Source: an uncultured Methylomonas sp. (GTDB lineage: Bacteria; Pseudomonadota; Gammaproteobacteria; Methylococcales; Methylomonadaceae). Taken from it: DNA of 64,000 bases. The notes beneath the pieces are model-generated. The model did not search any database and was not told the DNA's origin. It saw nothing but the letters and a program-made list of their open reading frames with translations. Location: positions 1-64,000 of the forward strand of contig CAKZJE010000033.1 of assembly GCA_936941155.1 (NCBI GenBank), written 5' to 3'. This document shows, in pieces, positions 1-64,000 of the stretch. Both the position numbers and the translations under genes were made by a program. The stretch's first letter is position 1, and each line of letters starts with the position of its first letter.

Positions 1-143
1 CTGCATGTTGGGTTACGCTTATCTCGCTTCGCTCAATAACGCTAACCCAACCTACAAAAATCTCTTTATTATCAATGGTTTTATTATAAAAACTGTCAAG
101 CTATCTTGTGTAGATACCTATGCCTTTAAGGACTGCCAGTCGT
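1..143 (+). repeat. MITE family 1, copy A (cut by window start)
   Basis: This is the right half of a non-autonomous element also present at 11893-12150 and 13682-13974. The internal palindrome GTTGGGTTACGC...GCTAACCCAACCTAC is followed by an AT-rich stretch. The end TGTGTAGATACCTATGCCT then runs into GGACTGCCAGTCGT. That outer end matches the right end of the copy at 13974 nearly base for base. The left end lies outside the window. No coding potential is seen. Confidence 0.7.
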
Positions 144-173
144 AAAATTGCCGCGTTTATTTCGTGCGCAGTC

Positions 174-2366
174 CTAATATTGATACTGCATAGAAAACAT
201 CACCGACAGCAATGTCTCAGGCGCAAGTTGAAAAGCCGCCCCCGAAGACCCCGCACCGTAATAACGCTTATTTAAGACGTTATAAAAATCTAAATTGGCA
301 GACACGCCTTGATAAACTTTGCTACCTAAATGCAAATCTAACACCGTGTAACCGGGAGCTTTTATCATTTTGCCTATTTGTGTTACATCCGCTGAGCCTG
401 TTGTGGTTTTGCTGATGGTACGCAGTTTTAAAGTGGCAAAATAATCATCGCCATAACTTAAAGTGAGTCCTAATTTCGCTTTATGCGGTGCAACATACAA
501 TAATTCGGTTTTAATCGAACTATCGCGGCGACTATCGCGACCATTGATATAACTATAATTTCCCCAAAAATTTAAATTTACTGTATCAGTTAATTTATAT
601 AAATAATTACTACTGAATTCAAAACCATAAATATAACTGCTACCTAAATTTTGATTGCTTTCCGTTGCTTTAATCGCGCCATTTGGAATAAATTGCACGG
701 CTATTTTATCAGGTACTGACAGAATTGAATTATTCAAGCGCGTGTAATAACCGGATAAAGACGCACTAACATTTTTATTAAAGAAATGGCTGATTTCAAA
801 TTCTACCGTGCGCGATTTTTCGGGTTTTAAATTCAAATTAGGAGCACGAAAAAAAGAGCTAGTATATTGACCTGCGGCATTTTTGCTACCTGAAAAAATC
901 CCAAATATTTCTGAGGTATCAACAGGGCTAGGCGCACGAAACGCTTCGCCATATAACAGTTTGAAAGTCGTGTTATTTGAAGGTTGATACACCAAGCCCA
1001 CGCGCGGATTAAATGTGCCGCCATAGCGCGAGCCTTGATCGTAACGTACACCGATGGTGGTTGAAAATTGTTTAAACCATGCGGATTGCAATTGAAAATA
1101 ACCGGCAAAATTATTGTAATTTAATTTGCTAATACCAATTGGAATCGTATTATTTGTGCCAATTTGATACAAATTTTGTTCGTTAGGCGATTTATCAACA
1201 TTATACGGTTGCGGTAAATCAGTTGTTTTAGGAATAGAAGAGAATTTCTCATACAAAACCCCGCCGGTTAATTTATGCGTGTCATTAAATTTATATTGCA
1301 ATTGTTCTTCAAAATAAAGTTTGTCACCAAACGCATAAATATAAGAATCCACATAATCAACATTATAATTTTTGAATTTAGAATGTGGGTCTATTTCATA
1401 AGAGGAATAATAAAACAGCGTATTGGCATTTAAATCGTCATTGAATTTAAAGTCATATTTGCCATACACGCGATTAGTTTCCGTAATCCAACGCGAGGCA
1501 GGATCGTAAATGGTTCTGCTCGGTCTTTCACCCGTTGTGGAAGGTGCGTCTAAATAACCGCGTTGATAGCCTAAGGTGAGGCTTTTCCCCAACTTCATTT
1601 TCACAAACACACTGTTACTTTGCTGCTCGGCACTGAAGTTTTCACGCTGCGCCGCTGGGCTGTACAGTTTTTTCCCTAGCGTCAGCGCGTCAACTTTCGC
1701 ATAATTGCTGGGGTATTGATTGGCTAACTCAGAATAATCGGCTGTTTGAAAATGCCCGCCAACTTCAAGTGCGAAGTTTTCGTTAAAACGTTTGCCAGCC
1801 TGCAATTGCCCTGAATAAGTGTCGTAAGAACCGACTTTTCCGCTCACTTTTACGCCATTAATCTCTTCTGGGTCTTGCGTAATAATATTAATCACGCCAC
1901 TAAACGCTTCCGTGCCATACACCGCCGCCGCTGGGCCATACAGAATTTCAACTTGTTTGGCAGCATACAACGGAAAATTGTCACCAATCGCTAACGCCTC
2001 ACCTGTGGGCGAGTCAATACGCACTCCATCTTGCAAAATCAAAAACTTATTGCTGTGCAAATGTCCGCGAAAAGTAATCAGGTTGTATTCAAGCTGCTGG
2101 CGTTTTTCTTGCACATCCACGCTAGGCAAGTCTTTTAAGACATCCAGTAAAGTTTGATAACGCCGCTGTTTAATTTGTTGTGAAGTAATCAGCACCACGC
2201 TGGCAGGAGTGTCGGTAATTTTTTCTTGATAGCGCGATGCAGTGCTGATAAGTGCCTCAGCGCGTAAATAATTTATTTCATCTTCTAACGCATCACCTGC
2301 GTGTGCAGCATGAATGGTTACAATCAGCAAACTATTGATAAGGCTTATTCTTTTAATAGAGTTCAT
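174..2366 (-). CDS. TonB-dependent outer-membrane receptor
   Basis: This is a ligand-gated outer-membrane beta-barrel that uses TonB energy to import a chelate or cofactor; the substrate cannot be told. The preferred start at 2366 gives a clear signal peptide (MNSIKRISLINSLLIV...AHA). An in-frame ATG at 2405 adds 13 residues before it, and neither start has a strong ribosome site. The N-terminal third is a plug domain, with ASVVLITSQQI, RGHLHSNKF, QDGVRID and VEILYGPAAAVYGTEAFSGVINII. The rest is a barrel rich in alternating aromatic residues and ends in the aromatic YQY expected for BAM recognition. About 730 residues is normal for the family. It stands alone and is divergent from the calcium ATPase. 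No Fur box was recognised in the 150-bp upstream region. Confidence 0.92.
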   Translation of the reverse strand: MNSIKRISLINSLLIVTIHAAHAGDALEDEINYLRAEALISTASRYQEKITDTPASVVLITSQQIKQRRYQTLLDVLKDLPSVDVQEKRQQLEYNLITFRGHLHSNKFLILQDGVRIDSPTGEALAIGDNFPLYAAKQVEILYGPAAAVYGTEAFSGVINIITQDPEEINGVKVSGKVGSYDTYSGQLQAGKRFNENFALEVGGHFQTADYSELANQYPSNYAKVDALTLGKKLYSPAAQRENFSAEQQSNSVFVKMKLGKSLTLGYQRGYLDAPSTTGERPSRTIYDPASRWITETNRVYGKYDFKFNDDLNANTLFYYSSYEIDPHSKFKNYNVDYVDSYIYAFGDKLYFEEQLQYKFNDTHKLTGGVLYEKFSSIPKTTDLPQPYNVDKSPNEQNLYQIGTNNTIPIGISKLNYNNFAGYFQLQSAWFKQFSTTIGVRYDQGSRYGGTFNPRVGLVYQPSNNTTFKLLYGEAFRAPSPVDTSEIFGIFSGSKNAAGQYTSSFFRAPNLNLKPEKSRTVEFEISHFFNKNVSASLSGYYTRLNNSILSVPDKIAVQFIPNGAIKATESNQNLGSSYIYGFEFSSNYLYKLTDTVNLNFWGNYSYINGRDSRRDSSIKTELLYVAPHKAKLGLTLSYGDDYFATLKLRTISKTTTGSADVTQIGKMIKAPGYTVLDLHLGSKVYQGVSANLDFYNVLNKRYYGAGSSGAAFQLAPETLLSVMFSMQYQY

Positions 2367-2556
2367 AAAAATAACAACTGGGAATAAGTTTTTGGGTTGA
2401 GGCATAGCACTTTACTTTGAGAATTTTGCGGCAAACGTTTAGACGAATAGCTTAAGTTACAATTTTTTATCTTCGCGATTATAAAAGAATTTACTAAAAA
2501 GAAACCTTAATCTTTTATACTCTAACTTACCAACACATTATTTAGAAGGAAATATC

Positions 2557-5196
2557 ATGCAATTTACTTATCAAGGGCTAACGGACGAACAAGTTTCACA
2601 ATCGCGCTTAAAGCATGGTAGCAATGCAGTGACTTTGCAAGAAATTGAATCATTTTGGTGCAAATTAATCGGCAATTTTCAAGACCCGATTATTATCATT
2701 TTGCTAGTCGCGCTGGTGATTACCACAGGCTTGGCGGTACTTGGTTATGCTGAATGGTACGAAGGCGTAGGGATTGCGTTAGCGGTTTTTATTGCCGCAA
2801 TTGTGGCGACTTTATCCGAATATAAAAACGAAACGGCGTTTCAAAAACTGCTGGAAGAAGCGTCTTTAATCACCGTGAAAGTGTTTCGCAATAGCAAATT
2901 AATTGAAATCAGCATTAATGAATTAGTGGTAGGCGATTATTTACTCTTGCAACCGGGCGATACCGTGCCTGCGGATGGTTATTTGGTCGCAGGCTACGCC
3001 GATGCGAATGAGGCAGCTCTTACGGGCGAATCGGAGGCGGTGAAAAAAGTCGCTGTCACGGCAGACAGCACCGAAATTCAGCCAGAAAATAAAATTGAAC
3101 GCGCCTGTTTAATTGAAGATGGCGAAGCGGTGATAAAAATCACGGCGGTGGGGGATAAAACGCAATACGGGCAAACCTTAAAAGAGGTAATTACTGCCGA
3201 AGATAGATTGTCGCCTTTGCAAAATAAATTGACGATTTTAGGTGAGCAAATCACCCAATTTGCTTACTTTGGCGCGGCGGGCATTGCTGTCACTTTTATG
3301 TATAAGCATATTTTTATCGACGCAGGCAGTTTAGCCGCTTATATGCAGTTGCCAGTGGCGCAAATTATTTCTCATTGCGTTAAAGCCTTGATTTTGGCGA
3401 TTATTATTATTGTGGTGGCAGTGCCTGAAGGCTTGCCGATGATGATTGCAATTGTATTGTCGTTGAATATGCGCAAATTATTGCAAGCAAAAGTGCTGGT
3501 GCGAAAATTATTAGGTATTGAAACCGCTGGCAGTTTGACCATTTTGTTTTCGGATAAAACTGGTACATTAACGCAAGGCAAGCTGAGCGTTGCAGAAATT
3601 ATTACCGGAGAATTGCGCTATGTTGCTGAATTTAAGCAACTTTCTGAAATATTGCAGCACAACTTAAGCTTTGCTTTGCGCAACAACACTAGCGCGGTGA
3701 TTGACGCATCCGATATTAATAATCCTCGTTTAGTCGGTGCGGATAGAACAGAACAAGCCTTATTACATTGTTTAGGTGAAAAATTAGCCGATAAAGATGT
3801 GCTTGAGATTATTGAGTTAATTCCATTTAGCAGTGCGCGAAAATTTTCTGCGATTCAAATTTTTAATGAAAATAATCTTACGTTAGTAAAAGGTGCTCCA
3901 GAAGTATTGTTGCAAAACTGCCTGTTTGCCTTGAATGAGCAAGGTGAGAAAATTTCGCTTGATAAAGCGGGATTAGAAAAAGAAATGCGTCAGCTTTCTG
4001 ACCGTGCGATGCGTTTGATTGCCGTTGCTATTAGCCCGCAACCAATCAAAGAAGATAAAAGTTTGCCAACCGAACTGACTTTATTGGCTGTTTTGGGTTT
4101 GCGCGATGATTTGCGCACCACCGCTTATCAATCTGTGCAACGCGCCAAACAAGCCGGCATTCATGTGGTGATGATTACCGGCGATGCCAAAGATACCGCG
4201 CGGGCGATTGGCAAAGATGTTGGGTTAATTGCGGATGATAACGCCATTGTTTTAACCTCCAGCGAGTTAGGGGAATTATCTGACCAACAAGTGAAAGAAA
4301 TGCTGCCGAATTTATATGTAGTATCAAGAGCTTATCCAACAGATAAAAGTCGCTTGGTGAAATTGGCAAAAGAACTCGGTTGGGTTGCAGGCATGACAGG
4401 TGATGGCGTGAATGACGCACCCGCAGTGAAAAATGCCGATGTCGGTTTTGCAATGGGTAGCGGCACGGAAATGACCAAAGAAGCCAGCGATATTGTGGTG
4501 TTAGACGATAATTTTTATTCCATTACGCAAGCGGTGTTATACGGACGAACTTTGTTTAAGTCGATTCGCAAGTTTTTAGTATTTCAACTCACCGTCAGTT
4601 TATCGGCTATTTTGATTGCCTTTTTAGGGCCTTTTTTAGGCTTCGATTTACCTTTAACAATGGTGCAATTGCTGTGGGTAAATCTAATTATGGACACTTT
4701 AGCGGCATTGGCATTTTCTGGTGAAGCTGCCTTAGAACGCTATATGCTAGAAAAACCAATTTCGCGCGAAGCTTCATTAATTACAGGAGAAATGTGGTCA
4801 TCCATTTTCACCAATGGCATTTTAAGTTGCGCATTAAGCATTGGCTATTTAACCTGCCCGTTAGTGAGAGCCAGTTTTAGTTCTGAAGCGGCTTTTTTAA
4901 GCGGCTTTTTTGCCTTTTTTGCTTTTGTACATGCGTTTAATACCTTCAATGCCAGAACTGAAAGTTTAAATTTGTTTGATAATTTATCCGGCAATAAGAA
5001 TTTTATCTATGTATTAAGTATTATTTTTATGATGCAAATTTTGTTTACTTACATTGGTGGCGAAATTTTAAGAACAGTGCCATTAAGTTTTAATGAATGG
5101 TTTTATCCTTTGAGTTTAGCCATTTTGATTATTCCAATTGATTTAATCAGAAAATTAATTCGCAATTTAGTGTGGGGAAATCCTCTTAAGGCTTGA
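2557..5196 (+). CDS. P-type cation ATPase, Ca2+-type (P2)
   Basis: This inner-membrane pump uses ATP to expel cations, most likely Ca2+. The 879 residues hold the whole P-type set: TGES in the actuator domain (156-159), PEGLP in TM4 (290-294), the phosphorylated Asp of DKTGTLT (D333), the KGAPE nucleotide-site motif, and TGDGVNDAPA (from 614). The PEGLP motif with Glu, and the NLIMDTLAALA segment in TM6, are typical of P2A/P2B calcium pumps rather than heavy-metal pumps, and no N-terminal CxxC metal domain is present. AGAAGGAA lies just upstream of the ATG, so the start is well supported. The next gene starts 21 bp downstream and is probably co-transcribed. Confidence 0.93.
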   Translation: MQFTYQGLTDEQVSQSRLKHGSNAVTLQEIESFWCKLIGNFQDPIIIILLVALVITTGLAVLGYAEWYEGVGIALAVFIAAIVATLSEYKNETAFQKLLEEASLITVKVFRNSKLIEISINELVVGDYLLLQPGDTVPADGYLVAGYADANEAALTGESEAVKKVAVTADSTEIQPENKIERACLIEDGEAVIKITAVGDKTQYGQTLKEVITAEDRLSPLQNKLTILGEQITQFAYFGAAGIAVTFMYKHIFIDAGSLAAYMQLPVAQIISHCVKALILAIIIIVVAVPEGLPMMIAIVLSLNMRKLLQAKVLVRKLLGIETAGSLTILFSDKTGTLTQGKLSVAEIITGELRYVAEFKQLSEILQHNLSFALRNNTSAVIDASDINNPRLVGADRTEQALLHCLGEKLADKDVLEIIELIPFSSARKFSAIQIFNENNLTLVKGAPEVLLQNCLFALNEQGEKISLDKAGLEKEMRQLSDRAMRLIAVAISPQPIKEDKSLPTELTLLAVLGLRDDLRTTAYQSVQRAKQAGIHVVMITGDAKDTARAIGKDVGLIADDNAIVLTSSELGELSDQQVKEMLPNLYVVSRAYPTDKSRLVKLAKELGWVAGMTGDGVNDAPAVKNADVGFAMGSGTEMTKEASDIVVLDDNFYSITQAVLYGRTLFKSIRKFLVFQLTVSLSAILIAFLGPFLGFDLPLTMVQLLWVNLIMDTLAALAFSGEAALERYMLEKPISREASLITGEMWSSIFTNGILSCALSIGYLTCPLVRASFSSEAAFLSGFFAFFAFVHAFNTFNARTESLNLFDNLSGNKNFIYVLSIIFMMQILFTYIGGEILRTVPLSFNEWFYPLSLAILIIPIDLIRKLIRNLVWGNPLKA

Positions 5197-5217
5197 TGAA
5201 AACGGAAACTGTTAATT

Positions 5218-6255
5218 ATGCTCAGTGAAAACAAAATGAATCAAAAGGTTGCTGCCATACTAATTAGCGTGTTGCTTGTGGGGTGCTTTGTGGTGTTGCG
5301 TCCTTTTTTTTCAGCGATACTGTGGGCAGTGATTTTATCGTTTGCAACTTGGCCTATTTATCAAACCATTGAACGTTTGTTAAGTGGAAAAAAAGCACTC
5401 GCAAGTTTGTTGATGATGTTGATAGTGGCAATGATTTTAGTGTTACCCTTTGTGGTGCTATGGTTGAGTTTTGCCGACACTATTACTGTTTTACTCGACA
5501 TGGTGCGGCAACTATTGAAAGAAGGTTTGCCATATCCACCTTCTTGGTTGATGCAAGTACCCGCTATCGGGGCAAAAGTGCATGATTATTGGCTATCTAT
5601 TGCAGGCAGCAGCAGTCAATTAACTGATTTACTGTCAAAATATTTATTCCCGCTGCGCGTATGGGCTGTGTCTGTGACAGCACACACCGGAGCGGGAATT
5701 GTGCATTTGAGTTTAACGCTGTTTTTAACTTTTTTTTGTTATCGTGATGGCGCGAGTTTAGCCGGAAAAATGGTAATGCTACTGCATCGAATAGGTGGTA
5801 ATACCGCGCTTGATTTACTTCATCTTGCAGGAGACACCGTTAAAAGTGTGGTCTATGGGATTATTGGCACTTCATTAGCACAAGGATTTTTGGCAGGTTT
5901 TGGTTTTCTAGTGGCGGGAGTACATAGCTGGTTGCTATTAGGTGCTTTAACCTGCTTGTTGTCTTTTATTCCTGTAGGTCCACCTTTGATTTGGATTCCT
6001 GTTGTTATAGGGTTATTTCAGCAAGGACAGATCGGCTGGGCTATTTTTTTAGGGATATGGGGGATCGGCGTAGTTAGTGCTATTGACAATGTACTTAAGC
6101 CTTATTTTATTAGTAAAGGGAGTAACTTACCTTTTATTTCAGTGTTTTTAGGTATATTAGGTGGTGTACTTAGTTTTGGTTTGCTAGGTATCTTTTTAGG
6201 CCCTGCTTTATTGGCAATTGCTTATCGCTTATTTCAAGAATGGGTCAAGGTATAA
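5218..6255 (+). CDS. AI-2E family (PerM/TqsA-like) membrane transporter
   Basis: This is a 345-residue polytopic membrane protein of the AI-2E exporter family (UPF0118). These proteins are linked to autoinducer-2 efflux or Na+/H+ antiport; the cargo here is unknown. Around eight hydrophobic segments are visible. The C-terminal block has SFIPVGPPLIWIP, IDNVLKPYFISKG and LGPALLAIAYRL, which is the family signature. An alternative start is the Met at 5236 (MNQKV), which would give a cleaner N-terminus. It follows the Ca2+ ATPase by 21 bp, so the two probably form an operon. Confidence 0.88.
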   Translation: MLSENKMNQKVAAILISVLLVGCFVVLRPFFSAILWAVILSFATWPIYQTIERLLSGKKALASLLMMLIVAMILVLPFVVLWLSFADTITVLLDMVRQLLKEGLPYPPSWLMQVPAIGAKVHDYWLSIAGSSSQLTDLLSKYLFPLRVWAVSVTAHTGAGIVHLSLTLFLTFFCYRDGASLAGKMVMLLHRIGGNTALDLLHLAGDTVKSVVYGIIGTSLAQGFLAGFGFLVAGVHSWLLLGALTCLLSFIPVGPPLIWIPVVIGLFQQGQIGWAIFLGIWGIGVVSAIDNVLKPYFISKGSNLPFISVFLGILGGVLSFGLLGIFLGPALLAIAYRLFQEWVKV

Positions 6256-6293
6256 AAAACATAGTTTTAAAGTTATTGCCTATAACGAAAATA

Positions 6294-6338
6294 GGACTGC
6301 AAGCTTTGCTTGCCATATCAGGCAAAGCCTGACCTCCC
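6294..6338. repeat. GCAAGC/TCAGGC double-hairpin repeat
   Basis: This holds two adjacent small palindromes, GCAAGCTTTGCTTGC and TCAGGCAAAGCCTGA, framed by GGACTGC and CTCCC. The same module is found inverted at 10630-10676, and a split relative lies at 55384-55493. It is an interspersed REP-like repeat in the 350-bp gene-free stretch 6256-6608. The rest of that stretch is AT-rich and shows no gene. Confidence 0.65.
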
Positions 6339-6488
6339 GTATTTTTTAATACCTTGAAACTTATGTTCAATGAGTTATGTTTCACGTTTAAATAAAAACA
6401 GTAAACTTGTTTTAACTTTACTAAATCAATCAGTTATAAAAAAATCAATTTGAAAAGTATTCTTTTAAACTGTTGATTTTATTATCTG

Positions 6489-6518
6489 CTGGAGTACAAA
6501 ACATGTTTTGCACTCCAG
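6489..6518. repeat. Perfect-arm hairpin CTGGAGT...ACTCCAG
   Basis: CTGGAGTACAAAAC faces GTTTTGCACTCCAG with a single mismatch, and TTTTTG follows. It could act as a terminator for the upstream operon. However, it lies 230 bp after the stop and its arms match the interspersed GGAGTGCAAG repeat family, so it is more likely a repeat remnant. Confidence 0.5.
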
Positions 6519-6608
6519 TTTTTGAACTGTAACAATTTAATATATAAGAATACTTTGTTAAAACAAGTCTAGTCATTTCAAAATATTCCATATCTATACA
6601 CAGATTTT

Positions 6609-7568
6609 ATGCCTCCTCTTTCCAAAGCATCTGATAAACAAGCCAGTTGGCGTGTGCATGAACCTCAAGCCGCCGAAATACAACGTACTATTGTTGTGCT
6701 TGGCGCAGCGCGTGGAGGCACATCTATGATTGCCGGAACGTTGCGAGTTTTAGGCGTGCCAATGGGCACAAATCTTAACAGCAGCCACGAAAATCGCGCG
6801 TTCCGAACCGCATTATTCGGTAAAAACAGGTTAATAGATTATTGCCTGCTGCCTGTGCGTTTTTACACACGTTATTTAACCTTGCTTAAAAAATACAACC
6901 GAACCGAGAACGTATGGGGGTTAAAAGACCCGTGCTTAAACTCTGTTTTAGCTTGGTTGGCTGCTTATTGGCGCAATCCCATCTACATTCTGGTGCTTCG
7001 CAATCCGATTAGCACCGCAGAAAGTCAAAGCCATCACTTTAAGCGACCTTTTACGACATTATTAGCGCGAGTTTTAAAGCAGCAACAGCAACTTTATCAG
7101 TTTGCGATGTCATCAAAACGTCCGCTGTTAGTAATTAGCTATGAAATGGCGTTGCAGAATAAAACAGCCGTGCTTGATGACTTAATTGCGTATTGCGGAT
7201 TGACGGTGAATAGCGAAACTTATCAAGCGGCACTTGCGTTTATGAACGATCAAAAAGGCTATCAATGGTTAGTGGATGCTAAAGCGAATCTGCTTGGTTT
7301 TGTGGAAAAAGTCACGCCGCAAGAAATTTCTGGTTGGGGATTTAATCCGCAAACAACAGAGCCTGTCACTTTCGCGTTAATTTACAAAAAAAATGAAATT
7401 GCGCGGGTGCAAGCCACTGCGGATCGTCCTGATGTGTTAAATACGCCCTCGTTTGCGCGATTGTCTTGTGGCTTTGTATTTGACGTTTCACACTTAACTA
7501 TAACCTCTTTGGATGCCATAGAAGTGATTGAGGTCAACAGCAACTTACCACTGCAACGCATCACATAA
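6609..7568 (+). CDS. Sulfotransferase-like P-loop protein
   Basis: This 319-residue cytoplasmic protein starts its catalytic domain with VVLGAARGGTSMIAGTLRVLG (about 30-50). That is the 5'-PAPS-binding loop form of sulfotransferases, followed by WGLKDPCLN and an RNPISTAESQ segment that resembles the 3'-phosphate-binding motif. The C-terminal 100 residues (from GFVEKVTPQEISGWGF) look like an added beta-rich domain with a GWxxN signature seen beside glycan-modifying enzymes. The likely substrate is a cell-surface sugar or lipid, but this is inference. Its stop codon overlaps the next start (TAATG), so it is translationally coupled to a DMT permease. Confidence 0.75.
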   Translation: MPPLSKASDKQASWRVHEPQAAEIQRTIVVLGAARGGTSMIAGTLRVLGVPMGTNLNSSHENRAFRTALFGKNRLIDYCLLPVRFYTRYLTLLKKYNRTENVWGLKDPCLNSVLAWLAAYWRNPIYILVLRNPISTAESQSHHFKRPFTTLLARVLKQQQQLYQFAMSSKRPLLVISYEMALQNKTAVLDDLIAYCGLTVNSETYQAALAFMNDQKGYQWLVDAKANLLGFVEKVTPQEISGWGFNPQTTEPVTFALIYKKNEIARVQATADRPDVLNTPSFARLSCGFVFDVSHLTITSLDAIEVIEVNSNLPLQRIT

Positions 7569-8458
7569 TGCCTAAGCAGAGAATTTCAGTACGCAGTCAT
7601 AAAGCTGGACTTTTGATTATGCTAGTCGCTTGCCTGATGTTTTCGCTAATGAATACCAGCGTTTACGCCATTAAAATCGCAGATCCAAACATTTCCGCGC
7701 TCGTGATTAGTTTTTTTCGCGTTTTTACCAACAGCTTGCTGTTAGTGATTCCCGCGCTGATGCGTCGGCAGCTGAAAAGTCTATTTGGCAATTATTGCTT
7801 AGCACTTTGGCTACGCGGTTTATTTGGCGCAAGTGCCTTAATGTTGTCTTTTGTTTCCATTACACGAATAGGGCCGGGCGAAAGTGCATTTTTAGCAGCA
7901 ACTAGCGGCGTATTTGTTGCCTTATTAAGCCCTTTTTTGTTGGGACAAAAAAACTCGCTGTGGACGTGGCTGGCAATTTTGGGTTCGTTAGTCGGAGTCA
8001 GCTTACTTTTTAAAGATAATGCGAGTTCTCACGATTTATTAGGGCGAACAATGGCTTTAGGTTCTAGTTTTTTGGCAGCTTTAGCCTATTTAATGGTGGC
8101 GCGGGCTGGACGCAGTAACTCTGCAAAATCGGTGGTGTTTTATTTCTGTTTGGTTGCGTTGTTGCTGCACATTGGCTATTTCGCTCGCTATGGCTACCGT
8201 TTGCCGAGCGATAAAAAAGTATGGGGCTTGTTATTTTTCACAGGATGTTTAGGCAGTGCTGCGCAATACACAATGACCCGCGCATATCAAACTGCACCTG
8301 CGGCTTTGGTAAGTGCAGTCGGCTATCTGAGTCCGGTGTTAAGTTTGCTCTGGGGGATTTTGTTGTTTGCACAAATCCCAACCGAATCGGCATTGATGGG
8401 GGCGGGGTTAATTTTGTTGTTTGGGGTTTTGTTGCCGTTTTCTGCGTTAATTCAGTAA
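7568..8458 (+). CDS. EamA/DMT-family transporter
   Basis: This 296-residue inner-membrane protein has about ten hydrophobic helices arranged as two EamA repeats. The first repeat ends near GVSLLFKDN. The second starts near LGRTMALGSSFLAALAYL and contains the typical PAALVSAVGYLSPVLSLLWG. EamA proteins move small metabolites or nucleotide-activated compounds; the substrate here is unknown. The coupling to a sulfotransferase-like gene suggests a linked role, for example moving a precursor or product. The start ATG overlaps the previous stop. Confidence 0.87.
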   Translation: MPKQRISVRSHKAGLLIMLVACLMFSLMNTSVYAIKIADPNISALVISFFRVFTNSLLLVIPALMRRQLKSLFGNYCLALWLRGLFGASALMLSFVSITRIGPGESAFLAATSGVFVALLSPFLLGQKNSLWTWLAILGSLVGVSLLFKDNASSHDLLGRTMALGSSFLAALAYLMVARAGRSNSAKSVVFYFCLVALLLHIGYFARYGYRLPSDKKVWGLLFFTGCLGSAAQYTMTRAYQTAPAALVSAVGYLSPVLSLLWGILLFAQIPTESALMGAGLILLFGVLLPFSALIQ

Positions 8459-8500
8459 AAAGAAGGGATGAGTGCGAAATAACTTATGCAAGTATTTAAT

Positions 8501-8545
8501 GTAGGTGCGGATTTATCCGCGCAGTGCGAATGAATTCGCACCTAC
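8501..8545. repeat. 45-bp palindromic repeat (GTAGGTGCG...CGCACCTAC), copy 1
   Basis: GTAGGTGCGGATTTATCCGC pairs with GCGAATGAATTCGCACCTAC. Identical-length copies lie at 26432-26476 and 60947-60991. In the last one the two halves are swapped, that is, inverted. All three sit between genes, and this one is in the 279-bp gap before the ABC genes. Confidence 0.8.
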
Positions 8546-8577
8546 ATGCCGAGTATATGTTCCTTAATCAATCTGTT

Positions 8578-8604
8578 GTAGAGACGCAAACAATGCGTCT
8601 CTAC
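8578..8604. repeat. GTAGAGACGC...GCGTCTCTAC hairpin, copy 1
   Basis: A 10-bp perfect stem encloses a 7-base loop (AAACAAT region). A second copy lies at 61048-61075. Both copies directly follow a 45-bp GTAGGTGCG repeat, so the two palindromes seem to travel as a pair. Confidence 0.75.
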
Positions 8605-8737
8605 GCTCACATTCACAAAATGAGTAAATCCTTATCTCTCACAGCACTGGAAGTTTTAAATAACCCGAATGCTTAACATCTTGTTTTTAAAAACCTAAAT
8701 TTTTGAAATCTCCTTTTTTTCTCAACTACAGTCCACA

Positions 8738-9898
8738 ATGAACCATATCGCGCTAAAAATGCTGATGGGCGACCGAGGCAAATATCTGGGCATTATTATG
8801 GGTCTCACCTTTGCCTCGCTGATTATGACCCAACAACCGGCTATTTTTGTCGGCATTTTGTCACGCACTTCCAGCTTTATTCTTGACGTAGGCTACCCTG
8901 ACATTTGGGTGATGGATGAAAAAGTACAATTTGTTGACGACGTAAAACCTTTGCAAGATACCGAACTTTACCGAGTGCGCGGCGTAGCGGGTGTGCAATG
9001 GGCAATGCCGCTTTATAAAGGCATGTTAAAAGCCCGCTTATCAAACGGCACTTTTCAAACGTGCAATGTGATTGGCTTAGACGATGCCACACTGATTGGT
9101 GGCCCTCCTATGATGTTGACAGGTAAGCTGGAAGATTTACGGCGCAGTGATGGCGTGATTGTTGATATTGACGGCGCGACTGGCAAATTAGCAAAACCCG
9201 CACTTGAAAAAGATGGCAAACCGATTCCGTTAAAAATTGGCGATACGCTGGAACTTAACGACAAACGTGCAATTGTGGTCGGGATTGCTAAAACCACCAA
9301 AACTTTTCAATCACAACCTGTGATTTATACCACTTACAGCCGCGCTGTCGGTTTTGCTCCCAGAGAGCGCAAATTACTCACTTTTGTGATTGTCAAAGCT
9401 AAAGCTGGCGAAAATTTACACGCGCTAACCAAACGGATTAAAGAAACAACTGGTTTAGCAGCTTATACTCAGGAGGAGTTTATTGAACTTACCGTCACTT
9501 ATTTTTTAAAAAATACCGGCATTCCAATCAATTTTGGCATTTCTGTATTACTCGGATTTTTAGTCGGAGCGGCGATTGCAGGACAAACTTTTTATAACTT
9601 TACTTTAGAAAATTTGCGGCAGTTTGCGGTGTTAAAAGCGATGGGCGCAAGCAACGGCACATTACTACGAATGATTTTATTGCAAGCCGTTTTAGTAGGC
9701 TCAGTCGGTTATGGCATGGGAGTCGGACTCACCGCATTATTTGGCTACTCAATGCGCAACACTATTTTAGCGTTTAAATTTCCTTGGCAATTGCTGGTAT
9801 TTAGCGGCGTTGGTGTCACCTTAATTTGTATGTTTGCCGCGTTATTGAGCATTATTAAAGTGATTCGTTTAGAACCTGCGATTGTATTTAAAGGATAA
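8738..9898 (+). CDS. ABC transporter permease (FtsX/MacB-like, DevC-type)
   Basis: This 386-residue inner-membrane permease has one N-terminal helix (about 17-40), a large periplasmic domain (about 45-255) and three C-terminal helices. The arrangement matches the FtsX/MacB permease fold, with the typical LRQFAVLKAMGASNGTLLRM loop between the last helices. Such permeases act mechanically with a LolD-like ATPase, often with a membrane fusion partner, to export lipids or siderophores or to control the cell envelope. No fusion protein gene is adjacent. The ATPase gene begins 2 bp after its stop. Confidence 0.88.
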   Translation: MNHIALKMLMGDRGKYLGIIMGLTFASLIMTQQPAIFVGILSRTSSFILDVGYPDIWVMDEKVQFVDDVKPLQDTELYRVRGVAGVQWAMPLYKGMLKARLSNGTFQTCNVIGLDDATLIGGPPMMLTGKLEDLRRSDGVIVDIDGATGKLAKPALEKDGKPIPLKIGDTLELNDKRAIVVGIAKTTKTFQSQPVIYTTYSRAVGFAPRERKLLTFVIVKAKAGENLHALTKRIKETTGLAAYTQEEFIELTVTYFLKNTGIPINFGISVLLGFLVGAAIAGQTFYNFTLENLRQFAVLKAMGASNGTLLRMILLQAVLVGSVGYGMGVGLTALFGYSMRNTILAFKFPWQLLVFSGVGVTLICMFAALLSIIKVIRLEPAIVFKG

Positions 9899-9900
9899 CA

Positions 9901-10596
9901 ATGGCAACCGATATTGCAGTTGATTGCAAAAATCTCACTAAAGTCTATGACACAGGCGGCGATAAAGTGGTTGCTTTAGGCGGGATTGATTTACAAATTC
10001 GCTTAGGGGAGTTAATGATGTTAGTCGGCCCCTCAGGATGCGGCAAAACCACCTTAATTTCGGTGATTGCCGGAATTTTGAATCAAGATGCCGGAACATG
10101 TGAAATTTTTGGACAAAATTTATTAACCATGCAGCATCGTGAAAAACTAAAGTTTCGTGCCGCGAATATCGGCTTTGTATTTCAAGCGTATAATTTACTG
10201 CCCTCTCTCACAGCGGCTGAAAATGTTTCTATCCCATTGATTTTAAATGGTATAAAACGCAAAGAAGCCGAAAAACGTGGTGCGGAAATATTGGAGAAAG
10301 TGGGATTAGGGTCGCGTACTCGGTCATTACCTTCACAGCTTTCAGGTGGGCAGCAGCAACGCGTTGCAATTGCTAGAGCGTTGGTGCATAACCCAAAACT
10401 GATTGTGTGTGATGAGCCGACTAGCGCGTTGGATCACGAGACTGGGCATCATGTGATGCAGTTGCTTAAAGAAGTGGCTTTGCATAAAGATCGTGCGTTG
10501 GTGATTGTGACTCACGATGCACGGATTTTTGGTTTTGCAGATCGGATTGCAAAAATGGATGATGGTCGAATTGATTCTGTTGTGGATGCGAAGTAA
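9901..10596 (+). CDS. ABC transporter ATP-binding protein (LolD/MacB family)
   Basis: This 231-residue cytoplasmic ATPase energises the permease encoded just upstream. Walker A is GPSGCGKTT (43-51), the Q-loop is VFQAYNLLPSL, the ABC signature is LSGGQQQRVAIARAL, and Walker B is LIVCDEPTSALD, followed by the H-loop VTHDAR. The length and the AYNLLPSLTAAENV segment place it in the LolD/MacB/DevA group. The two-gene operon ends at a strong hairpin (10683-10716). Confidence 0.93.
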   Translation: MATDIAVDCKNLTKVYDTGGDKVVALGGIDLQIRLGELMMLVGPSGCGKTTLISVIAGILNQDAGTCEIFGQNLLTMQHREKLKFRAANIGFVFQAYNLLPSLTAAENVSIPLILNGIKRKEAEKRGAEILEKVGLGSRTRSLPSQLSGGQQQRVAIARALVHNPKLIVCDEPTSALDHETGHHVMQLLKEVALHKDRALVIVTHDARIFGFADRIAKMDDGRIDSVVDAK

Positions 10597-10629
10597 TTAA
10601 GCTTAAGTTTCAGTGCATAACAGAATCTA

Positions 10630-10676
10630 AGGAGTTCAGGCCTTGCCTGATAGAGCAAGCAAAGCTTGCACTCCAG
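10630..10676. repeat. GCAAGC/TCAGGC double-hairpin repeat, inverted copy
   Basis: This reads as the reverse complement of the module at 6294-6338: GGAGTTCAGGCCTTGCCTGA, then GCAAGCAAAGCTTGCACTCC. It sits between convergent genes. Confidence 0.65.
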
Positions 10677-10682
10677 TAATCT

Positions 10683-10716
10683 AAAACTGACAGGTTTTCA
10701 AAACCTGTCAGTTTTT
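10683..10716. terminator. Bidirectional intrinsic terminator
   Basis: AAAACTGACAGGTTTT and AAAACCTGTCAGTTTT form a perfect 16-bp stem around a single C, flanked by A and T runs on both sides. It lies between the convergent ABC ATPase gene and the ferritin-like gene, so it can stop transcription from either side. Confidence 0.85.
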
Positions 10717-10721
10717 GGACT

Positions 10722-11615
10722 TTATGCTTTGCAATAAGAAGGAATCCAGCTTTTTTCTACCATATAATCGGGTAACTCATTAAAATCAAAGTTTTCCCCG
10801 TCTTTAATCATTTGTGGCACATCAAACAATTGCGCCACTTCAGGAATATCATTAAAGAACATGGTATAAAAAGGTTTTACCAACCATTTAGACACTTTCA
10901 TGCCAATTCCGCCAATAAAATTACGCCGTTGTCCAACATGCGCTACTTCATCAATGGTAATTTCATCCAATAATTCTTTTAAGCGGGCACAAACTTCTGG
11001 CTCATCGGCTAACACATCATTAAATAAATGATGTAAATGACAATAAAAAGTCACCCCCATTAATTCAGTCACAAAAGCCGGCGTATCCATTAAAAAACCC
11101 GGAAACTTAGGAAACTGCTCATACACTTTTTCTTTCCAAGGCGACAGCGGCACCCATTCCACTTTATCCAAACCACAGGTTTTTAACATTTCATCAAACA
11201 AACGCACATGACAAAACTCTTCAGCTAAATGCACGCGCGAAATTTTATCTTCCACCGTGAGTGAATTTGCCATATTTGGCACAGCATCCCACGCGCCTTT
11301 AATCCCAACCCATTCATGGCGAGCAAATTTATAAATCCCAGTGAGCATTAACGTCATACGGTCTAACGAAGCTGGATCATCCACCATATCCACATAATTA
11401 CGATAAAAAGCTTCAGGATTGGCAAGCGGAGTCCGCAGTTTCACAGGATTGTCTTTAAAATATTGCAAACGGGCACGTTTTTTGAGTAAATCTTTTTCCT
11501 CCTCCAACAATTCACCGCCGTGTTGTTGGGTAAAAATCCAGTAATCATCAAAGTTTTCTTTTCTTTGTTGAGCAGTAGCGGCAGTAAAAACAGAACGATA
11601 TTTGGCGGTACTCAT
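10722..11615 (-). CDS. Ferritin-like (putative diiron) protein of unknown role
   Basis: This 297-residue soluble, mostly helical protein has two ExxH motifs, E133-x-x-H136 (AEEFCH) and E223-x-x-H226 (DEVAH). Further acidic candidates are E101 (ARHEW) and E184 (TELMG). That spacing is the four-helix carboxylate-bridged diiron pattern of AurF-like oxygenases and other ferritin-like enzymes. An oxygen-dependent oxidation is possible, but no substrate can be named. AAAGAGG upstream supports the start. It is a single gene with a 280-bp AT-rich upstream region and no linked biosynthetic partner. Confidence 0.6.
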   Translation of the reverse strand: MSTAKYRSVFTAATAQQRKENFDDYWIFTQQHGGELLEEEKDLLKKRARLQYFKDNPVKLRTPLANPEAFYRNYVDMVDDPASLDRMTLMLTGIYKFARHEWVGIKGAWDAVPNMANSLTVEDKISRVHLAEEFCHVRLFDEMLKTCGLDKVEWVPLSPWKEKVYEQFPKFPGFLMDTPAFVTELMGVTFYCHLHHLFNDVLADEPEVCARLKELLDEITIDEVAHVGQRRNFIGGIGMKVSKWLVKPFYTMFFNDIPEVAQLFDVPQMIKDGENFDFNELPDYMVEKSWIPSYCKA

Positions 11616-11892
11616 GTATATGACCTCTTTGGTTTGTGCAAAATGCCTTGTTATTTTACGGGATATTGCGCTTCAATATCACAGTTTAATTCAGATTTTC
11701 AGGCGATTAGCGTAAAAAACGCGCTCGTTATCTTCGCCAGAATGTAAAAAAAGCTTGCTAGACTAAGGGCTTAAAACCTATTCTGAAACAGCCCCTTTGC
11801 TACAGTGGCTGAAAAAATACTCATAAGGAATGAAATTTAAATAATTTATACATTTGCCGGAGTAAAAAAGCTTTAGCTTTTTACGAGTCACA

Positions 11893-12150
11893 GCCATAGC
11901 TATCTACACATCTTTAGTTTGAAAAATATTTATATATCAATGGGATATTGAAAATATGTAGGTTGGGTTAGCTACTTTTTTCGTCAGAAAAAAGAGCGTA
12001 ACCCAACAAAGTGCGTTTATTTTAACGCTGCATGTTGGGTTACGCTTATCTCGCTTCGCTCAATAACGCTAACCCAACCTACAAAAACCCTTTATTATCA
12101 ATGATTTTGTTATAAAAACCGTCAAACTATCTTGTGTAGATACTTATGGC
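11893..12150 (+). mobile_element. MITE family 1, copy B
   Basis: This is a non-coding element with inverted ends (GCCATAGCTATCTACACA at left, TGTGTAGATACTTATGGC at right). A central pair of GTAGGTTGGGTTAGC / GCTAACCCAACCTAC arms can fold into a long hairpin. It has the same orientation as copies at 1-143 and 13682-13974. It fills most of the gap before the CorA-like gene and supplies false coding sequence upstream of that gene's real start. Confidence 0.75.
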
Positions 12151-12257
12151 TAAAGCTATGGCACTCCTGCAAGACACATAAAGAAAAACCTATTAAATCT
12201 TATACTTACTATCTCTTAAGCCCACTTTTATCAAGTAATTACTTTTCCAACTTTACT

Positions 12258-13577
12258 ATGCAAAATACTTCACTTAATAAACAGGATGATAGCTTACATG
12301 CAGTGCTGGAATTATTGCAAAAACATAAATTAGTTGAAGATTTAGTTCATAAGCAAAACATGCCGCGCCACGATTTAGTGCAATCGTTGGTGCGCAAGCA
12401 AAACCTCGCCAAGCTGCAACAAATTATTAATCATTTACACCCGAGTGAAGTGGCGCATATTCTGGAAGAGTTGCCGCGCGACGACCAAGTGTTTATCTGG
12501 AATCAACTCAACGACGATCGCAAAGAACCCGTCTTGTTAGAAGCCCCCATTTCTGTGCTACAAATGTTAGGAATGCGCGATTACAAAACCGAGCGTTCCA
12601 GAGTCAAAGTCTTTGATTTAGTGGATGGACGACTGAATGAAATTTTAATCAACAGCCAAGATGATTTAATCACCGCCAAACCTATTTGGATAGATTTAGT
12701 TGCGCCCACTTTTGAAGACCGCGTTTGGGTGGGCGATGTGTTTGGAATTGAATTTCCAGACCCGTACAAACTCAGCGATTTAGAATCGAGTGCGCGTTTT
12801 TATGTGACGGCAAACGGTGAAATTCATTTACATTCCGACTTTTTATTGGATAAAGATGATATTTCTCGCAACGTTGCGGTCGCGTTTATTTTGTACAAAG
12901 ATATTTTATTTTCAATTCGTAAAGAAGAATTGCCGGTGTTTCGTTTGCAACGTTTACGCGCCTTAACGCAATTAAACTATGTTTCTGATGCCAAAGATTT
13001 GTTACTGGATTTATATTCGGCTGATGCTGAATATTCTGCGGACGCGCTGGAAGATGTGTATCGCAGTTTGGAAATGGTTGGCAATCATGTGCTCAATAAC
13101 CAAATCACTGATGAAGAAGCCGCGAAAATCTTAACCGACATTGCCAGCGAAGAAGATTTAAACGGGCGCATTCGCAGAAATGTGATGGATACACGCCGCG
13201 CCGTGTCGTTTTTGGTACGCAGCAAGTTTTTATCAAAAAGCCAATTGGAAGATTCGCAGCAAATTTTGCGTGATATTGAATCGCTTGACGGTCACACCGC
13301 TTTTTTATTCGACAAGATTAACTTTTTAATGGATGCAACCGTCGGTTTTATCAATATCAATCAAAATAAAGTGGTGAAACAATTAACGGTGGTCAGTGTG
13401 GTGTTTATGCCGCTGAATGTGCTGGCGGGCATTGGTGGGATGTCAGAATTTTCGATGATGACCAAAGATATTCCTTGGCAAATGGCATATTCAATATTTA
13501 CGGTGGGATTAGGCGTGGTGGCGTGGCTAACGTTTACAATACTGCGTATTTTTGAAAAAAAGAAATTACGCACATAA
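12258..13577 (+). CDS. CorA-family divalent cation transporter with altered GMN motif
   Basis: This is a 439-residue cation channel of the CorA superfamily. Residues about 1-110 resemble the helical MgtE N-domain (HLHPSEVAHILEELPRDDQVFIWNQL), followed by a CorA cytoplasmic funnel and two C-terminal helices. The universal Gly-Met-Asn filter is replaced by GGMSEFS, with G394-M395-S396. The start at 12258 is chosen because the open frame farther upstream runs into a MITE. A second, canonical CorA is encoded at 24947-26011, so this one may have a different ion or regulation. It is bracketed by two same-orientation MITE copies. Confidence 0.82.
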   Translation: MQNTSLNKQDDSLHAVLELLQKHKLVEDLVHKQNMPRHDLVQSLVRKQNLAKLQQIINHLHPSEVAHILEELPRDDQVFIWNQLNDDRKEPVLLEAPISVLQMLGMRDYKTERSRVKVFDLVDGRLNEILINSQDDLITAKPIWIDLVAPTFEDRVWVGDVFGIEFPDPYKLSDLESSARFYVTANGEIHLHSDFLLDKDDISRNVAVAFILYKDILFSIRKEELPVFRLQRLRALTQLNYVSDAKDLLLDLYSADAEYSADALEDVYRSLEMVGNHVLNNQITDEEAAKILTDIASEEDLNGRIRRNVMDTRRAVSFLVRSKFLSKSQLEDSQQILRDIESLDGHTAFLFDKINFLMDATVGFININQNKVVKQLTVVSVVFMPLNVLAGIGGMSEFSMMTKDIPWQMAYSIFTVGLGVVAWLTFTILRIFEKKKLRT

Positions 13578-13681
13578 CCGTTTCATGCAATTACTGGGTA
13601 TATGAATATATAAATTATTGATTTATTGATGAATATACAAAACAGTATTTCTTCAATTGGTTTGTTAAATTGCCGAATGTC

Positions 13682-13974
13682 ACGACTTGCAGTCCTCAAA
13701 GGCATAGGTATCTACACATCTTTAAACTAAAAAGTTATTTTATATCAATAAGATACATTGATATGTAGGCTGGGTTAGCTGCTTTTTTCGATAGAAAAAA
13801 GAGCATAACCCAGCAGCGGTTGTTTTAAAACGCTGAATGCTGGGTTACGATTATTTCGCTGTCGCTCAATAATCTAACCCAGCCTACAAATAATTCTTTA
13901 TTATCAATAAGTTTTAATAACATTGATGTTAAAAACTTGTGTAGATACCTATGCCTCAAAGGTCTGCCAGTCGT
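13682..13974 (+). mobile_element. MITE family 1, copy C (complete)
   Basis: This is the best-preserved copy, 293 bp. The inverted ends are about 37 bp: ACGACTTGCAGTCCT...GGCATAGGTATCTACACA at left against TGTGTAGATACCTATGCC...TCTGCCAGTCGT at right, with a few mismatches. Internal GTAGGCTGGGTTAGC / CTAACCCAGCCTAC arms form a hairpin. It lies between the CorA-like gene and the 3' end of the RND gene. No transposase is encoded. Confidence 0.8.
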
Positions 13975-13985
13975 TATACTGCGTA

Positions 13986-16900
13986 CTATTTATCCCGATT
14001 AATTAAAAAATACACTGTTGGAATCACTAACAACGAAAACAGCGTTGAGGCAAAAATCCCAAAAATAAAACTCCACGCTAAACCGGAAAAAATCGGGTCA
14101 AGAATAATCACAAACGCCCCAAACATCGCCGCTCCTGCTGTCAGGAAAATTGGTCTTAAGCGAATCGCCCCCGCCTCAATCAACGCTTCTGCTAAAGTAA
14201 TGCCAGGTCGAGCTCTTGTCCGTTCAATAAAATCCACCAAAATAATCGAATTTCGCACTACAATTCCAGCCAGCGCAATCATGCCAATCATAGCGGTGGC
14301 GGTGAAATAAATCGGATTCGGATAATTGCCGACCGGTTCTGCAAATAAATTTAGCACCCAAAACCCCGGCATAATTCCAATCACGGTCAATGGAATCGCA
14401 ATCATCATCACCAGCGGCACAGATAAAGAACCGGTTTGCCCGACCAGCAACACATAAATCATTACCAATGCCGCCGCAAACGCCAAACCTAAATCGACAA
14501 ACACATCCACCGTGATTTTCCACTCGCCTTCGCCTGCCATTTCCGCTTGATAACCTTCCGGCAACGGCTGTTTTTTCAGTACATCCTGCAAATCCCAAAC
14601 CGCTTCCACCGGACTGCGCCCAGCCATCGAACCAATTACATAATTCACCCTCTTTAGGTTTTTGTGATAAATGCTCTGGTCAGATATTTCAGTCGTTGCC
14701 GTGCCAATTTCACTTAACGGCATCATTTCACCGCTGGCAGTTTTCACCCGCAACGCCAATAAATCCGCTACCGAAGAACGCGCGGCTCTTGGTAATTGCA
14801 AAGATATTTCTAACGGTTGCCTTTCGCTGCTTTCATGTACAGAACCGACCACTTGTCCTGCGACTGCGATTTTCAACGTTTCCGCGACTTGCGCGACACT
14901 AATGCCCGACAACGCGGCTTTTTCTCGGTTCAGAATGTATTGCACTTTTTCATGCGCACTTTCAGAATAATCATCCACATCTACCACGCCTTCGACTTTT
15001 GCTAAATCGGCGCGTACCCGTTTGGAAACCTTGATTAATTCTGCAATGCTGGCTTGTGCGGGCGGATAAATTTCAGCGACTATATCAGCTAACACAGGAG
15101 GGCCCGGCGGTAATTCGACAATTTTCAGATTCGCGCCGTATTGTTTGCCAATTTTTTCAATATCAGGACGAATGCGTAGCGCAATTTCATGCGATTGCTG
15201 CTTGCGATGTTCTTTTTCAATCAAATTCACTCGCACATCACCGATGAAACTACCTTGTCGCAAATAATAATGGCGCACCATGCCGTTAAAATCTAACGGT
15301 GAAGCCAATCCTGTATAGGTTTCATAATCGGTGACTTCATTTAAAGTCGCTAAATAATTGCCTAGCGCATGAGCCACTTCATCGGTTTTTTCCAATGTCG
15401 AGCCGCGGGGCATATCAATCAGGATTTGAAATTCGTTTTTATTATCAAACGGTAACAATTTCAGCGGCACGGCGCGAGTTACCGCTAACATTGCCGAAGC
15501 GACAAAAGCAATAAACACAATCAATAAAAACACTCGCGCCCGTTGTGGCGTAGCAATCAAAGAACCGAGAGCAGCATTGTAGATTTTGAAAATCACCCCT
15601 TCTTGCAAAGTCGGCTCAACATGCTGCGGGTCGTGAGCGTGTTGTTTCAACAATTTATAACTCGCCCACGGCGTGACGGTGAAAGCGACAATCAGCGACA
15701 CAATCATCGCAATCGGCACGTTAAACGCCATCGGAGCCATGTAGGGCCCCATCATGCCGGTGATGAAAAACATCGGCAAAAATGACACCACCACCGCAAA
15801 AGTCGCCAAAATAGTGGGCGGTCTGATTTCTTCCACAGCAGTTAATAAGGCATCGAGAGCTTTTTCTTTACCGAGTAGATAATGACGGTGAATGTTTTCC
15901 ACGTCTACAATCGGGTCGTCCACCAATAAACCCAGCGACAAAATCAGCGCGAATAAAGTGACGCGATTGATGGTGTAGCCTGAAATATAGTCTAACAACA
16001 AAGTCAACGCCAAAGTCATCGGCACCGCCAGCGACACAATCATAGATTCTTTAAAACCGAGTGCAAACACCAACAACACGGTGATAATCACAATCGCAAA
16101 GCTGAGATGTTTCACCAGTTCGTTGACTTTGTTATCTGCGGTTTCGCCATAATTGCGGCTGATATTGATTAAAATATCGTCTGGAATCACCGTGCCGTGC
16201 AGTTTTTCAGCGGTCGCGATAATGGTTTTCGCCACCTCCACCGCATTCGCGCCTTTGCGTTTCGCCACCGCAATCGTGACCATTTCGCGCTCTTCACCGA
16301 CTTTCGGCAGATTTTTTTCGGCTTTTTTAATAGTCGGCATGTCTTCCACCGCCTGACCAAAACCAATCCGCGTGTAATGCGAAACGTCCGCCGCGCCGTC
16401 AATAATTTTGGCAACATCGCGCAAATAAACCGATTTGCCATTCACGCTTTTAATCACCGTTGCCGCGACTTCATCCACATTCACAAAATGCGAACCCGCC
16501 TCCAGCACAATTTCCTGATTGCCGCGCTCAAAATTTCCGGCTGGAATATTCACATTGGCTTTCGCTAAGGCTTGGCTGATTTCGCTTAAGGAAATGCTTT
16601 GCGCTGCTAATTTTGTGGCATCAGGATAAATCGAAATCCGCCGCTGCTCGCCACCGACCACCCAACTTTTGCCGACATCCGCCACGCCTTGCAATGAGAC
16701 AATCACTTCATCCGCCAGCCGTTTTAACGCCATTGCGTCATAACTTTTATTCGCCGTGGATAAGGTCAGCATCACCACCGGCACGTCATCAATTTCAACC
16801 GGTTTCACTGTCCAATTCGTGACTCCGGCTGGAATCAGGTTTTTGTTGGACATCAGTTTGTCCCACGTTTTCACCAGACTGTTTTCCAGACTTTCGCCAA

Positions 16901-17237
16901 CATAATAACGCACGGTCACAACCGCTTCGCCGGGTGAAGAAACCGAATACACATATTCCACGCCGGACAGTTGTTTCAGCAACACTTCCAGCGGCGTGAC
17001 GGCGAGCTTTTCCACTTCTTCACTGGACGCGCCCGGATATTGCAGCACCACGTCCATCACGGGAACGATGATTTGCGGGTCTTCTTCGCGTGGCATCAGC
17101 ATTAACGCAGCCGCGCCTGCTAACATCGAAATGATGAGAAATAACAGGGACAGTTGCGAGGTGGTGAATATTTTGACGATTTGACTGGTCAAGCCGCGTT
17201 TTTTTTCTGGGGGAAGTGGGGAGTTTTGTGTGTTCAT
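13986..17237 (-). CDS. RND efflux transporter, inner-membrane permease
   Basis: This 1083-residue proton-driven pump of the AcrB/HAE superfamily expels drugs, solvents or metals through a tripartite complex. The N-terminal TM1 (LSLLFLIISMLAGAAALML) is followed by the porter domain. TM4 carries LGLLVDDPIVDVENIHRHY with the proton-relay aspartates. A second half repeats the fold, ending in TM10-12 (GIVVRNSIILVDFIE, MFGAFVIILDPIFSG). No adaptor or TolC gene is adjacent. Orphan genes for both lie 5 kb away on the same strand (22271-24801) and probably complete the pump. Confidence 0.92.
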   Translation of the reverse strand: MNTQNSPLPPEKKRGLTSQIVKIFTTSQLSLLFLIISMLAGAAALMLMPREEDPQIIVPVMDVVLQYPGASSEEVEKLAVTPLEVLLKQLSGVEYVYSVSSPGEAVVTVRYYVGESLENSLVKTWDKLMSNKNLIPAGVTNWTVKPVEIDDVPVVMLTLSTANKSYDAMALKRLADEVIVSLQGVADVGKSWVVGGEQRRISIYPDATKLAAQSISLSEISQALAKANVNIPAGNFERGNQEIVLEAGSHFVNVDEVAATVIKSVNGKSVYLRDVAKIIDGAADVSHYTRIGFGQAVEDMPTIKKAEKNLPKVGEEREMVTIAVAKRKGANAVEVAKTIIATAEKLHGTVIPDDILINISRNYGETADNKVNELVKHLSFAIVIITVLLVFALGFKESMIVSLAVPMTLALTLLLDYISGYTINRVTLFALILSLGLLVDDPIVDVENIHRHYLLGKEKALDALLTAVEEIRPPTILATFAVVVSFLPMFFITGMMGPYMAPMAFNVPIAMIVSLIVAFTVTPWASYKLLKQHAHDPQHVEPTLQEGVIFKIYNAALGSLIATPQRARVFLLIVFIAFVASAMLAVTRAVPLKLLPFDNKNEFQILIDMPRGSTLEKTDEVAHALGNYLATLNEVTDYETYTGLASPLDFNGMVRHYYLRQGSFIGDVRVNLIEKEHRKQQSHEIALRIRPDIEKIGKQYGANLKIVELPPGPPVLADIVAEIYPPAQASIAELIKVSKRVRADLAKVEGVVDVDDYSESAHEKVQYILNREKAALSGISVAQVAETLKIAVAGQVVGSVHESSERQPLEISLQLPRAARSSVADLLALRVKTASGEMMPLSEIGTATTEISDQSIYHKNLKRVNYVIGSMAGRSPVEAVWDLQDVLKKQPLPEGYQAEMAGEGEWKITVDVFVDLGLAFAAALVMIYVLLVGQTGSLSVPLVMMIAIPLTVIGIMPGFWVLNLFAEPVGNYPNPIYFTATAMIGMIALAGIVVRNSIILVDFIERTRARPGITLAEALIEAGAIRLRPIFLTAGAAMFGAFVIILDPIFSGLAWSFIFGIFASTLFSLLVIPTVYFLINRDK

Positions 17238-17328
17238 CGGTGATAAATCTTATGGATTTTTAAGAGTTCAGGATAGAGTCATGCTTTAAAAAGCGTTATC
17301 CGAAAAAGTGGAGCGTTAGTTTTTGAAG

Positions 17329-17403
17329 CTAACTTGGACTTGCCTCTCCTGCCAATTCCAAAACGGTAGCAATCAGTGCTGAACAGTCAGCAACTAAAAT
17401 CAT
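17329..17403 (-). pseudogene. DUF3368/PIN toxin, truncated to 24 residues
   Basis: The ATG overlaps the stop of the UPF0175 gene in an ATGA junction. The frame reads MILVADCSALIATVLELAGE and stops after 24 residues. MILVADCSALIA matches the first PIN-domain strand with its conserved Asp/Ser. The remaining roughly 110-140 residues are missing before the RND gene, so the toxin is a relic while its antitoxin gene remains. Confidence 0.7.
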
Positions 17404-17651
17404 ATTTCATTCATACCCGCTAATTCTTCCAACAATTCTGCTTTTGTTATGTCGATAACGGGCACTTCATTTTTTTTGCATTCGGCGATAAAGGCATAAA
17501 TATCCAGCGCGGCTAATTCTGCGGCTTTTGATAAAGTAATTTTTGCGTTTTTAAATAACCATAAGGAATAACTGAGGCGCATGTCCTGCTCTATTTCTTT
17601 GATGGATTGTAAAACTACAAAGTCATTCGGGAGGTCGATTGCAATTTGCAT
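17400..17651 (-). CDS. UPF0175-family antitoxin
   Basis: This 83-residue protein starts with the beta strand MQIAIDLPNDFV. A helical segment, LWLFKNAKITLSKAAELAALDIYAFIAECKKNEVPVID, follows and is the UPF0175 signature, a likely helix-turn-helix DNA-binding antitoxin. Its toxin partner is reduced to a 24-codon stub in the overlapping frame downstream. It may remain as an orphan repressor or may neutralise the toxin of the next module. Confidence 0.8.
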   Translation of the reverse strand: MQIAIDLPNDFVVLQSIKEIEQDMRLSYSLWLFKNAKITLSKAAELAALDIYAFIAECKKNEVPVIDITKAELLEELAGMNEI

Positions 17652-17680
17652 GGAAAGTTACCGTGTTTATTAGGATGATA

Positions 17681-17705
17681 AGAACGCAGTGAAACCCATT
17701 TTCAG
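17681..17705. repeat. GCAGTGAAACCCAT short repeat, left copy
   Basis: GAACGCAGTGAAACCCATTTTCAG resembles GAATGCAGTGAAACCCATCATTTGCAG at 18516-18542. The two sit on either side of the intact UPF0175/DUF3368 module. Confidence 0.45.
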
Positions 17706-17733
17706 AGTTAATTGTGTATCAAAAAAATATTTT

Positions 17734-18243
17734 TCAATGCAGTTGTGCTGTTTTTTCAACTGCTTTTAAAGCAACAGAAATCACGCTATCACTTAACCAA
17801 ATGCCTCTATCCTGCATATTTTTTATCGCCTCTTGCATAGAAAACACATGCCCTTCTTGATGGGCGCGAATCAATATCCCGATTGAACGCGTTAGCGATA
17901 AGTTATTTAAACGAGCGATTCGCCTACCCACCGTTTCATCAATGCAAACAGTTTGAATGCCTTTGTCTAACGCTAGTTGAATCACCGAGGCTTCGCCTAT
18001 ATCCAAACTGTTTTTTAAAAATGGCGAAATGATCAGCGGTTTATCTATTTTGTGCAAAAAATGGGCGGCTTTAAATTCAGCAACAGAAAAACCGGATAAT
18101 CCGCCTTTTTCGATTTCTTGGCAGACTTCATAAGGCACAAAGACTTGTTTGTATAAAGCTTGCAATAAATTCAAATCACCGCACGCCGCAGATAAAGCTA
18201 GTAATGGGCTAGTATTAATGACTATTTCTGTGGGATTAGGCAT
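17734..18243 (-). CDS. DUF3368 PIN-like toxin
   Basis: This 169-residue protein has VINTSPLLALSAACGDLNLL at the N-terminus. Later come LDIGEASVIQLAL and VCIDETVGRRIA, the acidic positions of the PIN-type nuclease core in DUF3368 proteins. These proteins act as presumed RNases in TA pairs with UPF0175. Its start overlaps the antitoxin gene by 8 bp, so the two are translationally coupled. The module stands between the RND gene and a BNR protein gene. Confidence 0.82.
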   Translation of the reverse strand: MPNPTEIVINTSPLLALSAACGDLNLLQALYKQVFVPYEVCQEIEKGGLSGFSVAEFKAAHFLHKIDKPLIISPFLKNSLDIGEASVIQLALDKGIQTVCIDETVGRRIARLNNLSLTRSIGILIRAHQEGHVFSMQEAIKNMQDRGIWLSDSVISVALKAVEKTAQLH

Positions 18244-18490
18244 TTTCTATGTCGGCTAATAATTCGTCTTCTTCAAGGTCTATCATGGCAACGCCGAAGT
18301 GGTGCAAATTTAATAAAAAGGTGACTCTATCCATACCGATTAATTGGGCAGCCATGCCGGAGGAGAGTTTTTTCATTTCAAACAATTTCACTGCCATCGC
18401 TAACTTGGCTTCTTGTTCAAATTCAGCCCGATTTTTTTGGATGACATCTAATAAACTGGGCTGATATTGGATGTTGATTTGATTTAGCAT
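18236..18490 (-). CDS. UPF0175-family antitoxin
   Basis: This 84-residue protein has KLAMAVKLFEMKKLSSGMAAQLIGMDRVTFLLNLHHFGVAMIDL, the UPF0175 helical core ending in the conserved D-L/Y motif. It lies upstream of and overlaps the DUF3368 toxin gene. It probably binds the toxin and represses its own promoter in the 18491-18530 region. Confidence 0.83.
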   Translation of the reverse strand: MLNQINIQYQPSLLDVIQKNRAEFEQEAKLAMAVKLFEMKKLSSGMAAQLIGMDRVTFLLNLHHFGVAMIDLEEDELLADIENA

Positions 18491-18515
18491 GTTTTTATCC
18501 CAATAAGTTATTTTT

Positions 18516-18568
18516 GAATGCAGTGAAACCCATCATTTGCAGTTGTTGTGTGGTGTGATGGGTTTCGC
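18516..18568. repeat. GTGAAACCCATCA...TGATGGGTTTCGC hairpin repeat
   Basis: A 13-bp near-perfect stem (18523-18535 with 18556-18568) encloses a 20-base loop. The left arm recurs at 17681-17705 on the other side of the TA pair. Confidence 0.6.
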
Positions 18569-18599
18569 TATCGCTCTACCCATCCTACCGTGCTTCTAC

Positions 18600-18726
18600 T
18601 TAAGAGACTGTGAAAGTATTATCAAAAACCACTAAAAACAGCAAAAAATACGCTGTAAGTCATTGATTCTTCGTTTCCAAAATCACAAATATTGCCTGAT
18701 TTCGGAATACTTTCACAGCCTCTTAA
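18600..18726. mobile_element. MITE family 2 (127 bp)
   Basis: Left end TTAAGAGACTGTGAAAGTATT and right end AATACTTTCACAGCCTCTTAA are 21-bp inverted repeats with one mismatch. The 85-bp interior has no coding potential. The ends resemble those of IS elements, so this is probably a deletion derivative moved in trans. It fills the gap after the BNR gene. Confidence 0.7.
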
Positions 18727-18736
18727 TCTTATGAAT

Positions 18737-20878
18737 TTAAATACCAAGTTTTGAATGGTGAACTATAACTTCCCAGGTTTTTCCTCCATTCAGAGAACGA
18801 TATAACCAATCTGAAGAGGTTGCAAAAATTGTTTTATCAATTGCATAAGAAGGAGAAAATCTAATGGATGACGAAGAGGCAACTGGAAAACCTTCCCATA
18901 ATGCAATACTGTTGTTGGCTTTTATTAAACCTACACCAATAGGTTGAAATATCCAGCCTTGATCTTGTGATTTAAATAAACCTTTACCTTTTACACTGAT
19001 AATAATAGTTTTATCATTTTTAAAATCAGGTGAAACAGCTAACTCTTGAACCCATCCATCAACACCTCTCGTAAGATTAGAGATTTTATGCCAGGTAGAA
19101 AACCCATCTTTACTACGAAAAAGCCCTTTTTCTCCCGCTATAAAAATAATGTGATCTTTTGCATAATTTGTTGAAAAAGCTAGTTTTGCATGTAGCCCAA
19201 ATGTATTTTTTAAGCCTCTAGCAAACCAAAAATTACCACCATCATTACTCATATGAACGCCATTTACAGTAGCAATTAACAAAGTTTGATCAACTGAAAA
19301 ATTTGGCGAAATAACTAAAGATGAAGTAGCGTAAGAAGCGGCAGGATTTTCGCTATTATAAATATCGCTATAAGTAGTTCCCCCATCGGTAGATCGGTTT
19401 ATATGCGCGGCTCTAGTAGCAACAAACAGAGATTGATCATTGATATAGTTAGGCGAAATCGCAAGAATTGTTGGTACACCACTACTCGGAAGTAAAATTG
19501 GTGTAGTCCAAGTTAACCCATAATCTATAGTTTTTCCGATATGATTCTTGCCCAACATTGTAACAAACAGAGTTCCATCTGAAGGATAAGAAGGGGAAAA
19601 AACAATGTCGCTATTACGATATGCAATATTACCAGCTACGCTATTCCAACTATTACCATCATCCTTTGATAGATAGATACCACCTAAATAAGTGGTAAGT
19701 GCAAGCGTTTTATCACTGCTATAATTAGGAGATAGGACTATGCTTTGTATCAGTGTACGCGGCATAGTATTTAATTCTCTCCATGTTATTCCAGTATTAG
19801 CAGATTTAAACAGTCCATCAAATCCTGCCAAAAACAAGGTTTTGTCATTATTAAAGTTTGGTGAAATTCCGATATTGCTAAATTGATTACTATCACCTTG
19901 TCTATCTGTTGTTAATCCTTCACTTTGTTTTTTCCAATTTAATCCGGCATTATTGGAAATAAAAATAGCTTGGTTTGCTGTTGAGACAAATAAAGTCCCA
20001 TCATTTGTAAAATCAGGTGATAGTGCAATAGCGTGAATATCCACGTCTGTAATACCGGAACTGCTATTAAGAAAGGATTTTCCCGCGTCAAGTGTGCGAA
20101 AAACACCACATAAACTCGTTCCCACATAAAACCTATTACTGAGGAGTGGGGAATTTAATGTTCCTATTGTTTTAATTTCACCACAATTAGCAAACTGGTA
20201 AATTTTAGACCAAGTAAAACCTGCGTCTGATGAAAGAAATAAATTTCCACCTTGGTCACCGGTGAGAATTTTCTGCCCATTCGACAAACTGGCTATTACT
20301 GATATTGGATTTGGATTGTTAAAAACTTTAAGCCAATTATTGCTTTCTCTTCTATAAAGATCACGCAGATTACTGACAGCAAATACAACACCAGAATTAG
20401 CCGCAGGTACTGCATAAAGTTTGCTGATATTGAATGTATTTAACCCTTGATTAATTTTGTACCAGGAATTACCGGCATTTTCAGACTTATAAACGCCATC
20501 TTTACCTGCAGATAAATACAAAACATTTGAAAGAATTGGGTCAACTGCAACGGAAGTTAATGCCGATACACTATCAAGGCCTTGGGTCAGACGTTTCCAG
20601 GTAAGACCACGATTGATTGATTTTAAAAGATTAAGACGCTCTAAACTATAAAGAGTATTGTCTTGGCTAAAATTAGGAGATAGCACTATCTCTTTAACTA
20701 CATCATGAGGGGCATGTGCAGATACGGTTGAAAAAACTTGGAATACGCCAATAATTAATAAAATTACAGCCTTTTTATACTTGGTTTTTATCACTATCCA
20801 AGCCTTCCAAATGCCATATAACAAATTGACTTTATTTAACGGAGGTGATTTTTCTTTAGTTTTTTTAATTTTTGTCAT
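18737..20878 (-). CDS. Exported BNR/Asp-box repeat beta-propeller protein
   Basis: This 713-residue protein has a basic N-terminus, a hydrophobic signal or anchor (KAVILLIIGVFQVFSTVSAHA, about 38-58) and then about eleven repeats. Each repeat combines LSPNFSQDNTLY-like and S-x-D-x-G-x-T-W-like Asp-box motifs, such as SSDAGFTWSK, SKDDGNSWNS and SLNGGKTWEV. This predicts one or two beta-propellers of the sortilin/Vps10 or photosystem-assembly YCF48 type, facing the periplasm or exterior. There is no sign of catalytic sialidase residues, so an enzyme name is not justified. AAGGAG just upstream fixes the start. It stands between MITE 2 and an amidohydrolase gene and interrupts the efflux cluster. 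Confidence 0.75.
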   Translation of the reverse strand: MTKIKKTKEKSPPLNKVNLLYGIWKAWIVIKTKYKKAVILLIIGVFQVFSTVSAHAPHDVVKEIVLSPNFSQDNTLYSLERLNLLKSINRGLTWKRLTQGLDSVSALTSVAVDPILSNVLYLSAGKDGVYKSENAGNSWYKINQGLNTFNISKLYAVPAANSGVVFAVSNLRDLYRRESNNWLKVFNNPNPISVIASLSNGQKILTGDQGGNLFLSSDAGFTWSKIYQFANCGEIKTIGTLNSPLLSNRFYVGTSLCGVFRTLDAGKSFLNSSSGITDVDIHAIALSPDFTNDGTLFVSTANQAIFISNNAGLNWKKQSEGLTTDRQGDSNQFSNIGISPNFNNDKTLFLAGFDGLFKSANTGITWRELNTMPRTLIQSIVLSPNYSSDKTLALTTYLGGIYLSKDDGNSWNSVAGNIAYRNSDIVFSPSYPSDGTLFVTMLGKNHIGKTIDYGLTWTTPILLPSSGVPTILAISPNYINDQSLFVATRAAHINRSTDGGTTYSDIYNSENPAASYATSSLVISPNFSVDQTLLIATVNGVHMSNDGGNFWFARGLKNTFGLHAKLAFSTNYAKDHIIFIAGEKGLFRSKDGFSTWHKISNLTRGVDGWVQELAVSPDFKNDKTIIISVKGKGLFKSQDQGWIFQPIGVGLIKANNSIALWEGFPVASSSSIRFSPSYAIDKTIFATSSDWLYRSLNGGKTWEVIVHHSKLGI

Positions 20879-20957
20879 TGTTTACTCCTTAAATTGTACA
20901 TAACAGGTACTAACTTTATCAGATAAACAAAACTATTTAGTCGGAAGAAAGTTACCG

Positions 20958-22136
20958 TTAATCAATCGCTAATAAAACTCTCTCCACCAATCTCACCCAA
21001 TACGCCGCGCCCAAAGTTAAATTAGCATCATTAAAATCATAATGCGGATTGTGCAACAAACAGCCGCCTGCGGTTGAACCATTCCCTATCCAAGCATAAC
21101 AACCCGGTTTTTGCTGCAACATAAACGAAAAATCCTCAGCCCCCATGCTCGGCACAGGTTCAAAAACGTGCTCTTTGCCCACCAAACTTTCTGCAACTTC
21201 CTTAACAATTGCCGCTTCTGCCGCTGTATTCATCGTTACCGGATAACCGATGTCATAAGGATTAAACGCCACTTGCGCCGTGACTTGATGTGCCAAACAA
21301 ATCGCTTGCGTCAGATGCTCTATGCGTTCTTTAATCTGTTGCTGCACTGCCGCATTAAAACAGCGAAACGTCCCGCCAATGATCGCCGTTTCTGAAATCA
21401 CGTTCCAAGCTGTTCCTGAATGAATTTGTGTCACACTCACCACAGCGGTTTCAGACGGGTCTAAACTACGGCTGACAATAGTTTGCAATGCGTTAATTAA
21501 TTGCGCCGCGACTACAATCACATCATTACCCAAATGCGGCATCGCAGCATGTGTGCCGTGACCTGTGAGGGTAATTTCAAAATTATCTGACGATGCCATC
21601 ATTGCGCCTGCTTTTACGGCAAAATGTCCTTGTGGCACACCGGGAAAATTATGCAAGCCATACACACTATCCGCAGGAAACAGCGTGAACAAGCCGTCAT
21701 CAATCATTTTTTGCGCACCTGCTTGTCCTTCCTCAGCAGGTTGAAAAATCAAATACACTGTGCCATCAAAATGGCGATTTTTCGCTAAATAAGCCGCCGC
21801 CCCCAATAACATCGTGCTATGTCCATCGTGACCGCAAGCGTGCATTTTGCCGTGATGTTGCGATTTATACGGCAGTTGATTTTTTTCTTCGATTTGCAAC
21901 GCATCAATATCAGTTCTTAAGGCAATTTTTTTATCGCTCGTGCCATTAGAAATCGTTGCAACAATCCCCGTTTTGCCTAATCCTTGATGCACTTCCAAAC
22001 CAAACTCGCGCAACAAATTGGCGATGTAAGCAGAAGTTAAATTTTCTTCAAACGCCGTTTCAGGGATTTGATGCAGATGATGTCGCCATTGCTGCATTTG
22101 CGGGCGCAGTTGTTGTATTTCGGGTGGGATAGTCAT
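20958..22136 (-). CDS. M20-family amidohydrolase (hippurate/IAA-amino acid hydrolase type)
   Basis: This 392-residue zinc amidase or peptidase cleaves N-acyl amino acids such as hippurate. The metal site is MHACGHDGH (H99, C101, H103) with FQPAEEGQAGAQKM and later MGAEDFSFM. The dimerisation domain lies between (about 180-300). The Cys-Gly-His form and the length match the AbgA/HipO/ILR1 subgroup. It is a single gene; a 95-bp palindromic repeat separates it from the adaptor gene upstream. Confidence 0.92.
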   Translation of the reverse strand: MTIPPEIQQLRPQMQQWRHHLHQIPETAFEENLTSAYIANLLREFGLEVHQGLGKTGIVATISNGTSDKKIALRTDIDALQIEEKNQLPYKSQHHGKMHACGHDGHSTMLLGAAAYLAKNRHFDGTVYLIFQPAEEGQAGAQKMIDDGLFTLFPADSVYGLHNFPGVPQGHFAVKAGAMMASSDNFEITLTGHGTHAAMPHLGNDVIVVAAQLINALQTIVSRSLDPSETAVVSVTQIHSGTAWNVISETAIIGGTFRCFNAAVQQQIKERIEHLTQAICLAHQVTAQVAFNPYDIGYPVTMNTAAEAAIVKEVAESLVGKEHVFEPVPSMGAEDFSFMLQQKPGCYAWIGNGSTAGGCLLHNPHYDFNDANLTLGAAYWVRLVERVLLAID

Positions 22137-22172
22137 TTGCGTAACCTTTTATTAAAAAAAGGATAATTATAT

Positions 22173-22267
22173 TGTCTGAATCAAGATTTTCAGGATTAAA
22201 GACACTCAAGATGATTTTTTGACGTATCTTGTTAATCCTCAAATCCTGTAAATCCTGATTCAGACAA
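22173..22267. repeat. TGTCTGAATCA...TGATTCAGACA long inverted repeat
   Basis: TTGTCTGAATCAAGATTTTC faces AATCCTGATTCAGACAA across about 55 bp containing AATCCTGTAAATCC-type subrepeats. A half copy is found at 26517-26560. It sits between the adaptor and amidohydrolase genes and could attenuate read-through. Confidence 0.7.
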
Positions 22268-22270
22268 AAG

Positions 22271-23344
22271 TTAAGGATTAATCACCACCGTTTCGCCAGC
22301 TCTTAAACCAGAAATCACCTCGATTTTGTCAGCAAACATTTTCGCGGTACGAATATGGCGCAAACTCACTTCATTTTTATTAACAACTTTGACAGATTCC
22401 AATTGACCCACACGAATCACCGCAGAATTTGGAATCAACAAAGCTTGATGTTGTTCACAAGCTTGATCTAACCAGCCCAAATAACCAGGTTGCAAATCTT
22501 TCACTTCTGGCAATTTAATTTTGATGAGTTGACTGCGGGTTTGCGGGTCAATTTCTGGCGCGATTTCATCGATGTTTGCGGTTAAAGCTGAACCTAAATT
22601 ATCAATTCGCACTGTTACTTGCATTCCAGAAATTAACCGCGTCGCACATTGACTCGGTACACTGACTTCTAAACGCATATCTTGTGCGGTTTGCATCGTG
22701 ACAACAGGTTCACCAATCAAGCCCATATCGCCCGCTTCTTTCAGTTTTGCCACAATCACACCCGAAAAAGGTGCGCGTAGTACCGCATCATCCAAAAATG
22801 TGCGCACACCATTCACGGCACTTTGCGCTTGATTAACGCTGGCTTGTGCAGTTTTGGCTTGCGCTTGCACGTTGTCTAAATTTTCCCGCGTTGCCGCTTC
22901 CTGTTTGTACAAACTGCTAATCCGTTGTGCATCTGCCGCCGCGCGATTCGCTTGTGCATTTGCTCCCGCTAATGCAGCAAGAGCTTCATTTTCTTTAGCG
23001 CGAATATCTCGATCATCCAAACGCGCAATCACATCGCCTTTGCTGACTTTATCGCCAATATTCACTTTGATTTCTAAAATCCGTGCGGCAATTTTCGGCG
23101 CGATAGAGGCAACGCTACGAGAGCGCACTGTGCCCGGCCAAGCGAACATATCATCTATCGCGGTGTTACTGACCACAGCGGTTTTATATTTTGCGATGGA
23201 TTCTAAAGGTGCTGGTTTTGCGCTGCCAGGACTAACTTTATGTTCAAAACTACCTTGCATGTACATTAATAATAGAATCAAGCCTAAAACGGACGCGCCG
23301 ATTAATCCCATTTGTTTAATATCAAATTTATTCGCTTTGAACAT
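22271..23344 (-). CDS. RND periplasmic adaptor (membrane fusion protein)
   Basis: This 357-residue HlyD/AcrA-type adaptor has an N-terminal membrane anchor (GLIGASVLGLILLLMYMQ). It then shows a split lipoyl domain (KVSKGDVIARLDDRDI ... LRAPFSGVIVAKLKEAGDMGL), a helical hairpin rich in Ala/Gln (about 115-170) and a beta-barrel. It links an inner-membrane RND pump to TolC. The TolC gene is 65 bp upstream on the same strand. The expected permease gene does not follow; the nearest is at 13986-17237. Confidence 0.9.
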   Translation of the reverse strand: MFKANKFDIKQMGLIGASVLGLILLLMYMQGSFEHKVSPGSAKPAPLESIAKYKTAVVSNTAIDDMFAWPGTVRSRSVASIAPKIAARILEIKVNIGDKVSKGDVIARLDDRDIRAKENEALAALAGANAQANRAAADAQRISSLYKQEAATRENLDNVQAQAKTAQASVNQAQSAVNGVRTFLDDAVLRAPFSGVIVAKLKEAGDMGLIGEPVVTMQTAQDMRLEVSVPSQCATRLISGMQVTVRIDNLGSALTANIDEIAPEIDPQTRSQLIKIKLPEVKDLQPGYLGWLDQACEQHQALLIPNSAVIRVGQLESVKVVNKNEVSLRHIRTAKMFADKIEVISGLRAGETVVINP

Positions 23345-23366
23345 AAAAACTCCGCTGTTTGTTTTT

Positions 23367-23399
23367 ATGACTGGCAGTCCTTTAAGGACTGCCAGTCAT
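23367..23399. terminator. Perfect palindrome between tolC-like and adaptor genes
   Basis: ATGACTGGCAGTCCTT is the exact reverse complement of AAGGACTGCCAGTCAT, with one base between. There is no strong T run beyond it, so partial attenuation is more likely than full termination. The arm GGACTGCCAGTC is also the outer end of MITE family 1. Confidence 0.6.
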
Positions 23400-23409
23400 G
23401 TTTTGACCT

Positions 23410-24801
23410 TTATTTCCAATCACCCAACGCTTTTTTCAACGCCGCTTGCGCAGTGAGCGCGTCGTAATGCGCTGCGACTGTGTTTGCGTGTGCCTGATTT
23501 GCCGCCGATTGCGCTTCAATATAACGAGTTACTGTGACAGTTTCGGCTTGACGTTGAATATTCACCAAACGCAACGCCTCTTCCGCAGAAGTCACCGCCG
23601 CTTCCGTCACTTTCAAACGCGCTAACGCTTCATTCAGTTTTAAATACGCCGCTTGCAATTCTTGCTCAATCGCTAAACGAGTTTTGCGTTCTTGTTCCTG
23701 CGCTTCGGTTAATTTGCGTTCAGCTGCACTCACGCGCTGTTTGGTGCGAAAACCGGAAAACAAATCCACTTCCACCTGCACACCCGCAGTGACATTATCT
23801 TTCGCCAGTGAATATCCAGCATTTTGATTATCTTGACCGTAACTAACAAACGCATCGACTTTTGGTAAATAACCGCCTTTTTCGTTGTCAACTTGATGAC
23901 TGGCAATTTCGATTTGGGTAGCAGCCGCTTGAATTTCAGGGCGTTGACTCATCGCTTGTGCAACTAAGTCTTTGAATTGTTTCGCTTGTGTGGGCGTGGT
24001 TAAAATCGAAGCAGGCGCAATCGTAAAATTTTGTCCTGCTGGCAATCCTAATAATACCGACATGCTAGATTTTGCCAATTCGATACCGTTTGCCGCTTTG
24101 ATTTTCGCCTCTTGCGCTTCGGCTAATTTCACTTCCAACGACAAAACATCAGAGCGCAACACTGTTCCGGCGTTAAAACGTTTCCGAGTTTGGCTTAATT
24201 GGCTATCAATCGCGGTGATGGAATTTTGTGCAACTTTTTCCGCTTCTATCGCGGCTAAATAACTGTAGTAAGAGGCGGAAATAGCGTGCACCAAGGCATT
24301 GCGCAATGTGGCGCGTTCCAAATCTGCTGCTGCAATGCCTAAATGAGCGATTTTGGTATTTTCATAATCTTGTCCGCCGCGATAAAGCGAAATTCTGCCG
24401 GTGATTTCAGGACGAAAATTTTGCCGATAGCCCGGATGATTAATATTAGCGATAGAAGAATTGGTAAATTCGCGTTGCGCCACCATCATGGCGAAAACTT
24501 GCGCAGGATTGTTCGAGACTTGATAAGCCACTCGCGCCGCAACTTGCGGATAAAACGCCGACCACGCCTCGCCTAACTGCGCTTCAGCTTGCCCAATCCG
24601 CTCGTTAGCAATGTGCAAATCAGGATTGTTATCCAGTGCGTAAGTGATTGCTTTATCTAAAGTATAAGCCGCGCTCGCAGGTTGAGCCGTTGTGCTATTT
24701 TGAGAAGTGACAGCGGTTGATTCTGCATAACAAACTGAGTTTGCAAACAAAAAAGCCGCAGATAACGTCAATGCAAATTGATTTTTGAATAAAGAAGGCA
24801 T
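23410..24801 (-). CDS. TolC-family outer-membrane efflux channel
   Basis: This 463-residue protein has a signal peptide (MPSLFKNQFALTLSAAFLFANSVCYA). Two TolC repeats follow, rich in Ala/Gln coiled-coil helices (LRNALVHAISASYYSYLAAIEAEKVAQNSI; RKTRLAIEQELQAAYLKLNEALARL). It forms the outer-membrane duct of a tripartite pump. It is the first gene of a minus-strand set with the adaptor downstream. The terminal ALKKALGDWK is a common OMF ending. Confidence 0.9.
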   Translation of the reverse strand: MPSLFKNQFALTLSAAFLFANSVCYAESTAVTSQNSTTAQPASAAYTLDKAITYALDNNPDLHIANERIGQAEAQLGEAWSAFYPQVAARVAYQVSNNPAQVFAMMVAQREFTNSSIANINHPGYRQNFRPEITGRISLYRGGQDYENTKIAHLGIAAADLERATLRNALVHAISASYYSYLAAIEAEKVAQNSITAIDSQLSQTRKRFNAGTVLRSDVLSLEVKLAEAQEAKIKAANGIELAKSSMSVLLGLPAGQNFTIAPASILTTPTQAKQFKDLVAQAMSQRPEIQAAATQIEIASHQVDNEKGGYLPKVDAFVSYGQDNQNAGYSLAKDNVTAGVQVEVDLFSGFRTKQRVSAAERKLTEAQEQERKTRLAIEQELQAAYLKLNEALARLKVTEAAVTSAEEALRLVNIQRQAETVTVTRYIEAQSAANQAHANTVAAHYDALTAQAALKKALGDWK

Positions 24802-24946
24802 AGCAAGTGAATCTACATGATAGCGAATGCGTCATATATTAGCACATTCTAATATAAAAAGAGAACAGGATTAAGTTTTCCTGCTTTTAAAACTAAAACT
24901 TTACTAAAATATCCTCTTCTTTGATTTTAATGAGATTTTAATTGCG

Positions 24947-26011
24947 ATGGCAAAATCATTAACCAGCAGTTCTGAAAAAATAGGTTTATCACCCGGTTCG
25001 TTGATTCATGTCGGCGAGGTTTTTGATAATGATACCGTGATTACGTTGATTAATTACGATGCCACAACTTTAGAAGAAAAAGTTATTAGCAGTGTGGAAG
25101 AAATGCTCCCATACCGCGATAAATCTTCAACAACGTGGATTAATATTGAAGGTTTGCAAGATGTTGAATTAATTAGAACAATTGGGAAAGCATTTAAAAT
25201 TCATTCGCTAGTGCTGGAAGATATTTTGCACACGCATCAACGTTCTAAGTTTGAAGATTATGAAAATTATTTATTCATGGTGGTAAAAAACCTTTCCTTA
25301 GGTTTAGGCGATTTTTCCATTGAATACGAGCAAATCAGCATTTTGGTGTTTAAAAACTTTATTTTTACCTTTAAAGAAAAACCTACCTTATTGTTTGACC
25401 CGATTAAAATCAGAATTCAAAACAGCAAAGGCAGAATTCGCAAATTCAGCAGTGATTATTTAGCTTATGTGGTGCTTGATACGGTGATTGATGAATATTT
25501 TTCGCTGCAAGATTCCTTAGACGAATTAATGGAACAAATTGAAGATGAGCTGCTTCTTTCGCCAAGCACAGAAACTTTAAATACGATTCAGCATGTGCGG
25601 CGCGAATTGATTTTTGTGCGTAAATCCATTTCACCGCTCCGCGAATTATTATCAGGGCTGCATCGTTCTGATTCTCCGTTGATTGATGAAAAAAACAGGC
25701 GGTATTTTGGCGATGTTTATGACCATGCGTTGCGCGTGATTGAATCAATGGAATCCTATCGCGAGTTGATTACCGGCATGATGGATATTTATTTATCCAG
25801 TGTGAATAATAAAATGAGTGAAACCATGAAGGTTTTAACGGTGTTTGCGTCTATTTTTATTCCACTAACGTTTATTGCGGGCGTTTATGGAATGAATTTT
25901 GAATATATGCCGGAGTTAAAAATGCGTTGGGCATATCCTGCGTTATGGGGGGTCTTTATTACGGTTTCTGTGGGGTTAATGATTTATTTTAAGCGCAAAA
26001 AGTGGTTGTAA
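24947..26011 (+). CDS. corA: CorA magnesium/cobalt transporter
   Basis: This 354-residue homopentameric Mg2+ channel has the canonical GMN filter at 315-317 (GVYGMNFEYMPEL). Two C-terminal helices follow (VFASIFIPLTFIAGV and WGVFITVSVGLMIYF), with a basic KRKKWL tail. Its N-terminal funnel has the long willow helices (SLQDSLDELMEQIEDELL). It is a single gene, divergent from the tolC-like gene. The other CorA-like protein in the window lacks GMN. Confidence 0.93.
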   Translation: MAKSLTSSSEKIGLSPGSLIHVGEVFDNDTVITLINYDATTLEEKVISSVEEMLPYRDKSSTTWINIEGLQDVELIRTIGKAFKIHSLVLEDILHTHQRSKFEDYENYLFMVVKNLSLGLGDFSIEYEQISILVFKNFIFTFKEKPTLLFDPIKIRIQNSKGRIRKFSSDYLAYVVLDTVIDEYFSLQDSLDELMEQIEDELLLSPSTETLNTIQHVRRELIFVRKSISPLRELLSGLHRSDSPLIDEKNRRYFGDVYDHALRVIESMESYRELITGMMDIYLSSVNNKMSETMKVLTVFASIFIPLTFIAGVYGMNFEYMPELKMRWAYPALWGVFITVSVGLMIYFKRKKWL

Positions 26012-26013
26012 AG

Positions 26014-26391
26014 TTATTCTAACAACCATTGCAGAGCTTGTTCGCGGCTGTTAAATACGCGAACTTTAATGCCTCGGTTAAAACAGGTGGTTTCCCAAAA
26101 TTTAATATCTGCAATTAAATCAGGCTGCATTATCGGCAACACAAAGGCTTCTTTAATTCTATGACCGATATTCTTGGCAATTAAAACATCGACAAGATAA
26201 TAAAGATCAAAAACAGAATTCGTTTTGCCCGTGAGAGTTGTGCAGTCGGCTAAAATTAAAAATATATTTTCAGCGTTAGCAAGATTAATTGCGGCTGCCA
26301 CAAGGCCAGACAATTATTGAGCCGTAATGACACCTGAAAATTCAATTTCCAGTGTTGGTGAATCAGTAGATTTTTTAAGATTCCAAGGCAT
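26014..26391 (-). pseudogene. STAS/SpoIIAA-like protein broken by one in-frame stop
   Basis: Reading from ATG at 26391 gives MPWNLKKSTDSPTLEIEFSG, then VITAQ, a TAA stop at 26316-26314, and then LSGLVAAAINLANAENIFLILAD continuing to the end without a shift. A single G-to-T change (GAA to TAA) would explain it, because the family pattern favours Glu there. The product resembles small SpoIIAA/STAS-like proteins: a central ILADCT strand, a DLYYLVDVL helix, and a C-terminal REQALQWL. Re-start at the TTG just after the stop could give a shorter protein. It is convergent with corA. Confidence 0.65.
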
Positions 26392-26431
26392 GATAAGTAC
26401 CGAAAAATTTGATAAATCAATAAGATATTTT

Positions 26432-26476
26432 GTAGGTGTGGATTTATCCGCACTGTGCGAATGAATACGCACCTAC
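26432..26476. repeat. 45-bp palindromic repeat, copy 2
   Basis: GTAGGTGTGGATTTATCCGC pairs with GCGAATGAATACGCACCTAC. It matches the copy at 8501-8545 with a few changes. It lies in the 358-bp gene-free stretch before hrpA, which also holds two other repeats. Confidence 0.75.
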
Positions 26477-26516
26477 AGTTGTCGAGATTATTTCATGCAC
26501 GTTTCTAACTCAGCCT

Positions 26517-26560
26517 GACTGTCTGAATCAAGATTTTCAAGATTTTAGAATGAGCAAGAT
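26517..26560. repeat. TGTCTGAATCA repeat, half copy
   Basis: GACTGTCTGAATCAAGATTTTC is the same as the left arm of the inverted repeat at 22173-22267. The matching right arm is absent. Confidence 0.55.
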
Positions 26561-26604
26561 AATATTTGCAGTATAAAACAATATCGACTCTTGATGATAT
26601 TACT

Positions 26605-26644
26605 GCAAAAACTTTTCAAGACGACTGGTCGTCTTAAAAATTTC
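26605..26644. repeat. AAGACGACTGGTCGTCTT palindrome, copy 1
   Basis: GCAAAAACTTTTCAAGACGACTGGTCGTCTTAAAAATTTC has relatives at 38459-38500 and 61179-61219. The core AAGACGAC/GTCGTCTT is a perfect 8-bp arm. It lies just upstream of hrpA and shows that the open frame farther 5' is not coding. Confidence 0.75.
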
Positions 26645-26749
26645 AGAGCATTGAAACAATTGACAGGGTATATGCGTTTAAATTCATCTTTTAACGCTCT
26701 TACAGAGATTGAGTTAAAGTATAATCTTCTCATTTGCTTAAAGTTACGC

Positions 26750-29700
26750 ATGTCTACGCCTGATTCTCTCAAACAACTCTCCTCTCAACTTATCCGCTGC
26801 CTCAATCAAGACAGACATATTTTTAAACGCCAACTTGACCACCTGCGCCGCGATTATCAAAGCGGCAAAAATCCCGCCGATAAATTGGCGAGTTTAACTT
26901 CCCGCATTCAAACTTCCATCAGTAAATGCGAAGCCCGCCGCGCCAGCATTCCGGCTTTAGAATTTCCTGATTTACCCGTCACCGACAAAAAAGACGACAT
27001 CGCCGAACTTATCAAAAAAAATCAAGTTGTTATCGTTTGTGGTGAAACTGGCTCAGGTAAAACCACGCAATTACCGAAAATCTGTTTATCCATCGGGCGC
27101 GGCGTGTCGGGTTTTATCGGACATACGCAACCACGCAGAATCGCCGCTCGCACGGTTGCTGATAGAATTGCGGAAGAATTAGGGCAAAAAATCGGCGCGT
27201 CCGTTGGTTATAAAGTGCGTTTTCACGACAAAACCCACGAACAATCGCTGATTAAATTGATGACGGACGGAATTTTATTAGCCGAATCGCAAAACGACCC
27301 GTACCTGAACCAATACGACACCATCATCATTGACGAAGCCCACGAGCGCAGCCTGAACATTGATTTTTTAATGGGCTATTTAAAATGGTTGCTGCCAAAA
27401 CGCCCCGATTTAAAAGTCATCATCACCTCCGCCACCATAGACCCGCAGCGGTTTTCCAATCATTTCAACAACGCCCCGATTATCAACGTTTCAGGGCGCA
27501 CATATCCGGTGGAAATTCGCTATCGCCCGATTGAACAAAGCGAAGAGGACGACGAAACTACCGATGATTTGCAAAACGCGATTTTAGATGCGGTGGACGA
27601 GTTGTATCGGGATTTGCGCGGTGACATTCTGATTTTTTTAGCGGGCGAGCATGAAATCCGCGAAACCACTGAATCGCTGCGCAAACATCATCCCGCCAGT
27701 TGCGAAATTTTGCCGCTGTATTCCAAACTCAGCGTCAGCGAGCAAGAGCGCGTTTTCAAACCGTCCGGTAAAGTGCGGATTGTGTTGGCAACCAACGTGG
27801 CGGAAACTTCGCTGACCGTGCCGGGGATTCGCGGCGTAATTGACACCGGACACGCACGGATAAGTCGCTACAGCCATCGCAGCAAAATTCAGCGGCTGCC
27901 GATTGAAAAAATCTCTCAAGCCAGCGCGAATCAACGTTCCGGTCGCTGCGGACGGGTGGCGGAAGGGATTTGCATTCGTTTGTATTCGCCGGAAGATTTT
28001 GCCGCGCGTCCGGCTTTCACCGACCCTGAAATTTTGCGCACCAATTTATCGTCGGTGATTTTGCAAATGACGGCGTTAAAACTCGGTGATATTGAAGATT
28101 TCCCGTTTGTCGAACCGCCGGAAGACAAAATGATTCGGGACGGCAAGCTGGCTTTGCACGAAGTCAACGCGCTGGATAAGGAAGGCAAGCTTACCGAGGT
28201 TGGGCAAAAACTGGCGAAAATTCCCACCGATCCAAAACTGGCGCGAATGTTATTGGCGGCAGCAGAATGGAATTGTTTAACCGAAGTGGCGATTATTGTG
28301 GCGGGTTTGAGTGTGCAAGATCCGCGCGAAAAACCAGCGGATAAAATGCTACAAGCTGAGCAAAAACACGCCGCGTTTCGGGCGGATGATTCAGATTTCT
28401 TAACCTTTTTGAATATCTGGACGGCGGTTGAGGAGCAAAAAAAGCATCTTTCCAACAATAAATTGCGTAAATATTGCACGGATAATTTTTTATCGTATTT
28501 ACGAATGCGCGAGTGGCACGACATTCACACGCAAATTATGCAGGTGATTAAAGGTGAATTAAAACTTGCGACTAATTCCACGCCAGCCGGATATGATGCG
28601 ATTCACCGCTCATTATTGCCCGGTCTGTTGTCGAATATCGGTTTTCGCCATGAACAAAACGAATATCTTGGTACGCGCGGCTTGAAATTTTTCATTTTTC
28701 CAGGCTCTGGACAATACAAAGCCAAGCCCAAGTGGATGATGGCGGCGGAACAAGTGGAAACCAGCAAGGTTTACGCGCGAAATGTGGCGAAAATCGAGCC
28801 GGAATGGGTGGAATATTGCGCCGCGCATTTGATTAAGCAAAATTATTCTGACCCGCATTGGGAGAAAAAATCCGCTCGCAGCATGATTTCCGAGCGCACT
28901 TTATTATATGGGCTGACCTTGCAAGCGGGGCGCAAAATTCCGCATGACAAAGTTGACCCGAAAGCGGCGCGGGAGATTTTTATCCGCAGTGCGCTGGTCG
29001 AGCAGGATTATCACACCAACGCGCCGTTTTTCCGTGAAAATCAAAAGCTGCTGGAGGAAGTCGGTTATTTGCAACACAAAGAACGGCGCGTGGATTTGCT
29101 GGCGGATGAGGAATTTTTGTATCAGTTTTATCATGCCAAATTGCCGGAAACAGTTACGAATGGCGTGTTGCTCGACCAATGGCGCAAAAAAGCCGAGCGC
29201 GACAATCCGAAGATTTTATTTTTAACCAAAGAGGATTTAACCCGCGAATCGGTGTCTAACTTAAATGAATGGAATTTTCCCGACAGCAAAAAAATCGGGC
29301 GACTCACTATTCAATTGCAATATCGCTTTGAACCCGGACATGATGAAGACGGCGTAACCGCGATTATTCCGGTGCATCAACTCAATCAACTTTCTGAACA
29401 ACCGTTTGAATGGCTCGTGCCGGGATTGTTAGAAGAAAAAATTATCGCGCTAATTAAATCCTTGCCGAAACATAGCCGCAAACATTTTGTTCCCGTACCG
29501 CAAACGGCAAAAGCTTGTTTGGAAATTGAGCCGGATTTTAAAGGCTCGCTGTACGATTGGTTAGGCGGAAGATTGCGCAAACTCACGGGCGAATCTATCC
29601 CGCTCACTGAATGGAGTCCGGCATCGCTCTCGCCACATTTGAAAATGAATTATCGGGTGGTGGATGAAAGTGGCAAAGCGTTGGAATACGGGCGCGATTT

Positions 29701-30634
29701 GAAAAAATTGCAGGAAAAACATCAAACCACAGCGGGTGATAGTTTCGACCAAATCGCCGCAGAAGAACTCAATTACACCGCCTGCGTGGCATGGGCGTTT
29801 CCTGATTTGCCAGAAAATTATCAGTTTATTCAAAATAATCAGTCGTTTATTGGCTTTCCTGCGATGGTAGATGAAGGCGATGGCGTTGGGGTGAAAATTT
29901 TTGATACCGAAATCAAAGCGCGGTTGAATCACGAAGCCGGATTAACGCGACTTTTTGCCTTGCAATGCAGTAAAGAATGTAAATATTTAATCAAAAATAT
30001 GCCGCGTTTTCCTGCCGCTGAATTGCTTTATAGTCGTTTGCCAACGCATCCCTTATTAAAAGAACGCGCGAGTGTTTCGTTTAAAGAGGATTTAGTGCAG
30101 CAAGTAGTTTTTGCCAACTTTGTGGAGGGTAAAACCATTCGTACTCAAGCCGTTTTTGAAAAAAATTTAGCTGGATCAAAACCAAAATTGTTAAGTTTGG
30201 GCAATGAAACAGCGGCTTTATTGGATGACATTCTGGAGCGTTACGGCAAAATTAAAGCGGTTTTGGAGAAAGCGCAAGCTAAACCTGAATTATTGGCAGA
30301 TATTTCTGAACAATTAAGTATGTTGATTTATCACGGTTTTGTCAGATATACGCTGCTTGCCGCGTTAAAACATCTGCCGCGTTATTTGAATGCTATCGCG
30401 TATCGCTTGGAAAAAGGTGCGGTGGAAACGCCGAAAATGCAGGAATTTGCGCGTTATGGTTTGCGTTATTGGAAAGATGTGGAAAAGCGTGCGAAAAATC
30501 AAACCGTGTTGCCAGAGCGCGAGGCGTTTCGTTGGCATTTGGAGGAGTTTAGAGTTTCGCTGTTTGCGCAGCAGTTGAAAACGCCTTATCCGGTGTCGGC
30601 AAAGCGGTTGGATAAGGCGTGGGATGAGAAATAG
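26750..30634 (+). CDS. hrpA: ATP-dependent RNA helicase HrpA
   Basis: This 1294-residue DEAH-box helicase in E. coli processes mRNA and rescues stalled ribosomes. Walker A is GETGSGKTT (98-106), DEAH is at 195-198, SAT is in ITSATIDPQ, and motif VI is NQRSGRCGRV. The helicase-associated and OB-fold domains follow, then the long HrpA-specific C-terminal region (DUF3418) that includes NYRVVDESGKALEYGRDL. The start at 26750 matches the usual HrpA length of about 1300. The open frame before it crosses a palindromic repeat. The last third of the gene is duplicated at 34067-35347, and the final 47 bp are present again at 36200-36246. Confidence 0.93.
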   Translation: MSTPDSLKQLSSQLIRCLNQDRHIFKRQLDHLRRDYQSGKNPADKLASLTSRIQTSISKCEARRASIPALEFPDLPVTDKKDDIAELIKKNQVVIVCGETGSGKTTQLPKICLSIGRGVSGFIGHTQPRRIAARTVADRIAEELGQKIGASVGYKVRFHDKTHEQSLIKLMTDGILLAESQNDPYLNQYDTIIIDEAHERSLNIDFLMGYLKWLLPKRPDLKVIITSATIDPQRFSNHFNNAPIINVSGRTYPVEIRYRPIEQSEEDDETTDDLQNAILDAVDELYRDLRGDILIFLAGEHEIRETTESLRKHHPASCEILPLYSKLSVSEQERVFKPSGKVRIVLATNVAETSLTVPGIRGVIDTGHARISRYSHRSKIQRLPIEKISQASANQRSGRCGRVAEGICIRLYSPEDFAARPAFTDPEILRTNLSSVILQMTALKLGDIEDFPFVEPPEDKMIRDGKLALHEVNALDKEGKLTEVGQKLAKIPTDPKLARMLLAAAEWNCLTEVAIIVAGLSVQDPREKPADKMLQAEQKHAAFRADDSDFLTFLNIWTAVEEQKKHLSNNKLRKYCTDNFLSYLRMREWHDIHTQIMQVIKGELKLATNSTPAGYDAIHRSLLPGLLSNIGFRHEQNEYLGTRGLKFFIFPGSGQYKAKPKWMMAAEQVETSKVYARNVAKIEPEWVEYCAAHLIKQNYSDPHWEKKSARSMISERTLLYGLTLQAGRKIPHDKVDPKAAREIFIRSALVEQDYHTNAPFFRENQKLLEEVGYLQHKERRVDLLADEEFLYQFYHAKLPETVTNGVLLDQWRKKAERDNPKILFLTKEDLTRESVSNLNEWNFPDSKKIGRLTIQLQYRFEPGHDEDGVTAIIPVHQLNQLSEQPFEWLVPGLLEEKIIALIKSLPKHSRKHFVPVPQTAKACLEIEPDFKGSLYDWLGGRLRKLTGESIPLTEWSPASLSPHLKMNYRVVDESGKALEYGRDLKKLQEKHQTTAGDSFDQIAAEELNYTACVAWAFPDLPENYQFIQNNQSFIGFPAMVDEGDGVGVKIFDTEIKARLNHEAGLTRLFALQCSKECKYLIKNMPRFPAAELLYSRLPTHPLLKERASVSFKEDLVQQVVFANFVEGKTIRTQAVFEKNLAGSKPKLLSLGNETAALLDDILERYGKIKAVLEKAQAKPELLADISEQLSMLIYHGFVRYTLLAALKHLPRYLNAIAYRLEKGAVETPKMQEFARYGLRYWKDVEKRAKNQTVLPEREAFRWHLEEFRVSLFAQQLKTPYPVSAKRLDKAWDEK

Positions 30635-30663
30635 TCTTTGTAATCTATGACCTAGTTGATTTA

Positions 30664-30687
30664 GTTCCCACGCGGGCGTGTGGGAAC
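30664..30687. repeat. GTTCCCACGC...GTGGGAAC REP-like palindrome
   Basis: GTTCCCACGCGGGCGTGTGGGAAC is a single unit of the same REP family that ends the RAYT element at 33285-34060. It lies 30 bp after hrpA. Confidence 0.75.
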
Positions 30688-30770
30688 GAGAGAAGCCTTC
30701 CTCAAGATTGCCTTATCAGTTGTTTCGTTTTATCCTGTTTGCATAACAACACTTCCCTTACCTATTTTAT

Positions 30771-32675
30771 ATGGCTCGCTCCCTTAATCCCTACATCGCT
30801 GGCAATCCGGTCGGCAACAGCAATGCCTTTATCGGTCGAGCTGATATTGTCCGCGAAGTGCTGCATATTTTCGCCCGTCGCGAAGAAAACGCCCTGGTGT
30901 TATACGGTCAGCGGCGGATTGGCAAAACCTCTGTTTTACAGTTTTTAAAGAAAACCTTAGCGCAGGAAACCGCGACCGGACATTATTTTCCGGTGTATTT
31001 TGATTTGCAGGACAAGGCGACTTTCGCGTTGGGTGATGTGCTGAAAGATTTAGCCAGCACCATTGCCAATGAGTTAGGTTTTCCCGCGCCGCAATTAGGT
31101 GATAATCCTGAGCATGTTTTTCAATATGAATGGTTGCCGCAACAGCTTGAAAAATTGGCAAAAGGCGCGGCGTTGGTGTTGCTGTTTGATGAGTTTGATG
31201 TGTTGGCGGCGGAATCGGCAAAAGGTGCGGGAGCAGATTTTTTCCCGTATTTGCGCAAATTGATTGCCAGTGACAGGCAACGGCTGAATTTTGTGTTTGT
31301 GATTGGGCGTAACGTCAATGATTTGAACACGATTGCGCTGTCACTTTTCAAGGGCATTACCGCGCGGCGGGTGTCGTTGTTGGGCAAAGAAGATACGTTT
31401 GCTTTGATTCGTTTGGCTGAAAAAACCAGTCCGTTGCGTTGGAGTGCCGAGGCGTTGGAGCGAATTTGGCAATTGACGAATGGTCATGCGTTTTTTACCC
31501 AGCAACTGTGTTCGTTTGCTTGGGAAGAGGCTTATGACGATGGCGATTTTGAAACTGAGGAAATTAGCGCAAGCGTTGTTGAGCGTGTGGTTGATGATGC
31601 GTTAGGCGCGGCGCGGAATGCGTTTGAGTGGTTGTGGGATGGGTTGCCGCCTGCGGAGCGCGTGGTTTCTGCGGCGTTGGCGCAAGCGGGTGGCAAAGCG
31701 GTGACTGAGACAGAATTGGAAAAGTTGCTGCATGAAAGTGGGGTGCGGATTGTGATTCGGGAGTTGCAGGACGCGCCTAAGTTGTTGCAAGAGTGGGATT
31801 TGTTAGAGCCAGTGGATGGTGGTTTTCGGTTTCGGGTGGAATTGTTGCGGCGGTGGGTTGAAGAGAATAAGCCGTTGCGCAGGGTGCAGGATGAGTTGGA
31901 TAGGATTGAGCCTGTGGCGGAGAGTTTGTTTCAGGCGGCGCAGGGGTTGTATAAAAATACCCAATTGGATGCGGCGGAAAATTTGTTGCGGCAAGCGATT
32001 GGAATTAATCCTAATCATGTGAAAGCGAATAAATTATTAGCAGATATATTTTTGGCTAATCGAAATTATGATGAAGCTAGAAGCTTATTAATTAGATTAT
32101 ATGAATATCAACCAATGGAGGCTCGTTCCCGGCTAATTCAAGCATGGCTTGGGTTAGCATCGTCAGCAGGTGATAACGACGAAAAATTGAGTTGTTACGA
32201 AGAAATTTTTAAGATTGATTTTAATCAAAGTGAGGCAAAAAAAGCTTATATAACTATTTGGGAAACAAGAGGTGATGGCGCGTTAGAAAAAGGACTGATT
32301 TCGTATGCTCTGGAAGCATATAAAAAAGCAGGAAAAAATGAAAAAGTTGTCCATGTGGAAAACGAAATTCGAGAAACCGAAGTAAAAAAACAACTTGAGA
32401 TTTTGGAATCGTTGAAACAAGAAAAAAAATATACTGAGGCGTTTGAATTAATTAAAAATATTGAAACTGATTTTCCTGAGCTTCTGGATTGGAATAACGA
32501 AAAGCAGAAAATTGAGCTATTGATTACGATAACAACCCATTATGAGCAAGGAATTGATGCGCTAAAATTAAATAAAAAGAAACAAGCGCAAGAACTATTG
32601 GCGAAGGTAATTTGTATTAATCCTGAATTTGAAGAAGCCGCCAGTTATTTATGTCTCGCGTTACAAATGATATAA
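30771..32675 (+). CDS. STAND/ORC-like ATPase with C-terminal TPR repeats
   Basis: This 634-residue protein has a P-loop NTPase domain: Walker A GQRRIGKTS (46-54), Walker B VLLFDEFDVL with D140-E141, then a winged-helix region (about 270-375). That layout fits archaeal-type or nSTAND ATPases. From about residue 385 there are tetratricopeptide-like repeats (AAENLLRQAIGINPNHVKANKLLAD; AQELLAKVICINPEFEEAASYL). The first two thirds use GC-rich codons. From about 32025 codon use turns AT-rich, suggesting a mosaic gene. The 3' end overlaps a membrane PDZ gene by 25 bp, implying a coupled pair. STAND proteins are often signal-sensing or defence switches; the role here is inferred only. Confidence 0.75.
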   Translation: MARSLNPYIAGNPVGNSNAFIGRADIVREVLHIFARREENALVLYGQRRIGKTSVLQFLKKTLAQETATGHYFPVYFDLQDKATFALGDVLKDLASTIANELGFPAPQLGDNPEHVFQYEWLPQQLEKLAKGAALVLLFDEFDVLAAESAKGAGADFFPYLRKLIASDRQRLNFVFVIGRNVNDLNTIALSLFKGITARRVSLLGKEDTFALIRLAEKTSPLRWSAEALERIWQLTNGHAFFTQQLCSFAWEEAYDDGDFETEEISASVVERVVDDALGAARNAFEWLWDGLPPAERVVSAALAQAGGKAVTETELEKLLHESGVRIVIRELQDAPKLLQEWDLLEPVDGGFRFRVELLRRWVEENKPLRRVQDELDRIEPVAESLFQAAQGLYKNTQLDAAENLLRQAIGINPNHVKANKLLADIFLANRNYDEARSLLIRLYEYQPMEARSRLIQAWLGLASSAGDNDEKLSCYEEIFKIDFNQSEAKKAYITIWETRGDGALEKGLISYALEAYKKAGKNEKVVHVENEIRETEVKKQLEILESLKQEKKYTEAFELIKNIETDFPELLDWNNEKQKIELLITITTHYEQGIDALKLNKKKQAQELLAKVICINPEFEEAASYLCLALQMI

Positions 32676-33271
32676 ACGAGGCAAGACGTGCTATTTTCAG
32701 GGCTAATGAATCCCTTAAAATTCAAACAGCAGACAAAAAAGCTCTCTTAGAAAAAACTAAAAAGAAGAAAAGCAGCATTGTTTGGATTTCACTTGTAGTA
32801 ATCAGTGTGATGGTAGTTATCTTTCTCGTGTTTCGAGATTCAAAAAATCCACTTGGGAATTCTCCATCCATTGCCAAACCTGATGTTGAGAACAAATCGA
32901 ATGACAAGGTTGCTATTCCAGATAAAGCATGGTTAGGCGTAGAGTATCAAGAAATGACATCTGAACTTGCGAAGTCTTCTGGAATAAAAACAGCCCAGGG
33001 TGTTAAGGTGGTTGGAGTTATCCTTGATAGTCCAGCCGCTCAAGCTGGAATTCAAATTAATGACATTATTATTGAATTTAATGGGCAACAAATTAATAAT
33101 GACGGGGAAAATTTTCTGGACATGATTCAAGCATCTCCTATTAATGGGAAAGCTACTCTAAAAATTATTCGTCAAGGCAAAAGCAAAACCGTTGATTTTA
33201 AAGTAGGGCTTCGCCCAAATCAGTATAAAATTGAGATTAAACCAAACGTTGAACTAACTACCACTAAGTAG
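32651..33271 (+). CDS. Single-pass membrane protein with PDZ domain
   Basis: This 206-residue protein has a charged N-terminal cytoplasmic segment (1-42) ending in KKTKKKK. One membrane helix follows (SIVWISLVVISVMVVIFLVF, about 43-62). After a low-complexity linker comes a PDZ domain (about 95-190: AWLGVEYQEM, VVGVILDSPAAQAGIQINDIIIEFNGQQI, KATLKIIRQGK). The PDZ domain resembles those of HtrA/DegP, but no protease domain is present. It would sit outside the inner membrane and bind protein termini. Overlap with the ATPase gene and shared AT-rich codon use suggest the two act together. Confidence 0.78.
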   Translation: MSRVTNDINEARRAIFRANESLKIQTADKKALLEKTKKKKSSIVWISLVVISVMVVIFLVFRDSKNPLGNSPSIAKPDVENKSNDKVAIPDKAWLGVEYQEMTSELAKSSGIKTAQGVKVVGVILDSPAAQAGIQINDIIIEFNGQQINNDGENFLDMIQASPINGKATLKIIRQGKSKTVDFKVGLRPNQYKIEIKPNVELTTTK

Positions 33272-33284
33272 TCAATTTCACCTC

Positions 33285-34060
33285 GTTCCCACGCGCTGCG
33301 TGGGAATGCAGTTCAGGCGTGCTACGCCGTCTCCCTCGCACCGCAGCGCGGTACTACGGCATTCCCACGCGGCGCGTGGGAACAAGAAAATATTATCATC
33401 AGGAATCAACCATTATGGGACGCAGCCGCTATTCCATCCGTGAAACAGAAGCACCGCACTTTTTAACCTGCACCGTTATCAACTGGATGCCACTGTTTAC
33501 GCGCCCGCAAACCGTTAATATCATTCTCAGTGCGTTACAATATCGCCAAGAAAATCAAGGTTGGAAAATCTACGGCTACGTCATTCTGGAAAATCATCTG
33601 CACCTCATCGTACAAGCAGAAAATTTACGCGCCGAATTGCCGCTGTTTAAATCCTACACCGCAAGACAACTGATTGATTACCTAAAAGAATGCCGCGCCG
33701 AACGACTGCTGAAACAAATGGCGTTTTTTCGTAAAGCGCACAAAACCGACAGAGAATATCAATGCTGGGAAGAAGGCTCGCATCCGCAGCTTATCCAAAA
33801 TGCAGAAATATTACGGCAAAAACTAGATTACATTCACTTTAACCCCGTGAAAAGAGGCTATGTGGATGAGCCGTGTCACTGGCGATATTCCAGTGCCAGA
33901 AATTATGCAGGCTTGCAAGGCTTGATACCGATTTATAGGGATTGGTAGACGCTTTCACCTTGTTCCCACGCGCTGCGTGGGAACACAGTAACACCGCGCT
34001 GCGGTGCGAGAAACAGGGCGTAGCACGCCGACACTGCGTTCCCACGCGGCGCGTGGGAAC
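33285..34060 (+). mobile_element. RAYT element with ~99-bp inverted BIME ends
   Basis: Each end is a pair of GTTCCCACGCGC-type palindromes around a 50-bp spacer: left 33285-33383, right 33962-34060. The right end is the reverse complement of the left over nearly all of its length, including spacer blocks GGCGTGCTACGCC and CTCGCACCGCAGCGCGGT. The only gene inside is the tyrosine transposase at 33415-33948. The whole unit is 776 bp. The right border abuts the truncated hrpA copy within 6 bp. Confidence 0.82.
33415..33948 (+). CDS. REP-associated tyrosine transposase (RAYT, Y1 HUH family)
   Basis: This 177-residue HUH endonuclease, of the IS200/IS605-related TnpA_REP family, nicks and mobilises REP palindromes. 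The metal-binding HLH is at 61-63 (ENHLHLIV), and the catalytic Tyr is Y139 in DYIHFNPVKRGYVD, both intact. The start at 33415 is preceded by AGGAA. An open frame upstream runs through the palindromes and is not credible. The gene lies between inverted BIME ends, its probable substrates. Confidence 0.9.
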   Translation: MGRSRYSIRETEAPHFLTCTVINWMPLFTRPQTVNIILSALQYRQENQGWKIYGYVILENHLHLIVQAENLRAELPLFKSYTARQLIDYLKECRAERLLKQMAFFRKAHKTDREYQCWEEGSHPQLIQNAEILRQKLDYIHFNPVKRGYVDEPCHWRYSSARNYAGLQGLIPIYRDW

Positions 34061-34066
34061 GAGAAA

Positions 34067-35347
34067 GCGATTATTCCGGTGCATCAACTCAATCAACTCA
34101 GCGAGCAGCCGTTTGAATGGTTAGTGCCTGGGCTGTTAGAAGAAAAAATTATCGCTCTTGTTAAATCGCTACCAAAACACAGCCGCAAACATTTTGTTCC
34201 CGTGCCGCAAACCGCAAAAGCCTGTTTGGAAATTGAACCGGACTTTAAAGGCTCTTTATATGAATGGTTGACTAATCGGTTGCGCAAACTGACAGGCGAA
34301 TCTATCCCGCTCACTGAATGGAGTCCAGCTTCTTTATCGCCGCATTTGAAAATGAATTATCGGGTGGTGGATGAAAGCGGCAAAGCCTTGGAATACGGAC
34401 GCGATTTGAAAAAATTGCAGGAAAAACATCAAACTACCGCAGGCGATAGTTTCGACCAAATTGCCGCAGAAGAACTTAATTACACCGCTTGCGTGGCGTG
34501 GGCGTTTCCTGATTTGCCAGAGAATTATCAGTTTATTCAAAATAATCAGTCATTTATCGGTTTTCCAGCGATGGTGGATGAAGGCGATAGCGTTGGCGTG
34601 AAAATTTTTGATACGGAAATCAAAGCGCGACTCAATCACGAAGCTGGTTTAACACGCCTTTTTGCCTTGCAATGCAGCAAAGAATGTAAATATTTAATTA
34701 AAAATATGCCGCGTTTTCCTGCTGCTGAATTGCTCTACAGTCGTTTGCCAACGCATCCCTTATTAAAAGACCGCGCGAGTGTTTCGTTTAAAGAAGATTT
34801 AGTGCAGCAAGTGGTTTTTGCCAACTTTGTGGAAGGCAAAACCATTCGCACACAAGCCATTTTTGAACAAACGTTGAGCGAATCAAAACCAAAACTGTTA
34901 AGTTTAGGTAATGAAACAGCGGCGTTGTTGAATGAAATCATGGAGCGTTACGGCAAAATCAAAACGACTTTGGAGAAAGCGCAAGCTAAACCTGAATTAC
35001 TGGCAGATATTTCTGAACAATTGAACGTTTTGATTTATAACGGTTTTGTCAGATATACGCCGCTTGCTGCGTTAAAACATCTGCCGCGTTATTTGAATGC
35101 TATTGCGTATCGCTTGGAAAAAGGCGCGGTGGAAACGCCGAAAATGCAGGAGTTTGCGCGTTATGGTTTGCGTTATTGGAAAGATGTGGAAAAAAGAACG
35201 AAAAATCAAACCGTGTTACCGGAGCGCGATGCGTTTCGTTGGCATTTGGAGGAGTTTCGAGTTTCATTATTTGCGCAACAATTGAAAACGCCTTATCCGG
35301 TTTCGGCAAAACGGCTGGATAAGGCGTGGGATGAAAAGAATAGCTGA
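34067..35347 (+). pseudogene. hrpA 3'-fragment (second copy of C-terminal third)
   Basis: From 34067 the sequence matches hrpA from 29360 to its end, about 1275 bp. The translated parts differ at only about 22 of 425 residues, while many codons differ silently. No frameshift or internal stop is present. It lacks the helicase domains and begins exactly where the RAYT element ends. A short open frame through the BIME could give it an ATG at 34004, but this is unlikely to be functional. The 3' end differs slightly from hrpA (three extra bases before the stop). Confidence 0.85.
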
Positions 35348-35352
35348 GTGTT

Positions 35353-35382
35353 ATTTTAAACAATGAGGATTTTAAATTATGA
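35353..35382 (+). repeat. Remnant of an rpn-type gene end
   Basis: ATTTTAAACAATGAGGATTT followed by TAAATTATGA closely matches the last codons of the nuclease gene at 36141-36169. Translated, it reads ILNNEDFKL-stop against NLNNEDFEND-stop. It is therefore probably the tail of a lost tandem nuclease gene. It also provides the region just before the next start. Confidence 0.55.
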
Positions 35383-36173
35383 AACAAGTCGCTTCTTTAC
35401 AATACGGTGTAATTTTTAAAAAAGCTTTTGGACAAGTGGATATATTCAAAGCTTTTGTGAAAGACATTATCGGCATTGACTTAGAAATTGATAAAGTCGA
35501 AACTGAAAAAACATTCACGCAAAAAATTGGTAATGTGAAAGTAGAATTTGATTGTTATGCTGAAGATAAAAAAAACCGCGTCATTGTTGAAATTCAACAC
35601 AATAACGACCCAGACCATTATGACCGTTTTTTACATTATCATTGTGTCGCATTATTGGAACAAGCCGAGAATTATAAAAACTATCGTCCCAATTTAACCG
35701 TTTATACGATTGTTGTTTTAACGTCAGGGGATAAACATAAAACGGATATTGCAACCATTGATTTTGACCCTCGTGATAAATACGGCAAAAAATTAAATGA
35801 AATTCATCATAAAGTGATTTATTTAGCCGCTAAATATGTCGATAAAAATACGCCTGAACTTTATCAAGAATGGTTGCGTGTCATTAATGAAAGTTTAACT
35901 GAAACGATTGATGAGTCACAATATTATCGCCCCGAAATACAAAAAACAATTTCGTCCATTGAAAAGAATTTAATTACGCCTGAAGAACGTTATTTTATGA
36001 TTGAGGAATACAAGCTTAAAGAAAGAATTGCGCAAGGTCAGCTTAATACTAAAAAAGAAATTGCTAAAAATTTGTTAGCAATGGAGTTGAGCTTAGAGGC
36101 TATCGAAAAGGCAACAGGTTTAACGCCTATTGAAATTGAGAATTTAAACAATGAGGATTTTGAAAATGATTAA
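35379..36173 (+). CDS. Rpn-family PD-(D/E)XK nuclease/transposase
   Basis: This 264-residue protein belongs to the recombination-promoting nuclease (Rpn/PDDEXK transposase-like) family. It begins ASLQYGVIFKKAFGQ, and the nuclease core is KVEFDCYAEDKKNRVIVEIQ with D58, E71 and Q73. These proteins cut DNA and promote RecA-independent recombination in E. coli; many are variable and mobile. It is flanked by an rpn-tail remnant upstream and an hrpA-tail remnant downstream. The C-terminal part is helical with low complexity. Confidence 0.82.
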   Translation: MKQVASLQYGVIFKKAFGQVDIFKAFVKDIIGIDLEIDKVETEKTFTQKIGNVKVEFDCYAEDKKNRVIVEIQHNNDPDHYDRFLHYHCVALLEQAENYKNYRPNLTVYTIVVLTSGDKHKTDIATIDFDPRDKYGKKLNEIHHKVIYLAAKYVDKNTPELYQEWLRVINESLTETIDESQYYRPEIQKTISSIEKNLITPEERYFMIEEYKLKERIAQGQLNTKKEIAKNLLAMELSLEAIEKATGLTPIEIENLNNEDFEND

Positions 36174-36199
36174 AGTCAAAAAAACGCGCAACACAAAAA

Positions 36200-36246
36200 A
36201 CGGCTTATCAGGTTTTGGCAAAACGGTTGGATAAGGCGTGGGATGA
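36200..36246 (+). repeat. Third copy of the hrpA 3' tail (47 bp)
   Basis: The segment ends TTGGATAAGGCGTGGGATGA and matches hrpA 30581-30627 at 42 of 47 bases, and the second copy at 35288-35334 similarly. It lies between the nuclease gene and the HEPN-motif gene. It marks another boundary of a segment inserted after hrpA. Confidence 0.75.
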
Positions 36247-36279
36247 TAGAAATTAAAAATTATTACTGAGGTAAAGTTT

Positions 36280-37560
36280 GTGCCTTTAATGCAAGATATA
36301 GAAGATATTATAAAATTTAAATTAATGTTAGATTTTATTGAAATCACATTAATTCAGCAATGTGAAAAAAATCCTAAAGTCTATAGAGGAGCGGGGAGTA
36401 TATTCCAAGATAACAAAGGACACATTCAGTTAAAAATGTATGTTAAAGATTTTAGTCAGTTTACTGATTTGCCAAAGCATAACTCTCGTGTATTAGTTGA
36501 AGATTCTAATTTATTTTATTTAGAAGCAACAGATACGACAGGTATAAAATGGAAAGCAAAATATTTACATCTTAAACGTGGAAATATAATTACCGCAGAA
36601 ATTTTTAATCTCGAACAGATTTATGAACATTCAGAAAATTTTAAGGAATTAAAAGCACAATTTTATATTCTTGGGAAATATGATTTTCCATTTAATGAAT
36701 ACAAAGTTACGGAATATGAAAGCTCTCTTACTATCTGTAAATTTAAAACCGATTACTTTGATTGTGAAATAGATCAACATGATAAATATATGGATGTTTT
36801 TATTTTAACAAAAGAAAGTAATGATTTTAACTTGCTAATAGATTTGATTATCGAAGCCCTTAGTATTATTACAGGGCATTATTTACAACCACTTATAAAA
36901 ATGACTGAAAGTAAAAACATTCAGCTCTTGGAATTATATTCACATCGTCTGAAACAAGATGAAAAAAAACTTAACCCTCCAATATCTACTCATGTATTCG
37001 ATAAAATTGAAGACTTAAAAGAGTTTATTCATTGTTATGTTACTAAATTTAAAGAGAAACGAAGTCACTTTTTCAAATCGTGGTATCGCAATTTTTTGGA
37101 GTCTCAAGGTTTGTATATCAATCAAGCTCTTGTTTTAACAGTTTCCATTGAAGGTATTTTAAAAGAGTATTTTTCCGATACAACACCTGTTGATAATACT
37201 GCTAAAATATCTACACTAGAAGAAATAGAAAAGATTTCTATTGATGAAACAATTTTTAATGATATAAAAAACTATCTCACAAAACCCAAAGAACCTAATT
37301 TGCAAAAACGATTGAAAAAATTAGTTAAAGATGATGTTATTAGCGAGGATTTATTCAAAATATGTTTAGAAATAAGAAATTATTCTGCTCACGCTGATAA
37401 AATAGTAATGGACAGTAAAAAAACAAATATGCAAAAAATAATTTATGAAATAGATGCGTGTTTAGAGTTATTCTATTTACTTCTTTTTTATTATATTGGG
37501 TATAAAGGTAGACATATTGAATATTCCAATAATGCAAAATTTGACCGGTCAGCCCAATAG
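36280..37560 (+). CDS. HEPN-motif protein, unknown; candidate abortive-infection RNase
   Basis: This 426-residue protein is very AT-rich in codon use. A GTG start at 36280 has GAGGT 7 bp upstream. Residues about 1-200 look like a beta-rich domain, similar in layout to ApeA-type N-domains. The C-terminal half is helical and carries LEIRNYSAHADK, that is R366-N-Y-S-A-H371, the Rx4-6H catalytic motif of HEPN ribonucleases. HEPN proteins of this layout act in anti-phage abortive infection. No antitoxin or partner is adjacent, so the defence role is inference. The gene's 3' end runs into a direct repeat shared with 38299-38394. Confidence 0.6.
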   Translation: MPLMQDIEDIIKFKLMLDFIEITLIQQCEKNPKVYRGAGSIFQDNKGHIQLKMYVKDFSQFTDLPKHNSRVLVEDSNLFYLEATDTTGIKWKAKYLHLKRGNIITAEIFNLEQIYEHSENFKELKAQFYILGKYDFPFNEYKVTEYESSLTICKFKTDYFDCEIDQHDKYMDVFILTKESNDFNLLIDLIIEALSIITGHYLQPLIKMTESKNIQLLELYSHRLKQDEKKLNPPISTHVFDKIEDLKEFIHCYVTKFKEKRSHFFKSWYRNFLESQGLYINQALVLTVSIEGILKEYFSDTTPVDNTAKISTLEEIEKISIDETIFNDIKNYLTKPKEPNLQKRLKKLVKDDVISEDLFKICLEIRNYSAHADKIVMDSKKTNMQKIIYEIDACLELFYLLLFYYIGYKGRHIEYSNNAKFDRSAQ

Positions 37561-37645
37561 GATGAGCCGAACAAAGGGAGGCGCATCTTGCTTGATTAAT
37601 GCGCTTCCTTACGTCAGCGGCATCCTACATAAAATTACAGGCAAC
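37550..37645 (+). repeat. 96-bp direct repeat, left of HigBA
   Basis: The segment from CAGCCCAATAGGATGAGCCG to CAGGCAAC is repeated at 38299-38394 with about ten changes and the same length. It contains an internal hairpin, GGCGCATCTT...TTAATGCGCTTCC. The pair encloses the HigBA module exactly. The left copy overlaps the last 11 bp of the HEPN-motif gene. Confidence 0.85.
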
Positions 37646-37695
37646 GAGCTTTTGATTAATTGTCCAAATGTATCCTGCGGAATACAATAGAGTGT

Positions 37696-37995
37696 ATGAA
37701 ATACACATTGCAAAAAACAGAAACCTTTAGCCAATGGCTTGATAAGCTCAAAGACCCTGTTGTCCGAAACAAAGTGTTGACGCGGCTTGACCGTGCAAGT
37801 AACGGCAACTTTGGCGATTACAAAGTATTGACACCTAACGTGTCGGAATTGCGTTTTACATTCGGCGCGGGTTTGCGGGTCTATTACACGGTGAAAAAAA
37901 ACCACGTCATTTTATTATTGGCAGGTGGCAACAAATCAACCCAACAGCGCGATATTGAAAAAGCCATAGCCCTTTTTAACGTATTGGAGTCTTAA
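37696..37995 (+). CDS. HigB/RelE-type toxin (Gp49-like)
   Basis: This 99-residue protein has the RelE-superfamily fold typical of ribosome-dependent mRNA interferases: ETFSQWLDKLKDPVVRNKVLTRLDRASNGNFGD, ELRFTFGAGLRVYYTV and HVILLLAGGNKSTQQRDIEKA. The Met at 37696 is chosen because the family starts with MKYTL-like residues. The antitoxin gene follows by 2 bp, the toxin-first order typical of HigBA. Confidence 0.88.
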   Translation: MKYTLQKTETFSQWLDKLKDPVVRNKVLTRLDRASNGNFGDYKVLTPNVSELRFTFGAGLRVYYTVKKNHVILLLAGGNKSTQQRDIEKAIALFNVLES

Positions 37996-37997
37996 TT

Positions 37998-38291
37998 ATG
38001 AGCGAAGAAATTACCTCTTTTGATGTAGCAAGTTATCTTAAAACGGATGAAGACATTCGTATTTTTTTGAAGGAGGCTGTGGAAACTGGAACAACAGCGG
38101 ATTTTATTCACGCGCTGAATACAGCGGTTCGGGCAAAAGGCATGTCTGAAGTGGCTAAAAAATCCGGCGTAACTCGTGCCAGCCTGTATAAATCGTTGTC
38201 AGAAACAGGCAATCCCCGTTTTGATACCATCAACAAAGTGTGCCTCGCGCTGGGCGTAAAGTTGTCTATTGAGGATGCGCTTCCTACTTGA
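37998..38291 (+). CDS. HigA-type antitoxin with HTH domain
   Basis: This 97-residue protein has FDVASYLKTDEDIRIFLKEAVETG. A helix-turn-helix follows (GMSEVAKKSGVTRASLYKSLSETGNPRFDTI), ending in LGVKLSIEDA. It is the standard addiction-module antidote and likely represses its own operon. It lies 2 bp after the toxin gene. Confidence 0.9.
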   Translation: MSEEITSFDVASYLKTDEDIRIFLKEAVETGTTADFIHALNTAVRAKGMSEVAKKSGVTRASLYKSLSETGNPRFDTINKVCLALGVKLSIEDALPT

Positions 38292-38298
38292 TTAAGCA

Positions 38299-38394
38299 CA
38301 GCCCGATAGGATTTGCCGAACAAAGGAAGGCGCATCTTCCGTGATTAATGCGCTTCCTTACGTCAGCGGCATCCTACACAAAACCACAGGCAAC
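38299..38394 (+). repeat. 96-bp direct repeat, right of HigBA
   Basis: This is the second copy of the segment at 37550-37645. The 412-bp gene-free interval 38292-38703 holds this copy and one AAGACGAC palindrome. The remaining AT-rich stretch probably carries the promoter of the DUF1800 gene. Confidence 0.85.
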
Positions 38395-38458
38395 AAAAAA
38401 ACACCTTTGGTTTTTATCTCTGACAATTTTCACATTCAAAGTGTATCCATCAACTTTT

Positions 38459-38500
38459 GAAAATTTTCAAGACGACCAGTCGTCTTGAAATTTTTTTTGC
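38459..38500. repeat. AAGACGACCAGTCGTCTT palindrome, copy 2
   Basis: TTTTCAAGACGACCAGTCGTCTTGAAA is a perfect arm pair. It matches 26605-26644 and 61179-61219. The T-rich flank could let it act as a terminator for the HigBA transcript. Confidence 0.75.
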
Positions 38501-38703
38501 AAAAAATAATTCTATAAACATCTGCAAAATACAACGGCCTTTATTTATGCTTTATATGACAAGATAGTCCTTTGCGGTATAACTCACAGTTTGTAATACT
38601 GTAACCGCTACAATCTTTTAAACCGATTCTCACGCAAGGCAAAGCTAGCTAATCTCAATGCCGCGCGTCAATTTTATCTTTGAAACTAGAGAGGAAAAAA
38701 TCA

Positions 38704-40383
38704 ATGAAAAACAAAAAAACGTTTTTTATTTGCATGAAAATCCTAATGCTGGGCAGTGTTTTACAGCTAGGTTTTTCCAGTCCCGCAGCAGCAATATCTG
38801 TACCTGCGAAATGCTATGATCCATTGCGTGCCCCTGTGTATCCTGCAACAACCGGCACAACAGTAGTAACGCCTACAGTACAAGCTGCGCGTTTTTTAAA
38901 CATGGCAACATTTGGCGCAACATCAGCTGATATTGTGCATTTGAGCAGAATGACCCCAGAGCAATGGATTACTGAACAATTGGGTTTGGATGCCTCATGC
39001 CATTTAGCAACTTTGAACCAAACGCAAGGTAACAATCAACGCGAAAACCGGATGGAAGTTTGGTTTCGGCTCTCCACCACTGCGCCCGACCAATTACGGC
39101 AACGAGTGGCATTTGCATTATCAGAAATTTTTGTGGTTTCCGATGTCGGTACAGGCATTCCTACCAATGCAATGGCGGTGTATTACGATATATTAGTGCG
39201 CAATGCTTTTGGCAATTTTCGCAATATTTTAGAAAATGTGACTTTATCGCCAGCAATGGGGCGTTTTTTGTCGATGCTAGGCAATCAAAAACCTAACAAA
39301 CTCAAAGGCATTCGCGCGGATGAAAACTATGCGCGGGAAATTATGCAGTTATTTACTATGGGCTTAGTCAGACTGGATAATAACGGCAATCCTTTGCTGA
39401 CCACTGCTGGTGCAACCATTCCAACTTACAATCAAGCAGGTGTTGAAGGATTGGCGCGAACCTTTACGGGCTGGAGCTGGGGTAATTCAGTTAATTTTAC
39501 CGATGGGAATGATTGGCGCATTAGCATGAAGCCTTTTATTGCCTACCATGACAGAGCCGACAAAACGATTGTCACCACAAAATTAATCCCTGCGCTAGGC
39601 ACACCGGAGGCTGATTTAACACTTGCGTTAGATACCATTTTTAGACACCCCAACGTAGGCCCTTTTATTGCACGGCGATTAATTCAACGCTTAGTCACCA
39701 GCAATCCTTCACCTGAATACATCGGCAGAGTAGCAACGGCGTTTAATAATAATGGACAAGGTATTCGCGGTGACATGAGAGCAGTGGTGAAAGCGGTTTT
39801 ATTAGATTCTGAAGCATTAGGAGGCAAAACAGCCAATCCCAATTTTGGTAGATTACGCGAGCCGCTGCTAGCCTTAACCCATTTATGGCGAGCGTTTGAT
39901 GGCAATGCTGCCGATGGCACAATGCCTTATTACTATCCTGAGTCGAATATTTCTCAAGCTCCGTTATCAGCTCCCAGCGTGTTTAATTTTTTCAAACCTG
40001 ATTATGCACCAACACGTTATTTTGAAAGCAAAGGTTTAGTTGCTCCTGAGTTTCAATTAGTGAATGAAGCAAACGTCACCTCGTTTCAAAACTCGTTATA
40101 TTCATTAATTGAATGGTCGTATAAACAAAAAACCAATATTTCTTTAAATCAAGTGCAGATTAATATTGAGTTGTTGCGCAAAAAAGCTGCCAATCCCGCC
40201 GATTTAGTGAATTATCTCAGCTTGATTCTCACTGCTAATCAAATTCCAGACAATGTGAAAACTGTATTAGTCACTTATTTGAAAAAAGTGGCAATGGAAA
40301 CTGGTGCTCGCTCTGGTGTGGTGCGCTCGATTGACGCACTTTATTTGATTATGAGTTCCCCTTATTATTTAATTCAACGCTAA
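38704..40383 (+). CDS. DUF1800 exported protein
   Basis: This is a 559-residue protein of the DUF1800 family, whose function is unknown. The start at 38704 gives a signal peptide (MKNKKTFFICMKILMLGSVLQLGF...AAA) and has GAGAGG upstream. Typical blocks are RFLNMATFGATSADIVHLSRM, ENYAREIMQLFTMGL, FTGWSW and SAPSVFNFFKPDYAP. DUF1800 genes are almost always paired with a DUF1501 gene, as here 18 bp downstream. The pair is proposed to act in secreted or surface processes. Confidence 0.88.
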   Translation: MKNKKTFFICMKILMLGSVLQLGFSSPAAAISVPAKCYDPLRAPVYPATTGTTVVTPTVQAARFLNMATFGATSADIVHLSRMTPEQWITEQLGLDASCHLATLNQTQGNNQRENRMEVWFRLSTTAPDQLRQRVAFALSEIFVVSDVGTGIPTNAMAVYYDILVRNAFGNFRNILENVTLSPAMGRFLSMLGNQKPNKLKGIRADENYAREIMQLFTMGLVRLDNNGNPLLTTAGATIPTYNQAGVEGLARTFTGWSWGNSVNFTDGNDWRISMKPFIAYHDRADKTIVTTKLIPALGTPEADLTLALDTIFRHPNVGPFIARRLIQRLVTSNPSPEYIGRVATAFNNNGQGIRGDMRAVVKAVLLDSEALGGKTANPNFGRLREPLLALTHLWRAFDGNAADGTMPYYYPESNISQAPLSAPSVFNFFKPDYAPTRYFESKGLVAPEFQLVNEANVTSFQNSLYSLIEWSYKQKTNISLNQVQINIELLRKKAANPADLVNYLSLILTANQIPDNVKTVLVTYLKKVAMETGARSGVVRSIDALYLIMSSPYYLIQR

Positions 40384-40401
40384 GCCTAAAGGAGATTTAC
40401 G

Positions 40402-41772
40402 ATGAGCACATTTAAACATTGGACGCGCCGTGATTTTTTACGCGGTGCATTGGCAAGCGCGGCAGGCCTTAGTACGCGCGGGTCGGCATTAGGTTTTTTA
40501 ACTGCCACTCATGCTGCGGCAACCCAAGCTGCCACCACAGATTACAAAGCCTTAGTGTGTATTTTTCTAGCAGGCGGAAACGATGGGTTTAACATGTTAA
40601 TCCCCAGTGATGATGCACGTTATGCTGTGTATAAAACCGCACGGGCTAATTTGGCTTTACCACCTGAAAAATTATTGAGTTTAGCAGCCACTTCTGCAAC
40701 GCAAAAATACAGCGTTCCAAGTTATGCCGATGGTTTTCGCAATCTGTATAGCGCGGGGCAATTAGGTTTTATTGCCAATGTCGGCACATTGTTGCAACCG
40801 ACCACTAAGAAAAATTATCAAGCCGGCATTGGTTTGCCAGATCAACTGTATTCGCATAACGATCAATCCGACCAAGCCCTTTCTTCACAACCTGATGCTT
40901 TAGTGCGCTCAGGTTGGGGTGGACGAATTGCTGATTTAATGGCAAGTAGCAATGGCACAAGCCGTTTGCCGTTAGGGATTTCATTGGCAGGTAATACTTT
41001 GTTTCAAGTGGGCGAAACCGCCGTGCCTTACAATTTAAGTCCTTATGGTGCAAAAAGCTTATACGTTGCGTCTTCTGATCCTAAGAATGCGCGATACAAC
41101 GCTTTTAATTCAATCTTGGATATGGCTGCCTCAGATCCGTATTTGTTAAAAAGACAATTGGCAAACGCGACTAAACGTTCGATTGATTTGAGTGATACGC
41201 TTATTAACGCACTGGCAACCAGCAGCAAAGGTTCGGGTGTTTGGCCTGCAACGTCGTTGTCACAACAGTTGCAAATGGTGGCGCGAATGATTAGCGTGCG
41301 GCAAACATTGGGGATGTCGCGGCAAGTGTTTTATGTGGTGCAGGGTGGCTATGATACTCATTACAACCAGATGGAATTGCATCAGAATTTGATTACTGAT
41401 TTGTCAGATAGTATCGCTGCGTTTCAAGCGGCGATGACTGAGTTGGCGGTAAGTGATAAGGTAACGAGTTTTACTATGTCTGATTTTGGACGTACGCTGA
41501 CTTCTAACGGTGATGGTACTGACCATGCGTGGGGGAATATTCAATTGGTTGCCGGTGGCGCGGTGTTAGGTGGGAATGTGTATGGTAAGTTTCCTAGCCA
41601 AGTGATTGATGGTGCGAATGATGCGGGTTATGGTCGGTTGATTCCGACTACGTCAATTGAGCAGTATGCGGCAACGTTGGCGAGTTGGTTTGGGGTGGAT
41701 GCAACAGGTTTGCAGACTATTTTTCCGCATTTGAGTCGTTTTTCAACGCCTAGTTTGGGTTTTATGCGCTAA
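40402..41772 (+). CDS. DUF1501 (sulfatase-fold-like) Tat-exported protein
   Basis: This 456-residue protein has a twin-arginine signal, WTRRDFLRGALASAAGLS (R9-R10). The DUF1501 core follows: LVCIFLAGGNDGFNMLIP, GGYDTHYNQMELH, FTMSDFGRTLTSNGDGTDHAWGNI and an HLSRF end. The fold is related to alkaline phosphatase/sulfatase enzymes, but activity is unproven. AAAGGAG lies before the start. It is co-transcribed with DUF1800, and a strong terminator follows. Confidence 0.9.
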   Translation: MSTFKHWTRRDFLRGALASAAGLSTRGSALGFLTATHAAATQAATTDYKALVCIFLAGGNDGFNMLIPSDDARYAVYKTARANLALPPEKLLSLAATSATQKYSVPSYADGFRNLYSAGQLGFIANVGTLLQPTTKKNYQAGIGLPDQLYSHNDQSDQALSSQPDALVRSGWGGRIADLMASSNGTSRLPLGISLAGNTLFQVGETAVPYNLSPYGAKSLYVASSDPKNARYNAFNSILDMAASDPYLLKRQLANATKRSIDLSDTLINALATSSKGSGVWPATSLSQQLQMVARMISVRQTLGMSRQVFYVVQGGYDTHYNQMELHQNLITDLSDSIAAFQAAMTELAVSDKVTSFTMSDFGRTLTSNGDGTDHAWGNIQLVAGGAVLGGNVYGKFPSQVIDGANDAGYGRLIPTTSIEQYAATLASWFGVDATGLQTIFPHLSRFSTPSLGFMR

Positions 41773-41790
41773 GCGTTATTTCAACAATAA

Positions 41791-41826
41791 ACAAGCTGTT
41801 TTGCTTTTTAAGCAGCTTGTTTTTCC
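41791..41826 (+). terminator. Intrinsic terminator after DUF1501
   Basis: ACAAGCTG pairs with CAGCTTGT around TTTTGCTTTTTAAG, followed by TTTTTCC. It lies 18 bp after the stop. The remaining stretch to 42045 is AT-rich and shows no gene. Confidence 0.85.
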
Positions 41827-42045
41827 TTTCTTTTCAAGTTTTTATCCTTAAAAACTTCTTCTTGAAAAATAGTCGCGAATTAATCTAATTTTTTTTAGGT
41901 TATCGAAATATAGAAAATCTGATGTTTTGATTGCTAACTTATAGAATTAGCATTTATGATTCGCTTATCTGTAAAAACAACGATAAGAACAAAGCGGATT
42001 TGTCAGATAAAGGTAGATAGTGATTGTTCAATAGAGAGGTGTAAC

Positions 42046-42375
42046 ATGAATATTGTTGGAATAAAAGAGCTGCAAGCGGATATTGGAAAACTAGAGTCTT
42101 GTTTTGAGCCTGATGAATGTACTTTGATTACTCGTAAAGGCAAACCGATTGGTTTTGCGTTGTCTTTTAGTGATACGTTGGTGCAAAACGGTTTAAAGTC
42201 TTGGTTCGCTATCAAGGCTTTTGAAAAAGGTGATTTGAGTTTAGGTCAGTTGGCAAATATGTTGGGAAAAACTAAAGTTGATACACTAAAAATGTTAGGT
42301 CAATTTAATATTCCGGTTGCTGATTATGATTTGCAAGAAGATTTTGCCGCTATAGAAGCATTATTCTCCACATGA
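42046..42375 (+). CDS. Phd-like/UPF0175 fused antitoxin
   Basis: This 109-residue protein has an N-terminal half, MNIVGIKELQADIGKLE...CTLITRKGKPIGFALSF, resembling Phd/YefM antitoxins. The C-terminal half (GLKSWFAIKAFEKGDLSLGQLANMLGKTKVDTLKMLGQFNIPVADY) is the UPF0175 helical core. AGAGGTG precedes the start at 42046, and an upstream in-frame ATG at 41956 has no support. The stop overlaps the toxin start (ATGA). It differs from the plain UPF0175 proteins at 17400 and 18236. Confidence 0.8.
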   Translation: MNIVGIKELQADIGKLESCFEPDECTLITRKGKPIGFALSFSDTLVQNGLKSWFAIKAFEKGDLSLGQLANMLGKTKVDTLKMLGQFNIPVADYDLQEDFAAIEALFST

Positions 42376-42857
42376 AAGCAAAGAAAATGATTATCAGTGA
42401 TGCAACAACACTGATTGTGTTAGAAAAACAGCGCAAACTGTCATTACTTTGCCAACTTTTTGAAAAGGTCATTATTCCTGAAACGGTCTACCAAGAATTA
42501 ATGGCAGGTTTGCCCACTGGGGCAGTTTTAGATACCGTAGCTTGTATTGAAGTTGAAACAGTTGCTTTATCAGAGCGTTTGGCAAATTTATTGATTGTGC
42601 TAGACCAAGGTGAAGCGGAAGCCATTGAATTGGCAATTTCAAAGCAGTTTCCATTAATCATTGATGAAAAGAAAGGTCGGAAAATTGCGCAACAGATGGG
42701 GCTGATAATTACAGGTTTGGCAGGTTTGCTGATTCTTGCAGTGAAAAAAGAGATTATTACTGCTTTGCAAGTTGAAATTATTTTGAATGACGCGATAAAA
42801 CAAGGTTATCGCCTTTCAGACAGTTTATACCAGCAGACGATAGAAAAAATTCGCTAG
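42372..42857 (+). CDS. DUF3368 PIN-like toxin
   Basis: This 161-residue protein has MIISDATTLIVLEKQRKLSLL and LDQGEAEAIELAISKQFPLIIDEKKGRKIA. These give the acidic residues of the PIN-like core (Asp near 10, Glu/Glu in GEAEAIE, Asp in IIDE). Coupled to the fused antitoxin by a 4-bp overlap, it forms a complete TA unit. Its 3' end overlaps an antisense gene fragment. Confidence 0.83.
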   Translation: MKAKKMIISDATTLIVLEKQRKLSLLCQLFEKVIIPETVYQELMAGLPTGAVLDTVACIEVETVALSERLANLLIVLDQGEAEAIELAISKQFPLIIDEKKGRKIAQQMGLIITGLAGLLILAVKKEIITALQVEIILNDAIKQGYRLSDSLYQQTIEKIR

Positions 42858-43022
42858 TTCAGTAACCACGCCTTTTCGCCAGTTTGCATTTTTTTTCACT
42901 TGTTCAGAGATGTATTTGCCGACATTCCAGTAAATCTTAATCAGTGTGGAATTAAGTTGTTGATAGACGTGTTGAATTTGGGTTAAAACTTCATTGAATT
43001 GAACTTTGATTAAATCCGGCAT
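42825..43022 (-). pseudogene. DUF1016 (YhcG-type) N-terminal fragment
   Basis: The frame reads LTQIQHVYQQLNSTLIKIYWNVGKYISEQVKK, then WRKGVVTELANFF, which is the start of the DUF1016 N-domain found before a PD-(D/E)XK nuclease. It ends after about 60 residues where it meets the toxin gene; the nuclease part is missing. A Met at 43022 (MPDLIK) would be the natural start. Confidence 0.65.
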
Positions 43023-43083
43023 TCTTAAGTTCCTGTGAGTTTTTACATCTGGAATGGGTGGTTTTTGTGGAGTATTTTTTGCA

Positions 43084-43157
43084 GTTTTGTAGCGCGAGCG
43101 AAACACGGAAAGGTGGCGTTATTGTTGCGTTTGTCCCGTATTACATTTCATAGGGAC
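43084..43157 (+). repeat. ~74-bp direct repeat, left of Phd/VapC
   Basis: GTTTTGTAGCGCGAGCGAAA through CATTTCATAGGGACT recurs at 43963-44037 with a few changes. Together the copies enclose the TA pair 43181-43848. Confidence 0.85.
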
Positions 43158-43180
43158 TGCCTTGTTTTTGTAGGGTTGAT

Positions 43181-43600
43181 TTACAACCACGCATTATGAA
43201 TTTTAACCCCGCTTCTTGCCACATCATCGACATTTCGAGTGACCAAAATCATGTCATGTACCAATGCAGTTGTGGCAATCAATCCGTCAATAATGGGCAT
43301 CGGTTTACCTTGTTTTTCAAGCTCGCCTTGCAAATCCCCCCAATATCGGGCAATTTCAGGGGTGATATTCAAAATTCGGTTTTCAAAGCGTAATGTTAAA
43401 TCTTGTTCTAGCCATGTTTTCAGATTAGATTTGCGTAATGATAGCGGTAATTTCGCAATTCCTTTTTCGATTTCGCCTAATGTTAAAACGCTCAAAAATA
43501 AATGTTGTTCTTCGATTGTTTCAATCCAAGTAATCACATTTTGATTGGACTGCTTTTTGGTTAATTCCGAAACAACACAGGTATCCAATAAATAGTTCAT
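43181..43600 (-). CDS. VapC/FitB-type PIN toxin
   Basis: This 139-residue PIN nuclease has MNYLLDTCVVSEL with the first Asp at 6, FLSVLTLGEIEKGI with the conserved Glu, MPIIDGLIATTAL, and LVTRNVDDVA with the last acidic pair. It is a presumed tRNA/mRNA RNase toxin. Its start overlaps the antitoxin stop by 4 bp. Confidence 0.9.
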   Translation of the reverse strand: MNYLLDTCVVSELTKKQSNQNVITWIETIEEQHLFLSVLTLGEIEKGIAKLPLSLRKSNLKTWLEQDLTLRFENRILNITPEIARYWGDLQGELEKQGKPMPIIDGLIATTALVHDMILVTRNVDDVARSGVKIHNAWL

Positions 43601-43848
43601 AATTCAATATCGCGCCCTGTGTCTTTATCACGTTCTAAATCTAAAGGTAAATCGTAAAGCGGGGATTTTTTGAAAAAATCAACTAAGGTGTTTTTAGGTT
43701 TGAGATTTTTTTTATAATCTTCAAGCGATATAACCACGACTTGTTGTTGATTTTTGAGTTCAATGATTTGAGCGTGATGAGCTAGGGCTTCTGCTATTAA
43801 GCTATCAAAACTATTTTTGGCTTCTTCTAATTTCCAAATGCTGTTCAT
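43597..43848 (-). CDS. Phd/YefM-type antitoxin
   Basis: This 83-residue protein begins MNSIWKLEEAKNSFDSLIAEALAHHAQIIELKNQQQVVVISLEDY, the Phd DNA-binding fold. A disordered acidic tail (PLDLERDKDTGRDIEL) should wrap the PIN toxin. AAGGAG upstream supports the start. Confidence 0.88.
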   Translation of the reverse strand: MNSIWKLEEAKNSFDSLIAEALAHHAQIIELKNQQQVVVISLEDYKKNLKPKNTLVDFFKKSPLYDLPLDLERDKDTGRDIEL

Positions 43849-43962
43849 TTTAAAACTCCTTATTCTTTACAGTGGGATTGGGATAATGTAATTAAAACTT
43901 GCATAATGATTTCTTTGTATTTTTAGAAAATGGGGGGCTTTTTTTCTGTTGTATCGTGTGTT

Positions 43963-44037
43963 GTTTTGTAGCGCGGCGAAACACGGGAAAGGTGGTGTTA
44001 TTGGTTGCGTTTGTCCGTATTCCATTTCATACGGACT
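43963..44037 (+). repeat. ~75-bp direct repeat, right of Phd/VapC
   Basis: GTTTTGTAGCGCGGCGAAAC to CATTTCATACGGACT is the second copy of 43084-43157. It lies between the antitoxin promoter region and the 3' end of the XRE gene. Confidence 0.85.
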
Positions 44038-44064
44038 AGTTGCTATATATGTAAAAATATCAAT

Positions 44065-44727
44065 TTAAATGGTAATCACCTTCACCACACACGATAGCCC
44101 TTCAATTTCAGGAAAATCGAGTTGTCCGTTGCTATCCTGCATTTTCCAATACGACATAAATGAACCCGGATAATCCGGTGCAGTAAATTCTACGGTTAAA
44201 TCCACTGGTTCGCCGGGTAAGGTTCTGGGGATAGGAATACGGTTTTGAGTCGGAATTAGTCCGCGCTGAGTTTTGGGAGCTGCAAAATCGGTGGCGTGGT
44301 GTTTAAATTCTAGTGTATTATCTAAGCAGATTAAGTATCTGTCACGCCATTCTACTGCGCCGATGTTTTGAATCCGCCAGGTTTTGGAAAAAACCGCGTT
44401 AGCCAAGACTATCATGCCATCGGGAATGGTGACATCGGCAATGAAGCCGGTGGCATCCCGCGAATGAATTGCGCTGCTGCTGGCGAAGTCTTTGCTGATG
44501 AGTTTGTCAAAGATGAGTCGAAACAGCACGAAGGGATGGACTTCTAGCGCATTGGCTAATTTGATGAGGGTGAGCATTTGCGATTTTTCGGCATTGTCGC
44601 GTAAGTCATACAGCGTTTGGCGTGAAATTCCGGCTCTTCGGGCGGCTTCTGCAAAGGAGATATTGAGTTGCTTGATTCTGTCTTCAAGGTAGTCGTCAAA
44701 ATATTGGCGGTGATGGGTTGGATTCAT
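44065..44727 (-). CDS. XRE-type regulator fused to an NBR1-like Ig domain
   Basis: This 220-residue protein has a helix-turn-helix at about 18-75 (ISFAEAARRAGISRQTLYDLRDNAEK). The C-terminal half is an NBR1/FW-type immunoglobulin domain: FSKTWRIQNIGAVEWRDRYLICL, PGEPVDLTVEFTAPDYPGSFMSYWKMQDSNG. FW domains bind protein partners and in bacteria occur mostly on exported or regulatory proteins. It probably binds the palindrome at 44770-44789 and controls itself or the divergent exported protein. No membrane segment is seen. Confidence 0.75.
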   Translation of the reverse strand: MNPTHHRQYFDDYLEDRIKQLNISFAEAARRAGISRQTLYDLRDNAEKSQMLTLIKLANALEVHPFVLFRLIFDKLISKDFASSSAIHSRDATGFIADVTIPDGMIVLANAVFSKTWRIQNIGAVEWRDRYLICLDNTLEFKHHATDFAAPKTQRGLIPTQNRIPIPRTLPGEPVDLTVEFTAPDYPGSFMSYWKMQDSNGQLDFPEIEGLSCVVKVITI

Positions 44728-44769
44728 GGTTGATTTTTTTGCAAACTGTACAGAGAACTTGACACTTGC

Positions 44770-44789
44770 GGTGATATTATCATATCGCC
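44770..44789. promoter_or_regulatory. Candidate operator palindrome
   Basis: GGTGATAT-TATC-ATATCGCC is an 8-bp arm pair with one mismatch. It lies 43 bp from the XRE start and 72 bp from the divergent gene start, and 5 bp after a TTGACA hexamer (44759-44764). The position suits an operator for the XRE protein. This is inference. Confidence 0.35.
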
Positions 44790-44861
44790 TTGTTATTTTA
44801 GGCTTTTAGGCGTAAAACTTATCACCGATTTTTCGAGAATATTTTTGTTAAGGGGAAGAAA

Positions 44862-47021
44862 ATGAAGAAGAAATTAACGAATTTAAACGTTGTGAAGACA
44901 GCATTATCAGGCGGAGCAAAGTTATCTTTGCTGGCTTTTTCAATATCCGTTTTAGCATCACCAGACCAATACGATTTAAGTTTGGGAGGAAATCCGAGTT
45001 GGAATGAAAACACTCCAACCACAAATTTTTGGGAGCATCGTTATGTGAATCCTAGTAGAACGGAGGAATGTAAAAAAAATAGCAAGAAATACAATCCTGC
45101 CAAATGTCTAGTTTGCGAACCAACAGACAAAGATAGTGAATGTGCTACTCATACGGGTCGTGATACTCATTCAACAGAAACAAAAAAAGTTAAAATTAAT
45201 GGTAAAGACGAAAATCGAGGGGTCATTAGGTCTTACGGATTTGGACAGGTCAAAGCCATAACAAACAGTAAATCTTTATCTTACATTGGCATACAACATT
45301 TATTAAATTCTGGAGAAGTTGTTAAAGCTAATTTGTTGCATGGAGATTATGAAAATACTCTTAAAAACAATGATTATCTTGCAAAAAAACAATTATTAGG
45401 CACTGAAAGTAATAACGGAGATGGAATACCAGTGCATTTACACACAGAAATTGCTTCTACAACCTCATCTGCATGGGTTTATACATCTAATGCTATTCCA
45501 GATAAAAATGGAACTCGTGAGTACACTAACAATGGCAAAGGAGCGTTAATAGAGAGTTACGATAAAGATGGGTTAATAGCCCATTATGATAAAAACAAGT
45601 ATAGCCCCATTTTTTACTCTCCAGACGATACTTTCAACAACCATTTAGAATTGTTGCCTTGGCTATCAAACAACAGTAGCAACACTACACCGTCATCTAG
45701 CAACTTTGATGTTTATGGTATTGCAGGTAAACCTTTTTATGGAAAAATGGAATTAAAACGGACTACTAAAGAGAAATCTTTCAATGCAATCAGCATCCTA
45801 GTAAATAGAGGCAGTAAGCGAGACAGTTTAACTTCTATTACTGCGGCTGAAGGCAAATGGCTGGCTGCAACATGGGCAAACTCAGACAAAGTAGCTCCTA
45901 GTTCCAGTGATTCAGTAACTATTCCTGCTACTAGCCAAGTATATCCAATTCAAGGAAACCGCAGCAGCTATACAGCAGGTGACTATGCTGCTACTCCTTC
46001 TATTAAGGAAAATGCAACTACGGAAATAAAAGGCTATCCTGTCATTTTTTCAGTTTTGGCTAATGAAAAGTCAAAAGTTATTGATAACGACAAACCAACT
46101 GGTAATGCGTATGTAAAAACAGGCAGAACAGAAACAGAACCAGGTTATTTTCTAACCTCAGACATTGCGAATGGCAAAAGCGACGCATCCGCAACGTGGC
46201 AACCAAATGCAGAAGGGGAATATCAAATTTCTGTTTTTATTCCTAAAACTACAAACTCGAAAGTTGTTTATAGGATAAAACAAAAATCAGGTGATGCACC
46301 AAGTTTAGCGTGTGTTACTCAAAATAATGCCAATGGTTCTTGGTCTCCATTAGTTGTTATTCCAACGCCTCTTAAATATACAAACCAAGATGGCATAATA
46401 GATATTAATGATTTAACTTGTACCGCAGGAGGAAATACAACGACAGCAACAAAATTTAATTTTACAAATACAGGTCTTGTATCTGCTACCCTAAGTTTTG
46501 CTCCTTCAACAGACATAACAACAAAGTTAGCTAATAATGAGCATTTGAAAGATAAAAAGGTGGCTTTTGATGCGGTTAAATTTGAAGTACCTTCTACAAC
46601 AACGACTACACCAAGTTCCATAGCGTTGTTAGGGAAAACGATTGGGTATAAATATCATTATCCAACCATTAATGATATTGCTTTATCAGCTCCCAATGGT
46701 AATTATGTAGTTTCTAATGGAGTAGAAATAGCGGATGTTTCCGGTGCAGGAATTTCTCTTGCCACAATGGATATTTCTAATTCTAATATTCTTGTTCAAT
46801 TTACAAGAGTCGGCTCATGGGATTTTAAAGACTTCAATGGTTTTGAAATTTATGATGTCAATAACAGCATTGCTAACATTACAGATGTTGTTATTAATCC
46901 TGCTACTAATTTAGCCGGTTTTGATAAATCGCGTATTACATTTAACGCTAATCAGATTTGGATTAATTGGCAGGGATTAAGTTTTGATGCAAATACCAAG
47001 CTTTCGTTAGACATTAAATAG
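44862..47021 (+). CDS. Large exported protein, unknown function
   Basis: This 719-residue protein has a signal peptide (KTALSGGAKLSLLAFSISVLAS) after a basic start. AAGGGGAAG lies upstream of the ATG. Residues 40-100 hold a CxxC-bearing segment (AKCLVCEP). The middle is Ser/Thr/Asn-rich. The C-terminal 110 residues (GKTIGYKYHYPTIND ... GFEIYDVNNSIANITDVVINPATNLAGFDKSRITFNANQIWINWQGL) form a domain that looks like those seen at the ends of bacterial surface proteins. It is not recognised otherwise. Its transcript ends at the hairpin 47039-47083. Confidence 0.6.
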   Translation: MKKKLTNLNVVKTALSGGAKLSLLAFSISVLASPDQYDLSLGGNPSWNENTPTTNFWEHRYVNPSRTEECKKNSKKYNPAKCLVCEPTDKDSECATHTGRDTHSTETKKVKINGKDENRGVIRSYGFGQVKAITNSKSLSYIGIQHLLNSGEVVKANLLHGDYENTLKNNDYLAKKQLLGTESNNGDGIPVHLHTEIASTTSSAWVYTSNAIPDKNGTREYTNNGKGALIESYDKDGLIAHYDKNKYSPIFYSPDDTFNNHLELLPWLSNNSSNTTPSSSNFDVYGIAGKPFYGKMELKRTTKEKSFNAISILVNRGSKRDSLTSITAAEGKWLAATWANSDKVAPSSSDSVTIPATSQVYPIQGNRSSYTAGDYAATPSIKENATTEIKGYPVIFSVLANEKSKVIDNDKPTGNAYVKTGRTETEPGYFLTSDIANGKSDASATWQPNAEGEYQISVFIPKTTNSKVVYRIKQKSGDAPSLACVTQNNANGSWSPLVVIPTPLKYTNQDGIIDINDLTCTAGGNTTTATKFNFTNTGLVSATLSFAPSTDITTKLANNEHLKDKKVAFDAVKFEVPSTTTTTPSSIALLGKTIGYKYHYPTINDIALSAPNGNYVVSNGVEIADVSGAGISLATMDISNSNILVQFTRVGSWDFKDFNGFEIYDVNNSIANITDVVINPATNLAGFDKSRITFNANQIWINWQGLSFDANTKLSLDIK

Positions 47022-47029
47022 TAACCTGT

Positions 47030-47083
47030 AACTCGTAACCCGACATCCGCTAAAATAACAGCAGGTGTCGGGTTTTGTTTTTT
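47030..47083 (+). terminator. Terminator-bearing 54-bp direct repeat, left of PIN TA module
   Basis: CCCGACA (47039-47045) pairs with TGTCGGG (47066-47072), followed by TTTTGTTTTTT. The whole 54 bp, starting AACTCG, is repeated at 47794-47847. Confidence 0.82.
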
Positions 47084-47138
47084 AACAGCAAAAAAACAAT
47101 TACTCATCTCTTTCAAATAGCCACCCACCAAACAAAAC

Positions 47139-47369
47139 ATGCAAATCACCCTTAACATACCGGATAACTTACCCGTTGAGATGGTAAAAAATTACATTCA
47201 CACCATCGAAATGCAAATACAGCTATTTTCCCAAACCATTGCGCAAACCAGCAATCAAGCCGTTCAATTACGAAAACTGTTTAAAGAAACACAAAGCCTG
47301 CCCAGCGTGGCTTGCTTAACCGATGAAGACATCGCAAACGAAATCGAACAAGTCAGAAACGGCTTATGA
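47139..47369 (+). CDS. Small putative antitoxin
   Basis: This 76-residue protein starts MQITLNIPDNLPVEMVKNYIHTIEMQIQLF, a beta strand plus helix as in ribbon-helix-helix-like antitoxins. It ends LTDEDIANEIEQVRNGL. The stop overlaps the PIN gene start by 4 bp. Family assignment rests mainly on this pairing. Confidence 0.7.
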   Translation: MQITLNIPDNLPVEMVKNYIHTIEMQIQLFSQTIAQTSNQAVQLRKLFKETQSLPSVACLTDEDIANEIEQVRNGL

Positions 47370-47794
47370 AAGTCATTATTGATACCAATATCCTCATTTC
47401 TGCGATTCTGAAAAACCGCATTCCTGAAGAAGTCGTGTTTAACATTATCATCAATCCGGCGTATCAATGGCTCGCCAGCTCTGAAATTATGGACGAATAC
47501 AAAAAAGTCTTGGTGCGCCCTAAATTCAAACTTTCTGAAACTGTATTGCAACAGTGGTTTAGCATTTTTGAAAAACACATTACCGTTGTAAGTGCTCAAT
47601 TGCCGATTGATTTTCCACGCGACCCGAAAGATGCCAAGTTTTTAGCCTGTGCTATTGCCACTCAAGCCGATATTTTTATTTCTGGTGATAAAGATTTTTC
47701 AGAAGCTCAAAAGCTGCTTGAACAAACTCAAATTTTATCGGTTCGTGAATTTTTTAACCGGTTTGTGGCTGTTTTAAATCCAGATTTACATTAA
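47366..47794 (+). CDS. PIN-domain toxin (COG1569 type)
   Basis: This 142-residue protein begins KVIIDTNILISAILKNRIPEEVV (D6). SSEIMDEYKKVLVRPKF, DFPRDPKDAKFLACAIATQADIFISGDKDF and the end VREFF follow, the layout of putative TA toxins of the COG1569 PIN family. It is coupled to the upstream small gene by ATGA. The module is enclosed by 54-bp direct repeats. Confidence 0.9.
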   Translation: MKVIIDTNILISAILKNRIPEEVVFNIIINPAYQWLASSEIMDEYKKVLVRPKFKLSETVLQQWFSIFEKHITVVSAQLPIDFPRDPKDAKFLACAIATQADIFISGDKDFSEAQKLLEQTQILSVREFFNRFVAVLNPDLH

Positions 47795-47847
47795 ACTCGA
47801 AATCCCACATCCGCTAAAATAACGGCAGGTGTCGGGTTTTGTTTTTA
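47794..47847 (+). repeat. 54-bp direct repeat, right of PIN TA module
   Basis: This is a copy of 47030-47083 starting at the toxin stop codon. Its left stem arm has decayed (CCCACA instead of CCCGACA), so it may terminate less well. The rest of the 310-bp gap to 48104 is AT-rich, with a terminator at 48012-48041. Confidence 0.82.
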
Positions 47848-48011
47848 ATCAGAAATTGTGATTGGCTTTCACTCACCAAATAAACGTAAACTAACAGAAT
47901 ATTGTGCAGCCTGAATTAATTCTGATACAAGGTTGTAACGCAATGATTGAAATAAAAAATCTCAAGAAATGTTTACTGCTTTTGCTGAATATTAGTGGAA
48001 TATAAAACAAA

Positions 48012-48041
48012 AAAATAGCCGCATTGCACGGCTATTTTTTT
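48012..48041. terminator. Bidirectional intrinsic terminator
   Basis: AAAATAGCCG and CGGCTATTTT form a 10-bp stem with loop CATTGCA, flanked by A and T runs on both sides. It sits between the convergent PIN toxin and HicB genes. Confidence 0.85.
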
Positions 48042-48104
48042 ATTAAATGTCGATAACATTATTTCCCCCTACTAACAACTATTATCCTTGGCAAACAATT
48101 TACT

Positions 48105-48521
48105 TCATTCAAGTGACAAAACCAACCGTTTTCCTAAAGCTTTAGCTGCCCTATCTAACTGCTTAAGACTCGCCCAATGCCGAGGATTCTCTAACCTTTG
48201 AGCTGTTGTCCACGTTGTATCCATCGCATTAGCCAACTCAGTTAATGACTTAGCTCCTCTAGCTTTTTTCAATAGCAAAGCAGCCTGCACTTTAGAATTA
48301 GGAGAAGCTAAATAACCATTTTCAGGACAAACAGAAGGCTCTGGTATTTCCTCATTATCCTCTAACCGACACGCTAAAATGGCACTTAAAACCTCTGCTG
48401 CATTAAATGCGGCTTCCTCCAAAGAATCTGCCTGAGTAATACCTTCCTCTATATCAATAAAATGAACAAAAAAACGTCCATCTTCATCTAACTCAGCCAA
48501 ATAAGGATAGGCAATAATCAT
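48105..48521 (-). CDS. hicB: HicB-type antitoxin
   Basis: This 138-residue protein has an N-terminal partial RNase-H-like HicB fold (MIIAYPYLAELDEDGRFFVHFIDIEEGITQADSLEEA). A C-terminal helix-turn-helix follows (LTELANAMDTTWTTAQRLENPRHWASLKQLDRAAKALGKRL). It neutralises HicA and probably represses the operon. It overlaps hicA by 4 bp. Confidence 0.9.
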   Translation of the reverse strand: MIIAYPYLAELDEDGRFFVHFIDIEEGITQADSLEEAAFNAAEVLSAILACRLEDNEEIPEPSVCPENGYLASPNSKVQAALLLKKARGAKSLTELANAMDTTWTTAQRLENPRHWASLKQLDRAAKALGKRLVLSLE

Positions 48522-48709
48522 AATAATTTAACTCCTGTTTGTTTTTCGATAGCTTTCAGCAAACCAATTTGAACATCTTTAGAACCGTGAACAGGAATAG
48601 GGACTTTTTTATTGAGTTCAGAGTTTTTCATAATATGATGACTGCCTTCAACTCTAATCAAAATCCATCCTTCTTTTTTCAATTTAGCAATAATTTGTTT
48701 ACCATTCAT
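48518..48709 (-). CDS. hicA: HicA mRNA-interferase toxin
   Basis: This 63-residue dsRNA-binding-like protein reads MNGKQIIAKLKKEGWILIRVEGSHHIM, with the catalytic His in GSHHIM, and KVPIPVHGSKDVQIGLLKAIEKQTGV. The length and toxin-first order are typical. It lies directly downstream of the large CheA-like gene, 58 bp after its stop. Confidence 0.92.
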   Translation of the reverse strand: MNGKQIIAKLKKEGWILIRVEGSHHIMKNSELNKKVPIPVHGSKDVQIGLLKAIEKQTGVKLL

Positions 48710-48767
48710 AGCACTTTACTTGCTTGTTTCCACTTGAAAGTTTATTTGATTCAACCACTACAAATGA

Positions 48768-51700
48768 TTACTGCATCAACGCTCTCACACTATTAATCAA
48801 ATCATCCTCCGTAAACGGCTTAGTCATAAACCTAGTCACCCCAGCCGCCTCAGCCTGCTTTCTATGCTTCTCAGTCGCCCGCGAAGTAATCATAATAATG
48901 GGCGTATTTTTCATATCCTCACGATTACGCACATGCGCCGTCAACTCAATCCCATTCATACGCGGCATTTCCAAATCCACTAAAATAATATCGGGAATCG
49001 CCTTTTCCAAATACTTAAGCGCGTCCAAACCATCAATCGCAGTTTCAACTTCCAACCCCGAATCCTTCAACAACATTGCCACCGACCGCCGCGCACTCAA
49101 CGAATCATCAATCACCAACGCCACCGGCAAACCATGAATACTATCCGCCAACGCCTTCGTGGCATCCGCCAACACATAATCATATTTCACCGCATGATGC
49201 AGCATTTCTACCAAATCAATCACCGGCGCAACCGCACCATTCCCCAAAATAGACGCACCGGTAATCCCTTGAATATGCGGAATATAGCTACCCATATTTT
49301 TCACTAATAAATCGCGATAGCCCAATAACTCTTCAACAAAAATAACATACGACCTGCCAATCTCATCCTCAATTCGCAATGCCTGTAATTTTTGCGCCGC
49401 ACTATAATTCATTGGAATTCCAACTAATTCAGCAAAATATTTCGCCTGATAACGCTGCGCTTCTATCTCGCAAAACAACTGCCCCTCTTCCTGCACCACC
49501 ACACATTCATCCGCATGATGAATTTTGCGCAACCCGCGATTAGAAATCGCCATTGTTTGTCCACCGCATTTCACCAACAGCGATAACATGGAAGACAAAG
49601 TCAGTGGAATCGTGATTTCTATCGTCAAACCCTCACCGCGCACCGATTGCAAATTCATTTGCCCTTGAATGCTGGAGATTTTAGTTTGAATCGCATCCAT
49701 CCCAATCCCCCGCCCTGAAGTTTGCGTGACAACAGCGCGAGTGGAAAAGCCCGGAATCAAAATCAGTTTATGAATTTCTGCGTCAGTTAATTTTTGACTG
49801 GCTGAAACCAAACCTTTTTTAATCGCGGTTTGTAAAATATTGCCACTGGCTAAACCAGCACCATCATCTTTACAAGTAATTACCGCATAATTGCCTTTGC
49901 GACTAAACTCCAACGTAATTTTGCCATTTTTGGGTTTCTTAAATTTCTCTCTGATATGTTGCGGCTCAATGCCATGATCAATTGAATTTCTTAATAAGTG
50001 CATCAACGGTTCAACCATATCATTCAGAATTTCACTATCAATCAGAATATCCGCGCCTTTGATTTCCAAATCCACTTCTTTATTCGTGGCACGACAGGCT
50101 TGTCTGACAATCCGTTGGCAGCGCGACGCAATCGTACTGGCTGGCACCATCCGAATACTTTGCACAATCGCTTGATTTTCCTTTTGAATACCGTCTTCTT
50201 CCACCATCAAATATTTCAAATTGACCAGTTGTTCATCCATCTGAATATTCACTTCGCGAATATCGGTTGCCACTTCTGAAATGCGACTAGCAGCGGTGTG
50301 CAGCTCGTTATATTGTTCCATTTCCAGCGCGTCAAACTCAGTGTTTGCTTTGCTATGATTCGGTTTATGGCTATAGCCTTGAATACTGATAAATTGATCT
50401 AATTCGGAAACCAACGATTGCAACTGCCAAGTGAGTTCATTCAAGTTTTTCAATTCTTGTGAAAAGCCTTTAATCCGCTCTTTAAATTGCTCACTTAAAA
50501 TACTGCCCTCGCCTGTCATGCGCAGCAATTTATCAATCACTTCACTCGGCACGCGCGTCATTGCCACTGTTTCTGTGTTTTTTGTTTCCTGCAAGGCATG
50601 AGTTAAATCTGCACTCGCGTCGACTGGCAACGCTATCGTTTCAGGCGCAATTGTTTCAGTTTCAGCCGATAAACCGTTTGCAGCAATTTGATTTGCCCAA
50701 TCCAATACATTTTGTAAAACTTGCAAAGCTTGGTCGGGCGGCTGTTGTTCGCCATTGAGCATTAAATCGCTCATCATTTCTAAACAATCTGCCGATTCCA
50801 GCAACACAGCGGCTAAAGCTTTCGTCGGAAAAGTTTGTTGCTCACTGAGATATTCCAGAATTTCTTCCAAATGATGCGTGACAACCGCAATCCCTGATAC
50901 GCCGACAATATTGCCAGAGCCTTTTAAGGTATGCGCAATTCTTTGTGCTTCCTGCAACTGCTCAACATTGCCATTGCCAGAAATAATTTGCTGAATAACG
51001 CGGGAAAAATTGCCCGTCAGCACGGGCAATTCACTGAGCAAAGAATCTAACAATTCGCGATTCACATCTTCTGGCACAAGCAGCGAAACATCATTCAATT
51101 CCGCCCGCGTTTTGCGATTCTCCAATTGCGGATTATGGTCACAGAGCGTGATGCCAGATAACAATCTCAGAAATTGTTCCGCTTCTAACTCTGTTAAAGA
51201 CTGTTTCCATCCCGACAAACTGAGCTGAGCCACTAAAGCCCGCGCGTTTTCAGGCTCAGTAATCGCGGCAATATAATTTTGAATCAGCGGCAGAGTGTTT
51301 TTAAATAATTCCGATTCAATGCTGGTGAAAATATCGCTGTCTCTGCGACTGCGCATATTCACGGATAAGTGCGTAAACACCTGCGCCAAGCCCAATAAGC
51401 CGATGGTGTTACAGGCTGTGGTGAGATTTTGAAACTTAAATTCGTGATTTCTTAAAATTTGTTTAAATGCGTCAATATCGGCGGCGGCTTTGATTTCATC
51501 CTGAATATCGGCAAGCAACAAGGCAAACTCAGCGCGTACCATGCCAATCAATTCTGGATTCACATTCACAGTCGCTTGAGTCACCGTTTCTGCTGGCGCA
51601 ACATCCTCTGCAAGTGTTTCAGGAACAACAGGCTCTTCTTCAACAATAGCTTCTGTGACTGCAATTTCTTCTGGAAACTCTGCAAAATCTTGCGGATTAT

Positions 51701-53945
51701 CTTCAGGCACATCTGCTGCTGTTTCAGATTCCGTTGTTAATTGTGCAAAAACTGCCAATTCTGCATCGGTTAAAACCACTTCCGTTACTTGCGTTTCTTC
51801 GATTTCTTGCGCTATTTCCGCATCACTAATCAAAGCATTATCATCATTATTATTGTTAGAAAATAAATCATTATGCGACAGAATATTTTCATCTTCTTCT
51901 GCGGCAAACATCGAATCATGTTGATTTTCTTCTGCCATAACTTCTAACAGAATTTCTTTATCCACAGTCGTGATTGGACGCAACCAAAGCGTGTTTTCCA
52001 AACATTCACACAAACTATTGCCGCTATTTATCGCAACGACATTTTGCAAATGCTGAATAAAAACACTCTGCCAAGCAGATAACAACTGTAGCCGCGCTTG
52101 CGTCAGCGGAATTTTTTGTTCAACCCACTCCAAACAATTTTCAGCAAATAACGAGGTCATATCTGCAAAAGTAAGCTGTTGATTTTCTGCAATAATTTCT
52201 GCAATCACCATCCAACTTTCGGCATAACTCTGCAAATATTCATAACAAGCCGCGTTATTTCCTGCATCTAACAAGCTTTGCATGGCTGCTATTTGCGCTT
52301 GCGCATCATCAAAAAAGCATTGGATTTCTTGCAAAAGAAGATGGTTATCAGACTTATCGTCGCTATCCTGCTGTGAAAAATCTGTTAGGTTTTTGCTGGC
52401 AAGTTCTTGATAAAAATCTGCAATCCCTAAACCTTCCAGCAACATCAATTCATCTTCTGGTGCTATTGGCAACAACCACAAAGGATTTCGTAAGCATTTG
52501 ACCAAGCCAAAACCAAACTGCGCCTTATTTTCTGTTTGAAAATAGCCGGCAAATAAATCTTGCCAGTGATTGAGTAAGGCCAGTTGTTCGTTATTTAAAT
52601 AGTCCAGCGGCGAAAAAGTTTCTTTGCTTAGTTCCGTGAAAATCAATATCACATCGGCTAAACCCAATAACGCATCATCATTTGCCACCGTATCGGCAAT
52701 GGTTTGCCAGCAATCTTGATAATCTTGCCATTGCTGTTTAAACACCGCGCCGTCATTTTTCCCTACTTCAATCGCTGTTTTTAACAATGCCGTGCTTTGA
52801 TTAAAATGCGGTGCAATTTCTTGCCAGATTGAGTGATTGATAACATTCTCAGTCTCAGAAAGACTCTGCGCTACTTCGCTGTTTAAATTGAGCGTTTCAC
52901 TCAACTCTAACGACTGTTCTGCGTGAGTTTCTTCAGTATTTTCAGTGCTCACGCTTGTTTCTTGCTCTGCAATCGCAGCATCAACAATGACTGGCTTAGC
53001 GATAACGCTAGTCGCAACAGAAAAACCGGTTAATAACATTTCTTCATCTTCTGGCAAAATCGCACCAGACCACAGCGGATCACGCAAACATTTAATCAAT
53101 CCAGCTGCAAGCATTTGATTTCCCTGACTTTGCAGATAGCTATTAAACAAGTTTTGCCATTTTTTTAATAAAGCGATGTGTTTTTCATCAAAACTTTGCA
53201 GTTGTTCAAATGCTTGCCGGCTCACTTCAATAAACAACAGCACCACATCTAACAGCGCGAACTGTCGCCCATCATTTTCTATTTGCTGGGCGACCGCTAA
53301 CCAATTTTCTAAATAGTGCTGCAAACTTTGTTTTAACGCGGAAAGATTATTGCTCGATTGCTGCTCGGCAATGCTTTGTAATGCGATTGTGGTTTCCTTG
53401 AATAATGGCTTGAGTTGTTGCCACAGCGTAACGGGGCGGATTTCTGGCGAGGGGGAAATATTCGCGGCTGGATTTTCAGCCACTGTAGGTGAATCAACTG
53501 TTGTGCTAATAGATTCGGCGTTCAGTTTATCAATCACTGAGGTGAAACTGTCTAATAACATCAGTTCATCATCTGGCTCTAAACCCATTGCCAAGAGCGG
53601 ACTATTTAAGCATTTGATTAACGCCAGCGCGTGATCGCGATTGTCGGGCGCATTAATATAATTCACAAATAACTGCTGCCATTGTTGCAAAAACAAACAT
53701 TGCGCATCAGTTAATAAATCTTGCGTATTTTTTTCAAATGCAAACAAGCTGGCATCGGCAAACAGCAAAATAATATCCTGCAACGCCAAGTTTTCCAGTG
53801 CTGCGGCTTTTTCCGCGCAGTCACTCCAACCTGCCATATATTGACTTAACGCAGAAGAATCATGCTTTGCAAGGGGAAGTAGCTGTTCGACATTGGCTAA
53901 AACGGACGCGAAAACAGCGAGATAGTCGGATTTTTCGATTGCCAT
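48768..53945 (-). CDS. ChpA/PilL-type CheA hybrid histidine kinase
   Basis: This 1725-residue kinase is the centre of a Chp-type chemosensory system. The N-terminus holds four imperfect repeats of about 130 residues (about 9-132, 172-305, 372-500, 538-668). Each ends in a block like LIKCLRDPLW-x(3-5)-PEDEEMLL and has no phospho-His motif. An acidic linker (about 670-780) and a degenerate Hpt-like region come next. The true Hpt is at H1005 (IAHTLKGSGN). The kinase N box is LRNSIDHGIE (about 1318), with GRGIGMDAIQ later. A CheW-like domain and a C-terminal receiver follow (Asp near 1657, VDLEMPRMNG). It is the last gene of the operon, 8 bp after the MCP gene. Confidence 0.9.
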   Translation of the reverse strand: MAIEKSDYLAVFASVLANVEQLLPLAKHDSSALSQYMAGWSDCAEKAAALENLALQDIILLFADASLFAFEKNTQDLLTDAQCLFLQQWQQLFVNYINAPDNRDHALALIKCLNSPLLAMGLEPDDELMLLDSFTSVIDKLNAESISTTVDSPTVAENPAANISPSPEIRPVTLWQQLKPLFKETTIALQSIAEQQSSNNLSALKQSLQHYLENWLAVAQQIENDGRQFALLDVVLLFIEVSRQAFEQLQSFDEKHIALLKKWQNLFNSYLQSQGNQMLAAGLIKCLRDPLWSGAILPEDEEMLLTGFSVATSVIAKPVIVDAAIAEQETSVSTENTEETHAEQSLELSETLNLNSEVAQSLSETENVINHSIWQEIAPHFNQSTALLKTAIEVGKNDGAVFKQQWQDYQDCWQTIADTVANDDALLGLADVILIFTELSKETFSPLDYLNNEQLALLNHWQDLFAGYFQTENKAQFGFGLVKCLRNPLWLLPIAPEDELMLLEGLGIADFYQELASKNLTDFSQQDSDDKSDNHLLLQEIQCFFDDAQAQIAAMQSLLDAGNNAACYEYLQSYAESWMVIAEIIAENQQLTFADMTSLFAENCLEWVEQKIPLTQARLQLLSAWQSVFIQHLQNVVAINSGNSLCECLENTLWLRPITTVDKEILLEVMAEENQHDSMFAAEEDENILSHNDLFSNNNNDDNALISDAEIAQEIEETQVTEVVLTDAELAVFAQLTTESETAADVPEDNPQDFAEFPEEIAVTEAIVEEEPVVPETLAEDVAPAETVTQATVNVNPELIGMVRAEFALLLADIQDEIKAAADIDAFKQILRNHEFKFQNLTTACNTIGLLGLAQVFTHLSVNMRSRRDSDIFTSIESELFKNTLPLIQNYIAAITEPENARALVAQLSLSGWKQSLTELEAEQFLRLLSGITLCDHNPQLENRKTRAELNDVSLLVPEDVNRELLDSLLSELPVLTGNFSRVIQQIISGNGNVEQLQEAQRIAHTLKGSGNIVGVSGIAVVTHHLEEILEYLSEQQTFPTKALAAVLLESADCLEMMSDLMLNGEQQPPDQALQVLQNVLDWANQIAANGLSAETETIAPETIALPVDASADLTHALQETKNTETVAMTRVPSEVIDKLLRMTGEGSILSEQFKERIKGFSQELKNLNELTWQLQSLVSELDQFISIQGYSHKPNHSKANTEFDALEMEQYNELHTAASRISEVATDIREVNIQMDEQLVNLKYLMVEEDGIQKENQAIVQSIRMVPASTIASRCQRIVRQACRATNKEVDLEIKGADILIDSEILNDMVEPLMHLLRNSIDHGIEPQHIREKFKKPKNGKITLEFSRKGNYAVITCKDDGAGLASGNILQTAIKKGLVSASQKLTDAEIHKLILIPGFSTRAVVTQTSGRGIGMDAIQTKISSIQGQMNLQSVRGEGLTIEITIPLTLSSMLSLLVKCGGQTMAISNRGLRKIHHADECVVVQEEGQLFCEIEAQRYQAKYFAELVGIPMNYSAAQKLQALRIEDEIGRSYVIFVEELLGYRDLLVKNMGSYIPHIQGITGASILGNGAVAPVIDLVEMLHHAVKYDYVLADATKALADSIHGLPVALVIDDSLSARRSVAMLLKDSGLEVETAIDGLDALKYLEKAIPDIILVDLEMPRMNGIELTAHVRNREDMKNTPIIMITSRATEKHRKQAEAAGVTRFMTKPFTEDDLINSVRALMQ

Positions 53946-53953
53946 TTAAGATG

Positions 53954-55327
53954 CTACTCAGGCAGTTTGAAAACATTTACTTTCACAATCAATTCGTCAG
54001 CATCTTTGGCTAAATCATCTGACAAATTGCGTTGTTGTTGTAATTGTTCGTTGGTTTTAATTGTGCTGATTTGAATATTTTGCGCGTGTTCTTTTAAACT
54101 TTTTCCCACTTCTAACTGGGCAATAGTGGCAGCTGCAATTTTTTTCACCGCAGAAACTAACGATTCTGTGGTGGCACGACTTTCCTTCATTCTTCTGCCC
54201 GCTTCTTCGGCTTGTTGCGTACCATCCACCACCTGACTAATCACAGTATTCATGGTTTTCATGGTGTCTGAGGTATCAACTTGAATATTTTTCACCAACG
54301 TTGCAATTTTTTCAGTTGCCTCGCGGGAACTTTCCGCCAAACGTTGCACCTCGTTGGCAACCACCATAAATGCTTTCCCAGCTTCGCCTGCTGATGCTGC
54401 TTGCATTCCTGCATTCAATGATAAAACGTGAGTGCGTTCCGCAATATTATTAATGATATTCACCACCGCAGTAATTTCTTGTGAACGCTCACCTAAGCGT
54501 TTTAGGCGTTTTTCAGTTTCACGAATAATGTCGCGAATGCTGTTAATGCTGGCAATAATCTCTGCAACCGCTTCCACTGCTGACTCGGTAGTCAACATGG
54601 TTTTCTCTGATTCTTTATTGGTAATTTGCGAGAACTGCGCGATTTTAATCATGGTATTCACCGCAGTGGTCAGTTCTTGTAAAGTCGCTTCAATTTCTTT
54701 GCGTTGATTATCCGCAAACAACATAACACTGCTCGATTGTTGTTTGACTTTTCCAGACGTGCTGTTGACCCGTGCAGAAATCTGCGCCACTTCTTTTAAG
54801 GTAGCAGACATTTCGCCCGTTAATAAATTAATCGAATCAGAAACTGCCCCCGTCATATCTTCTGCGACAGGTACTTTTACCGTTAAGTCTTTTTGGCTTA
54901 AAACCGATACTGAACGCAATAAGCTAATAATCGAAGTGTTTAATTGTTGATGTTCGTATTCGGTTTTTGCTAAGGAAGTGACGCGCTCATCAAGCAACGA
55001 ATCAAAAGCATTCGCTAAATTGCCGATTTCATCGCGACTAGAAACCTCAACTCTGGCATCTAAATTTCCTGAGGCAATATCATTAATCACCCCTTGTAAA
55101 TAAGAAATTGGTTTAATAATGCCATTTACAACCACCAGCCACAATGCCGACATAATCACGACTAAGACTGCCAGCACCACAGCATCAAAGGTATTATCAT
55201 CCACATTGATGGTTTTTGCGTAAACAATCGCTCCAAGTCCTATGATAAAAAAAATCACTACCAATAAAAATTTATAAACAATTTTTATATTAAGAAAACT
55301 TTCTTTGAGTTTCTGAAAAATATTCAT
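53954..55327 (-). CDS. PilJ-like methyl-accepting chemotaxis protein without periplasmic domain
   Basis: This 457-residue protein has two membrane helices close together (about 19-41 and 48-70), so almost nothing faces the periplasm. A HAMP domain follows (PISYLQGVINDIASGNLDARVEV...), probably a second one, and then the coiled-coil signalling domain. The hairpin tip (AERTHVLSLNAGMQAASAGEAGKAF, about 295-320) departs from the usual NLLALNAAIEAARAGE. It should sense the membrane or a bound partner rather than a soluble ligand. It lies 8 bp before the kinase gene. Confidence 0.88.
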   Translation of the reverse strand: MNIFQKLKESFLNIKIVYKFLLVVIFFIIGLGAIVYAKTINVDDNTFDAVVLAVLVVIMSALWLVVVNGIIKPISYLQGVINDIASGNLDARVEVSSRDEIGNLANAFDSLLDERVTSLAKTEYEHQQLNTSIISLLRSVSVLSQKDLTVKVPVAEDMTGAVSDSINLLTGEMSATLKEVAQISARVNSTSGKVKQQSSSVMLFADNQRKEIEATLQELTTAVNTMIKIAQFSQITNKESEKTMLTTESAVEAVAEIIASINSIRDIIRETEKRLKRLGERSQEITAVVNIINNIAERTHVLSLNAGMQAASAGEAGKAFMVVANEVQRLAESSREATEKIATLVKNIQVDTSDTMKTMNTVISQVVDGTQQAEEAGRRMKESRATTESLVSAVKKIAAATIAQLEVGKSLKEHAQNIQISTIKTNEQLQQQRNLSDDLAKDADELIVKVNVFKLPE

Positions 55328-55383
55328 CCTTCCTGCCTATTATTATGAAAGTTATCAGTTATTCGTTACGTTAAGTCATTAAA

Positions 55384-55493
55384 GGAGTGCAAGCTTTGCT
55401 TGCATATTAGGAAAATCGTGACTTCCCATGAGTAGAAATTTCAGTTGCTAATTGAATTTTACCCGCCTGACGTGGCAAGCAAAGTTTGCACTC
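55384..55493. repeat. GGAGTGCAAGCTTTGCTTGC inverted pair
   Basis: GGAGTGCAAGCTTTGCTTGC at the left and GGCAAGCAAAGTTTGCACTCC at the right form 20-bp inverted arms about 65 bp apart. It belongs to the family of 6294-6338 and 10630-10676. It splits the chemosensory operon with a 259-bp gap and may attenuate it. Confidence 0.7.
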
Positions 55494-55586
55494 CAAAATA
55501 TCCCTAATCTTTTATTTAGCTACTGACAACTATTTTACTACTGCTTTAAAACTATAAAGTTACTTTAAAGTCAATAACTTAACAAA

Positions 55587-56084
55587 TTAAATACACACTT
55601 TTTCCCCAAGCATAGAAAAAAAACTTTCTTTATCTAGCTCTAACCATGTTTTTTCGGCTGAATACGCCGCCAGCACATAACGCTCTACTTTGGGCATAAG
55701 TTTAGGAATTTCATCTAATTTTGTTAAATCACTTAGCAATTCTGGATAGGTTTTTAACTGAAATGCCACCGCTTTTTCACCTTTACCTAACACTAAAAGT
55801 AATTTTTGCGTATCGGCATCTTCTTTAAAATCAAAATAGCGTGCCAAATTAAACGCAGGAACTAAGCTCCCGCGCAGATTGATAAGCCCCAACATCCAGC
55901 TCGGCGTATTAGGCACGGCATAAATCGACGCGCCTTTTACCAATTCGCAAGGAATTTGCATGTCATAGATAAAATTCAAATTGCCAATGCTAAAGCCATA
56001 ACGCAATACTTGGTGATCCGCGCCATCAACAGCGGCATCTACGTTATTTATTTCAGCATCAAGGCTGGTTATTTCGCTTTCCAT
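55587..56084 (-). CDS. CheW/PilI-type scaffold protein
   Basis: This 165-residue CheW-domain protein has YGFSIGNLNFIYDMQIPCELV, YAVPNTPSWMLGLINLRGSLVPAFNLARYF, then LLVLGKGEKAVAFQLK. The NLRGSLVPAFNL block is the standard kinase- and receptor-binding surface. It couples the MCP to the kinase. Its start is 6 bp after the response regulator gene. Confidence 0.92.
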   Translation of the reverse strand: MESEITSLDAEINNVDAAVDGADHQVLRYGFSIGNLNFIYDMQIPCELVKGASIYAVPNTPSWMLGLINLRGSLVPAFNLARYFDFKEDADTQKLLLVLGKGEKAVAFQLKTYPELLSDLTKLDEIPKLMPKVERYVLAAYSAEKTWLELDKESFFSMLGEKVCI

Positions 56085-56090
56085 TTCTCA

Positions 56091-56459
56091 TTACCTTGAA
56101 AAAAACTCAACCTGATCCAAAATTTGATCCGCCGTATAAGGCTTAGTAATGTAGGCTTTTGCTCCTTGCAATTCAGCCCAAACCCGATCGGCTTCTGAGT
56201 TTTTACTGCTGACAAATACAACCGGGATTTTCTTAGTCGTGCAATCTTTGGTCAATTCTCTGCACGCTGCAAAACCGTCCATTTCTGGCATCACGACATC
56301 CATAAAAATAAGGTCTGGGTGATCAGCGCGGGCTTTTTCCAGTGCTTCTTTCCCCGATACTGCGGTGATGGTTTCATAGCCTTTCGCAAGCAAAATGTGT
56401 TTGATTTGTTCCAAATACATCGGCATATCATCGACGACCAATATTTTTTTTATTGCCAT
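56091..56459 (-). CDS. PilH-type single-domain response regulator
   Basis: This 122-residue receiver has acidic pair D10-D11 (LVVDD), phospho-acceptor D54 (FMDVVMPEMDG), S/T site SS (about 84) and K106 (ITKPY). There is no output domain, so it acts by protein contact or as a phosphate sink for the Chp kinase. Confidence 0.92.
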   Translation of the reverse strand: MAIKKILVVDDMPMYLEQIKHILLAKGYETITAVSGKEALEKARADHPDLIFMDVVMPEMDGFAACRELTKDCTTKKIPVVFVSSKNSEADRVWAELQGAKAYITKPYTADQILDQVEFFSR

Positions 56460-56480
56460 TTTTTTACCTTATCCTCGGTT

Positions 56481-57308
56481 TTATTTTCTATCATTAAACT
56501 CTTTCACCCAGCTTACAATTCTTTCTAACATGCTATGAAACTCATCATGCTCAAAAGGTTTGGTTAAATAAGTGGTGCAGCCCGCCATTAAGCCTTTCAC
56601 CTCGTCCATTGCTGATGTTTTTGAAGTCAGCATAATAATTGGCGTTTTTGCCATGCCCTCAAAAGTGCGCATTTGGCTACAGGTTTCAAAACCATCAATG
56701 CCGGGCATCATCACATCTAAAAAAATAAAATCATATTTTTTCAGTGTGACTTGTTCTAAAGCTTGTTCGCCAGTATCGGCAAAATCAATGGTCAGTGGAA
56801 TGGTAGCTTGATTGAGTTCTATTTGAATGGTTTTTTGCATCAGTTGACTGTCATCAACCACTAATACTTGCAGCGCGTTGCTAACAGCGGGGATTTTTTC
56901 AATCTCAGCAACAACTGGCGACTGAATTTCTATCGCCTGTTCTATTGGTTTGGTCGTTTCTGAGGGAATTTGAATATTGTTGAGCACTGCGAAGACGCGG
57001 CTTGGAATTAAAACGCCGCGAATATAATAAGTATCTTCTGGTGTGGCTGGCTCTTTACCGACTGTTACCACAACGAGAGGATTTTTTGGATATTTTGCTT
57101 GATAAGCGTGTTGTTGCTGTAACGCTGAGGCTTCCATTTTTTTAACCAGTAATATTGCCACTGGTTCGGTTTGATCCATATCTGCTAGTTTATAGCTTGG
57201 TGCGTCTTGATTGGAAAGCGCGAATATTTTTTGCAGATAGCGTTTTTCTTGCGGTGAAAACCCCATAATGCCAACAGGAACAGGTCTAGTCATTCTCTCT
57301 TTATCCAT
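56481..57308 (-). CDS. Response regulator with ~145-residue N-terminal extension (PilG-like position)
   Basis: This 275-residue protein has residues 147-275 as a receiver (VLVVDDSQ at 148-154, D198 in FLDVMMPGIDG, YLTKPF with the conserved Lys). The first 110 residues look like a degenerate receiver or alpha-beta fold (VGIMGFSPQEKRYLQKIFA, VAILLVKKM, PLVVVTVGKE), followed by a PIEQAIEIQ linker. It lies 21 bp before the PilH-like gene and, by order, would be the PilG counterpart. Confidence 0.87.
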   Translation of the reverse strand: MDKERMTRPVPVGIMGFSPQEKRYLQKIFALSNQDAPSYKLADMDQTEPVAILLVKKMEASALQQQHAYQAKYPKNPLVVVTVGKEPATPEDTYYIRGVLIPSRVFAVLNNIQIPSETTKPIEQAIEIQSPVVAEIEKIPAVSNALQVLVVDDSQLMQKTIQIELNQATIPLTIDFADTGEQALEQVTLKKYDFIFLDVMMPGIDGFETCSQMRTFEGMAKTPIIMLTSKTSAMDEVKGLMAGCTTYLTKPFEHDEFHSMLERIVSWVKEFNDRK

Positions 57309-57496
57309 TTTTTCAAATACGCCATGATGTTAAATATCGCTTAAGAATTGACCTTTATTTAAGTATTAGCATCAACATAAATTTTATGAAAAGTATGGAG
57401 AGAAGCCCATGAATGAGTTTGAAAACTTTAATCTCGCTTAACTCATTGCCACTTTTCTTAAATCGTCGTGCAGAATGTTGTGAATCTGCTGTGTTG

Positions 57497-57871
57497 CTAT
57501 GCTGTTTTTGCTAGCTCTCTCATCACAAGTTGCGCACTGTGCTCTATATCAAAAAAAATAAGTCCAACCTTCGCATCCGGTTTCGTAAGCACGCCTAACA
57601 CAGCACCATCACCTGCATACATCATTAAAATGCAGCCTGTTTCGCCTTTTAACAAAAACTGTTCAAGATGACCGCGATTTAAGGCTTTCGCAGTACGATC
57701 TGCCCGCGCTAATAAGGCGGCGGCTAATGCGCTGCCACGATCCTCTTCAAGACCACCGGGTAACAGAGAGGCTATAATCAATCCTTCTTTGGAACTAATC
57801 CATGATCCTTGAATCTCAGGAGAACTGGCATTTAACTCGCGTAAAATGGCTACCAATTCAGTTGCGTGCAT
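57497..57871 (-). CDS. Roadblock/LC7-domain (MglB-like) protein
   Basis: This 124-residue single roadblock domain reads LVAILRELNASSPEIQGSWISSKEGLIIASLLPGG, ALAAALLARADRTAKALNRGHLEQFLLKGETGCILMMYAGDGAVLGVLTKPDAKVGLIFFDIEHSA. MglB-like proteins are GAPs for Ras-like MglA GTPases that set cell polarity in gliding and pilus-driven motility. No GTPase gene is in the window. It lies first in the chemosensory set, 188 bp before the next gene, with a gene-free AT-rich stretch between. Confidence 0.88.
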   Translation of the reverse strand: MHATELVAILRELNASSPEIQGSWISSKEGLIIASLLPGGLEEDRGSALAAALLARADRTAKALNRGHLEQFLLKGETGCILMMYAGDGAVLGVLTKPDAKVGLIFFDIEHSAQLVMRELAKTA

Positions 57872-57973
57872 ATTTAAATCCTCTAAAACCTTTCACCCAA
57901 TGCTTGTTTCTAGCATTTAAGCAAACCTAACAGATGTTGCGCACCTGTCAGGCTTAATCTCAAAACAAAAGGT

Positions 57974-58432
57974 TTATTTTTTTGCAGCAGTTGGAGCCGT
58001 TGTATCGGTTGCTGCTTTTTTCATTGGAGCTCCACATTTGCCCTCACCACATTTGCCTTCTGTTGCTTTAGCCGCTGGCGCAGCTTTTGCCGCAACAGGC
58101 GCAGTGGTTGTAGCTTTTGCCGCAGCAGCTGCTGGAGCTTTTGCAGGCTCTGCTGCTTTCATTGTGCCGCCGCATTGACCTTCGCCACATTTACCTTCGG
58201 CTGCTTTAGGTGCTGCCATCGGTTTTGCACCCGCACATTTGCCTTCGGTAGTTTTTGGCGCAGGTGTTGCAGCATCAGCTGTTGCCAACTGCATATAACC
58301 ACTTGATAATTCAGTCATTTGAAATGTGCTGCCTTGCGCATCAGCTGTTTGAGCATTTGCAGCAACAGCAGCGAAACCAGTGATTAAAGTAGTGCCCATT
58401 GCCAATGCGAGTGTTTTGCTAGTTTTTTTCAT
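57974..58432 (-). CDS. HvfA-like oxazolone/thioamide RiPP precursor (EGKCG repeats)
   Basis: This 152-residue exported precursor has a signal peptide, MKKTSKTLALAMGTTLITGFAAVAANA, cleaved near 27. The leader-like segment TFQMTELSSGYMQLA (36-50) follows. Five Cys in EGKC/EGQC motifs (C66, C82, C87, C128, C133) lie in an Ala/Lys/Pro-rich chain. In the HvfABCD family, a DUF692 (MNIO) enzyme HvfB with HvfC turns such Cys into copper-binding oxazolone/thioamide groups. Neither partner gene is next to it in this window. A modified copper-buffering peptide is the best reading; an unmodified Cys-rich metal-binding protein is the alternative. Confidence 0.78.
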   Translation of the reverse strand: MKKTSKTLALAMGTTLITGFAAVAANAQTADAQGSTFQMTELSSGYMQLATADAATPAPKTTEGKCAGAKPMAAPKAAEGKCGEGQCGGTMKAAEPAKAPAAAAAKATTTAPVAAKAAPAAKATEGKCGEGKCGAPMKKAATDTTAPTAAKK

Positions 58433-58533
58433 TATATTTGTCCAAATGTATATTAAAGAGTGTTAATTTTACCGCTAAAACCATAACGTAGTCTTAATAG
58501 AGAGTCATTCTGCCAAGTTTTTTTTAATGCACA

Positions 58534-60681
58534 TCAGCCGCGTCGCCAGTCGTGATAACGTTGCACCCATTTTAATAAAGTGCGTGGCTGATGATTTGCT
58601 CGCCAAATCCCTGCAACTTGTTTATTGGCTTCACAACGCGTTGGGTAAATATGAATAGTGCCCAAAATTTTATTCAAACCCAAATTGTGTTTCATCGCTA
58701 ACACAAACTCGGCAATTAAATCGCCTGCCTGCTCTCCCACAATTGTCACGCCTAAAATTTTATCGCTATCGGGTCGGGTTAAAACTTTAACAAAACCAGC
58801 CACTTCGCCATCAGCAATTGCACGATCTAAATCATTAAAGTGAAACTGGCTGATTTCATAAGCGATGCCCTGCCCTGCTGCTTCTTGTTCATTCAATCCA
58901 ACTCTGGCTATTTCTGGCTCAATAAACGTAGCGAAAGGAATAACGGTATCGTCGGTACGAAATTTTTTAAACTCGCCAAATAGCGCGTTTACCACTGCGT
59001 ACCATGCTTGATGTGCGGCAACATGGGTAAATTGCAAGGTGCTAGATACATCGCCTACTGCATAAATATTCGGATAATTGCTGGCTTGAAACACATCCAC
59101 AGCAACCGAGCGGCGCGGCGTTAATGTAATCCCTAATTCTTCCAAACCATACCCTTTAATATTGGCAACTCGCCCAATCGCCAGCAATACTTTATCGAAG
59201 CCAATTTCCACCCGCGCTGTTTCAGATTGCGCGACTAAAATAGCTTGCCCTTTTTCAGTTTTAAATTGTTTTGCGGTGTGTCCTAAGCGTAACTCAATCC
59301 CTTCTTTGAGAAATTTTTCCGCCACAAGTGCAGAAACATCGGCATCTTCACGGATTAGCAACCGCGCTGCCATTTCTACCACTGTCACTTTGACTCCCAA
59401 TCGCGCAAAAGCTTGTGCTAATTCACAACCTATTGCACCGCCGCCTAATACTAATAACGATTTAGGTTTTTCGCGCAAATTCCAAATCGTGTCTGAGGTT
59501 AAATAATCAATCGTTTCTAAACCCTCAATCGGCGGAATAAAAGGCTTCGCTCCTGACGCAATCACAATCGAGCGACTACTGATAACGCGCGTTTCTGTCG
59601 CAGTTTTCACTTCCACCAACCAAGGCGAGAGTATTTTTGCCTCGCCTGTTATCACATTCACGCCTAACTTTGTGTATCGCTCAATCGAATCATGCGGCGC
59701 AACCGCAGTGATTATTTTTTGTACTCGCTGCATCACCTGCGAAAATTCAAATTCCGGTTGCATTGTTTTTAAGCCAAAGTCCTCCGCGCGTTGCGATAGC
59801 GCAATCAATTTAGTGGATTTCAGCAAGGCTTTAGACGGCACGCAACCCGTGTTTAAACAATCACCGCCCATGTGTTTTTTTTCAATCAACGTGACTTTCG
59901 CTTTCACCGCCGCTGCAATATACGCGCTGACTAACCCTCCTGCTCCTGCGCCAGTCACAATCAGGTTGTTATCAAAACTTTTCGGTTTCTCCCATCCTTG
60001 ATAAATTTTTTTTTCCTGTATTGCGGCAAGCACTTTTTTCGCAAGCAATGGAAAAACACCTAATAATACAAAGGAAAACAATAAGGTAGGCGATAAAATA
60101 TCCGCTAACGATTCGATTTTTCCCAATTGCGTACCTGCATTCACATACACCGCCGTGCCTGCTAACATGCCCACTTGACTGACCCAGAAAAAGGTTTTCG
60201 CACTGATATTTGTCAGTCCCATCAATAGGTTAATCATAAAAAATGGCACAATTGGCACAAGGCGCAAGGTGAATAAATAAAAAATTCCGTCTTTGCTTAA
60301 TCCAGCATTAATGGTTTTGAGTCGTTCAGAAAATTTGCGCTCTACGGTATCTCTAAATAAAAATCGCGCGGCTAAAAAAGCTCCGGTCGCGCCTACGGTT
60401 GAGGCAATTGAGACAATGATAATTCCCCAACCTAGGCCGAAAATTGCGCCGCCTGCGAGAGTTAAAATGGTTGCACCGGGTAAGGATAATGCAGTGGCGA
60501 GTATGTAAATCAGCATATACAGCGCGAATGCTGTGGCGGGGTTGGTTTTTGAATAGGCTTGAATGGCGTGTTGCTGGGATTTTAAAAAATCCAATGTTAA
60601 ATAGTTTTGTAAATCAAAGAGAAAGAATAGGCTGATGAGGATAACAACACTGCTCAGGAGTCCAATGCGGGAAAGTTTCAT
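58534..60681 (-). CDS. VTT (TVP38/DedA-type) membrane domain fused to FAD disulfide oxidoreductase
   Basis: This is a fusion of about 715 residues. The first part is a VTT/SNARE-associated membrane domain (YILATALSLPGATILTLAGGAIFG, LRLVPIVPFFMINLLMG). The second is a MerA/Lpd-type flavoprotein with GAGAGG nucleotide loop, redox pair GGDCLNTGCVPSK (C301 and C306 counted from the ATG at 60759), a second GGGAIGCELAQAFARLG loop, and a C-terminal interface ending in IYPTRCEANKQV. AGAGG 7 bp upstream favours the start at 60681; an in-frame ATG at 60759 lacks a ribosome site. It probably reduces a membrane-near disulfide, quinone or metal. It lies upstream of the HvfA-like gene on the same strand, 101 bp away. 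Confidence 0.87.
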   Translation of the reverse strand: MKLSRIGLLSSVVILISLFFLFDLQNYLTLDFLKSQQHAIQAYSKTNPATAFALYMLIYILATALSLPGATILTLAGGAIFGLGWGIIIVSIASTVGATGAFLAARFLFRDTVERKFSERLKTINAGLSKDGIFYLFTLRLVPIVPFFMINLLMGLTNISAKTFFWVSQVGMLAGTAVYVNAGTQLGKIESLADILSPTLLFSFVLLGVFPLLAKKVLAAIQEKKIYQGWEKPKSFDNNLIVTGAGAGGLVSAYIAAAVKAKVTLIEKKHMGGDCLNTGCVPSKALLKSTKLIALSQRAEDFGLKTMQPEFEFSQVMQRVQKIITAVAPHDSIERYTKLGVNVITGEAKILSPWLVEVKTATETRVISSRSIVIASGAKPFIPPIEGLETIDYLTSDTIWNLREKPKSLLVLGGGAIGCELAQAFARLGVKVTVVEMAARLLIREDADVSALVAEKFLKEGIELRLGHTAKQFKTEKGQAILVAQSETARVEIGFDKVLLAIGRVANIKGYGLEELGITLTPRRSVAVDVFQASNYPNIYAVGDVSSTLQFTHVAAHQAWYAVVNALFGEFKKFRTDDTVIPFATFIEPEIARVGLNEQEAAGQGIAYEISQFHFNDLDRAIADGEVAGFVKVLTRPDSDKILGVTIVGEQAGDLIAEFVLAMKHNLGLNKILGTIHIYPTRCEANKQVAGIWRANHQPRTLLKWVQRYHDWRRG

Positions 60682-60946
60682 GGCGTTACCTCTGAATGGA
60701 AAAGTTTGTGAAGCGTTGTTTGCATAATCACGGCTCGTTTTTTTAGATTTAGCAGTCATAAAAGCATATCACACAACGCTTTTGGCAAACCGCTTTAACT
60801 GCAACTTAGACAAGCCGCGACGCTTAAAGATTCTGTCTGTTCGGATTTATCTGAACAATGCGAATTTGCTGCACCGACAAAATCACTCTGACTTTAAAAC
60901 TTATACGCGATTACTTAGGAATATCCACAAAACAAGTTCGGCAGCT

Positions 60947-60991
60947 GTAGGTGCGAATTCATTCGCACTGTGCGGATAAATCCGCACCTAC
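60947..60991. repeat. 45-bp palindromic repeat, copy 3 (inverted)
   Basis: GTAGGTGCGAATTCATTCGC ... GCGGATAAATCCGCACCTAC is the reverse complement form of the copies at 8501 and 26432. The roughly 600-bp interval 60682-61286 holds this plus two other palindromes and a terminator. No gene is seen there. Confidence 0.8.
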
Positions 60992-61047
60992 ATTAAATAT
61001 TTGCATAAACCTCATCTAATTTGAGAAACGTAGTTTTTTGTTGAACC

Positions 61048-61075
61048 GTAGAGACGCAATATTTTGCGTCTCTAC
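61048..61075. repeat. GTAGAGACGC...GCGTCTCTAC hairpin, copy 2
   Basis: GTAGAGACGCAATATTTTGCGTCTCTAC is a 10-bp perfect stem. It pairs with the copy at 8578-8604 and again follows a 45-bp repeat. Confidence 0.75.
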
Positions 61076-61178
61076 ACGTTTACATAGCATCTAACCATTT
61101 TAAAAAACTATGTGTTTCTGAATGGATGCGGTTTAAGTTGTTTTATGATCGTTCCCTTGTGAAAGCCTGTCTTGATTT

Positions 61179-61219
61179 GCAAAAGTTTTTCAAGACGACT
61201 AGTCGTCTTGAAAAATTTC
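61179..61219. repeat. AAGACGACTAGTCGTCTT palindrome, copy 3
   Basis: TTTTTCAAGACGACTAGTCG continues to TCTTGAAAAATTTC. It is a fully symmetric copy of the family at 26605 and 38459. Confidence 0.75.
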
Positions 61220-61237
61220 AGAATAATTATAAAAAAG

Positions 61238-61265
61238 GGAGTCAAAAATCGCGATTTTTGACTCC
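61238..61265 (-). terminator. Intrinsic terminator after MshQ-like gene
   Basis: GGAGTCAAAAATCG and CGATTTTTGACTCC form a perfect 28-bp palindrome. On the minus strand it is followed by CTTTTTTATAATT, and it lies 22 bp after the stop of the gene that ends at 61287. Confidence 0.85.
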
Positions 61266-61286
61266 GATAATTATTTATAAAGCTCT

Positions 61287-64000
61287 CTAATACAACTCGC
61301 GAAAATAAATCTGTTTATCTTTGCCTTTATAAACACCAAAAGTCGCCCGCGCTGTTGGGTTTGCATTCCCTGCCCCACGCCAATTAAATTGCAAATAACT
61401 TGGCACTGTAGCTGTGACATTTAATGCGCCGGTATTATTTGAGCCTGTTGCTTTAAAATTCAAATTAAAATCCCCAGCGATTGGCGGTTCACTGAATTGT
61501 TTGGCAAATGCGCCAGCCGCACTACATCCTAAGCCACTATTGCCAAGACTTCCCGTGTCCCAAGCACACAATTCTGAAGTAGTTAAGCCGTCAGTGGCAT
61601 TCACATCGGTTAATGACAAACTCACGCCAGTGGTACATAAATCATTGCTGTTTGTAATCCACGCATTACCATTCCAATATTGCGCTGTGAGTGGCATAGC
61701 CAAATCCAATAATTCAGAACCATACGCATTGGAAAGTTTTATCCGACCACTACGAATCAGAGTTGTGCCTTCTGTTCCTGTTGCGGATGAAACATTGCTA
61801 GTATCGGTTGCGCGTATGCGAATAACTGCGGGTGCTGTTGGCGTAGTGCTAAACGTGAATGCGGGCGTTACAGTGGCAATTCCCGCAGTAAATGCGCTTG
61901 CTGGAACAGTTGCGGAAGAAATAGTGCCTGCTACGCCGTTGACTTCAGAAAATGTCACGATTTTTGCAAAATTAGGTGTGGTATTTAGAGAGCCATCGTA
62001 ATTAACTGTGGTGCTAGGCGTTGCCAATCCATTCATGGCTGTGACGATTGTTGTAAAAGGTTGCGCAGAATAGGTAAATCCGCCGGCACTACAGCCTTGC
62101 GTGACTGTTGTGTTGAAATGGTCGGGAATAAATTCGCCGACGACTGCTCCTGTGTTGCCTGTTGTGCCTTTTGCAGCCGTTGTGCCATCGGCATAAATCA
62201 CATTAGAGCCTAAATAATTGCCACTTGCGATGGTTGCAGTCAGGTCAATAATGCCGACTTCACTCCAATTTAAATTGTTGCTGCTGGCAACGCCACTGCT
62301 GAAACTGCCCAGCGCACCGGTTAAAAAGCCATTCACTGCGGCTGTTCCTATCGGACGATATTTTACAAAACCGAGTGTTGCTGTTTCTGGTGCAGCTTCC
62401 AATCCAAAATTCGGCGTAGTGCTTGGCGTAGCGCATTGGTTTTTGGCTGTAATTGTTGCGCTAAAATTTCGCCCTGCTACCAAAGGTGCTGCCGTAATAT
62501 TGCTAAAAGAAAAGCTGGCAGGCGCGGTAATAAAACTGGCACTGGCAGCTGTCATGCCTGTGGCAGCAGCGGTGAGTGTCATTTGCCCGACATCAGGATA
62601 CGAAATGGTCATATTCGCTTTTGAGGTGCTATCAAATAACACATTCGTTAACGTGGTAGGTGATGCTGAGCTGGTACTAATCGGAACAGTTATATTTTGA
62701 CTGCTGCTATTTAAAAAAGTGACCGAGGCTTGTTTAGTGCCGCTGGCAGGATTGCTATAAGTGGTATAAAAATTGACATTTCGCGCACCGGCATAAAAGT
62801 TTGCAGCGCAACCTGAGCCTGTGCCAATCAGGGTAATTGCTTGATTAGCGCAAGAAATATGATTCGGCACATTCAGTGAAAATCCAGATGCCGCTCCGGT
62901 AAAAATACAGGCATTCGTGCCGCCAAGATTACAAGTCGTTGTGTTGGTTGCAGCGGGGCTAATAGTGGCTGCATTCACACCAAATGTGGTTGCACCAGAG
63001 GGCACAGTGACTGAAACGGTGGTCGTAATATTGCCTGCTGGAATCGTAAAGTTAGGCGCACCTGCTCCCCAAGTCACGCCTGTGTTTGCTGTGAGTGTGC
63101 CTGTCACATCAGAGGCAACATAACCAGAACACGCTGCATTTGCGCAAGCTTTAATGGTGAGGGTAATCGGTTGGCAAGTAGAGCCTGTAGAGTTACTGCT
63201 GGTGATTTCAATGTGATGGATACCGCCACCCACAGGTAACATTGAAGTGGCACAAACCTGCATATTATCAAACTCGTGAATATCGGTTGAACCACCTGTT
63301 GAAGCAGTTAGGGATAAATAAAAATTGGTAGGCACAGCCGCTTGCCCACTGTTAGCCGCTTTAACATCAAATTTTGGGACAATTGTCGTATAACTACTGC
63401 CTGTGCCTGTGGTATCGCGTTCAACGGTTAAAAAACCATTGATGCTGTTGCTATGGTCAAAGGTAATTCGATATTTATGTGGCGTTGTTTGACTTGCTGC
63501 GTTTGTCCATAAAGCAGGAGAAAGCGTGCCAGTATTTGCTAACAGTGAATAACCCGTATTACCAGAGCCACTGCTGCGTACTGCGATTGAGTTTGGATAA
63601 AAACCAGCCGCTGTATTAGCCCCAGTAGGAGGTGTCCACCCTGCTGGATAACCGGTGCGTGCCTCATTAGTATTAGGAAAGTTTCCCCATTCATCCAGCC
63701 CTATTCCTAACCAACCGCCATTAAATCCTGAAATAGGTGAACCATTATTATATTGTGCGTAGCCTAATGATCCACCATAGCCCCCTGCTGCTGGTGTTGT
63801 GGCAGCATCAGACAATACTACCGTTAAACCATCTGCCCCGCTGCCGCCATACGCAAAGTAATCAAAGGTTAAAATCATTCGATTGCTAGCCCCTGGAAAC
63901 CAACGCTGCAATTGTGCCATTGATTTTAAATTGTTACTTGCAGAAGTCATCCGTAAACGTCCGTTGACAATATTAGGCGTGTAATAACCTGTGCCAGAAC
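61287..64000 (-). CDS. MshQ-like (DUF6701) surface protein, 5'-truncated by window edge
   Basis: The frame stays open from the stop at 61287 past the window edge at 64000; the codons before the Met at 63950 read SGTGYYTPNIVNGRLR. At least 903 residues are present. The N-terminal part looks like a lectin/LamG-type domain (RMILTFDYFAYGGSGADGLTVVLSD, GIGLDEWGNF, HEFDNMQVC). Ig-like repeats (ITLTIKACANAACSGYVASDVTG) and the DUF6701 end (FRYNW-type LQFNWRGAGNANPTARATFGVYKGKDKQIYFREL) follow. MshQ proteins accompany type IV MSHA pili and face the cell surface. Confidence 0.83.
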   Translation of the reverse strand, partial: SGTGYYTPNIVNGRLRMTSASNNLKSMAQLQRWFPGASNRMILTFDYFAYGGSGADGLTVVLSDAATTPAAGGYGGSLGYAQYNNGSPISGFNGGWLGIGLDEWGNFPNTNEARTGYPAGWTPPTGANTAAGFYPNSIAVRSSGSGNTGYSLLANTGTLSPALWTNAASQTTPHKYRITFDHSNSINGFLTVERDTTGTGSSYTTIVPKFDVKAANSGQAAVPTNFYLSLTASTGGSTDIHEFDNMQVCATSMLPVGGGIHHIEITSSNSTGSTCQPITLTIKACANAACSGYVASDVTGTLTANTGVTWGAGAPNFTIPAGNITTTVSVTVPSGATTFGVNAATISPAATNTTTCNLGGTNACIFTGAASGFSLNVPNHISCANQAITLIGTGSGCAANFYAGARNVNFYTTYSNPASGTKQASVTFLNSSSQNITVPISTSSASPTTLTNVLFDSTSKANMTISYPDVGQMTLTAAATGMTAASASFITAPASFSFSNITAAPLVAGRNFSATITAKNQCATPSTTPNFGLEAAPETATLGFVKYRPIGTAAVNGFLTGALGSFSSGVASSNNLNWSEVGIIDLTATIASGNYLGSNVIYADGTTAAKGTTGNTGAVVGEFIPDHFNTTVTQGCSAGGFTYSAQPFTTIVTAMNGLATPSTTVNYDGSLNTTPNFAKIVTFSEVNGVAGTISSATVPASAFTAGIATVTPAFTFSTTPTAPAVIRIRATDTSNVSSATGTEGTTLIRSGRIKLSNAYGSELLDLAMPLTAQYWNGNAWITNSNDLCTTGVSLSLTDVNATDGLTTSELCAWDTGSLGNSGLGCSAAGAFAKQFSEPPIAGDFNLNFKATGSNNTGALNVTATVPSYLQFNWRGAGNANPTARATFGVYKGKDKQIYFRELY

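Follow-up and report, generated by a model that had tools for sequence, protein, structure and literature searches.

Insertion with long target duplication was reportedly described by Nobusato et al. in 2000, and the minimal mobile element by Saunders and Snyder in 2002. Homology-facilitated illegitimate recombination, in which one homologous arm is combined with one non-homologous joint, often having a few shared bases, during transformation, is said to have been reported by de Vries and Wackernagel in 2002. In the published excerpts considered here, insertion with long target duplication concerns restriction-modification genes of H. pylori lying between long direct repeats of variable length (PMC3031569; PMC1643837), while minimal mobile elements differ in their content between two conserved genes (PMC8627216). 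Additionally, an excerpt on S. pneumoniae describes merodiploids, where incoming half-repeat, half-unique DNA triggers duplication via alternative pairing (PMC3784515), and another describes rpnC insertions between panC and panD, where rpn genes were acquired independently at one place (PMC5350276). Among the literature matches listed, which covered open-licence papers, no title was on a hotspot at the 3' end of hrpA. The kind of event reported below is known, and its recurrence at hrpA seems new.

The window, which is the whole stretch of 64,000 nucleotides analyzed, comes from an uncultured Methylomonas sp. (genome G000). The hrpA gene was matched in 40 of 41 genomes searched, the window's own included, and its tail occurs three times in the window (30581-30627, 35288-35334, and 36200-36246), as the first-pass annotation had reported (Table 1). 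These tails are not equivalent, since the second is an open copy of 1,271 bp, 90% identical to the resident gene, rather than a tail of 47 bp, and the third is a relic of about 60 bp. A DNA search of the whole assembly (4.26 Mb) returned three matches, corresponding to the three window copies; copy 3 was found at 36197-36253 (88%, E 5.6e-12), and aligning it to copy 2 lengthened it to 36186. The hrpA pair was the longest same-strand repeat among the matches listed in a blastn self-comparison of the window (1,273 bp, followed by 288 bp). Of the 1269 bases aligned between A1 and A2, 1141 were identical and 128 mismatched, and the alignment had 4 gap positions. The open frame of A2 spans 447 codons, begins outside the hrpA homology, and codes for the DUF3418 C-terminal domain (PF11898, E 1.1e-119). 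Among the loci compared, the best-scoring match of copy 3 outside its own genome was the tail copy on contig C43 of G002 (87% over 62 bp), and about 60 bp are too few to name its donor.

Table 1. Coordinates of hrpA, its tail copies, and the accessory features in the window.
Feature	Coordinates	Strand	Evidence or remark
hrpA, full length, resident	26591..30634	+	ORF of 1347 aa; TTG start called mechanically, true start may be further in
A1, twice-present part of resident hrpA	29360..30630	+	90% identical to 34067-35337
REP-like palindrome	30664..30687		inverted repeat; starts 30 bases past hrpA stop codon
AAA/nSTAND2-like ATPase with TPR repeats	30771..32675	+	PF13401 E 2e-08; PF20702 E 1.1e-06; PF14559 E 5.5e-11
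PDZ-domain protein gene	32651..33271	+	PF13180 E 3.6e-13; DegP model TIGR02037 below cut-off
Left REP palindrome pair	33285..33383		members 33285-33307 and 33361-33383
RAYT (REP-associated tyrosine transposase)	33415..33948	+	NF047646 E 3.8e-28, 98.2 bits, cut-off 80
Right REP palindrome pair	33962..34060		members 33962-33984 and 34038-34060
A2, hrpA 3' copy 2, 1,271 bp, open frame without hrpA start	34067..35337	+	DNA matches; DUF3418
Probable remnant of second rpn gene 3' end (LNNEDFK)	35355..35376	+	95% over 22 bp to 36143-36164
Rpn-family PD-(D/E)XK nuclease	35379..36173	+	PF12784 E 1.1e-10; TIGR01784 63.4 bits, cut-off 52.1
hrpA 3' copy 3, short relic (about 57-63 bp)	36184..36253	+	DNA search; self-alignment
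Accessory gene, weak HEPN_Apea similarity	36280..37560	+	PF18739 E 8.6e-4, 20.2 bits, cut-off 24.4 (below threshold)
Toxin-antitoxin pair, RelE/HigB-HigA type	37660..38291	+	TIGR02683 and TIGR02684 above cut-off
RelE/ParE-type toxin, part of pair	37660..37995	+	
Antidote, part of pair	37998..38291	+	

Profile matches agreed with the ATPase, PDZ, and RAYT genes and the Rpn nuclease proposed between the tails, as well as with the HigBA-type pair after the last of them. The gene proposed there as carrying a HEPN motif is also present, but its HEPN match is below threshold. The segment 33285-34060 represents a RAYT-REP element, as its RAYT belongs to a curated family and is flanked on each side by REP palindromes; the REP pair pattern around the RAYT had a mean of 0.00 in shuffles. 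The nuclease belongs to its family with a TIGR01784 score above the cut-off, and the window genome contains 18 rpn matches, counting the gene itself and partial or distant ones. The probable rpn remnant lies upstream of the intact rpn, whose end is at 36143-36164, and neighboring rpn matches elsewhere in the window genome also speak for this reading. The panC-panD insertions of rpnC resemble the hrpA site in the acquisition of rpn genes, while the excerpt describing them does not mention tail copies of a host gene (PMC5350276). The toxin-antitoxin pair lies between 96-bp direct repeats (37550-37645 and 38299-38394) that are 91% identical, and the right flank of the locus consists of a DUF1800 gene followed by further genes.

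Extra hrpA tails were found in four genera of this methanotroph family; those of G002, G086, G147, and G152 are located on contigs other than that of hrpA. Of 201 genomes, 12 had two or more matches to the hrpA C-terminus, compared to 3 of 201 for PurB and 2 of 201 for DnaE, control queries that give lower scores than hrpA does and could overlook short fragments. With genomes having a match as denominators, the one-sided Fisher p values were 0.015 and 0.005, respectively, and the enrichment of hrpA over the two control genes is modest. The hrpA segment just upstream of the A2 start, used as a further control, had more than one match in 5 of 201 genomes (G134, G143, G123, G191, and G209). The relatives do not all share one arrangement, which would have spoken against a hotspot, as no second tail match was found in G111, G170, and G057. 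When a site lacking the C43 tail of G002 was sought in G000 and G001, the neighbors of that tail were on different contigs or apart.

Most of these genomes are drafts, and tails of co-occurring strains might have been wrongly joined in assembly or binning. For example, the hrpA contigs stop less than 1 kb past hrpA in G002, G164, G152, and G086. However, the window sits inside a contig of 206,933 bases in which the tail copies have differing flanks, and the short-tail form also occurs in G125, a genome of three contigs listed as 100% complete. An artefact of this kind is highly improbable as the explanation.

As expected from the first-pass annotation, the gene content beside hrpA differed among the relatives compared (G000, G001, G134, G143, and G103). 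The neighbors of the extra tails included a XamI restriction-modification system, a P-loop protein, an HsdR-like gene, and a RAYT. Restriction-type genes separate hrpA from a tail copy in G134 and from a decayed one in G103, and they adjoin hrpA in G001, where a tail copy was not found. These genes fit the defence-island-like character that had been proposed, but a RAYT, a PDZ protein, and a DUF1902 gene were also tail-adjacent, PADLOC, applied to four proteins of the window, gave no strong match (best E 3.2e-05), and the enrichment is limited as described above. The comparison of hrpA flanks was restricted to within a genus because gene order downstream of hrpA differs widely between genera; the flanks vary on the upstream side as well, and in genus g14 they were similar upstream in 16 of 55 pairs and downstream in 8 of 45 (raw counts). 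By eye, the ORF following hrpA in G086 looks IS3-like.

The copies vary greatly in extent. The long ones measure 1,271 bp in the window genome, 1,396 bp in G143, and at least 993 bp in G134, while several short ones of about 57-98 bp terminate close to the stop codon of hrpA. Omitting copies cut by contig ends, the copy starts correspond to hrpA residues of about 720, 799, 882, 922, and 1199, with several more between 1288 and 1329. Inverted repeats are common in attachment sites at the 3' ends of genes, and several of the short copies hold one, read by eye as CCTTATCC..GGATAAGG in the window genome. The short copies would therefore suit a tyrosine or serine recombinase that integrates site-specifically at the hrpA 3' end and leaves tail copies as attachment sites. 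This reading is very unlikely, as the copy starts are spread between about residue 720 and about residue 1330, G015 does not conserve the inverted repeat when inspected by eye, and no such recombinase was found among the proteins scanned, which are part of the cargo, in the window (Pfam and NCBIfam profiles) or in G134, G143, and G103. A 756-aa gene of G143 was considered as an integrase and rejected, with Pfam, NCBIfam, and PADLOC giving weak P-loop/GTPase similarity only. With neither an integrase among the proteins scanned nor a fixed copy start, an integrase-type island was also rejected. Of the earlier proposal of repeated insertion or recombination at this gene end, recurrent recombination was supported, while a single fixed insertion point was not.

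A REP palindrome or other palindrome lies beside 3 of 11 copy-start junctions. Copy 2 of the window starts about 5 bp past the right REP pair, the tail on contig C43 of G002 starts 44 bp past a palindrome, and in G125, where a RAYT-like gene separates hrpA from a 62-bp tail, the tail starts 4 bp past one; the three palindromes are different sequences. A RAYT-like fragment also follows hrpA in G159. These observations would be accounted for if the REP-RAYT-REP element or its REPs mobilized or broke hrpA 3' DNA, with tail copies as by-products of REP transposition, although to our knowledge self-movement of RAYT genes has not been demonstrated. No inverted repeat of at least 9 nt was found within 50 bp of the other 8 of 11 copy starts, including those of the long copies in G143 and G134, and both the restriction genes and the foreign resident tail of G143 (see below) would be left unexplained. 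With palindromes at three junctions only, this was rejected as a general cause and seems unlikely. Some of the eight starts have weak inverted repeats 52-115 bp away.

The long copies are largely open frames and are 6-12% divergent, with dS of 0.27-0.49 and dN/dS of 0.07-0.16. The A1-A2 pair had a dS of 0.49 and a dN of 0.038 (ratio 0.077), while the ratio was 0.164 for the G143 pair and 0.074-0.119 for the G134 pairs. As judged from these substitution patterns, the long copies diverged under purifying selection, which points to import from related bacteria and not to duplication in place. Translation of both fragments under selection would likewise give a low dN/dS. Since the dS to G002 is similar for A1 (0.93) and A2 (0.87), donor and native copy are indistinguishable in the window.

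In G143, the resident hrpA is close to that of its sister G176 up to about residue 1115, with p-distances of 0.04-0.13 per 40 codons, whereas past this point the distance jumps to 0.13-0.34 for the resident gene and is 0.025-0.09 for the copy. The 5' tree grouped G143 with G176 (support 97/99). For the last 169 codons, a stretch picked after the identity break had been seen, the AU test rejected this grouping with the resident tail (p 0.0025) but not with the copy (p 0.43). By these sequence comparisons the 3' end of the resident gene is of foreign phylogenetic origin, whereas the copy downstream is native-like, although the trees did not place it firmly as sister of G176. Between the copy start and the break (about residues 841-1120), the two G143 copies differ by 5-14% per 40 codons. 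After one exchange this stretch should be nearly identical, which means that two or more events, or a more complicated route, would have to be assumed. In G134, the resident hrpA is followed by the XamI system and then by the hrpA copy, in an array spread over three contigs whose order is our reconstruction, and on contig C47 an hrpA tail is joined to 558 bp that are 95% identical to the DNA following hrpA in the sister G079.

These data bear on a strict form of insertion with long target duplication, where the accessory block inserts and the process copies the hrpA 3' end in place. As in the excerpted accounts of H. pylori (PMC3031569; PMC1643837), accessory and often restriction-modification genes lie between long, variable, target-derived direct repeats on both sides, and the open frames of the long copies would be expected. 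Unlike in that process, the hrpA repeats diverged under selection and one of them is foreign in G143, which points to recombination import rather than to repeats made alike from one target, and the same single gene, hrpA, is affected in several genera. Duplication of the hrpA end in place is disfavored by both dN/dS and phylogeny, and we regard it as quite unlikely.

We lean towards homologous recombination through hrpA with incoming DNA, combined with a non-homologous join at the far end, by which accessory genes are added and the old tail is displaced. The hrpA 3' end would serve as an entry point for accessory DNA without an integrase. DNA of a related bacterium carrying the 3' part of the donor's hrpA followed by its accessory genes would enter, likely by transformation, and the donor hrpA part would recombine with the resident gene, which would stay whole and end in the donor version. 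The phylogeny of G143 backs this exchange, while for the window the donor's version might be A1 or A2. The far end, having no partner, would be joined non-homologously inside the 3' half of the recipient's hrpA, perhaps sometimes beside a REP palindrome. The old tail would be left downstream without a gene start and would decay, being first a long open copy and finally a relic tens of bp long; a series of copy lengths was observed, and the order given to it is ours. Repeated rounds, perhaps sometimes from inside an older tail copy, would produce chains of tails and accessory genes as in the window.

A ComEC family match above the cut-off was found in all 7 genomes searched, and a match was also found in 12 of 14 control genomes, including E. 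coli, exceeding the cut-off in five. The words AAGACGAC..GTCGTCTT near the region were considered as DNA uptake sequences, with the 8-mer occurring seven times on both window strands.

The preferred reading, recombination through hrpA with a non-homologous far-end join, resembles homology-facilitated illegitimate recombination in its homologous exchange on one side (the identity break and AU test of G143), but it differs from that bench process in being drawn from natural genomes and involving chains of events at one gene. As far as the excerpt of PMC8627216 describes minimal mobile elements, the locus resembles them in the proposed use of a conserved gene as homology arm, in its variable accessory genes, and in that an integrase was not found in the window block, and differs in that content seems added at hrpA and the old gene end stays as a copy. 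The window block contains a RAYT. The S. pneumoniae merodiploids are unlike the hrpA tails in that the excerpt presents tandem duplications of about 100-900 kb of the recipient chromosome rather than ends of genes next to newly added ones (PMC3784515). It is also conceivable, though improbable, that methanotrophs have a dedicated capture site at the 3' end of hrpA, with accessory genes plus tail as successive cassettes, REPs (perhaps RAYT or Rpn) giving breaks or joints, and the gene end of each unit keeping hrpA intact.

The leftover hrpA tails suggest fossils of repeated gene imports at one spot. Integrase-free entry of defence and accessory genes is hard to see because homologous recombination is often scarless, while displaced tails of housekeeping genes are a scar that records the place and frequency of DNA entry, and any genome can be screened for them. 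Should the polarity of G143 be general, with the resident end foreign and the downstream copy native, a long tail pair would indicate the donor lineage and the relative date of import, and gene trees using hrpA 3' sequence would be misled.

The 3' end of hrpA, reported three times over in the first-pass annotation, was indeed found at three places: at the end of the full-length resident gene, in copy 2 (A2), and in a short relic (copy 3). These were the sole hrpA tails among the matches listed in a DNA search of the whole assembly. The pair formed by A2 and its resident counterpart (A1, 29360-30630) was the longest same-strand repeat among the window self-matches listed, the next longest being 288 bp. 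Copies 1 and 2 are separated by genes for an AAA/nSTAND-like ATPase with TPR repeats, a PDZ protein, and a REP-associated tyrosine transposase (RAYT) with REP palindromes on either side, arranged as two pairs; copies 2 and 3 are separated by a gene for an Rpn-family nuclease. Downstream of copy 3 lie a gene with a HEPN match and a toxin-antitoxin pair. The ATPase-PDZ-RAYT, Rpn, and HigBA-type assignments made earlier were retained; the HEPN match fell below threshold.

The Rpn protein had 18 matches in the same genome, counting its own as well as partial and distant ones, on contigs C34, C32, C79, C77, C117, and others, and several of these adjoin each other. Just upstream of the window rpn, a short segment resembles what would be left of the 3' end of a second rpn gene. 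The RelE/HigA-type pair sits between direct repeats as if it were a separate movable unit. Additionally, an inverted repeat frames the region, with one arm near the hrpA ORF start and the other just past the toxin-antitoxin pair, and a dispersed repeat occurs elsewhere in the window.

Features of the window (genome G000) and genes preceding hrpA copies or tails in related genomes (other G numbers)
Feature	Genome	Coordinates	Details
hrpA, full length	G000	26591-30634	
hrpA copy 2 (A2)	G000	34067-35337	last 1,271 bases of hrpA again; 1141 identities and 128 mismatches in 1269 aligned bases
hrpA copy 3	G000	~36184-36253	relic of gene end
Putative rpn remnant	G000	35355-35376	aligns with 36143-36164
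Direct repeats	G000	37550-37645 and 38299-38394	96 bp, 91% identical; flank RelE/HigA-type toxin-antitoxin pair
Inverted repeat	G000	26607-26643 / 38461-38497	37 nt, 92% complementary, each nearly palindromic (AAGACGAC..GTCGTCTT)
Dispersed repeat	G000	1-151, 11888-12166, 13696-13982	aligned pieces 125-288 bp, 78-94% identity
Cargo and hrpA copy	G143		single 756-aa protein (weak P-loop similarity) followed by 1,396-bp copy, 88%
Cargo and hrpA copy	G134		XamI-type restriction enzyme (PF09572, E 1.4e-112), methyltransferase, third gene, followed by copy ≥993 bp long, 93.5%
Cargo and hrpA copy	G103		gene with HsdR N-terminal domain, then decayed copy
Cargo and tail	G125		RAYT-like gene, then 62-bp tail
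Cargo and tail	G079		gene resembling a G134 gene matching DUF1902, then 78-bp tail

The last 46 residues of HrpA were searched against 201 genomes of the family, where a match was found in 185 and more than one in 12, spread over four genera (G000, G002, G079, G086, G103, G125, G134, G143, G147, G152, G159, and G164); these per-genome counts are complete, although the listing of individual matches was truncated. The sequence-matched records were for the most part methanotroph MAGs, with several bearing the name Methylococcaceae. As controls, the last 46 residues of PurB and of DnaE gave more than one match in three and two of these 201 genomes, respectively. With genomes that had a match as denominators (12/185 for hrpA, 3/188 for PurB, and 2/187 for DnaE), one-sided Fisher tests of the hrpA excess gave p values of 0.015 against PurB, 0.005 against DnaE, and 0.0015 pooled, where the two controls are few, score below the hrpA query, and may let short relics escape. 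The HrpA segment just upstream of the A2 start had more than one match in 5 of the 201 genomes (G134 and G143, the two inspected, and G123, G191, and G209).

Surroundings of the extra tails were retrieved for the eleven genomes besides G000, and all except the second match of G164 were placed. In G143, G079, G103, G125, and G159, as in G000, hrpA shares its contig with an extra tail farther downstream. G134 has a downstream copy cut by the contig end; additional copies or tails sit on another two contigs, such that its array is spread across three. The extra match is off the hrpA contig in G002, G086, G147, and G152; in all of these except G147, the hrpA contig stops less than 1 kb past hrpA, which hides the real distance to the tail. 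Tails on contigs away from hrpA may call for an additional step. G015, with one C-terminus match, carries fragments of the inner hrpA 3' half 1.8 kb downstream.

Locus L154 (G152, contig C22), off the hrpA contig, holds three tail-like stretches of ~70 bp (5014-5082, 5696-5764, and 6361-6429) spaced ~665-682 bp apart. Within one genus, an hrpA 3' relic adjoins two similar ORFs of ~100 and ~557 aa (loci L151 in G103, L152 in G086, and L150 in G147), downstream of hrpA in G103 and on other contigs in G086 and G147; the relics of G103 and G086 miss the same inner part. G143 (L149, contig C3) and G134 (L147, contig C91) share a 152-aa ORF that precedes an hrpA copy or relic. In both genomes a tail is also followed by a YefM/ParE-type pair (L149 and L148, the latter on G134 contig C47). 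These shared features suggest that part of the chain was inherited within the genus.

The first-pass annotation had viewed the hrpA 3' end as an insertion hotspot, and the comparison of relatives agreed in that varied genes lie beside the tails and genomes with a single tail match exist. G001, which belongs to the window's genus, has a restriction-helicase gene (PADLOC Type IIG model, E 2e-154; PF13156, PF04851) beginning 13 bp beyond the hrpA match end, and the HrpA C-terminus gave no second tail match there. The same search gave no second match in three members of genus g14, for which 1.5 kb past hrpA was read: in G170 and G057 a single hrpA is followed by a yhdP-like gene (PF13116 for G170), and in G111 a similar gene lies slightly farther away. 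Among 12 g14 genomes, hrpA flanks varied on both sides; the usable pairs that resembled each other numbered 16 of 55 on the upstream side and 8 of 45 on the downstream side (raw counts).

The divergence between A1 and A2 is constrained, with a dS of 0.49, a dN of 0.038, and a ratio of 0.077; the ratio was 0.164 for the G143 pair and 0.074-0.119 for the G134 pairs. Low ratios would also be expected if the fragments themselves were translated and selected. A fragment without a gene start should gather amino acid changes freely, and we therefore infer that most of the divergence seen here arose in working hrpA genes of different lineages. Since A1 and A2 are roughly equidistant from G002, native and imported copies are indistinguishable in the window.

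A polarity can be read from the sequences of G143. Its 5' hrpA part joins G176 with support of 97/99; beyond residue ~1115 the resident sequence becomes foreign, and the downstream copy remains near G176 and the other species. The final 169 codons, picked after the break had been seen, were tested for grouping with G176: this was rejected for the resident tail (AU p 0.0025) but not for the copy (AU p 0.43), where the tree does not resolve the copy as sister of G176. From residue 841 to the break, every 40 codons hold 5-14% difference between the G143 copies, which does not fit one single exchange. On G134 contig C47, the 558 bp past an hrpA tail share 95% identity with the DNA past hrpA in the sister G079. 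The resident hrpA of G134 instead precedes the XamI system, for which the G079 flank gave no match. The C47 similarity extends 36 bp into the next G079 tail and departs there, as if an older tail had been used in a further exchange.

Eleven copy starts were inspected for junction features. In G000 and G125 the copy begins 4-5 bp past the end of a REP-like palindrome; in G002 this distance is 44 bp, and the repeat holding the palindrome, also found past resident hrpA, ends ~17 bp before the copy by eye. The three palindromes differ in sequence, and the other eight starts had no inverted repeat of at least 9 nt within 50 bp. REPs as joints are a tentative lead, from raw counts at 3 of 11 junctions.

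The recurrent copies, their constrained divergence, the foreign resident tail of G143, the G134 tail with the flank of a sister, and the diverse cargo are observations, whereas the entry route of the DNA, a non-homologous joint at the far end, and the order of tail decay are inferred parts of the proposed mechanism. A ComEC-family gene scored above the cut-off in all seven genomes searched; its presence says little, as 12 of 14 control genomes also matched, five of them above the cut-off. Overproduction of Rpn nucleases in E. coli is reported to raise RecA-independent recombination (PMC5350276); a later study interprets these proteins as toxin-antitoxin and anti-phage factors and found no evidence for their transposition (PMC10327210).

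The pattern seen here comes close to insertion with long target duplication and the minimal mobile element; the proposed process itself resembles homology-facilitated illegitimate recombination. Judging from truncated result lists of searches in the open-licence literature, what appears to be new is the recurrence at one housekeeping gene across four genera, the polarity read in a single case (G143), and the reading of gene tails as fossils.
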